Origin: a virus
Length of the DNA stretch: 28,946 nucleotides
Virus record (IMG/VR): IMGVR_UViG_3300031851_000128
Span: 1 to 28,946 of that record
Direction: 5' to 3' (one strand)
Shown here piece after piece: positions 1 through 28,946 of this stretch. Within the stretch, counting starts at the first letter, position 1. Each line of letters begins with the position of its first letter. A program made the position numbers and the translations under genes. The notes under the pieces were generated by a model. The model was not told the DNA's origin. It did no database searches and was given only the letters and a program-made list of their open reading frames with translations.

Positions 1-3000
1 TAATCTTTTGGTCATACCAATTTAAGTCTGTAACTAATTGTATACCAGCAGTATCATCTAAACGCTTATAATGAGTACGGTTAAGCATATCTTTGAACTG
101 GCTCCAACCATATTTGTTTACTGACTGTGTTTCTGCAAAATGTATTAATTCAATTACATCATTTTGTGCAACAGGAATATTAATTTTTACATATTTTTTA
201 TTATCTGTTACTTGGTACTGGATACTTGGTAATAATAATTGACCGTTTATAGTAATCCAAACATATTCAGCATCTATAGCCGGAGTAGGTAATTCAATAA
301 GACCAGCTGTTAAGTGATTAAACTTATACCAATCATCAGTATTAGGTGTAAGTGTAACTCTAGAAATTACATCTAGTTGCTGTCTTTCAAATCTTTGGCT
401 ATCATGATTACTAAATTGGTAAACTGTAAGTACATCATTTTCGTTATATGCACTGTCAAGGTATATAGTTCCTGGTGTGTCTACAAATTCTCCACCAGCA
501 TCAATATAACCAAATGCATATTGTCCATCATTTACAAGATAAACATCAAGGATGTCACCTGTACTATGTCCTACTGCTGTTTTAATTCTTACAATACTAC
601 TTCCTGCAGAACTAGACGCACCAGTAAATGTCCAATCTTGCAAGTATGTTAATTTCTTACCGTTAATAAAAACTTGTAAGCCTTTGTTGTTTACTGATCC
701 TGGCGGAATTTGGAAATTATCTAATTGATATTCTCTTGTTGCCGCTGCCATTGTAAACTTTTGTGTATATCCTGCATTTAAAATAATATCATTAACTTTT
801 ACTATAGTTTGCCACGGAACAGGTGTAGTAGTAAACGGTGTTGTATTTAATGCATAGGAAACTGTGCTACCGTCTAGTGTAAAGTTTTGTATGCCAACTT
901 CACTGTAGTTTTGGACGTCTCCACCTTCAAAGAATGCAAAGTTAATTACACTCCCTGCAGCAGGAGGTGTTGCAAATTTAATTAATGCATTTCCGCTAAT
1001 ACCATCTGGCTTACGACTTTTTACAACAACATTTTCTAATTTTTGTCCGTCAAGTGTAATTACTGATTGCAAATTATCAGCAAAACGTACATTCGTTAAG
1101 AATCTTGCTGTACTTCCGTCTGCTACAAAATTATCAATATCTATTATTTTTGTTCCGCTAACACCTAGTACTGCTAGATGTATTTTAGATCCAACTATTG
1201 GTGCAGTATTAAATGTAATAGTTTTAGCATTATAGTCTATTGTATATTCAGTGCTTGCAATTATAGCATAATTTATTTTTACAAATAAACTGTCTTGCTG
1301 TATTACTTCTGCTCCAAAATTAAACACAGTAGTTGTACCATCGCCAGTGTAGTTCCTACTTGTAATTTTACTACTTCCGTCTGACGGTCTTTCGTAAACT
1401 TTAATATCTAATGTATCAAGTACTTGTCCAGGAACTAACTCTTCAGGACCTGCACTTGTAGTTGGTGTTACAAATCCGTCACCGTCAATATTAATATCAG
1501 CTGCAGATATACCTGTTGCTGTACTGTAGTTTAGTGCGCCACCTTTTATAAGTGTATCATAACTGTTAGGTTCTGGTAAGTATGTTCCGTCACTAGTTGA
1601 TTTTCTAAATATAATTATATCAGTATTACTAATTGAAACAGCTTCTTCGTCAAATACTACTAAGTCTGTTGGAAGTGTACCATCGTCTGTTCTTGACCAA
1701 CCAGTTTGTCCTGCTCCTGTTATACTTTGTATAACTGCATTTGGATTAGTTGGTGCACTTGGATAGTTAGGATCATCAATTCTTACATTATTTTTATATA
1801 CATGATACTGTACTCCAGTTTCTAATACTTTAGCAAAAGTAAAAGTTGTTGTACTATCATCTAATTCAAAAATCTCATCTTCAAATGTTTCATCATATGA
1901 ATCCCAAGTATCTCCTCCACTATCAAATCCACGACCTTGTTCAAATTCAAAACTCTTAACTTCAACTCCGCCGTAATCTAAGCCAGTCATAAGTTGTTTT
2001 AAATCAGTTACATAATTGCCATTCTTAGGAATAAAGTTATTAATCCTATCCTGTGCTTGCATTATGTCACTTGATAGTTTATACTCAATTAAAATTGTTT
2101 CGTTTAACTTAGGTAAATTTACAAATAATATCTGTCCAAAATATCTATCATATCCTTTGCTAACATCAAGTTTGTTTGTAAAAGTATATTCACTGTCTAA
2201 TGCTTCTACATTGTTTACATAAACTTTTATATTTGACTTATCTAAATCCATTGGCCAACTTAGATCATATTCAAATTTACTTCCACTAGCAACAAATGTT
2301 TCTGATTTGTTTAAGTTTGTATAAACGTATGTTCCTGTTGTTCTATCAAATTTTACACTAGTATGTAATCCACGTACAGGACTATCACCAATTTGTATAC
2401 CGTATGTTGCTTTTTCACCTGTATCAGATATATTATCTAATGATTCAATTGTTGGAGCACTGTAGAATCCTGAACCTGCGTTAACTATTTTAACTCCAGT
2501 TACTTTACCGTTTGTTCCTATAGTTGTTTCTAATTCAACTCCAGAGCCGCCGCCTCCTGATACTTTAAGCACAGGTGGACTAAAATATCCACTTCCTTGA
2601 TTAACTACAGTTACTTTTACAACTTTATAACTGCTGTTGTCTAACCAATTTTTATTTGGATAAGTTTCAATATCTGCATTTGTGCCAACTAATGTATTAG
2701 ACTGTACTTTTACATTTTGTGGAACTATTTTTCCTTCTACTACACTATAAGATGCTGGTAAATCAAAGTCAGTAACTACTGTTTGTGTATTGTCAAGTCC
2801 TTCGTATGCACTTAGATATTCACGTATTTTTGTTCCAAAAGGTTTAACTTCTTTAATATATGCTTCATAGCTAGGAAGACTATCATTATTAAATGTAATA
2901 TCTTTTCTTAAACTTCCAACATTATGTTTTGCTTTTATAAAGCTAGTTTTAAATGCCCAGTCAATATAAGTCTGCTCACTAAATGCATAACGTAAACTAG

Positions 3001-6000
3001 CAAAGAATAATTCATTAAATTTAACTTGTAGATCATTAATGAATAAATTATCCTTAATAGTGTTTAATATTATTCTTAATTCAGTACGTGGTTCACTGTC
3101 AAAGATTTTAGTATCAAAACTAATAGTATCAAATCCGGTAAATGCTGCTTCTGAATCATATAACGTTTCGTTAAATTTAATTGTACCATTTTGTCTACCA
3201 ATTGTTTTGTAGTTGATTGTATAATCTTCAGTATCTTGGCTGTCTATTTTTTCAAGAAGTAACCAACCACCTGATCCAATATTACTGATTTTTACTACAT
3301 TACTAATACCAGCGTCTAACTGTGTAAGTTCGTAAGCATTGTCAATCAAATAATCTATGTCAGTAACTTCACTATATCCTGTTGCATACCAGTCTTTGTA
3401 GTCCCAAAATAGTTTTGTGTCATACGCTTGGCTTTTTACTCTATTCCAAGTTCTAGCAACTGTGTCTCTTTCGTATAATGCCCATTTACCTAAAATTGTG
3501 TTGTCGCTGGACACTAGTACAGTAAACGGTCTAACAGTTAATATAACATTATCAGAATAATTTTCGCCGCTTTCTAAAATAGTTACACTAGACACTTTTC
3601 CAAGTGCGTCAATTGTTGTTTGTAATACTGCACCAGAACCTAAACCTGTTACAGTAACTAGCGGAGCATTTCTATATCCTCTACCTGGGTCAGTAATTAA
3701 TACGTTTGTAATTTTACCATTAACAACCACTGGTGTAAGAACAGCCTGTGATGCTTTAGCAACTCCAACAAATCCTAGATCATCTAACGTGTCAATTTTT
3801 ACATCATATAAATTTGAAACTACTGTTGGTTCAGGATCATTCTTATTCAAAGAAGTAATAATTTTATCATCAACAATTAAGTTTTCTGATAGCACTAAGT
3901 TTGTACGTTCGATAAACTGTTTTAAAGCTTCGTATCTATTTTTAAACCAGCTTTGTCTTGGCTTGTTCAATGCGCCATATTTTTGTTTAGGACTTAGATA
4001 TGGATCTGGAACAATTCTGTCTTGTTCATCGTATCCACTTAAACTATCAAACCATTTACGTACAATATCGTTGTTAGGTTGACTTGTTTCTAATCCTTCA
4101 CTAATAATTTGATACTGGTTATGTATATTCTGTGTTTGGTTAGGTATTGTCCAGTACTGTGTACTAAGTGCAACCTCAGTGCCTTTAATATATTTTTCAG
4201 CATTGTAAAGTACAAATTGTGACGGACTTATAAGTGCAGCAAACGTATATCCTTTAGCAATAGGATCTTGTATATAATCTGCAATATCAAAAATACTAGT
4301 ATTTCTAAATTCTACATCCGGAACAGTCTTTTTATTCTTTACCCAGAAATAATAATTTGTTTTAAATATTTTTGCAACACCGTCGTATATTTTACGTGTA
4401 CTATATGTGGCATCGCCATATAAACTTGTTCCGCTAAATCCTTTTGCAAATCCATTTTCAGTATCAGCCTGAGCGTCCCATTCACTTGGAATTACTGGTG
4501 ATTGTACCCATTCATATACATCGATTATATTTCCTTGGAATATTTTACTCCAGTTCTGTGTGCTAAAAACGACATCGCCTTGATATGGGTTAAAGAATTT
4601 TGCATTTGTTAAATCCCACCATACTTCGCCTACATGTTTTTCGCCCCAACTGTTTGTAGGATCAATTACTTGACCTGTAGAAGATAAATCGTATAGTGCA
4701 GGGTCATAATAAGTTTTATATGTTAAATCTTGTTCAGCAATGCCTGCAACTTTACCTTGAATTGGATCAATATAATCTATATAAGTTAAAAGTTCATTGT
4801 CCTTTGTATTATACAAGAACATTTTTTTAATTTTGTTTAGGTCAACTGTTGGCTTGTCAGATCTATAAATTTGCCAAATGTTTTCATTTCTATTATTTTT
4901 AAAATCAATTACGTTGCCAAGTCTTGTGCCGTCAACTCTATTAGGCAATCCAACATAAAAATGATTGTTTCTAGCAAGTATATTATTACCAAAATAATTA
5001 ATGTTTGGATCTAATAATTCTGTACTAGGTATTTGAATAGTTTGTGCAAAGATTAAATCTTGTTTAACTTTTTCATAAACATAAACTACTCCAGCATTAT
5101 CATTAATTGTATTAAATGCTGTAAATCCTTGATCTAAAATAGTTTCTCCAGAGTCAAATATAGTTTTAGTTGCCATATCAGCATCTTTTGCAGAAACAAA
5201 TAGTTGATCGCCGTCAAAGTCTAATCGCCATCCAAATTTTTCACCTTGTTCATTGTTTGGACTTTTTAGTGTTTGAGCAATTTCAAATACACCATTAACT
5301 TGTTTGTAGATATAAATTATACCTTGATCAGCTTTATAATTATCGTTATACGGCGCACTTATTGCTATTACTGTGCCGTCATTTGAAAGAGCTAGTGCAT
5401 GTCCAAACCCTGATGTTATATCAGGAGCATCTATTTCTTGCGAACGTTCAAAGTGTCCATTGTTAGCTCTATATACAACAACTTTATTTGTACTATCGTT
5501 ATACATTGCATTAGTAATTAAAACTTCGCCCGAGTTTGCTACATCAAATTCGCTTCCAAAATCTACTAGGCCGGCTTGGTCTAATACTGTATTGCCGTCA
5601 CTTACACTTAGTCCTGTGCTGTTTGGAATATAACCTACATAGTCAACTAAATCATCTGTTGATGTCCAATCATTAGCATCAAATGCTCCTGGAGCAACGT
5701 TAGTTTTAGCAACATAAAGTACACCACCAACATATACAATGTCGTCTGTAAAATAATTTAAACTTTCGTCAAATGTGCCTTTAAACTTTTTATTCTTAGC
5801 ATAATCCCAATTGTATGCTATATTATTTTCTGTACCTTTTTTAATAAAATAAATTTTACCAGGTAAACTTGTAGTACCGTTGCCTGCAGCGCCGATCATA
5901 CCTCTATATAAATCATTATTTTTTGTAATTTTTATACTTGAACCTAATTTATAGTTAGTAGCCTTTTCAGGAACAGTGTAAGAACTAATTAAATCATATC

Positions 6001-9000
6001 GACCAAACGTTGTTTTACTATAGATAGCATAGATTCCCTCGTTAGTCAACCCACTAGCAGTACCTGTTATATCAGTTGGGATTTTATAAGTTTGTTCCCA
6101 TTCATTATTAATTGCACTAGGCGCATTTGCAGGACGAGGAATACCATTAACATTATCTTGTTGATAGAACCAATATTCTGCATCAGTTATATAATCAATT
6201 CCTGTAGGAACACTAAGATTGGTTGCATTTTGGAATACTAACATTTTACCAATATTATCAGCTGGTAGTCCTAAACTTACAAATTGTATTTGTCCAATTA
6301 TTCTATCTGCTTGATATGTTGGATTTGGATCGCCCGGTATTAATTTAAATTCAATTTCAGCATTTTGTCCGTAGTCGTCACCTTTTGACCACACACCTGT
6401 AACACTTTTTATAAAGATTGTTGCATTTAATCCGTCTCTTTGATAATATGTTACAACACCAGTTGCTCCAGTTGTTTTATCTTCTACACTTTGTCCAACT
6501 TTTGGTTCAAAAGGATTTCCAGATGCATCAAACTTTGTAAAGTCAAAATTAATGTATCCGTCCCATACATCATAAATCGTTTGCAATTTATTTGTAATTG
6601 TAGTTGTTAAATTTAATGCTGTAATATCTTTAATAATACCAGTTCCGTATTGAGGAAGTTGGTTAACATAAAAATTAATTGTATCACCTTGGTTAACTAT
6701 ATCAGTTACCGGCTTCGGAGCTCTAACTACATACAAGTCAGATAATATAGGACTGTTGTTGCCAAACGCTCCCGGTAATCCTTGACTACTTAATACTCGA
6801 ATATAACTATTAAACGTATTTTGACTATCTAATACTGCACTATCAAAATCTAAAATATTATAATAATATCTATTTGACGATTCACTAGGCCTAATTACAT
6901 CAGCAAATATAAGTCCTCTACCTTGATCTTTGTTAGTAGTTGCTGATGTTGGCGTATAAGACGGAGCAGTTATGTATAAAAATCCGCCTAGTTCAGTACT
7001 AGTATCTACGCTGTCAGTTGGTCCTTGCTTTTCGTATTGTCCAATAAAGTCACCATCATTTCTAAATAAACTATCTAAAGAATTAAATGAACCGTTTACA
7101 TCTTTTAAGTATATAACTAATTCAGCACCTTCATTGTACACATAGTCAACAGTACCTGATCCTGTTTCTGTTTGTACAATGTCGTTAAGTTCAACTAAGT
7201 TAGTTGATGAATTAACATACAAAATTACATCAATTTTCTTTTGTACAACATGTCCGGCATCTAAGTAGGCTTCTGTAATACTAGGAAAACTGCCAGCAAA
7301 TGGTGCTTGCTGTGCTAGTGCAGCTAAACTTTGATTAGAATATGTTATTGAATTCCATGCTAGTTTAACAGTGTCATTTAGTCCAATGCCTCTGTATATG
7401 TCTAAAGGAGCTCTAATAAGAATGTGATCAGTTACTACATTTTGGAATGCATATTGGTTAGTCACTGTATCAATTGCATAGTTACCTGTTAGTAACATTG
7501 GAATATCTACAGTGTTTAAATTTTCAACGTTAAGTTGATCAATTACATCTGTTACAGAATCAAAACTGTTGTATACTACATTTGCTACTTGAGGTTGTAT
7601 ATCTACCACCGAACGCCAAAGCTGTTGGTTAGAAGAAACTATTGATCCTTTTGGATACGGATCGGTTGCTACAAAACTACCTTCGTATTTTGTTTTTACA
7701 TTTGATGCATCAGGAGAACCTACTATAATAAAATCTCCATCTGGTGAAATATCAAGTCCTGCTCCAAAGCGTTCTAAATCGTTACCGTATTTTACTGGTT
7801 CTATTACTTGTGATTGAACAAAGTTTATACTATCAGATGCTCTAGTATAGATATAAACTTTCCCGTCATTTTCATCTGGAGCACCTACAACTAATGTAGT
7901 ATTACGACTGTCAACTGCCATTGAAGTAGCATATGATAAGTCTACAGCTGATGAATCTTTTTGCACTTTTAGTTGTTCAGTAAAATTATTTGTATTTTTG
8001 ATTACTGACCAATTTCCGTTAAAATTATCAATCCAATGTAGATCGCCTTCATCTAAGTTTTTCTGTAATACAGTATTAGCATCCGGAATTGATGCACTTC
8101 TTACTGAAAGGAATTTAGTAATATTTCCTTTGCACTCTGCAATTTCTTGAACAGCAGACGAAGTTACTAATGTAATTACATTCTTATCTACTTTTGATAC
8201 TATATAAAATTTATCTAAAGTAGTATTTCCAACATTTGACATTCCAATAACATCGTCTACAATAATATCTGTAACGTTTGTTGTTAATGTAATATTAAAT
8301 TCAGTGCTACCTGCTTCAATGCTTTCAACAATATAATCAGTGTCAACGTGTTTGTATACATTCCAATTAAGATTGTCATTGCCTACCCAAACATACTGGC
8401 CTCTTTTAATATCTGATATATTATAATCTGCAAGATTTCTATATGTTGTTGCAATACCTCTAACATCTGCTTGATTAACATATCCTGCATCTTTGATATA
8501 ACTTTTGTTTACGTTTAGTGCAGGGAATGGCTGATGGTTATAATTTTTTGTTTTCTGATATACTTCATATGGTAATATTCTATAAACTAAATCTGTTTCA
8601 TTGCCAGTAGTGCTATTAACTAATTCAATAGGCTGAGGGCTAAGTCTAAATTTACTTTCATCTAATAGTAATTCAAATTCTTCAAACCCTTCAGCAGCGC
8701 CATACTGACCATCTTTAATAGCCCACTCTTCATAAAATTCTAAACTATCTTTGTCAGCACTACTTAATACATCAAACAATTTAGTAAGTGCATTTTTAGT
8801 ACCTTTGTCTTGTAACATTCCTTGATAGAATTTATATTGACTTACATCATCATTAACAATGTTTTCTAAATACTGTCGTTTTTGGTAACCAATTAAATGC
8901 TGTGCTACTTTTTGTTGTTCTGTATCAAAGTTGTCACTATCTAAGTCATAAAAATCACTAAACTGATTTACTTTATAATCAAAGTTAGTATATAATCCAG

Positions 9001-12000
9001 CTTTAGGCTTATCATCTAAACGATGCCAATCTTGTGCATCAAAGTTTTCTTTACCTGAAAGTTTTTTAATTGCACTATAATAAAATTCTTTATACTTTAC
9101 AATATCTCCGACTGCATAATCTGTCCACTGTTGCCAGTTTGTTACAGTTGCATCGTCATAGACAAACCCAGGTATATTTAAACTACCGTCCCAATCCTGT
9201 GTTATATATCCAAGTACCTTTATTCGTTCTTGTCTATATCCTGGTTGAGTATCGTATATTATGTCTCCAAATACTGTTTTGTTATCTATCAGTAATACAT
9301 GTTCTTTTTGTATTAAGGGAAGTTTAATTGCAAAAATACCTTCAGCAGTATTTTTTGGAGTTAAAATAAATTCGTTAGGCGAACGCCCTACACTACTAAA
9401 TTCTTCTACTAAAGGAGTTCCGTCTGATTGTAATAACGTATAACCGTATTCGCCGCCAAATACATTAGCAACCATATTATATTGGCTTACAAATTTAATC
9501 TGTTTACTTGCCGGACTTAGTGTAATTACACTACCTTCACCCCATTTTTGTGTAGTCCAGAATAAAAACTCATTTACACTATGGCGCCAATCAGTTAATA
9601 TCTTTTCTTCACCTTCGTAATAATCAAATACAAAGCCTTGATCTTTTAAGTATTCTCCGTACCCTAATAAAAAGTCAACTACGTCTTGTATTTTTGCAAA
9701 TATTTTTCCATAGTCAGCAGTTAGAACAATATTTTTATTAAATTGCTTTCGAACAAATGCATCACGGCCACCTATAAGAGGTAAACTTGCAAGTTTAGCA
9801 AACTTAGTATTATCAAAAGAACCTGTACTTGTATGTGCTTCTTTTACTCTATAGTAAGATCCTTGATATTCAACGTTTGCTCCGGCTACATAATTTTTAT
9901 TAGAGTCCCATATTAAAAATGATTCACTTATTCCGCCTATATTAATACTTGGGTCTCGTTGTGTACTAACAGTTTGGTAATATGTAAACGATGATGCTTG
10001 GGTATCGTAACCTTTTACAACATAACCATCACTACGTCTTTCTATAATTACACCACTATAACTAACAATTTTAGTAGGTGAACTTGTGTTTAAAAATATT
10101 TTATAATTTTCAAAAGGAACAAATACATTACCTTGATTAGTTGGTGTTCTACTATCAAGAATTAACTTAAATTTTTCTTTATCAGTAAATCCTGAAAGTT
10201 TATACCCAAGCTGATTATTAATAGTAGTAATATTTTCTTTATACTCTTTATACAAATCTAATACACTTGTACTCATATAGTTAGATATGTAATTTACTAT
10301 ACCACTTGTATATACTTGTGTTGTATCTTCAGATGTATTTGGAAATACAATATCTTTAAGTTGAAAACGTTTTTGAGTTGGTTTATAAACAATTTCATTG
10401 GCAATATTTTTTACTTGATTTATTCTATCAAATCCTGTAGCAAACAACTGTGCTGGTTTATTAATTGCAAATGCTTTTACTATACTAAAAGGATATTGTG
10501 AACTTGAACGCCAGGCACTTTCTACAGGCGATCCGTCACCAAATATAAAACTTTGATCAATAAATGTTGGATCAAAGAATTTAACATATCCTGCATCTAA
10601 TGGTGATAAAAGATTACCATTACTGTCAGCAGGTATATGTCCTGTAAGACCAGGTCGCTTATAATTGTTTAAAACTTTAAATTTTTTGTTTGGTTCTCTT
10701 ACAACTCCGTCTTCAAGATCTTGCCATAGTAGCGTATTCTCTTTTGTGTAAGGAGCTGGTCCGTATTGTGTTTCCCACCAAGTAGGTTTAACACTAAAGC
10801 CTAGCATTTCCCAAGGATGAGTATGTGGACGATCAGTATCAAATGCTTGTTTATATACTTCTCTCCAAAAACCTGGAAGTAATACATCTTGTTTATTTTG
10901 ACTACCAGTATAATTAAATGTAAATCTATTAGTTCTTTCAAAGAAATTATGTAGTGTATAATCTTGATCAATAAACTTTGACCATGATATAAAATCGCCT
11001 AGTATAGTTTTATCAATGAAACTTTTAGTAACTCCGGTATTTCTAAAATCGCCGCCAACTAATGAATGTATATCAAACAATGTAGAATCATATGATACTT
11101 TAATGTTATTATAAATTCTTCTTTCTAATTCTAAAAGTATGTCATCTCTATAATCATTAAACGCAATTATTTTACTGCCATCGTGTCCTTGAATAACTTG
11201 TTGAGATTCTAAATATGTGTTGTCAGTATATTTTACAGGTTCGTATGCAGGATATAATCCTAATTTAGTTGGTGTTGGAGGAACATATGATCCATTAGTA
11301 GTTTCATATTCGTAAATATCAACAACATCATCTTGTTGTTTTGTAGCAGTAATTAACGCATACCCTTCTGAGTTAAACGTATAATCTTTGTTGTGTACTA
11401 ACTGTACACCGTTAATATAAATTTGTACTGCTTTTCTTGATGCACTTGTTAGCGAAAACATACTTGACAAAGGAAAATATAAATCATCAACATCATCTAT
11501 AATTCTAGTTGTCTTTTTTGTTGCACCAATTGGAACCATATCACTAAAGAAAAACGGTTGTGATTTAGTTTTATCTTTGTTTATATCTTGTAAGATTTTA
11601 TCCACATGATCTTTTATTGCACCTTGAAAACCTAAGTCTTCGGCTTTTTGTAAAAATAATCTTTTAAATACTGAATATTCTTTACTTGCATATTCTATAC
11701 TTTTTACAATATTACTATTGTTATCTGTTGAATGATATAATGGTAAATTTAGTGGTACACTGTGTTGTAAAAATCTACGACCTAAGGCAGTAACGTTTCC
11801 TACGTCTCTTAAATTGCTTACTCCTGGATAAACTCCGCTAAACTCATCGCTTTGTTCTACTATTGTAGAAACATGATCGTTTACTGCTCCAAGGGTAAAT
11901 TCTGTTAAATTTTCATTCTTTGGATTACGCTCTAATGCTACAGGAATTTCATAATATCCATTATCATTTTTTGTAGCTGCAGAACGAGTCTTAATTAATA

Positions 12001-14233
12001 TAACATCATCTAATACTAAAGTATTATTAAAGGTTACTTGTGCATTACCTTGTATGTTTGTATTAATAGTATAATCAACATCTTTAAATTGTAAAACATT
12101 ATTACGATATACTCTTACCCACAAATCTGTTAAAGAGCCACTGTTATCGTAAACATCAATTTCAAAATCATTTATTGTATTGTCATATATTACTTGCTGT
12201 ATAACAACTTGTTCACTATTTTCAGTAACTTTCTTCCAACCAGTTAATGTTTCAAATGCTGTTAAATCTAAATATTTTCTAAGAAATCCTGTATCTGTTG
12301 CTTTTGAAAATGCATTGTTGTCAGCTGTATAAGTTATTGTACCTTGAACTAGATTAAAATCAAATACAATGTCACCAACATTAGAAATTTTTCTATATGT
12401 AATTGGAATACCTATTTCACTATCAGCTGTTCCTGTACCTTGTTTATAACTAAAAATTTTATTTCCAGTAAATGTTGTAGACTCATACACAGATGTATCA
12501 GAATAACTATTACCGTTTTCATCAAATATATCAAACAACGGTGCTTGGTTAGCTGATGTTTTATCTTGTGTTCTCTTCCAACTGTTGTTAGTATAGTATA
12601 AAAGTTTACCTTTGTACGATGTTCCTGCACTAATTAGTACAACTTCGTTTTCAACCGGAGTGCTATCTGTTGTTTCAGTTAAATGAATCTGTCTATTAGT
12701 AGCAGCTCCTGAAGCAAAATTTATAAACTTTACATCAAATATTTTTCCAGTTACTAATGGGTCAGTATCAGCAGTAAAAAGTATACGCATACCATCTACT
12801 ATATCAACGCCGTCTATATTATATCCTGGGCTACCTTCGATTGTACTAAAAACATCAGTAGTAAAATCATCTACTAAGTCGACGTCTTTCTTTGACTTAG
12901 TTCCAAACTCATGTAATTTTAAATTTGGTTCAAACTCAATAATTGGACGTTTAGCTCTTGCTAATTGATTAATATCAATTGGTTGGTTATTTGCTTGTGC
13001 TGCTAATTCAATTACACTTTTATGGAACCATCTATTATATCTACTCCATAAGTTACCATCGTTACTTGCTCTGTTAATAACAAAGTAATCTTTGTCTTCA
13101 GGATATCCAATAGCTTTACTATAAGGTAATCTATCAAATCCTTGTGCATCAAATTCAACATCAATATCTTCAGTAAATGCTGTAGGAACATTTAAATCTG
13201 ATTCAGCAATAAGTTTAATCTTGTCGCCTACACCTTCTACATAAAATGATTCGTTAGCATATTTTACTGGTTCAACTTGTCCAGTAAACTCTACCTTCAT
13301 ACCATTTGACAATGATATGCCGTTACTACTTTTGTAAAATCTTTTTCCAACAACTTCGCTGTCAACATCAATAAATGTTGCTTCCGATATATCTTTAATA
13401 ATTATTGTTCCGGCAGCATTTAAATCATTAGCTGACATGTAATATAATGTATCTGGAGTATCTGCACCAAGTTGTAATGTGCTAACACCTTTTTCAAGTC
13501 CTTGTACACTAACGCCTTCGAGAACTAAAATACTGCTACTATCTAAATCAAAACCTTCGTCAAGTGTCTTTTTTGTTTTAATTGTAAATGGTAAGTTAGG
13601 AGTGTCAATATCAAACTTATATGTTACTCCTCTATATAAAGTTATTGTAGGATTTTGTGTTAATCCATCTGGAGAAAATACATATGCGTTGTTATCAATA
13701 TTATCAGCAGTACGTATAGTATATGTACTTTCAACATCTATAGTTGTTCCAGCAATACCAATTGTTTGCGGACCTAAAGGTAACCAATAATATTCTCTAA
13801 AATTTGTAAACTTATCCCAATCAATATGTGGGTTCCAAGCATAATATTCTTGTGCGTTTATTGTACTATGATTTTTATTAATTAGGTTAAAATTACCTAA
13901 TTGATTCATATAATCATTATAATCTTTATAAAATGTAACATTGCCAATATTATCTTTTACAACACTTGCAGGTTCTAATTGATAATTAGCCCTTTCTGCA
14001 GAAACATCACCTACATAACTATCAGAAGCTGTAAATGCTTTTGCTGTTTCTCTACCTATATACCCATTAAGTTTTTCAACAACGCCTGGTTGTATTAATT
14101 GATCAAGTGTACTATTTAAAAACTTTTTGTTAGCAGTAGTTCTAAAAAATCTAGGTAAAAAGGATTCGCTTCTACGTTTATTTTCGTCTCCATTTGGCAA
14201 TGGTTGATCTGTTTGATTATTGTCGTATGCCAT
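1..14233 (-). CDS. Giant virion structural protein, partial (C-terminus beyond left edge)
   Basis: The ATG at 14233-14231 overlaps the gp6 stop by one base (TAATG). I found no stop in this frame down to position 1 where I translated it, giving at least 4,743 codons. The N-terminus (FLPRFFRTTANKKFL near residue 25) and a Trp/Pro-rich block (PHTHPWEMLGF, residues about 1132-1163) resemble the giant structural protein that follows gene 6 in marine T4-like phages; this is from memory of the family. Visible modules: three carbohydrate-binding-like units (about 1436-1481, 1694-1738, 2813-2861); FG-GAP-like beta-propeller blades (about 2096-2181 and 2890-3105); GSGY/SPP repeats (about 3504-3548 and 3864-3931); and four tandem beta-sandwich units with GDGTTT-type motifs (about 4286-4678). 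It is probably a baseplate-periphery or fibre-like component that replaces several T4 wedge or fibre proteins. The exact role is inferred. No signal peptide or membrane segment was noticed. Confidence 0.85.
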   Translation of the reverse strand, partial: MAYDNNQTDQPLPNGDENKRRSESFLPRFFRTTANKKFLNSTLDQLIQPGVVEKLNGYIGRETAKAFTASDSYVGDVSAERANYQLEPASVVKDNIGNVTFYKDYNDYMNQLGNFNLINKNHSTINAQEYYAWNPHIDWDKFTNFREYYWLPLGPQTIGIAGTTIDVESTYTIRTADNIDNNAYVFSPDGLTQNPTITLYRGVTYKFDIDTPNLPFTIKTKKTLDEGFDLDSSSILVLEGVSVQGLEKGVSTLQLGADTPDTLYYMSANDLNAAGTIIIKDISEATFIDVDSEVVGKRFYKSSNGISLSNGMKVEFTGQVEPVKYANESFYVEGVGDKIKLIAESDLNVPTAFTEDIDVEFDAQGFDRLPYSKAIGYPEDKDYFVINRASNDGNLWSRYNRWFHKSVIELAAQANNQPIDINQLARAKRPIIEFEPNLKLHEFGTKSKKDVDLVDDFTTDVFSTIEGSPGYNIDGVDIVDGMRILFTADTDPLVTGKIFDVKFINFASGAATNRQIHLTETTDSTPVENEVVLISAGTSYKGKLLYYTNNSWKRTQDKTSANQAPLFDIFDENGNSYSDTSVYESTTFTGNKIFSYKQGTGTADSEIGIPITYRKISNVGDIVFDFNLVQGTITYTADNNAFSKATDTGFLRKYLDLTAFETLTGWKKVTENSEQVVIQQVIYDNTINDFEIDVYDNSGSLTDLWVRVYRNNVLQFKDVDYTINTNIQGNAQVTFNNTLVLDDVILIKTRSAATKNDNGYYEIPVALERNPKNENLTEFTLGAVNDHVSTIVEQSDEFSGVYPGVSNLRDVGNVTALGRRFLQHSVPLNLPLYHSTDNNSNIVKSIEYASKEYSVFKRLFLQKAEDLGFQGAIKDHVDKILQDINKDKTKSQPFFFSDMVPIGATKKTTRIIDDVDDLYFPLSSMFSLTSASRKAVQIYINGVQLVHNKDYTFNSEGYALITATKQQDDVVDIYEYETTNGSYVPPTPTKLGLYPAYEPVKYTDNTYLESQQVIQGHDGSKIIAFNDYRDDILLELERRIYNNIKVSYDSTLFDIHSLVGGDFRNTGVTKSFIDKTILGDFISWSKFIDQDYTLHNFFERTNRFTFNYTGSQNKQDVLLPGFWREVYKQAFDTDRPHTHPWEMLGFSVKPTWWETQYGPAPYTKENTLLWQDLEDGVVREPNKKFKVLNNYKRPGLTGHIPADSNGNLLSPLDAGYVKFFDPTFIDQSFIFGDGSPVESAWRSSSQYPFSIVKAFAINKPAQLFATGFDRINQVKNIANEIVYKPTQKRFQLKDIVFPNTSEDTTQVYTSGIVNYISNYMSTSVLDLYKEYKENITTINNQLGYKLSGFTDKEKFKLILDSRTPTNQGNVFVPFENYKIFLNTSSPTKIVSYSGVIIERRSDGYVVKGYDTQASSFTYYQTVSTQRDPSINIGGISESFLIWDSNKNYVAGANVEYQGSYYRVKEAHTSTGSFDNTKFAKLASLPLIGGRDAFVRKQFNKNIVLTADYGKIFAKIQDVVDFLLGYGEYLKDQGFVFDYYEGEEKILTDWRHSVNEFLFWTTQKWGEGSVITLSPASKQIKFVSQYNMVANVFGGEYGYTLLQSDGTPLVEEFSSVGRSPNEFILTPKNTAEGIFAIKLPLIQKEHVLLIDNKTVFGDIIYDTQPGYRQERIKVLGYITQDWDGSLNIPGFVYDDATVTNWQQWTDYAVGDIVKYKEFYYSAIKKLSGKENFDAQDWHRLDDKPKAGLYTNFDYKVNQFSDFYDLDSDNFDTEQQKVAQHLIGYQKRQYLENIVNDDVSQYKFYQGMLQDKGTKNALTKLFDVLSSADKDSLEFYEEWAIKDGQYGAAEGFEEFELLLDESKFRLSPQPIELVNSTTGNETDLVYRILPYEVYQKTKNYNHQPFPALNVNKSYIKDAGYVNQADVRGIATTYRNLADYNISDIKRGQYVWVGNDNLNWNVYKHVDTDYIVESIEAGSTEFNITLTTNVTDIIVDDVIGMSNVGNTTLDKFYIVSKVDKNVITLVTSSAVQEIAECKGNITKFLSVRSASIPDANTVLQKNLDEGDLHWIDNFNGNWSVIKNTNNFTEQLKVQKDSSAVDLSYATSMAVDSRNTTLVVGAPDENDGKVYIYTRASDSINFVQSQVIEPVKYGNDLERFGAGLDISPDGDFIIVGSPDASNVKTKYEGSFVATDPYPKGSIVSSNQQLWRSVVDIQPQVANVVYNSFDSVTDVIDQLNVENLNTVDIPMLLTGNYAIDTVTNQYAFQNVVTDHILIRAPLDIYRGIGLNDTVKLAWNSITYSNQSLAALAQQAPFAGSFPSITEAYLDAGHVVQKKIDVILYVNSSTNLVELNDIVQTETGSGTVDYVYNEGAELVIYLKDVNGSFNSLDSLFRNDGDFIGQYEKQGPTDSVDTSTELGGFLYITAPSYTPTSATTNKDQGRGLIFADVIRPSESSNRYYYNILDFDSAVLDSQNTFNSYIRVLSSQGLPGAFGNNSPILSDLYVVRAPKPVTDIVNQGDTINFYVNQLPQYGTGIIKDITALNLTTTITNKLQTIYDVWDGYINFDFTKFDASGNPFEPKVGQSVEDKTTGATGVVTYYQRDGLNATIFIKSVTGVWSKGDDYGQNAEIEFKLIPGDPNPTYQADRIIGQIQFVSLGLPADNIGKMLVFQNATNLSVPTGIDYITDAEYWFYQQDNVNGIPRPANAPSAINNEWEQTYKIPTDITGTASGLTNEGIYAIYSKTTFGRYDLISSYTVPEKATNYKLGSSIKITKNNDLYRGMIGAAGNGTTSLPGKIYFIKKGTENNIAYNWDYAKNKKFKGTFDESLNYFTDDIVYVGGVLYVAKTNVAPGAFDANDWTSTDDLVDYVGYIPNSTGLSVSDGNTVLDQAGLVDFGSEFDVANSGEVLITNAMYNDSTNKVVVYRANNGHFERSQEIDAPDITSGFGHALALSNDGTVIAISAPYNDNYKADQGIIYIYKQVNGVFEIAQTLKSPNNEQGEKFGWRLDFDGDQLFVSAKDADMATKTIFDSGETILDQGFTAFNTINDNAGVVYVYEKVKQDLIFAQTIQIPSTELLDPNINYFGNNILARNNHFYVGLPNRVDGTRLGNVIDFKNNRNENIWQIYRSDKPTVDLNKIKKMFLYNTKDNELLTYIDYIDPIQGKVAGIAEQDLTYKTYYDPALYDLSSTGQVIDPTNSWGEKHVGEVWWDLTNAKFFNPYQGDVVFSTQNWSKIFQGNIIDVYEWVQSPVIPSEWDAQADTENGFAKGFSGTSLYGDATYSTRKIYDGVAKIFKTNYYFWVKNKKTVPDVEFRNTSIFDIADYIQDPIAKGYTFAALISPSQFVLYNAEKYIKGTEVALSTQYWTIPNQTQNIHNQYQIISEGLETSQPNNDIVRKWFDSLSGYDEQDRIVPDPYLSPKQKYGALNKPRQSWFKNRYEALKQFIERTNLVLSENLIVDDKIITSLNKNDPEPTVVSNLYDVKIDTLDDLGFVGVAKASQAVLTPVVVNGKITNVLITDPGRGYRNAPLVTVTGLGSGAVLQTTIDALGKVSSVTILESGENYSDNVILTVRPFTVLVSSDNTILGKWALYERDTVARTWNRVKSQAYDTKLFWDYKDWYATGYSEVTDIDYLIDNAYELTQLDAGISNVVKISNIGSGGWLLLEKIDSQDTEDYTINYKTIGRQNGTIKFNETLYDSEAAFTGFDTISFDTKIFDSEPRTELRIILNTIKDNLFINDLQVKFNELFFASLRYAFSEQTYIDWAFKTSFIKAKHNVGSLRKDITFNNDSLPSYEAYIKEVKPFGTKIREYLSAYEGLDNTQTVVTDFDLPASYSVVEGKIVPQNVKVQSNTLVGTNADIETYPNKNWLDNSSYKVVKVTVVNQGSGYFSPPVLKVSGGGGSGVELETTIGTNGKVTGVKIVNAGSGFYSAPTIESLDNISDTGEKATYGIQIGDSPVRGLHTSVKFDRTTGTYVYTNLNKSETFVASGSKFEYDLSWPMDLDKSNIKVYVNNVEALDSEYTFTNKLDVSKGYDRYFGQILFVNLPKLNETILIEYKLSSDIMQAQDRINNFIPKNGNYVTDLKQLMTGLDYGGVEVKSFEFEQGRGFDSGGDTWDSYDETFEDEIFELDDSTTTFTFAKVLETGVQYHVYKNNVRIDDPNYPSAPTNPNAVIQSITGAGQTGWSRTDDGTLPTDLVVFDEEAVSISNTDIIIFRKSTSDGTYLPEPNSYDTLIKGGALNYSTATGISAADINIDGDGFVTPTTSAGPEELVPGQVLDTLDIKVYERPSDGSSKITSRNYTGDGTTTVFNFGAEVIQQDSLFVKINYAIIASTEYTIDYNAKTITFNTAPIVGSKIHLAVLGVSGTKIIDIDNFVADGSTARFLTNVRFADNLQSVITLDGQKLENVVVKSRKPDGISGNALIKFATPPAAGSVINFAFFEGGDVQNYSEVGIQNFTLDGSTVSYALNTTPFTTTPVPWQTIVKVNDIILNAGYTQKFTMAAATREYQLDNFQIPPGSVNNKGLQVFINGKKLTYLQDWTFTGASSSAGSSIVRIKTAVGHSTGDILDVYLVNDGQYAFGYIDAGGEFVDTPGTIYLDSAYNENDVLTVYQFSNHDSQRFERQQLDVISRVTLTPNTDDWYKFNHLTAGLIELPTPAIDAEYVWITINGQLLLPSIQYQVTDNKKYVKINIPVAQNDVIELIHFAETQSVNKYGWSQFKDMLNRTHYKRLDDTAGIQLVTDLNWYDQKI

Positions 14234-17200
14234 TAGTAGCTACTGCCTCCGCTTGAACTTGAACTTGTGCCAGATGACACTGTATTAGGTAATCCTGCAC
14301 TTTGAATTCCTGCACGAACTGTTGTTGAATCAGTTACTATTGATCCTTCAGATCGCAATCTTGTAGCTGTTACGCTATCAATTATACTTACATCAGCAAC
14401 TGTTGCACCGCTTATAAATATTTCATCGCTTTCACATTTTACTTCATATAAACTTCCAAATGATTGTGTAATTTGACTTGGAACAACTACAAAAGTAACT
14501 AGATAAGGTGTAAGCTGTTGCATTACATAAGTGCTTAATTCACTAAAGTAAAATGCTTCTCCAAACTCCCAGTTCTCTAATGCAAAAAATTCATTTATTG
14601 CAGAAATAACTCGAGTCTTTACATCATTGTCATTAATAACTTGTTCTGGATTTTTTACAATTTTAAATGTAGCTTGCAAATCAGTGTCAGCCTTTTCTCC
14701 AAATAGTATTTTATACTTAACTGGATGATATATTATTTCGTCACTAATTGACTTAATAGTATTCAACTGTTGACCATAATTTAAATATAACTGATCTGAG
14801 CTAGGTGTTAAAGGTTTTACTGACGTTGTACCTTCTAAATACAAACGATATGAATTGTCATATGACTTTGTAAGCATATATGTGTCAATAATATTACTTA
14901 CACTAGGGTCAATACGTGTACTTTCGTCAGCAGCATGTACATAATGGAATTTTAGTTTATCTCTTCCAACCTTAGCCATATAGTCTTGCGATACAACTGT
15001 ATTACCTGTAGTTTTGTTTAACACTTTAAATACATTTTCTTTTATAAAATAAAATACTTGTCCGTCATCGTATGTTGATGTACTTCCTAATGTGCTAGTT
15101 TCTTCAAATACTTTTATGCTACCTGTTCCGTCAGTAAAGGTATATAGTCCTTCTGCTGTAGCTTTGCTAGTAGGAATATAATAGTATTCTTCTACTCCGT
15201 CTATTGTTGTAGTTTTTTTCAAAAATACATATTTTGTTTTAACATTAACAGTTTCATCTACAATTCTGTCAAACAAGTCTGGATCATCTACTACTCCGTC
15301 ATCGTCTTCATCAAAGAAACTTACTTGTATTTTACTACTATCAACATACCCTTCGGCATCTCTATATTCTTCAACAATTTCCCAGTCATAATCTACTGTA
15401 AATGGTACAACATCATCAGGTTTAGTGTTTATATTTAATACGCTAATTTTATCCTTAATAATTTTACCAGTTCTATTATTATAAATCTTATCTGAACTAT
15501 CAAAGTAAAATCTAATTTCTTCTGCACTTTCAAATACATATCTACTAGCACGATATGTAATAGTATATGTTTCGCCATTAGTTTCAAATAATAATAACCA
15601 ACTAGCATCAAGTTGTTGATTTGTAGCATCACCAGTTTTACCAATACTAAACGGACTATTTACATTTAAGTTATTTGTAGTAATTAATCTCCATTCACCT
15701 AAGTTAGTATCAAATCTTAAACCAAAAGTATTGTATGCAAATGATTGATCAATTATTTGTGCTTGCACTGACTGTTGTAATTCTGTTGCAAGTCTAGGTA
15801 TAATTTGTATAATTTTAGAACCTTGAGGAATATTATCGTTTAACAATACTGGTCCAGTGCCATCTGCATTATTTGTAGTTCCGTCACCCGCTACACTAAT
15901 AATTTTAGTCCACTTATACGATGAAGATCCTAAATGGTCTGCAGGACCATTCATTAATTGATTGTCGTTTTCCATCATATAGTGTTTACCAGCTGGTGGT
16001 TCAAACTTAATTAATGTTCCTGCTTTTAATAGTTTTAATGTACTTGCAGTAAATGTTCCTAGCTGAAGTTTTATATTGCTTGCGTTTGTGAAATATCCAG
16101 TATTTTGATTAGTGTCTGTAGTTTCGCTATTCCACACAACTCCGAGATCACCAACTAATGTTTTTGGAAAACTATTATAGTAATAATTTTTTACTTTTTT
16201 ATCTGCTAAAATAGGTTCAATAACATTTGCTATTGCTCCTTCAATATCAGTTTTTGTAATAAAACTAAATGTTTGCTTAGGCGATAAAAATTCCTTGGTT
16301 ATTATTCCGTCAACTCCAAATAAATTTGTTTTAGAATATTTTCCTGTTGCATCAACAAGATCTAAATATCTACTAATTCCACTTGATGTTCTGTTAACGC
16401 TTTTAACTTTGATAATTTCTTGACTTATACCAAGAGGCGCAATTTGATAGTCCTCTGCTGTAATCATTCGATTTTGAGTATAATACGTTGCAGGAGCGTT
16501 ACGTTTAATACTTGCATTTGATTCGCTTACACTAGCATTGTCAACTGTATACTTCAGTGAAAACACCATAGTAAGTTGTTCAGATTTACCTGTTCTACTA
16601 ATATAAGGAACTTTAATACTTACGCCCTTCATGTCACTTGGGTCAATTACAATTCTTCTGTTTTTACTTGTTCTATAATAAACTTTAAAGTTACCTTGTG
16701 GTAAACTACCAAAAGTACCGTCTGAGAATATCATGCTTATTCTATCATTTGCTCTAGTAAGAACACTATATATATTTCTAATGCCTTTACTCAAACTATT
16801 ATAAATTACGTTGTTGCCTTCAACTGCTGCAACTTGTGTCCATAATTCTTGTTCTAATCCAAAATTATCAGTTTTATAAAGCCATACATCTGAATTGTTT
16901 ACATTTGTTGCATCAATTGCAACTACTTGATTAGTGCTTGGAGTAGTAACATTGAAAGTACCGTTGTCCATTGTACCTTGTCTAAAATGACAGAAGTAAC
17001 CTGTGTTAGAACTAGCAGGACCTTTGCCGTCATCTTTATATATAAACGCAAAGTTATTTCCTGGAAACGGTGCTTCTTCTTTAACTTCACCATTGTCAAT
17101 GTCTGTACTTACAATTTCAAATCTACTAGTAGATCCGCTGATCGTTTTGTTAAAACCGTAAACTGGTAAATCTTCGTTTGCACTATTAAGTCTATATTGT

Positions 17201-17754
17201 TCTGTAGGTACACCAGCAATAGTAGCTTTTTGAACTGGACGGCCTACATTACTGTTTACTGGTAATGCTGAATTTAATATTTTTGTAAACTGCTCATTCC
17301 AGTCGGGGTTACTAGGATCGTTCCAAACAACTGTTTGATTAGATAAATTTAAATTATTTGAATCTCTTACATCTTCTGTTGTTTGAACACTTTCAATTTT
17401 CAGTAAGCCATTTGCTGCTTGATTTCTTTTAGGATTATATGATAGCAATCTAGCTAAACGTAGCACCGATTCTCTACGTTCTGCTAATTCTAAAAAGTTT
17501 TCACGAGCATTTAAGTCTGTACGGAAAGCAATATTTTGACCAAGGAAAGCAATAAGATCAATTAGTGCAAGGTACTCTGAACTTTCAATATAATCGTTAA
17601 AATCTTCTGGGTAATTTTGACGAATGTAGTTGATCATAGTTCGACGTAAATTGTCAAAATCGTATGATTTGAATTCTGCGTTTCTGTAGCTTTGGTAGAT
17701 TCTCTTCCAATCTTCAGCTACTAATAACCTATTTTGTCTATCGGTTGTTGACAT
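14233..17754 (-). CDS. gp6: Baseplate wedge protein gp6
   Basis: gp6 is the T4 wedge subunit that dimerises to form the continuous ring of the baseplate and drives the change during sheath contraction. The N-terminus (residues 1-125) has the family pattern: LLVAEDWKRIYQSYRNAEF, then EYLALIDLIAFLGQNIAFR, then NARENFLELAERRESVLRLA. The C-terminal part (about residues 955-1130) has the block with FFALENWEFGEAFYFSEL followed by a VVVPSQ...FGSLYEV stretch, typical of gp6/baseplate J-like proteins. At 1173 residues it is much longer than T4 gp6 (660), with extra mostly beta-type sequence in the middle. It ends in a Ser/Gly-rich tail. The start is supported by a purine-rich AAAGGAAAG ribosome site 7-16 bases upstream and a late promoter candidate before it. 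It shares one base with the giant downstream gene. Confidence 0.95.
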   Translation of the reverse strand: MSTTDRQNRLLVAEDWKRIYQSYRNAEFKSYDFDNLRRTMINYIRQNYPEDFNDYIESSEYLALIDLIAFLGQNIAFRTDLNARENFLELAERRESVLRLARLLSYNPKRNQAANGLLKIESVQTTEDVRDSNNLNLSNQTVVWNDPSNPDWNEQFTKILNSALPVNSNVGRPVQKATIAGVPTEQYRLNSANEDLPVYGFNKTISGSTSRFEIVSTDIDNGEVKEEAPFPGNNFAFIYKDDGKGPASSNTGYFCHFRQGTMDNGTFNVTTPSTNQVVAIDATNVNNSDVWLYKTDNFGLEQELWTQVAAVEGNNVIYNSLSKGIRNIYSVLTRANDRISMIFSDGTFGSLPQGNFKVYYRTSKNRRIVIDPSDMKGVSIKVPYISRTGKSEQLTMVFSLKYTVDNASVSESNASIKRNAPATYYTQNRMITAEDYQIAPLGISQEIIKVKSVNRTSSGISRYLDLVDATGKYSKTNLFGVDGIITKEFLSPKQTFSFITKTDIEGAIANVIEPILADKKVKNYYYNSFPKTLVGDLGVVWNSETTDTNQNTGYFTNASNIKLQLGTFTASTLKLLKAGTLIKFEPPAGKHYMMENDNQLMNGPADHLGSSSYKWTKIISVAGDGTTNNADGTGPVLLNDNIPQGSKIIQIIPRLATELQQSVQAQIIDQSFAYNTFGLRFDTNLGEWRLITTNNLNVNSPFSIGKTGDATNQQLDASWLLLFETNGETYTITYRASRYVFESAEEIRFYFDSSDKIYNNRTGKIIKDKISVLNINTKPDDVVPFTVDYDWEIVEEYRDAEGYVDSSKIQVSFFDEDDDGVVDDPDLFDRIVDETVNVKTKYVFLKKTTTIDGVEEYYYIPTSKATAEGLYTFTDGTGSIKVFEETSTLGSTSTYDDGQVFYFIKENVFKVLNKTTGNTVVSQDYMAKVGRDKLKFHYVHAADESTRIDPSVSNIIDTYMLTKSYDNSYRLYLEGTTSVKPLTPSSDQLYLNYGQQLNTIKSISDEIIYHPVKYKILFGEKADTDLQATFKIVKNPEQVINDNDVKTRVISAINEFFALENWEFGEAFYFSELSTYVMQQLTPYLVTFVVVPSQITQSFGSLYEVKCESDEIFISGATVADVSIIDSVTATRLRSEGSIVTDSTTVRAGIQSAGLPNTVSSGTSSSSSGGSSY

Positions 17755-17780
17755 AATATTTCTTTCCTTTAATTATACAG

Positions 17781-17788
17781 TATTTATT
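17781..17788 (-). promoter_or_regulatory. T4-like late promoter candidate for gene 6
   Basis: On the minus strand this reads AATAAATA, seven of eight matches to the T4 late -10 element TATAAATA. It lies in the 58-base gap between genes 25 and 6, about 27 bases upstream of the gp6 ATG. That leaves room for a short leader and the AAAGGAAAG ribosome site (17762-17770). Late promoters of this type need no -35 box and are read by host polymerase carrying gp55. Assignment is by sequence and position only. Confidence 0.6.
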
Positions 17789-17812
17789 AAATTTAGAAAA
17801 GTGCGTATATAA

Positions 17813-18262
17813 TTATCTAGCTAACAATCCGTTGTTTTGATCAAACGTTAGTCTCATATTTTCAGAAATATTATAAGGTAAAAATGACAGAGTTGAGTCA
17901 ATTTGTATACCACTTTCATACTGGTCAATTGATACTGATACAACGCTTACACGCGGATCGTAATTGATAATTGTAGTTACATTTTCAGCAATAACTTCTT
18001 TTAATCTTTCTGTTAACGGTTCATATAAAATATCCCAGATTATTGTTCCAAAATTAGGATTGCTAAGTAATTCACCCTGGCGTATATGAAAGTGGTTGAT
18101 TATATCTTGTTTAATTATTTGTATATCATAGAGCTGATAGCCTATACTATCCGGATTTACCGTAGAAAATCCACGATATGTTTTTTCGCCAACTCCGTAA
18201 TCGGGTCTTTTATTGGATTTTACAGTAATCTCTTTGTATAACTTTTTTTCTAATGTGCTCAT
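17813..18262 (-). CDS. gp25: Baseplate wedge protein gp25
   Basis: This is a 149-residue gp25 (T4 gp25 is 132), the small wedge component beside the hub that is thought to initiate sheath assembly and is homologous to TssE of type VI secretion. The family signature is clear: IRQGELLSNPNFGTIIWD (residues 60-77), then LYEPLTERLKEVIAENV, then a DPR triplet at 102-104 where many relatives have EPR. It ends with a beta-strand pair. The start is preceded by an AAGGT ribosome site. It follows the gp5 stop by 15 bases and precedes gene 6 by 58 bases, so it is in the baseplate operon. The N-terminal 30 residues are basic and slightly longer than in T4. Confidence 0.95.
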   Translation of the reverse strand: MSTLEKKLYKEITVKSNKRPDYGVGEKTYRGFSTVNPDSIGYQLYDIQIIKQDIINHFHIRQGELLSNPNFGTIIWDILYEPLTERLKEVIAENVTTIINYDPRVSVVSVSIDQYESGIQIDSTLSFLPYNISENMRLTFDQNNGLLAR

Positions 18263-18277
18263 AACGTATTTACCTTG

Positions 18278-19978
18278 TTAGAATGGTCCTTCTGAATCAG
18301 TAAGTGTTGCTGTTCCTTTTATTTCTCTACCTGCTCCACCAAATGGATCAAGTTCTGGATCACCACCTAATGAACTAACATCTGCGCCTGCTCCACCAAA
18401 AGGATCAAGTGCTGGATCACCTGTAGGGAAACCTGCACCTCCGTCCGTTAGTGTTGCATCTTCACTTGCAGCAGTATTTTCTGTGGTTGCTTGTCTTTCT
18501 TCTTGTGTTTTAGTTGCTTCTGATTTTTCCTCTGGTGGACATTTTGCAAAAGTATCGTCATTTGCTTTGTCTTTTGCTTTGTCGTCACTAGATGCATTTG
18601 CTGTTCCGGCAGCAATTGCTGCAGGGTCGTTGTTTGTTTTTTCAGGTGTGTGTTCTGCAGGATTTTTATTCTCTGCTCCTGTCCAGGCACCGGATTGTGG
18701 AACTCTAGTTACGACAGGTGCCGCACTAGCAGTTGCTGCTACTGCACTTCCACTATTCATATCTATTCTACCAGCTGTTTCTTTGTGTGCGGCAGAACTT
18801 ATGTTACTTGATCCTGTACAAGTTAACATTCCATCTGCTCCGCATTTAACAGTCCAATTAGCTGCTGTTTCCATTGCCATTGCATTTCCGGCTTTTATAT
18901 TAACATTTTGACCTGCTTCTAAATTAATATTTCTATCTGCTTTAAAATTAAGATCATTTTTAGTATGCATACTAATACTATCTTCTGCATAAATGTCAAT
19001 TTTACCGTTGGCTGTCATTTCAATCCAACTTTTGCCACTACCGTGTGCAATATAAATTAAGTCTTCACTATTATGTAAAAGTATTTGATGTCCGGTTCTA
19101 GTACGTATTCTAAATAATTCGTTAGCTGGTATGCTAGGATCGCCGCCTTTGTCTAATGTAGTATATTCACTAGGCACAGCCTTTTCGCCGCCAGCTGGTC
19201 CTTTTCTAAATAAACTAGGATCTCCGTCGTCCATTACAAAAGTTGTGCCAGTTAATCGCGAACTAGGAATATCTATTTCAGCGCCAGATTCTCCTGTTTT
19301 TGTTGTAGGATGTCCAGGGCGTCTATCTAACGGTCCTGGAGTACTCCATCCAAATACCATACTAGGAGTTTCTCGTCTAGCACTACTTGTAGTTGTACCT
19401 CTTATTTGGTCATTTGCTAATCCTGCATTATCTAAAACATTACAAGCATCCATATTACAAGGTTTTAAAAACTGTGTTGGATCTGCTCCTACGGCTTCTT
19501 CTGTTTTCTTGTTATATTCGCCTACTGGTCTTTGTTTTGTTTGATCTTCAGTATTATATTTTGTACTAGCATTTCCCGGTACCATAAAATTCATATAACG
19601 ATCTTGAATACAACCTATCCAAAAGCCTCTGCTTTTATTTCCTTCAGCAAAAATTACTAATACCCTAGTACCAACATCAGGTGGTATAGCCCACATTCCG
19701 TAACTTTTTTGTGTAGACGCAAAATTATCGTTTGGAGTAGATCCTGCAAATGGTGTAACTCCGTAAAATGGACTTAGGTAATCTACAATTACTCGTTCAG
19801 CGCCAACATTAGGAGTTGAGCCTTCTGTGTTAGATTTTAGAAGTTCAACTTCTAACCTACCCATATACTCGCCGTCTAAGTGATTTTTTACAATTGCTTC
19901 AAACGGACCTGGACCGTCAATTTTGCTTAATTTAGCACTAGCACCAGATGAGCGTGTTTCTTGATTTGATGAAACCAT
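18278..19978 (-). CDS. gp5: Baseplate central spike gp5, no lysozyme domain
   Basis: gp5 forms the trimeric membrane-puncturing spike under the tail tube. Residues about 25-135 form the OB-fold: FEAIVKNHLDGEYMGRLEVE, then SYGMWAIPPDVGTRVLVIF, then GFWIGCIQD and NFMVPG. Residues about 286-410 show short alternating repeats (HQILLHN, IDIYAEDSISMH, LNFKADRNINLEAGQNVNIK) expected of the triple-stranded beta-helix spike shared with VgrG. Between them lies a linker, but I see no T4-type lysozyme domain, although the total length (566) nearly equals T4 gp5 (575). From residue 410 the chain is Ala/Thr/Glu/Lys-rich and probably disordered. It carries two copies of a GDP-LDPFGGAG unit (520-531 and 539-550). 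One base separates it from the hub stop (TAATATG). Cleavage or a separate lysin is not visible here. Confidence 0.92.
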   Translation of the reverse strand: MVSSNQETRSSGASAKLSKIDGPGPFEAIVKNHLDGEYMGRLEVELLKSNTEGSTPNVGAERVIVDYLSPFYGVTPFAGSTPNDNFASTQKSYGMWAIPPDVGTRVLVIFAEGNKSRGFWIGCIQDRYMNFMVPGNASTKYNTEDQTKQRPVGEYNKKTEEAVGADPTQFLKPCNMDACNVLDNAGLANDQIRGTTTSSARRETPSMVFGWSTPGPLDRRPGHPTTKTGESGAEIDIPSSRLTGTTFVMDDGDPSLFRKGPAGGEKAVPSEYTTLDKGGDPSIPANELFRIRTRTGHQILLHNSEDLIYIAHGSGKSWIEMTANGKIDIYAEDSISMHTKNDLNFKADRNINLEAGQNVNIKAGNAMAMETAANWTVKCGADGMLTCTGSSNISSAAHKETAGRIDMNSGSAVAATASAAPVVTRVPQSGAWTGAENKNPAEHTPEKTNNDPAAIAAGTANASSDDKAKDKANDDTFAKCPPEEKSEATKTQEERQATTENTAASEDATLTDGGAGFPTGDPALDPFGGAGADVSSLGGDPELDPFGGAGREIKGTATLTDSEGPF

Positions 19979-19979
19979 A

Positions 19980-22688
19980 TTATGTTGATCCTTGTAATCC
20001 TGTTAAATCAGTAGAGTTGCCTTGGGCTATTCCTTTAGAAGCTGCATCAGTTATAGGTTTAGGAATACTTCCATTTCTTACAGCTGAAATTGCGTTTGCA
20101 AGTTTTTGATCTAATTCTCCAAGTGCTCCTGCAGCTATACTTCCTAATCCAGCTTGTCCACCAGTGAGTGCTTTTGCTAGTTTAATAGGGTCGCCGTTTA
20201 ATGTGTTAGCAAATGTTTCAGCTAATTGCGCTGTTGGGTTATCTAGGTTAAGTAATCCGCCTGTTGCCGATGCTTCGTTATTTGTATCACTAGGTTGTTT
20301 GGGTCTGCGTATAGTTTGCAGTGTTTGTGTAAATTGTCCGTTACTAAATGTATTTTTACAAAATAATACTTGATATAGTCCACTAAACATTCCAACCGGT
20401 GCTGTTCCGTTACCAGGGAATTCCATATAATTTTGTCCATAGTCTAATGGAGTTCTAAAATTTAGTTCTATATCAACTTCGCCGTTTTCATAATTCATTG
20501 TACCGTCGCCAGTAATATTTAATATTCCGGGTACTTGTAATGCATTATAATTTCCCATACCGCTATCACAAATGTAATACGGATCTCCCATAATTTCTAA
20601 ATCAACTGCAATTAAATCTACTGGGCTGTTTACTAACGCTTCATTAAAATCTCTTGCTATTTGACTCTCTGGGTGTAAAACAGGGCCGCCGCCGTCTACA
20701 CTGTTAGGTTTTACAACTTTATCCGTTGCTTTACTTACTGCTTCAACATTGCTATTAGGTTTATTTTTACCAGACACTGCTCTAGAATTGCCGCCTGTTA
20801 CTTCGTCAGTAACGGCTGTTTTAGAATCTCTTCCTAATTGACCTGCGTCACCTGCTATACTTGTAAAGAAAGCAGTGTTAAAATTAATATCAAAGTTTAA
20901 AATATCTTTATTTTTACCTGTATAGATATAATTGTATTCTTTTACTGCTTGATATTTTAATTCAGTAATTCCTGGACTTGCATCTGTACTACTTTGAAAC
21001 TTACTACGATGTACTAGATATGGAACAACACGATATACAAACACTCTAGCAGGCTTACCTGTAGCTCCTACTGTTTCAGCACTTTCGTCTGCATTGAAAA
21101 CTTGTGTTTGTATTCTAAACCAAGGAACCATTCCGTTCTCATCACCCTTTTTATCAGCTATGTCTCTACCATAACTACTTAAAATAATAGTTTCTTCAAT
21201 TATGTCTTGAATTTTTTTACCTGCAGAATATGTTGATGATCTAATATCACCTGTGCGTGTCACTTTACATCGATCAATTTTACCTTTAGTAGTTTCACTT
21301 TCAGCTTTTGTTGCTCCGGTCATTGGTTGTGTTCCTGCATCAAGATTACTTTTAGTAATTGTAGCTTTACCAATCTCATTCATAAATTCTAATTTTTCAG
21401 CATATTCTCTAATATTTTCTCCAAGACTACTACGCTTAACAGAAATACCTTTGTTATTTTCAAGTTCTTGTTCATAATTATCAGGAACTTTTCCGTTAGC
21501 ATCTCCTGTTTGAGAAACATAGTATTCTTTTATTTCTTCTTCAGTAAATTTACGTGTAGTTGCACTATCATCACCTTGTTCAGGTTGACCTTGCATAAAC
21601 ACTTCTGATTCTTCTGCTGATCCTTTTGTATTAGGAAATACTATTATGTACTGATCACCTTTGCCAACTTGTTTTGCATCTTCTTTAAGAAGTTGTCTAT
21701 CATTTAAAATTTTAGTAAAACTTTTTGCACCAGTTTGCAACATTTCTGCTACTGTTGCGCCGGTAAACTGTGTTTCTGTATGTGAAGTTTGTGTTTCATC
21801 TGTAAGTGCAATTTCTTGATAAGGTATTGCTTGTACAGCATATTGACTTCCGCCTTCAGTTACTTCAAATTGAATGTCAACAAATTTTAAAGGAAACATT
21901 CTTCGCAAATTACTAGCATGAATAAAGTTTCCAGCATCATCGTATCCTTTGAACTCAACTGTAAGTAAGTACGGTGCTTCAATATAATTTGACAAAGGTC
22001 CTCTAGCACGTTTAGCTGCAACTTGTAGAGATTGCAAAAATAATCCCATACTATATGGTTCAGTAACATTAAAACTTAAACTAGTTGCATTTGTCGATCT
22101 AGTGTTTTCATTACCTGCAACAATAGTTTCTATTTCAACATCATCTATGAAATATTCAGTTTTTCCGTTTGTATCATATGCAGTTGCACTACCCGGAGTT
22201 GGTCCGCCGCCGCTACGTAGTATAACTACGTTAGGGTCACGCCTTCTATAAGTAAAATCAGGAAAGTTAAGTTCGTCGTCACTTAAACACCCTAATGTAA
22301 AAATATAATTATAACTAGCAAATTGTTCTAATGGGTTTGGCTGTTTTCCGCTACCGCCAAAACTGTTTCCAAAACCGCCTCCAAATGCAGATCCTAAAAA
22401 TCCACCTATTCCTCCAGAAATTTGATCTACTAATTGTCCGCCAATACCATTTGCAATATTACCTACAATACTTTGTCCAATAGCAGGACCTGTAATACCA
22501 TTAAGACTACTTGCAATATCAACTGTTGCTCCTTTTAAGTCTTGTACTGAGCCTGCTACACTATCTGCTATGCCGTCAACTGATATATTAGCACTTGTAG
22601 ATATATTATTTTGTACATTAGTTGCTACATTATCTGCCAGCTCTAGACCTTGTGCTTTTAATCTTGATAGTTTATTTTGGATATCCAT
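19980..22688 (-). CDS. Large baseplate hub protein (gp27 position)
   Basis: This 902-residue structural protein is encoded directly before gp5, so it probably forms the hub ring to which the spike attaches, the role of gp27 in T4. I cannot show homology to gp27 by eye. Residues 1-115 are rich in Gly, Ala and Ile and end in a Gly/Phe segment (GGGFGNSFGG near 103-112). The folded part starts at about 120 (EQFASYNYIFTLGCLSDDEL). A segment near 200-250 (SLSFNVTEPYSMGLFLQSL, then LTVEFKGYDD) looks like a shell-type tail protein. The block with FRTPLDYG, MFSGLYQVLFCKN and GQFTQTLQTIRRPKQ (about 740-800) resembles the C-terminal end of many phage hub proteins. The tail is low complexity. Gaps to gp53 (2 bases) and gp5 (1 base) imply coupled translation. 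Marine T4-like relatives often label it only 'virion structural protein'. Confidence 0.75.
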   Translation of the reverse strand: MDIQNKLSRLKAQGLELADNVATNVQNNISTSANISVDGIADSVAGSVQDLKGATVDIASSLNGITGPAIGQSIVGNIANGIGGQLVDQISGGIGGFLGSAFGGGFGNSFGGSGKQPNPLEQFASYNYIFTLGCLSDDELNFPDFTYRRRDPNVVILRSGGGPTPGSATAYDTNGKTEYFIDDVEIETIVAGNENTRSTNATSLSFNVTEPYSMGLFLQSLQVAAKRARGPLSNYIEAPYLLTVEFKGYDDAGNFIHASNLRRMFPLKFVDIQFEVTEGGSQYAVQAIPYQEIALTDETQTSHTETQFTGATVAEMLQTGAKSFTKILNDRQLLKEDAKQVGKGDQYIIVFPNTKGSAEESEVFMQGQPEQGDDSATTRKFTEEEIKEYYVSQTGDANGKVPDNYEQELENNKGISVKRSSLGENIREYAEKLEFMNEIGKATITKSNLDAGTQPMTGATKAESETTKGKIDRCKVTRTGDIRSSTYSAGKKIQDIIEETIILSSYGRDIADKKGDENGMVPWFRIQTQVFNADESAETVGATGKPARVFVYRVVPYLVHRSKFQSSTDASPGITELKYQAVKEYNYIYTGKNKDILNFDINFNTAFFTSIAGDAGQLGRDSKTAVTDEVTGGNSRAVSGKNKPNSNVEAVSKATDKVVKPNSVDGGGPVLHPESQIARDFNEALVNSPVDLIAVDLEIMGDPYYICDSGMGNYNALQVPGILNITGDGTMNYENGEVDIELNFRTPLDYGQNYMEFPGNGTAPVGMFSGLYQVLFCKNTFSNGQFTQTLQTIRRPKQPSDTNNEASATGGLLNLDNPTAQLAETFANTLNGDPIKLAKALTGGQAGLGSIAAGALGELDQKLANAISAVRNGSIPKPITDAASKGIAQGNSTDLTGLQGST

Positions 22689-22690
22689 TT

Positions 22691-22993
22691 TTACAATCCT
22701 AATATTCTAGTTAGAGCATCGCCTTTTGGAATATATATTTCTGTTCCTGCAACTAAATCAAAAATAGGATCTTTTAAAATTTCAATATTACGTTGTGAAA
22801 ATACCCACCAAAGATTTTTATCTCCGTATAAATCAAAAGCTAATAAATCAGGTCTGTGAGTATACTGAACTTGTACTGTATATAAAACATCATCTGATTC
22901 AGCAGGGATTGGTCTAATTTTTAATGTGTCAAGATATTGGTTATTTCTTATAGTAGTATTAAACCAAGGTGATGTTCCTTCATAGTTTGCCAT
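22691..22993 (-). CDS. gp53: Baseplate wedge protein gp53
   Basis: This is a 100-residue gp53-like wedge protein, with a LysM-like fold in the better-known members, which helps join wedges around the hub. The diagnostic stretch is VQYTHRPDLLAFDLYGDKNL followed by WWVFSQRN, DPIFDLVAGTEIYIP and a short C-terminus. T4 gp53 is 196 residues, so this is the short form, apparently the core domain only. The ATG overlaps the stop of the upstream gp48-like gene by one base (TAATG), and the hub gene begins two bases after its stop. Position and sequence agree with a wedge-assembly role. Confidence 0.88.
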   Translation of the reverse strand: MANYEGTSPWFNTTIRNNQYLDTLKIRPIPAESDDVLYTVQVQYTHRPDLLAFDLYGDKNLWWVFSQRNIEILKDPIFDLVAGTEIYIPKGDALTRILGL

Positions 22994-23877
22994 TAGATAA
23001 ATCCTGGTCCGTTGCCTTTAGCATATGCACCAGATTTAAACTTATCTAAGCTAAATTGCTGTACTGCTCTTCTGCTGTATGTTGGCTGTAATTGTATAGA
23101 TATTAAACTACGTGTTGGAACCCAAGTGTTAATAGCACCCGGAACATGAATGTAATCAACGTCCATTGGTAGATCAACTGTAAACTGTGTTGCTACACAC
23201 GGAACATTTTTTAAAACAAAATCACCATAACCATTTAGTTGTACTACTGGAGGTGGCGAACCTTGTTGACTTGTATTTCCGTATGCCATTTTAGTAATCG
23301 ATCTTAAATAATGTACAGCAGCTACCCAATATACTCCTTCTGCTTCACTCTCAATTACAAAGTCTCCACTAACCTGAATTGTGTCAGGTTGACTGTTCTG
23401 ATAAGCTGGAAATGGATAATTACTATGTGTAGGTTTAACTTGTCCGTAGGATGCACTATGTGACAAAATTATCTGTGGAGTATATGGAAATATTAATCCG
23501 TTTGTGCGAAGTAACGCATTTTGTAAATTTGGTTCTAAATTTAATCCCGAAGGCAACGAAAGTTTTACTCTCCAATCATCGTCATCGGCACCTTTCCAAG
23601 ATACATCACCAAATCCTATACCGCCAGGCATACCAAATGATGGTAGACCGCCACCACGCAGGAGGCTCATAAAATTGTCTTTAGTAAACACATCTTCAGC
23701 TATGCCTTTAACAGCATTGCCGACGTTACCTAAGGCTTCCGAACCAAATCGGGCTGCACTTCCAAGTAGATTACTCACACTTTGTTGTGGAGATTTTGTA
23801 TTTCTACTTTGTGAAGAACTTGTTGGGTTTTGTGTTGCTAAACTTTTTCGAGCTACTCCGAAATCTTGGTATGGCAT
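22993..23877 (-). CDS. gp48: Baseplate tail-tube cap protein, gp48/gp54-like
   Basis: This 294-residue protein is the first gene of the minus-strand operon. The N-terminal 100 residues are polar and then Gly/Ala-rich (LLGSAARFGSEALGN; GLPSFGMPGGIGFGD). The remainder looks like a tail-tube-type beta domain: FPYTPQIILSHSASYG near 130, QVSGDFVIESEAEGVYWVAA near 168-187, then GYGDFVLKNVPCVATQF and VPTRSLISIQLQPTYSR. This pattern fits the gp48/gp54 pair that caps the hub and starts tube polymerisation. gp48 is the usual label in marine T4-like phages, but I cannot exclude gp54. T4 gp48 has 364 residues and gp54 has 320. The start is firm: an AGGAGA ribosome site lies eight bases upstream, behind a late promoter candidate. 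Confidence 0.75.
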   Translation of the reverse strand: MPYQDFGVARKSLATQNPTSSSQSRNTKSPQQSVSNLLGSAARFGSEALGNVGNAVKGIAEDVFTKDNFMSLLRGGGLPSFGMPGGIGFGDVSWKGADDDDWRVKLSLPSGLNLEPNLQNALLRTNGLIFPYTPQIILSHSASYGQVKPTHSNYPFPAYQNSQPDTIQVSGDFVIESEAEGVYWVAAVHYLRSITKMAYGNTSQQGSPPPVVQLNGYGDFVLKNVPCVATQFTVDLPMDVDYIHVPGAINTWVPTRSLISIQLQPTYSRRAVQQFSLDKFKSGAYAKGNGPGFI

Positions 23878-23885
23878 ATATAAAG

Positions 23886-23891
23886 TCTCCT
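23886..23891 (-). promoter_or_regulatory. Strong Shine-Dalgarno site of the gp48-like gene
   Basis: On the minus strand this reads AGGAGA, eight bases before the ATG at 23877. It is the strongest ribosome site in the baseplate operon, as expected for its first gene, and it fixes the start codon. Confidence 0.8.
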
Positions 23892-23899
23892 AATAGTAT

Positions 23900-23907
23900 T
23901 ATTTAGT
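23900..23907 (-). promoter_or_regulatory. T4-like late promoter candidate for the baseplate operon
   Basis: On the minus strand this reads ACTAAATA, six of eight matches to TATAAATA, 23 bases before the ATG of the gp48-like gene. It is the best late-type element in the 79-base divergent gap. Its right end shares base 23907 with the -35 box of the opposite gp55 promoter, so both promoters cannot easily be occupied together. Confidence 0.5.
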
Positions 23908-23935
23908 TGACTTTATTAACAGAGTATATTATAAT
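23907..23935 (+). promoter_or_regulatory. Sigma-70 promoter for gp55
   Basis: TTGACT (23907-23912), a 17-base spacer and TATAAT (23930-23935) form a near-perfect host housekeeping promoter. Transcription would start near 23942, giving a leader of roughly 15 bases that contains the GGAGA ribosome site (23948-23952) before the gp55 ATG. This suggests early expression by unmodified host polymerase. Confidence 0.85.
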
Positions 23936-23956
23936 GTAACTACAAACGGAGAAATT

Positions 23957-24796
23957 ATGAGAAAAGTAAACTATTTAAACAATAAAGACATTTTGAAAGA
24001 GATTCACAAGTCTAAAGGTACGTTTTGTAGCTTTGTAGACGACGAAGATCATCAATTTGATATAATTCTGCCTAGTATAGATAAGATAAACATTCGTACT
24101 ATAGCAGAAGCAAAACGAAACAAAGCTAAAAGACTACAAGTTACTGGGTTTGACGAAGCGAAACTAGCTGGACGTAAAGTAAAGCAAGCAGAGTTTGAAG
24201 TTGACTATAAAAAAATTACAAAAGAAGAGTTAATCTTTAGAATAATGACATTTGATCATATTCCAGACGAACCTGGAAGAAAAAAGACGCCAAAAACTGT
24301 GGCAGACACTAAAGTAAAACTTAACTTTCCTCCATTCCAACATTTTAAGTTTGACGATAGCGGAGAATTACAATGTGTAGGTAAAAGCCATTGGTCTGGT
24401 GGTATGGAAAACGGTAGTTTTAATCTAAAAGGCGGTAAAGCAACTAATAAACTTGCTATGATGTGGATGAAGTTATGTGATAGATACGCAACACGAGGCA
24501 ATGTACGTGGATATACGTATAATGACGAGATGCGAGGACAAGCAATACTACAATTAGCACAGATTGGCTTGCAATTTGACGAATCTAAGTCTGCTAACCC
24601 GTTTGCATACTACACTGCTGCTGTAACTAACAGTTTTGTACGTGTTATTAACATCGAAAAGCGTAATCAAAACATTCGAGACGATATTCTTGAAATGAAC
24701 GATATGAATCCTTCGTTTACTAGACAAAATGCAGGTGAATGGGACGCTCAGCAACGTAGAGAAAAAGAACTCCAAGCAAAACAGAATAACGCTTGA
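23957..24796 (+). CDS. gp55: Late transcription sigma factor gp55, N-terminally extended
   Basis: gp55 is the small phage sigma factor that directs host RNA polymerase to late promoters. The conserved core lies in about residues 140-265. It includes HWSGGMENGSFN, LAMMWMKLCDRYATRGNVRG, YTYNDEMRGQAILQLAQIGL, FDESKSANPFAYYTAAVTNS and VINIEKRNQNIRDDILEMN. These are sigma region-2-like helices, and the aromatic-rich segment is the expected place for promoter melting. The protein has 279 residues against 185 in T4. The extra length is N-terminal: a first unit (GTFCSFVDDEDHQFDIILPS, then IRTIAEAKRNKAKRLQ) and a basic linker (PGRKKTPK). The C-terminus is charged and lacks an obvious hydrophobic clamp-binding tail. 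It is divergent from the baseplate operon it should activate. The start has GGAGA just upstream. Confidence 0.9.
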   Translation: MRKVNYLNNKDILKEIHKSKGTFCSFVDDEDHQFDIILPSIDKINIRTIAEAKRNKAKRLQVTGFDEAKLAGRKVKQAEFEVDYKKITKEELIFRIMTFDHIPDEPGRKKTPKTVADTKVKLNFPPFQHFKFDDSGELQCVGKSHWSGGMENGSFNLKGGKATNKLAMMWMKLCDRYATRGNVRGYTYNDEMRGQAILQLAQIGLQFDESKSANPFAYYTAAVTNSFVRVINIEKRNQNIRDDILEMNDMNPSFTRQNAGEWDAQQRREKELQAKQNNA

Positions 24797-24821
24797 CTTT
24801 TAGTTTAATTGATCGTATAAT
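24793..24821 (+). promoter_or_regulatory. Sigma-70 promoter for gp47-gp46-hemC
   Basis: TTGACT (24793-24798), a 17-base spacer and TATAAT (24816-24821) have the same hexamers and spacing as the gp55 promoter. The -35 box contains the gp55 stop codon TGA (24794-24796). It would feed the recombination operon independently of read-through from gp55. Confidence 0.85.
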
Positions 24822-24839
24822 AGTATAGATAATGAACCT

Positions 24840-24844
24840 GGAGA
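24840..24844 (+). promoter_or_regulatory. Shine-Dalgarno site fixing a TTG start for gp47
   Basis: GGAGA ends seven bases before TTG at 24852. The product begins right at the first phosphoesterase motif region (MFKKAAVFTDIHFG), so TTG is the natural start. I see no better ATG in position. Confidence 0.8.
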
Positions 24845-24851
24845 ACACGAA

Positions 24852-25862
24852 TTGTTTAAAAAAGCGGCTGTATTTACAGATATTCACTTTGGTCTAAAAG
24901 GCAATAGTAAGATACATAACCAAGACTGTGAAGATTTTATAGATTGGTACATAGAACAAGCAAAAGCTAACGGTTGTGAAACTGGAATCTTCTGTGGAGA
25001 CTGGCATCACAACAGAAATAGTTTAAATCTTACCACTATGGATGCTACTATTCGTAGTATGGAGAAACTAGGATCTGCATTTGAGAAGTTTTACTTCTTT
25101 GATGGTAACCATGACTTGTATTACAAAGATAAACGTGATGTGAATAGTACAGCGTTTGCAAAACATATTCCAGGTATTACATTTATTGACGAAATATATC
25201 AAGAAGATGATGTCGCACTAGTCCCATGGCTAGTAGGTGACGAATGGAAAAAGATAAAAAATATAAAAGCAAAATATTTGTTTGGGCATTTTGAACTACC
25301 TAGCTTTTATATGAACGCAATGGTACAAATGCCAGACCATGGTGAACTAAAAGCTGAACACTTTGAACATCAAGAGTACGTGTTTAGTGGACATTTTCAT
25401 AAAAGACAAAAACAAGGTAAAGTACACTACTTAGGTAATGCGTTTCCACACAACTATGCAGATGCATGGGATGACGAACGTGGTATGATGATACTTGACA
25501 AAGAAAATGACGCTGAGCCCATGTATATAAACTGGCCTGACTGTCCTAAGTACAGAACTGTTAAGCTAAGTCAACTAATTGACGAACAATCAACATTAAT
25601 AAAACCAAATATGTATCTAAGAGTTAACTTGGATTTACCTATTAGCTACGAAGAAGCAAGTTTTATTAAAGAAACTTTTATTAATAACTTCAATTGTCGA
25701 GAAATAAGTCTTATTCCGCAAAAACAACTTGAAGAAATTAGTACACAACTCGATATCCAACAATTTGAAAGTGTAGATCAAATTGTTGCTGGTGAAATTA
25801 ATGCAATTGACTCAGACAACTTTAATAAAAAGATGCTAATGGACATTTATAACGAACTATGA
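24852..25862 (+). CDS. gp47: Recombination endonuclease subunit gp47 (SbcD/Mre11-like)
   Basis: gp47 is the nuclease partner of gp46. Together they resect DNA ends for phage recombination-dependent replication and break repair, and help degrade host DNA. All metallophosphoesterase motifs are visible in order: FTDIHFG (DxH, residues 8-14), GDWHHNR (about 49-55), DGNHD (about 79-83), GHFELP (about 145) and SGHFHKRQ (about 177-184). The length (336) matches T4 gp47 (339). The start is TTG, supported by GGAGA. The stop overlaps the gp46 start (ATGA), implying coupled translation at similar levels. The C-terminal third is the capping and partner-binding region, without a recognisable motif. Confidence 0.96.
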   Translation: MFKKAAVFTDIHFGLKGNSKIHNQDCEDFIDWYIEQAKANGCETGIFCGDWHHNRNSLNLTTMDATIRSMEKLGSAFEKFYFFDGNHDLYYKDKRDVNSTAFAKHIPGITFIDEIYQEDDVALVPWLVGDEWKKIKNIKAKYLFGHFELPSFYMNAMVQMPDHGELKAEHFEHQEYVFSGHFHKRQKQGKVHYLGNAFPHNYADAWDDERGMMILDKENDAEPMYINWPDCPKYRTVKLSQLIDEQSTLIKPNMYLRVNLDLPISYEEASFIKETFINNFNCREISLIPQKQLEEISTQLDIQQFESVDQIVAGEINAIDSDNFNKKMLMDIYNEL

Positions 25863-27631
25863 TACAAATTAAAGATTTAACCGTAAAAAACTTTATGAGT
25901 GTGGGCAATCAGACTCAGGCTGTTGACTTTAACAGAGAAAATCTTACACTTGTACTAGGTGAAAACTTAGATCAAGGCGGAGATGACAGTGGTTCACGTA
26001 ATGGTACAGGTAAAACTACTATCATTAATGCACTTAGCTACGCATTATACGGAAAAGCCCTTACAAACATTAGAGCAAACAACTTAATTAATAAAACTAA
26101 CAGCAAAGGCATGTTGGTTACACTTCACTTTGAAAAGAATGGTGTTGATTATAGGATTGAGCGTGGGCGTTCTCCTAATGTACTCAAGTTCTTTATTAAC
26201 AATCAAGAACAAGAACTTGTAGACGAATCGCAGGGCGACAGTCGACAGACTCAAAAAGATATTGATGGTTTACTTGATATGAGTCATGATATGTTTAAAC
26301 ATATTGTTGCACTAAACACCTACACAGAACCATTCCTAAGCATGCGGCAAAACGATCAACGTGCTATCATTGAACAGTTGTTAGGTATTACTATCCTAAG
26401 TGAGAAAGCTGATGCTTTAAAAGAGCAAACACGCATTACTAAGGAAGCCATAACTACTGAAACATTAAAAATTGAAGCAATACAAACAGCAAACAGTAAA
26501 ATTGAAAGTACTATTAGTAGTTTACAAGGTACGCAACGAGCTTGGCTTGCTAAAAAACAACAAGACGTAAACAAATTAGCATCTGCTATCGACGAATTAG
26601 AGCATTTAGACATTGATGTAGAACTAGAGTCGCATGAAAAATTGCAAAATTGGAATGAACATAACAGTGCTATTTTGGCTCTTAAAAAAGAACTAAGCAC
26701 ATTAGAGCCAGCACTACAACGTGCAGACAAGAGTGTTGAAAAGGTCAATAAAGATGTCGCAAATTTAGAAGATGCTACATGTTATACGTGTGGACAAGAG
26801 CTACATGCAGACAAAAAAGCAGAAATTGCAGAACGCAAGTCAAAAGAACTTGAAGATGCTATGTCATATCAAACAGAAGTTAGTGATAAACTTATTGATG
26901 TTACAAAGGCACTTGCAGAGATTGGTGACATCAACGGTAAGCCTAATGTATTTTATGAAACTGCTAAAGAAGCGTATGAGCATAGACAGAATGTAGACAG
27001 TTTAAAACAATCTCTTACATCAAAACAAGAAGAAGCTGATCCTTATCAGGCACAAATTGATGAATTGAATCACACTGCTATGCAGGAAATTGACTGGTCT
27101 CCAGTGAATGACCTTACAAGTTATAAAGAACATCAAGACTTCTTATTAAAGTTACTAACTAACAAAGATAGCTTTATTCGCAAGAAGATTATTGATCAAA
27201 ACTTAGCGTATCTTAACAATAGGCTTACATACTATCTTGATAAACTAGGATTACCACATAGTGTTGTATTCCAAAACGATTTGAATGTTGAAATTACACA
27301 ACTAGGACAAGACTTAGACTTTGATAACCTGTCAAGAGGCGAGCGTAACAGACTTATACTTGGTATGAGCTTTGCATTCCGTGATGTTTGGGAAAGTCTG
27401 TATCAAAAAATTAACTTATTGTTTATCGATGAACTTATTGATAGTGGTATGGACACAGCAGGAGTTGAAGGATCGCTTGCTGTTCTTAAAAAGATGGGTA
27501 GAGACGGAGACAAGAACGTTTTCCTTATCTCACACAAAGATGAACTTATAGGAAGGGTCAATTATGTAATGAAGGTTGTGAAAGAAAACGGATTTACATC
27601 ATATGAGAATGATATTGACATTGTAGAATGA
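25859..27631 (+). CDS. gp46: Recombination ATPase subunit gp46 (SbcC/Rad50-like)
   Basis: gp46 is the ABC-type ATPase that clamps DNA and controls the gp47 nuclease. Walker A is GSRNGTGKTT at residues 45-54. The central region (about 180-430) is charged and heptad-like, as expected for the antiparallel coiled coil. A zinc hook CYTC (Cys308 and Cys311) lies at its apex. The ABC signature is LSRGE at 491-495 (Arg in place of the common Gly), and Walker B is LLFIDE at 520-525, followed by the D-loop DSGMD. A late His (ISHKDE) could be the switch histidine. The 590 residues compare with 560 in T4. It has ATGA overlaps with both gp47 and hemC and no clear ribosome site of its own, so it is probably translated by re-initiation. 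Confidence 0.97.
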   Translation: MIQIKDLTVKNFMSVGNQTQAVDFNRENLTLVLGENLDQGGDDSGSRNGTGKTTIINALSYALYGKALTNIRANNLINKTNSKGMLVTLHFEKNGVDYRIERGRSPNVLKFFINNQEQELVDESQGDSRQTQKDIDGLLDMSHDMFKHIVALNTYTEPFLSMRQNDQRAIIEQLLGITILSEKADALKEQTRITKEAITTETLKIEAIQTANSKIESTISSLQGTQRAWLAKKQQDVNKLASAIDELEHLDIDVELESHEKLQNWNEHNSAILALKKELSTLEPALQRADKSVEKVNKDVANLEDATCYTCGQELHADKKAEIAERKSKELEDAMSYQTEVSDKLIDVTKALAEIGDINGKPNVFYETAKEAYEHRQNVDSLKQSLTSKQEEADPYQAQIDELNHTAMQEIDWSPVNDLTSYKEHQDFLLKLLTNKDSFIRKKIIDQNLAYLNNRLTYYLDKLGLPHSVVFQNDLNVEITQLGQDLDFDNLSRGERNRLILGMSFAFRDVWESLYQKINLLFIDELIDSGMDTAGVEGSLAVLKKMGRDGDKNVFLISHKDELIGRVNYVMKVVKENGFTSYENDIDIVE

Positions 27632-28371
27632 AACTAAAAGTTGGAACAAGAGGAAGTAAACTAGCACTTGCATACGCTGAACGTGTATGCAGTGAAATTT
27701 CTCACGAAACAGAAATAGTTATAATAAAAACAGATGGCGATCTAAACAACAATGCTCCAATACACGAAATTGGTGGCAAAGGTGTGTTCTGTACTGCTAT
27801 TGAAAACGAATTATTAGAAGAAAACATTGATATTGCTGTGCATAGTCTTAAAGACATGCCTGGAGAAGAACATCCGGATTTAATTATTGCTTCAATGTTA
27901 AAACGTAACAGTCCTCATGATGTAATTGTTGGTAGCGTAGGATACGGATGTACTATTGGCACTAGTAGTCCTAGACGAACTGCTCAATTAAAAGAATTAT
28001 ACGACAACTTAGACATAAAAATTAAACCTATTAGAGGCAACATTGATACTAGGTTAGAAAAACTTGACAATAAAGAATATGATGCTATAGTATTAGCTGA
28101 AGCTGGCCTTAAAGCATTGGACATTAGACGTACTTGGATCAAGATTCCAACTATTCCGGCAGTTGGTCAAGGAATAATTGCAATACAAACTAGAAAGAAT
28201 GATGTTGATACTATTGATATAGTTAAAAAAGTAAATGATAAGAAAACCTTTGCCCAAGCGCAAGTTGAACGTGCATTTTTAAAAGGCATGGGTGGTAATT
28301 GTCATACAAAACTTGCAGCTCATGCTACTGGAAGTAATCCTATTACGCTAAAGGCAATGTATTATGATTGA
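27628..28371 (+). CDS. hemC: Porphobilinogen deaminase (hydroxymethylbilane synthase), short form
   Basis: HemC joins four porphobilinogen molecules into hydroxymethylbilane, the linear precursor of haem and other tetrapyrroles, in the cytoplasm. The family motifs are intact: GTRGSKLALA (6-15), EIGGKGVFCTAIE (47-59), HSLKDMP with the catalytic Asp76 (72-78), GTSSPRRTAQL with Arg116/117, IRGNIDTRLEKL with Arg136 and Arg142, and IPAVGQG. The Cys that carries the dipyrromethane cofactor is present (GGNCH, Cys225). The protein is 247 residues, whereas bacterial enzymes are about 310. It stops some 22 residues after the cofactor Cys, so most of domain 3 is missing. It overlaps gp46 by ATGA and the next gene by eight bases. 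Codon and base use look like its phage neighbours. It is a probable auxiliary metabolic gene; activity is unproven. Confidence 0.93.
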   Translation: MKLKVGTRGSKLALAYAERVCSEISHETEIVIIKTDGDLNNNAPIHEIGGKGVFCTAIENELLEENIDIAVHSLKDMPGEEHPDLIIASMLKRNSPHDVIVGSVGYGCTIGTSSPRRTAQLKELYDNLDIKIKPIRGNIDTRLEKLDNKEYDAIVLAEAGLKALDIRRTWIKIPTIPAVGQGIIAIQTRKNDVDTIDIVKKVNDKKTFAQAQVERAFLKGMGGNCHTKLAAHATGSNPITLKAMYYD

Positions 28372-28564
28372 AGACGACATCCATGATAAGCTAACGAAAG
28401 CATATATAGAATATTTTAAAGCAAACGAAGCATTTGAATCAAGAGTTTCGTTTAGAACACATGCAGCCAGCAGAAGATGGCTAAGAGAAATACGAAAATT
28501 AAGTAAAATTCGAGGCGATGAAATACATACAAAGTTCAAAGCCAAACGAGAAGGCAAAAAATAA
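28364..28564 (+). CDS. Small basic hypothetical protein
   Basis: This 66-residue protein is lysine- and arginine-rich, with an apparently all-helical pattern (IHDKLTKAYIEYFKANEAF, then RRWLREIRKLSKIRG) and a basic tail (KFKAKREGKK). I do not recognise a family with certainty. Small helical proteins of this kind occur beside gp46/gp47 in marine T4-like phages, from general memory. The ATG lies inside the hemC end (eight-base overlap), with an AAAGG ribosome-site-like run about nine bases upstream, so it belongs to the same operon. Charge suggests nucleic-acid contact; that is inference only. A reading frame on the opposite strand here overlaps it and lacks context. Confidence 0.7.
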   Translation: MIEDDIHDKLTKAYIEYFKANEAFESRVSFRTHAASRRWLREIRKLSKIRGDEIHTKFKAKREGKK

Positions 28565-28584
28565 CAGGCTCGCATATATACTTG

Positions 28585-28946
28585 ATGCAGTGGACGTATC
28601 AAGGTAAACAAGTTGAAGAAATACCAGATGAGTATGAAGGATTTGTTTATCTAATTACAAATACCACTACAGGACAAAAATACATAGGCAAGAAACTAGC
28701 AAAATTTAAAACTACTAAGCCACCACTTAAAGGCAAGAAAAACAAAAGACGCGGCACTAAAGAAAGCGATTGGCGTACTTACTGGGGATCCAGTGATAGA
28801 CTAAACGCAGATGTTGCACAACTAGGCGAAGACAAGTTTACAAGAGAAATACTATACCTATGTAAAGGTAGGGGCGAAATGTCCTACATAGAGGCACGAG
28901 AACAGTTTGACAGGCGAGTACTTGAAACTGATGATTACTATAATGG
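28585..28946 (+). CDS. GIY-YIG-like nuclease-domain protein, partial (runs off right edge)
   Basis: An open frame begins at ATG 28585, 20 bases after the previous stop, and continues past the right edge (120 full codons visible). The N-terminal part contains a GIY-YIG-like pair: VYLIT at residues 21-25 and YIGKK at 33-37. A basic insert (PPLKGKKNKRRG) and YWGSS follow. Further on come DKFTREILYLCKGRGEMSYI and an EAREQ segment that could supply the catalytic Glu. This could be a homing-type or repair endonuclease, or a conserved non-mobile GIY-YIG protein of T4-like phages. The ribosome site is weak. The family call rests on the first motifs, and the C-terminal part is not visible. Confidence 0.65.
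   Translation, partial: MQWTYQGKQVEEIPDEYEGFVYLITNTTTGQKYIGKKLAKFKTTKPPLKGKKNKRRGTKESDWRTYWGSSDRLNADVAQLGEDKFTREILYLCKGRGEMSYIEAREQFDRRVLETDDYYN

Follow-up and report, generated by a model that had tools for sequence, protein, structure and literature searches.

Interleaved early and late promoters at the late sigma factor gene of uncultured marine and freshwater phages

Inspection of a 28.9-kb phage record (28,946 nt, the whole stretch of DNA analysed, from here on "the window") and comparison with related environmental contigs enabled the identification, in a large set of phages related to T4, of a compact promoter module in front of gene 55, which encodes a homologue of the T4 late sigma factor. 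The early promoter of gp55 and the late promoter of a divergent baseplate operon lie on opposite strands and are interleaved. At the level of sequence, the comparisons show the two promoters, their interleaving, its conservation, and the assignment of a palindromic upstream element (UE) to the late promoter. The best supported explanation, to which we give somewhat better than even credence, is that this is an interlocked module of mutually exclusive promoters in which late initiation would shut gp55, a negative feedback; occupancy and feedback are what we infer from the arrangement.

Layout of the locus

Gene 55 (23957-24796, plus strand; 279 aa; PHROG 12791, E 2.1e-76; phrog_234, E 4e-22) is divergent from the baseplate operon. 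The first gene of the operon encodes a virion structural protein of 294 aa (22993-23877, minus strand; phrog_12050, E 1.3e-39), and the remainder (14233-22993, minus strand) carries PHROG matches to gp6-like, gp25-like, hub/lysozyme, structural and wedge subunit proteins. Downstream of gp6, an open reading frame of about 4746 codons (2-14239, minus strand) runs off the window end. Directly after genes 47 and 46 is a gene for HemC (porphobilinogen deaminase; 27628-28371, plus strand; Pfam Porphobil_deam, E 2e-64), a heme-pathway gene carried by the phage. DNA BLAST of the window against cultured phages gave no match.

The sequence-only reading had proposed that promoters of early and late type stand back to back between gp55 and the baseplate operon, and this is borne out. 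The early promoter has the boxes TTGACT (23907-23912, plus strand) and TATAAT (23930-23935, plus strand) separated by 17 bp, with 11 of 12 consensus matches, and so follows the sigma70 pattern TTGACA-17-TATAAT at a gene start; in the E. coli sigma70 register its start would be A23942. TTGAC-17-TATAAT is kept in nearly all relatives fetched by their gp55 protein, and a leader and ribosome binding site precede gp55; the sequence of the 17-bp spacer shows conservation too. The flanking distances vary, from 21 to 44 bp between the -10 box and the gp55 ATG and from 22 to 38 bp between the -35 box and the divergent ATG. Gene 47 has an early promoter of its own, TTGACT-17-TATAAT (24793-24821, plus strand, at the end of gp55), which carries neither late box nor UE and has at least 10 of 12 consensus positions in 54 of 56 non-redundant relatives. 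With this promoter in place, genes 47 and 46 could stay on when the gp55 promoter shuts, a point that is supporting but not decisive.

The late promoter is recognised by its T4-type box CTAAATA (23900-23906, minus strand; TATTTAG on the plus strand), which lies 22 bp before the baseplate ATG, with a ribosome binding site present. Box and position are read directly; the start, 23894, is placed by the T4 register, giving the leader ATTAGGAGACTTTATAT. The group late motif is ATAAATA. In a set of nine long relatives (G001 and G005 being near-identical) plus the window, it precedes 65 genes in the sense orientation and 13 in the antisense orientation, usually at a distance of 17-28 bp to the ATG. 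CTAAATA is a genuine but less frequent form of this box, occurring before gp6 too. T4 gp55 places an A in a pocket at -12 (PMC7892883), and since this base is C here, the baseplate late promoter may be weak. The idea that C at -12 was selected to weaken the box was dropped, as freshwater phages have ATAAATA at the same offset.

The upstream element

Nine bp upstream of the late box (spacer 23907-23915, minus strand) lies UE, which reads TAATATACTCTGTTAA on the minus strand (23916-23931). The complement of the 9-bp spacer, TTGACTTTA, holds the early -35 box, and UE itself sits inside the early spacer with a 2-bp overlap into the early -10 box. UE is a palindromic element, approximately TTAAGTACGCACTTAA, forming a 16-bp dyad. 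The same palindrome is found 9 bp before the late box of the gp6 gene, which has no early promoter, in nearly all of 80 relatives; in the window this control promoter comprises ATAAATA (17781-17787), a 9-bp spacer and UE (17797-17812), all on the minus strand.

A scan with the consensus string gave total palindrome counts not above chance, only near-perfect matches clustering at gene starts, and a position matrix was therefore used instead, built from 63 distinct gp6 promoter sites only. With this matrix the UE of the gp55 gap in the window scores 8.1, a score of 8 being reached by 0.009% of background 16-mers. Among 75 gp55-gap sites, 83% score at least 6 in the 9-bp register, compared with 0.02% of background 16-mers. 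All 77 sites of the freshwater B set (L388-like) score between 10.8 and 20.7 when the best of spacings 8-10 is taken. As a control, the early promoters of gp47 in these phages were scored in every register and do not exceed 2.2. Three loci, L008, L029 and L037, have an early promoter that stands apart and has no UE in its spacer, while UE, the 9-bp spacer and ATAAATA stay with the late gene. On the evidence of the gp6 sites, the low gp47 scores and the arrangement in these three loci, UE is assigned to the late promoter. The gp6 promoters and the same three loci exclude the conserved spacer as a feature of the early promoter.

Further good matches to UE are found at a few other structural gene starts, some of them overlapping the late box or the leader, which suggests operator-like use. 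Such copies occur in contigs L107-L123 and L104-L106, for example at 9658 and 18331 of G002, and also at 13630 and 50606 of G008 and at 87281 of G001. Several loci of the PA5oct-like outgroup carry a different palindrome, AAA..TTT, 8-9 bp upstream of the late box; these phages may have UE-like elements of other specificity.

Geometry and conservation of the overlap

When the late box is read as a 7-mer, TATTTAG (23900-23906) abuts TTGACT (23907-23912); when it is read as the T4 8-mer (aCTAAATA, -13 to -6), base 23907 is common to the late box and the -35 box, so that the shared base proposed from the sequence holds in the latter reading. The site of overlap thus stands. Its limitation to a single base does not, since UE at 23916-23931 makes the whole promoters overlap: the late promoter spans 23931-23894 from UE to start, and the early promoter 23907-23942 from -35 box to start. 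A typical polymerase footprint on either promoter would cover the core of the other, making joint occupancy very unlikely. Judged from this geometry, steric exclusion, in which the two promoters are not occupied together on one template, is very likely. In T4 the footprint of the activated late complex reaches 13 bp further upstream than that of the basal complex, via the sliding clamp (PMC2988020).

The window of 28.9 kb has 10 copies of CTAAATA, both strands counted, and the probability of exact abutment by chance in one genome is therefore of order 1e-4. Conservation of the overlap, set beforehand as the test of the proposal, was assessed in loci fetched by gp55 protein only. In the marine set (78 loci plus L078, read separately; 79 readable gaps) the late box is 0 or 1 bp from TTGAC in 76 phages: the offset is 0 in 68 and -1 in 8, the latter having the form TATTTATTGAC and a gap of 8 bp between UE and the late box, and the late box and TTGAC are 54-56 bp apart in the remaining 3. 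In freshwater B the offset is 0 in 77 of 78 assessable loci, and the exception, L728 (TATTTATTTGCTTTTATTAT), is not a case of separation: its late box is intact and the adjoining -35 box is degenerate. Both arrangements occur in a second freshwater sample (L378-like), where 18 loci are fused and the others are 7-42 bp apart or unassignable.

Three IMG/VR scans with the exact pattern find the module in front of gp55 at all of at least 329 assessable sites among the matches listed (112/112, 111/111 and 106/106 in the single scans). These scans show specificity and not frequency, as the pattern presupposes the overlap. Freshwater members of the exact pattern with TATTTATTTGAC, that is with perfect ATAAATA, have gp55 proteins 58-72% identical to that of the window. 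Each of 15 long marine contigs contains the string TATTTAGTTGAC a single time, which rules out the module as a general early promoter used genome-wide. In the long contigs the gp55 gap is the sole divergent gap with a sigma70 promoter of at least 11/12 next to a late box.

On the gp55 tree, from which the freshwater sequences were left out, support for the marine clade is strong. Fused and separate arrangements require at least two changes on this tree, where the one-base-shared form is found at three or more positions. Sequences within a clade, and hence the counts above, are not independent, and the relatives inside this one are environmental contigs. In the PA5oct-like outgroup the promoters are separated, very often by exactly 35 bp. 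Given this outgroup and the three marine phages with separated promoters, the overlap is not essential. Among L324-L351 and similar PA5oct-like sequences, the late box is exactly 35 bp from TTGAC in 22 loci.

The gp55 protein and late-transcription partners

The sigma2-type domain of gp55 matches T4 gp55, both by profile (solved structure 7d7c, E 5.4e-8, residues 160-237) and by predicted fold (AlphaFold2 model of pLDDT 85; best structural match 7d7c_F, Z 9.5). The closest cultured relatives of the protein are from Pseudomonas jumbo phages of the PA5oct group (48% identity), followed by a range of other jumbo phages that includes RaK2 and PBECO4. It differs from T4 gp55 at both ends. About 158 residues precede the sigma2-like domain, and residues 1-158 (23957-24430, plus strand), beyond the T4-matching part, have no significant Pfam match. 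The C-terminus is a hydrophilic tail with no obvious clamp-binding motif, where T4 has such a motif, and clamp tethering through this tail thus appears doubtful. A sigma4-like domain of gp55 might in principle recognise UE, but the model gives a sigma2-type match to T4 gp55, and no pointer to an additional DNA-binding domain was seen (residues 1-158 were not modelled alone). A Pfam search for gp33 (PF16805) gave no match, as did its controls.

Proposed mechanism and alternative explanations

In the mechanism that we propose, host sigma70 polymerase would transcribe gp55 from TTGACT-17-TATAAT, and gp55, once made, would send polymerase to the opposite-strand late promoter composed of UE, the 9-bp spacer and CTAAATA. 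Since the early -35 box falls within the 9 bp between UE and the late box, and UE in turn fills the early spacer and overlaps the early -10 box, polymerase on one promoter, or a protein bound to UE, would cover the core of the other. Late initiation would then turn off gp55 on that template, and genes 47 and 46 would remain on through their own promoter. This negative feedback had been put forward in the sequence-only reading, which the comparisons support in part. The gp55 protein could be stable, which would blunt the feedback; exclusion would moreover work both ways, and other mechanisms could silence sigma70 promoters of the host.

A dual regulator of the phi29 kind is compatible with this explanation and is a tentative possibility. 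A phage or host dimer on UE would activate the late promoter from about -37 to -22 and repress gp55 between its -35 and -10 boxes. Consistent with this are the 16-bp dyad at a fixed distance from the late box of two baseplate operons, the UE copies over late boxes or leaders of a few structural genes, and the contrast with T4 late promoters, which have no conserved upstream sequence at the position of UE (PMC2988020, PMC7892883). In phi29, p4 plays such a dual role at A2b/A3 (PMC3100819). Against it, the UE-binding protein is only hypothetical, and the late polymerase could itself touch UE. We consider it doubtful, and a little more so, that a dedicated dimeric regulator of late transcription recognises UE, turning on the baseplate operons and, from its position in the early spacer, turning off the late sigma gene; the commitment of the phage from early to late expression would then lie in one module of 36 bp.

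An evolutionary lock-in, in which a single interleaving event in a crowded gap was followed by retention of the overlap without regulatory benefit, seems to us unlikely. The early promoter could then not drift off, as the distance of 9 bp between UE and the late box has to be maintained. This accords with the few origins on the gp55 tree, the fixed UE spacing in both promoter classes, the compact genomes and the viability of separated arrangements. However, separation is possible yet rare (3/79 marine and at most 1/78 freshwater B loci), the -1 variant arose at least three times with the overlap still kept, and genes 47 and 46 keep a separate promoter.

Exclusion in the reverse direction, such that early polymerase at the strong gp55 promoter silences the baseplate operon until sigma70 initiation stops, is improbable to a similar degree. 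It has the identical geometry in its favour, as well as the pairing of a near-consensus early promoter (11-12 of 12) with the variant late box CTAAATA, but late transcription needs gp55 to be made first in any case, and many genome copies are present by then.

Lastly, that TATTTAG and the spacer merely extend a standard early promoter, no late promoter being present, is extremely improbable despite their strong conservation along with the -35 and -10 boxes, given that the gp47 early promoter has neither TATTTAG nor the spacer element (which rules out TATTTAG as a generic early-promoter part), and that UE, 9 bp and ATAAATA precede gp6 with no early promoter and shifted together with the late gene in L008, L029 and L037.

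Relation to known systems and significance

The locus resembles T4 late transcription in its gp55 homologue, in its TATAAATA-like box, located roughly one turn of the helix before the inferred start, and in the ATAAATA-type boxes before structural genes. The variant aCTAAATA agrees with the a/gC at -13/-12 reported for Aeh1 late promoters (PMC2988020). The baseplate late promoters differ in having a palindrome at fixed spacing upstream, where the T4 late box TATAAATA has none. Because UE lies 9 bp upstream in both the gp6 and the gp55-gap promoters, we class the baseplate late promoter as a variant of the T4 type and not a standard T4 late promoter. T4 DsbA reportedly binds in the vicinity of late promoters, where its role is unclear (PMC2988020).

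Among jumbo phages, ATAAATA is predicted as the late motif before structural genes of CBB and GAP32, where gp55 is downstream of a predicted early-type promoter; the sections of that paper considered here describe neither an upstream element nor an early/late overlap (PMC5259590). In RaK2, PBECO4 and PA5oct, too, gp55 and the baseplate operon diverge, the gene order being the same. All three are without UE, and the late box is 2 bp from a TTGAAT -35 box in RaK2, 3 bp from TGGGAC in PBECO4 (read by eye) and 22 bp away from the -35 box in PA5oct.

The nearest precedent is phi29 A2b/A3, by a likeness in working logic and not by class membership. There p4 binds a site over the -35 box of the early promoter A2b and activates the late promoter A3 (PMC3100819). 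In both cases early and late promoters are on opposite strands, and an inverted-repeat regulator site overlaps the early promoter and serves the late one; here the shared site, as read from the DNA, is UE. The systems differ in that host polymerase uses both phi29 promoters, with p4 (and p6) as regulator, whereas here the late promoter is expected to depend on gp55, the product of the very gene that the early promoter serves, and the UE-binding protein is hypothetical. In the open-access literature (PMC) we found no report of the early/late overlap or of UE, and no description of how T4-like phages limit their late sigma factor.

The module is compact and strictly conserved across many uncultured phages of marine and fresh waters, and it points to exclusion between promoters at the sigma gene itself. 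T4-type late promoters have been described as lacking an upstream element; UE provides one, and its presence predicts that something reads it. The interlock probably allows late transcription to silence the gene that switches it on.

Follow-up and report, generated by a model that had tools for sequence, protein, structure and literature searches.

Phage genes for tetrapyrrole metabolism have been discussed mainly singly, at either the start of the pathway (ALA synthase) or its end (ferrochelatase, heme oxygenase, and bilin reductases). In 2024, ALA synthase and heme oxygenase from phages were shown to be active (PMC11480375), in a paper whose main text does not name hemC or hemF, and ferrochelatases have been described in pelagiphages (PMC9599517, 2022). 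Porphobilinogen deaminase itself is named, together with coproporphyrinogen oxidase, in one sentence on a 'deep' pelagimyophage (PMC7029224, 2020). We found no report of hemC, hemE, hemF, and hemB as a phage gene set in open-licence papers, preprints aside, and the wider phage haem gene set appears to be under-described.

The stretch of DNA analysed here (the window) is a virus record of 28,946 bases that contains hemC, coding for a 247-residue hydroxymethylbilane synthase (HMBS) with a short C-terminal domain (coordinates 27628–28371, + strand). We conclude, with a probability of roughly two in three, that this is a working auxiliary metabolic gene that keeps tetrapyrrole/haem flux going in an infected cell, which is probably SAR11-like. 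The window shares porphobilinogen deaminase with the pelagimyophages of PMC7029224, T4-like phages of the sea that are regarded as infecting SAR11, but that text describes no gp46 slot, no short form of the enzyme, and no accompanying hemE, hemB, or alaS. Some of the hemC contigs described below share ALA synthase, heme oxygenase, and bilin reductase with the valaS cassettes (PMC11480375), but differ in also encoding the middle steps HemB, HemC, HemE, and HemF, the window itself having only hemC. The HTVC023P-type pelagiphages (PMC9599517) likewise provide a haem-pathway enzyme in SAR11 phages, but they are podoviruses, and their ferrochelatases act at the last step of the pathway, are located beside 2OG-Fe(II) oxygenases, and are found in none of the 24 records considered here.

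The hemC gene lies at the end of a run of overlapping genes. It is preceded by gp47 (24852–25862, +), which encodes an SbcD-like nuclease subunit and has a TTG start (phrog_100 at 2.1e-66), and gp46 (25859–27631, +), coding for the SbcC-like subunit (phrog_77 at 3.8e-99), and is followed by orf66 (28364–28564, +), a small ORF that closes the cargo slot. A preliminary description of this DNA reported that hemC is joined to gp46 by an ATGA overlap, and this is confirmed, with the hemC start codon at 27628 overlapping the gp46 stop codon; a second ATGA overlap at 25859 connects gp47 and gp46, and the hemC stop codon overlaps orf66 by 8 nt. These overlaps recur in most gp46-linked relatives. In front of gp47 there is a sigma-70-type promoter (TTGACT-17-TATAAT; 24793–24821, +) with 11/12 matches, and a score of 11–12 of 12 is reached in 61 of the 67 distinct upstream regions of relatives compared with 0.2% of mononucleotide shuffles, such that the signal exceeds chance. 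Directly before hemC no comparable promoter is present, the best match scoring 8 of 12, and the conservation of the gp47 promoter together with this lack supports reading the genes as an operon. The claim that hemC shares the gp47 promoter thus holds, and by all sequence signs hemC is cotranscribed with gp47 and gp46; from the promoter alone, we infer that it would be expressed early. Upstream of the gp47/gp46 pair is a late-sigma-like gene (23957–24796), itself preceded by a second TTGACT-17-TATAAT sequence at 23907–23935 (+). The T4-type late promoter TATAAATA was considered as a timing marker and is unusable, there being one match in the window where 6.8 are expected. At the other end of the window, one open frame (2–14233, −) of at least 4,744 residues is located beside the baseplate genes, and is 4,960 residues long in the related record G001.

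Relatives of this phage carry further genes of the pathway. The hemE (URO-D, 2.7e-65) and hemF (3.6e-84) genes, found at 20 and 41 loci respectively in our scans, are located either between gp46 and hemC or in a free-standing operon, and usually overlap. The gene orders observed are hemE-hemC, hemE-hemF-hemC, and hemF-hemC-hemE-hemB, the last of these in a lineage (L229–L242) in which hemF-hemC-hemE is followed by a HemB ORF (ALAD, 4.9e-50 in L230). When viral loci were searched by tblastn with E. coli proteins, HemB identified a 283-aa ORF, and HemA, HemH, and HemD gave no match. Among 24 phage records, ALA synthase is present in nine (TIGR01821, 548–578 bits with a cut-off of 339) and heme oxygenase in five, each with a bilin reductase nearby (tblastn; confirmed by PF05996 in three of three tested); the records were found via hemC, hemE, hemF, or gp46, and such counts are not frequencies in nature. 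HemD and ferrochelatase were found in none of the 24, and the host must therefore supply both.

The sets range from hemC only (the window, G001–G004, and G140) through hemE with hemC (G141), hemE-hemF-hemC (G150), the same trio with hemO and a bilin reductase (G147, G148) or with alaS (G146, G149, G151, G158), alaS with hemF and hemC (G153), alaS with hemC, hemE, hemO, and a bilin reductase (G157), these five plus hemF (G145), and alaS with hemB, hemC, hemE, and hemF (G152), to all seven genes (alaS, hemB, hemC, hemE, hemF, hemO, and bilin reductase) in the 107 kb record G144, where the tetrapyrrole loci are at coordinates 50001–58000 (L381) and 80001–100000 (L363). In the window's lineage hemC is the one tetrapyrrole gene found: HemF was detected in none of 18 hemC-bearing records, most of them belonging to this lineage, and ALA synthase, heme oxygenase, and bilin reductase are lacking from the window and the sequenced parts of its lineage but present in other hemC phages (e.g. 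G144, G145, and G157). The records are mostly fragments, and these absences are therefore soft.

Several other genes in these phages deserve mention. Near hemF-hemC, one locus (L220:4731–5762) codes for a HemE of another, bacterial type (343 aa, 380 bits to URO-D), which suggests that hemE was acquired a second time. L160 encodes a copper protein of the plastocyanin/azurin type (6743–7174, −) and a DoxX protein (6333–6743, −), which are also encoded in G149 and G153 and hint at electron-transport cargo in hemC-bearing phages. In G001 a run of metabolic-looking genes at about 41–75 kb (L056 and L057) codes for radical-SAM proteins, a fatty acid desaturase, and a fatty acid hydroxylase.

The haem route proceeds in the order AlaS, HemB, HemC, HemD, HemE, HemF, protoporphyrinogen oxidase, and ferrochelatase. 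The presence of hemE, hemF, hemB, and ALA synthase alongside hemC in relatives makes tetrapyrrole/haem supply the best-supported role of the gene; the earlier proposal that the phage boosts haem or a related tetrapyrrole stands to this extent, with haem the presumed end product. In the scheme that we favour, transcription of hemC would start at the sigma-70 promoter of gp47, and HemC would join four porphobilinogen units to give hydroxymethylbilane. The ring would then be closed by host HemD, and host enzymes, assisted in related phages by phage HemE and HemF, would carry the product towards haem, such that the infected cell would maintain its haem supply, most likely to sustain respiration. 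This scheme presumes that the enzyme is active and made at the assumed time, that the window's lineage has haem as its end product, and that the host is SAR11-like. HMBS is known as a slow enzyme, and it is thus plausible, if unproven, that hemC alone lifts one step in the window's lineage; a single enzyme may do little on its own unless the HMBS step is limiting.

Phage HemC and its partners could instead feed a route known from oceanic phages, in which a phage heme oxygenase is followed by a ferredoxin-dependent bilin reductase and the end product is a linear bilin. The five records in which heme oxygenase and bilin reductase are adjacent, and the union of all seven genes on the single contig G144, are consistent with such a route. 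However, heme oxygenase is absent from window-lineage records of 77–201 kb (G001, 106 kb; G002, 77 kb; and G140–G143), most of which are fragments, and in several sets that include alaS or hemE-hemF-hemC no hemO is present in what has been sequenced; we consider a bilin end product unlikely.

The case for haem supply is joined by that for a functional enzyme. The product of the 27628–28371 ORF matches PF01379 (Porphobil_deam) at 2e-64, together with part of the C-terminal model PF03900, and scores 262 bits with the NCBIfam equivalog TIGR00212 (cut-off 164); no PHROGs v4 family was found for it at E <= 0.001. An alignment of 38 phage representatives and 80 bacterial sequences, E. coli HemC among them, bears out the preliminary description of intact catalytic motifs, as residues R11, S13, K59, K83, D84, S129, R131, R132, R149, R155, R232, and C242 (E. 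coli numbering) are invariant in the phage representatives. Codons 27850–27855 (+) specify K75-D76 (E. coli K83-D84, including the catalytic aspartate), and codon 28300–28302 (+) specifies C225, which corresponds to E. coli C242, the cysteine holding the dipyrromethane cofactor; these residues are invariant in all 38 phage and 80 bacterial rows. An AlphaFold2 model of the window HemC has a pLDDT of 93.3 and a pTM of 0.89, being good for domains 1 and 2 and for the cofactor-bearing portion of domain 3, and its top PDB matches are all HMBS (1pda, 6e-24; 1ah5, rmsd 1.7 Å and 36% identity). Values of dN/dS (NG86) for hemC have a median of 0.171 and a maximum of 0.327 over 1,371 pairs, and are 0.115 for hemE and 0.089 for hemF. 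By this measure phage hemC is under strong purifying selection, and the relaxed selection raised earlier as an argument against the gene, with a ratio near 1, did not occur.

The phage enzymes are nonetheless unusual at the C-terminus. The window HemC ends after the cofactor cysteine, at a position matching residue 265 of the 313 in the E. coli enzyme. It and most phage copies lack about 50 C-terminal residues, which follow the cofactor loop and complete domain 3, and which every bacterial form examined possesses. Among 135 closed viral copies, some of which are from loci on the same contig, 118 are 245–254 aa long, 16 are 273–278 aa long, and one is frame-broken, compared with 292–319 aa in the bacterial set, three fusions or long frames excepted. 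The first branch within the phage clade consists of the longer copies (L209, L229, and L234), and the trimming is thus most simply placed within phages, after acquisition of the gene. One hemC copy (L046:2104–2643) has a broken frame and one alaS copy (G151:19207–20412) has an internal TGA, each reflecting either sequencing error or decay.

Truncation of domain 3 could in principle have cost the enzyme its activity, leaving HemC inactive or kept for another task. The residues missing from most phage copies would fit such a loss, as would the position of E. coli R176, which is A, T, or E in the 38 phage sequences and R in 66/66 other bacteria. In 14 SAR11 sequences, however, this position is S, T, or M, and the host enzymes of SAR11 thus also lack R176, the loss of which is a derived trait common to phage and SAR11 HemC. 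The invariance of the active-site and cofactor residues, the strong purifying selection, and the co-occurrence of other haem genes also argue against an inactive protein, which we regard as improbable. Phage HemC is probably active.

Diversion of the flux to siroheme or cobalamin rather than haem is very improbable. Hydroxymethylbilane precedes these products as well, and radical-SAM proteins are encoded in some relatives, one of them with a weak, sub-cut-off match to a B12-binding domain. HemE and HemF act after the point at which the routes to siroheme and cobalamin branch off, however, and their presence in relatives therefore favours haem, or bilins where hemO is present.

The position of hemC behind gp46 is one of several states of a cargo slot, as seen in the 80 gp46 genes closest to that of the window (84–100% identity, of 566 relatives), in all of which orf66 follows either gp46 or the cargo. 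The slot contains hemC in 40 of these 80 (hemC alone in 37, with hemE in two, and with hemE and hemF in one), is empty in 37, where gp46 leads straight into orf66, and is occupied by a sufE-type gene in three (L332, L334, and L341, the last confirmed with PF02657). In L032–L034 a small TMEM65-like protein is encoded ahead of hemC. Another sufE-type gene is at L179:9442–9834, and L160 and L185 code for NifU-like proteins, further Fe-S cofactor-assembly genes in the slot or near hemC. The window-type HemC clade is also represented at other genome positions (L159, L160, L165, L179, L195, L198, and L208). The link to gp46 is therefore positional: as cargo in this slot hemC gains a promoter and translational coupling, and its place there does not signal a task common with recombination. 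The functional pairing of hemC with gp46/gp47 that was suggested initially is not upheld; a role in recombination or DNA metabolism has adjacency, the ATGA overlap, and the common promoter in its favour, but is strongly disfavoured by the empty and sufE-containing slots and by the members of the HemC clade located away from gp46.

Scans of IMG/VR identified 48, and later 149, stretches encoding HemC relatives. In a 118-row tree the 38 phage representatives form a single phage-only clade (99*), with 14 SAR11 sequences (99*) as its sister and the two joined at 99*, such that phage HemC is placed beside, and outside, the SAR11 group. SAR11 is also nearest to the window HemC among 115 alphaproteobacterial genomes (51%, 1e-57; the next match is at 6e-47); genome contigs searched with the single window protein yielded no relative, and searched with alignment A2 gave best matches to SAR11. 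The SAR11 (Pelagibacterales) enzyme is like the phage form in its fold, catalytic aspartate, substrate-binding arginines, cofactor cysteine, and loss of R176, but is about 303–306 aa long, whereas phage forms are mostly 245–256 aa and lack the end of domain 3. These placements suggest that the gene left the SAR11 line in an ancient transfer, and SAR11-like hosts are likely rather than certain, as phage HemE (32–36%) and HemF (46–50%) are less like those of SAR11. Five SAR11 genomes (G019–G023), which may be incomplete, have no match to the phage ALA synthase, and only partial matches, below the cut-off, to glutamyl-tRNA reductase.

The gp46 and baseplate wedge proteins of the window phage resemble those of the large myoviruses PA5oct, Phosso, Atu_ph07, and SCTP-2, and gp23 of the related contig L162 resembles those of Vibrio phage 2.275.O, Phosso, and PA5oct; cultured SAR11 phages are not among the best matches listed. 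The INPHARED 'phages' collection was set aside as a source of relatives, its hemC, hemE, and hemF matches being few and distant, and those annotated or inspected looking like host DNA filed under phage labels. Although such matches could suggest that hemC here is contaminating host sequence, the recurrence of the gp46-hemC-orf66 junction in dozens of contigs and the phage-only clade refute this, and the tree gave none of the host placement envisaged earlier as a sign of contamination. The hemC gene is real and phage-owned.

A broader proposal, to which we give an even chance, is that a group of uncultured marine phages encodes AlaS, HemB, HemC, HemE, and HemF, and thus most of the steps from glycine and succinyl-CoA to protoporphyrinogen IX, some of them together with HemO and a bilin reductase, leaving HemD, protoporphyrinogen oxidase, and ferrochelatase to the host; the hemC of the window would be the set at its most reduced, and the short C-terminus of the product a phage-specific trimming of HMBS. 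If so, the middle steps, encoded in operons on contigs with the ends of the pathway, would mean that some marine phages, perhaps those of SAR11, run most of haem synthesis, raising the question of whether it is bilins or haem, the latter for respiration, that the infected cell needs. The short HemC would also be a natural experiment on the role of the end of HMBS domain 3. Together, these gene sets suggest that the phages take over the haem metabolism of the bacteria they infect.
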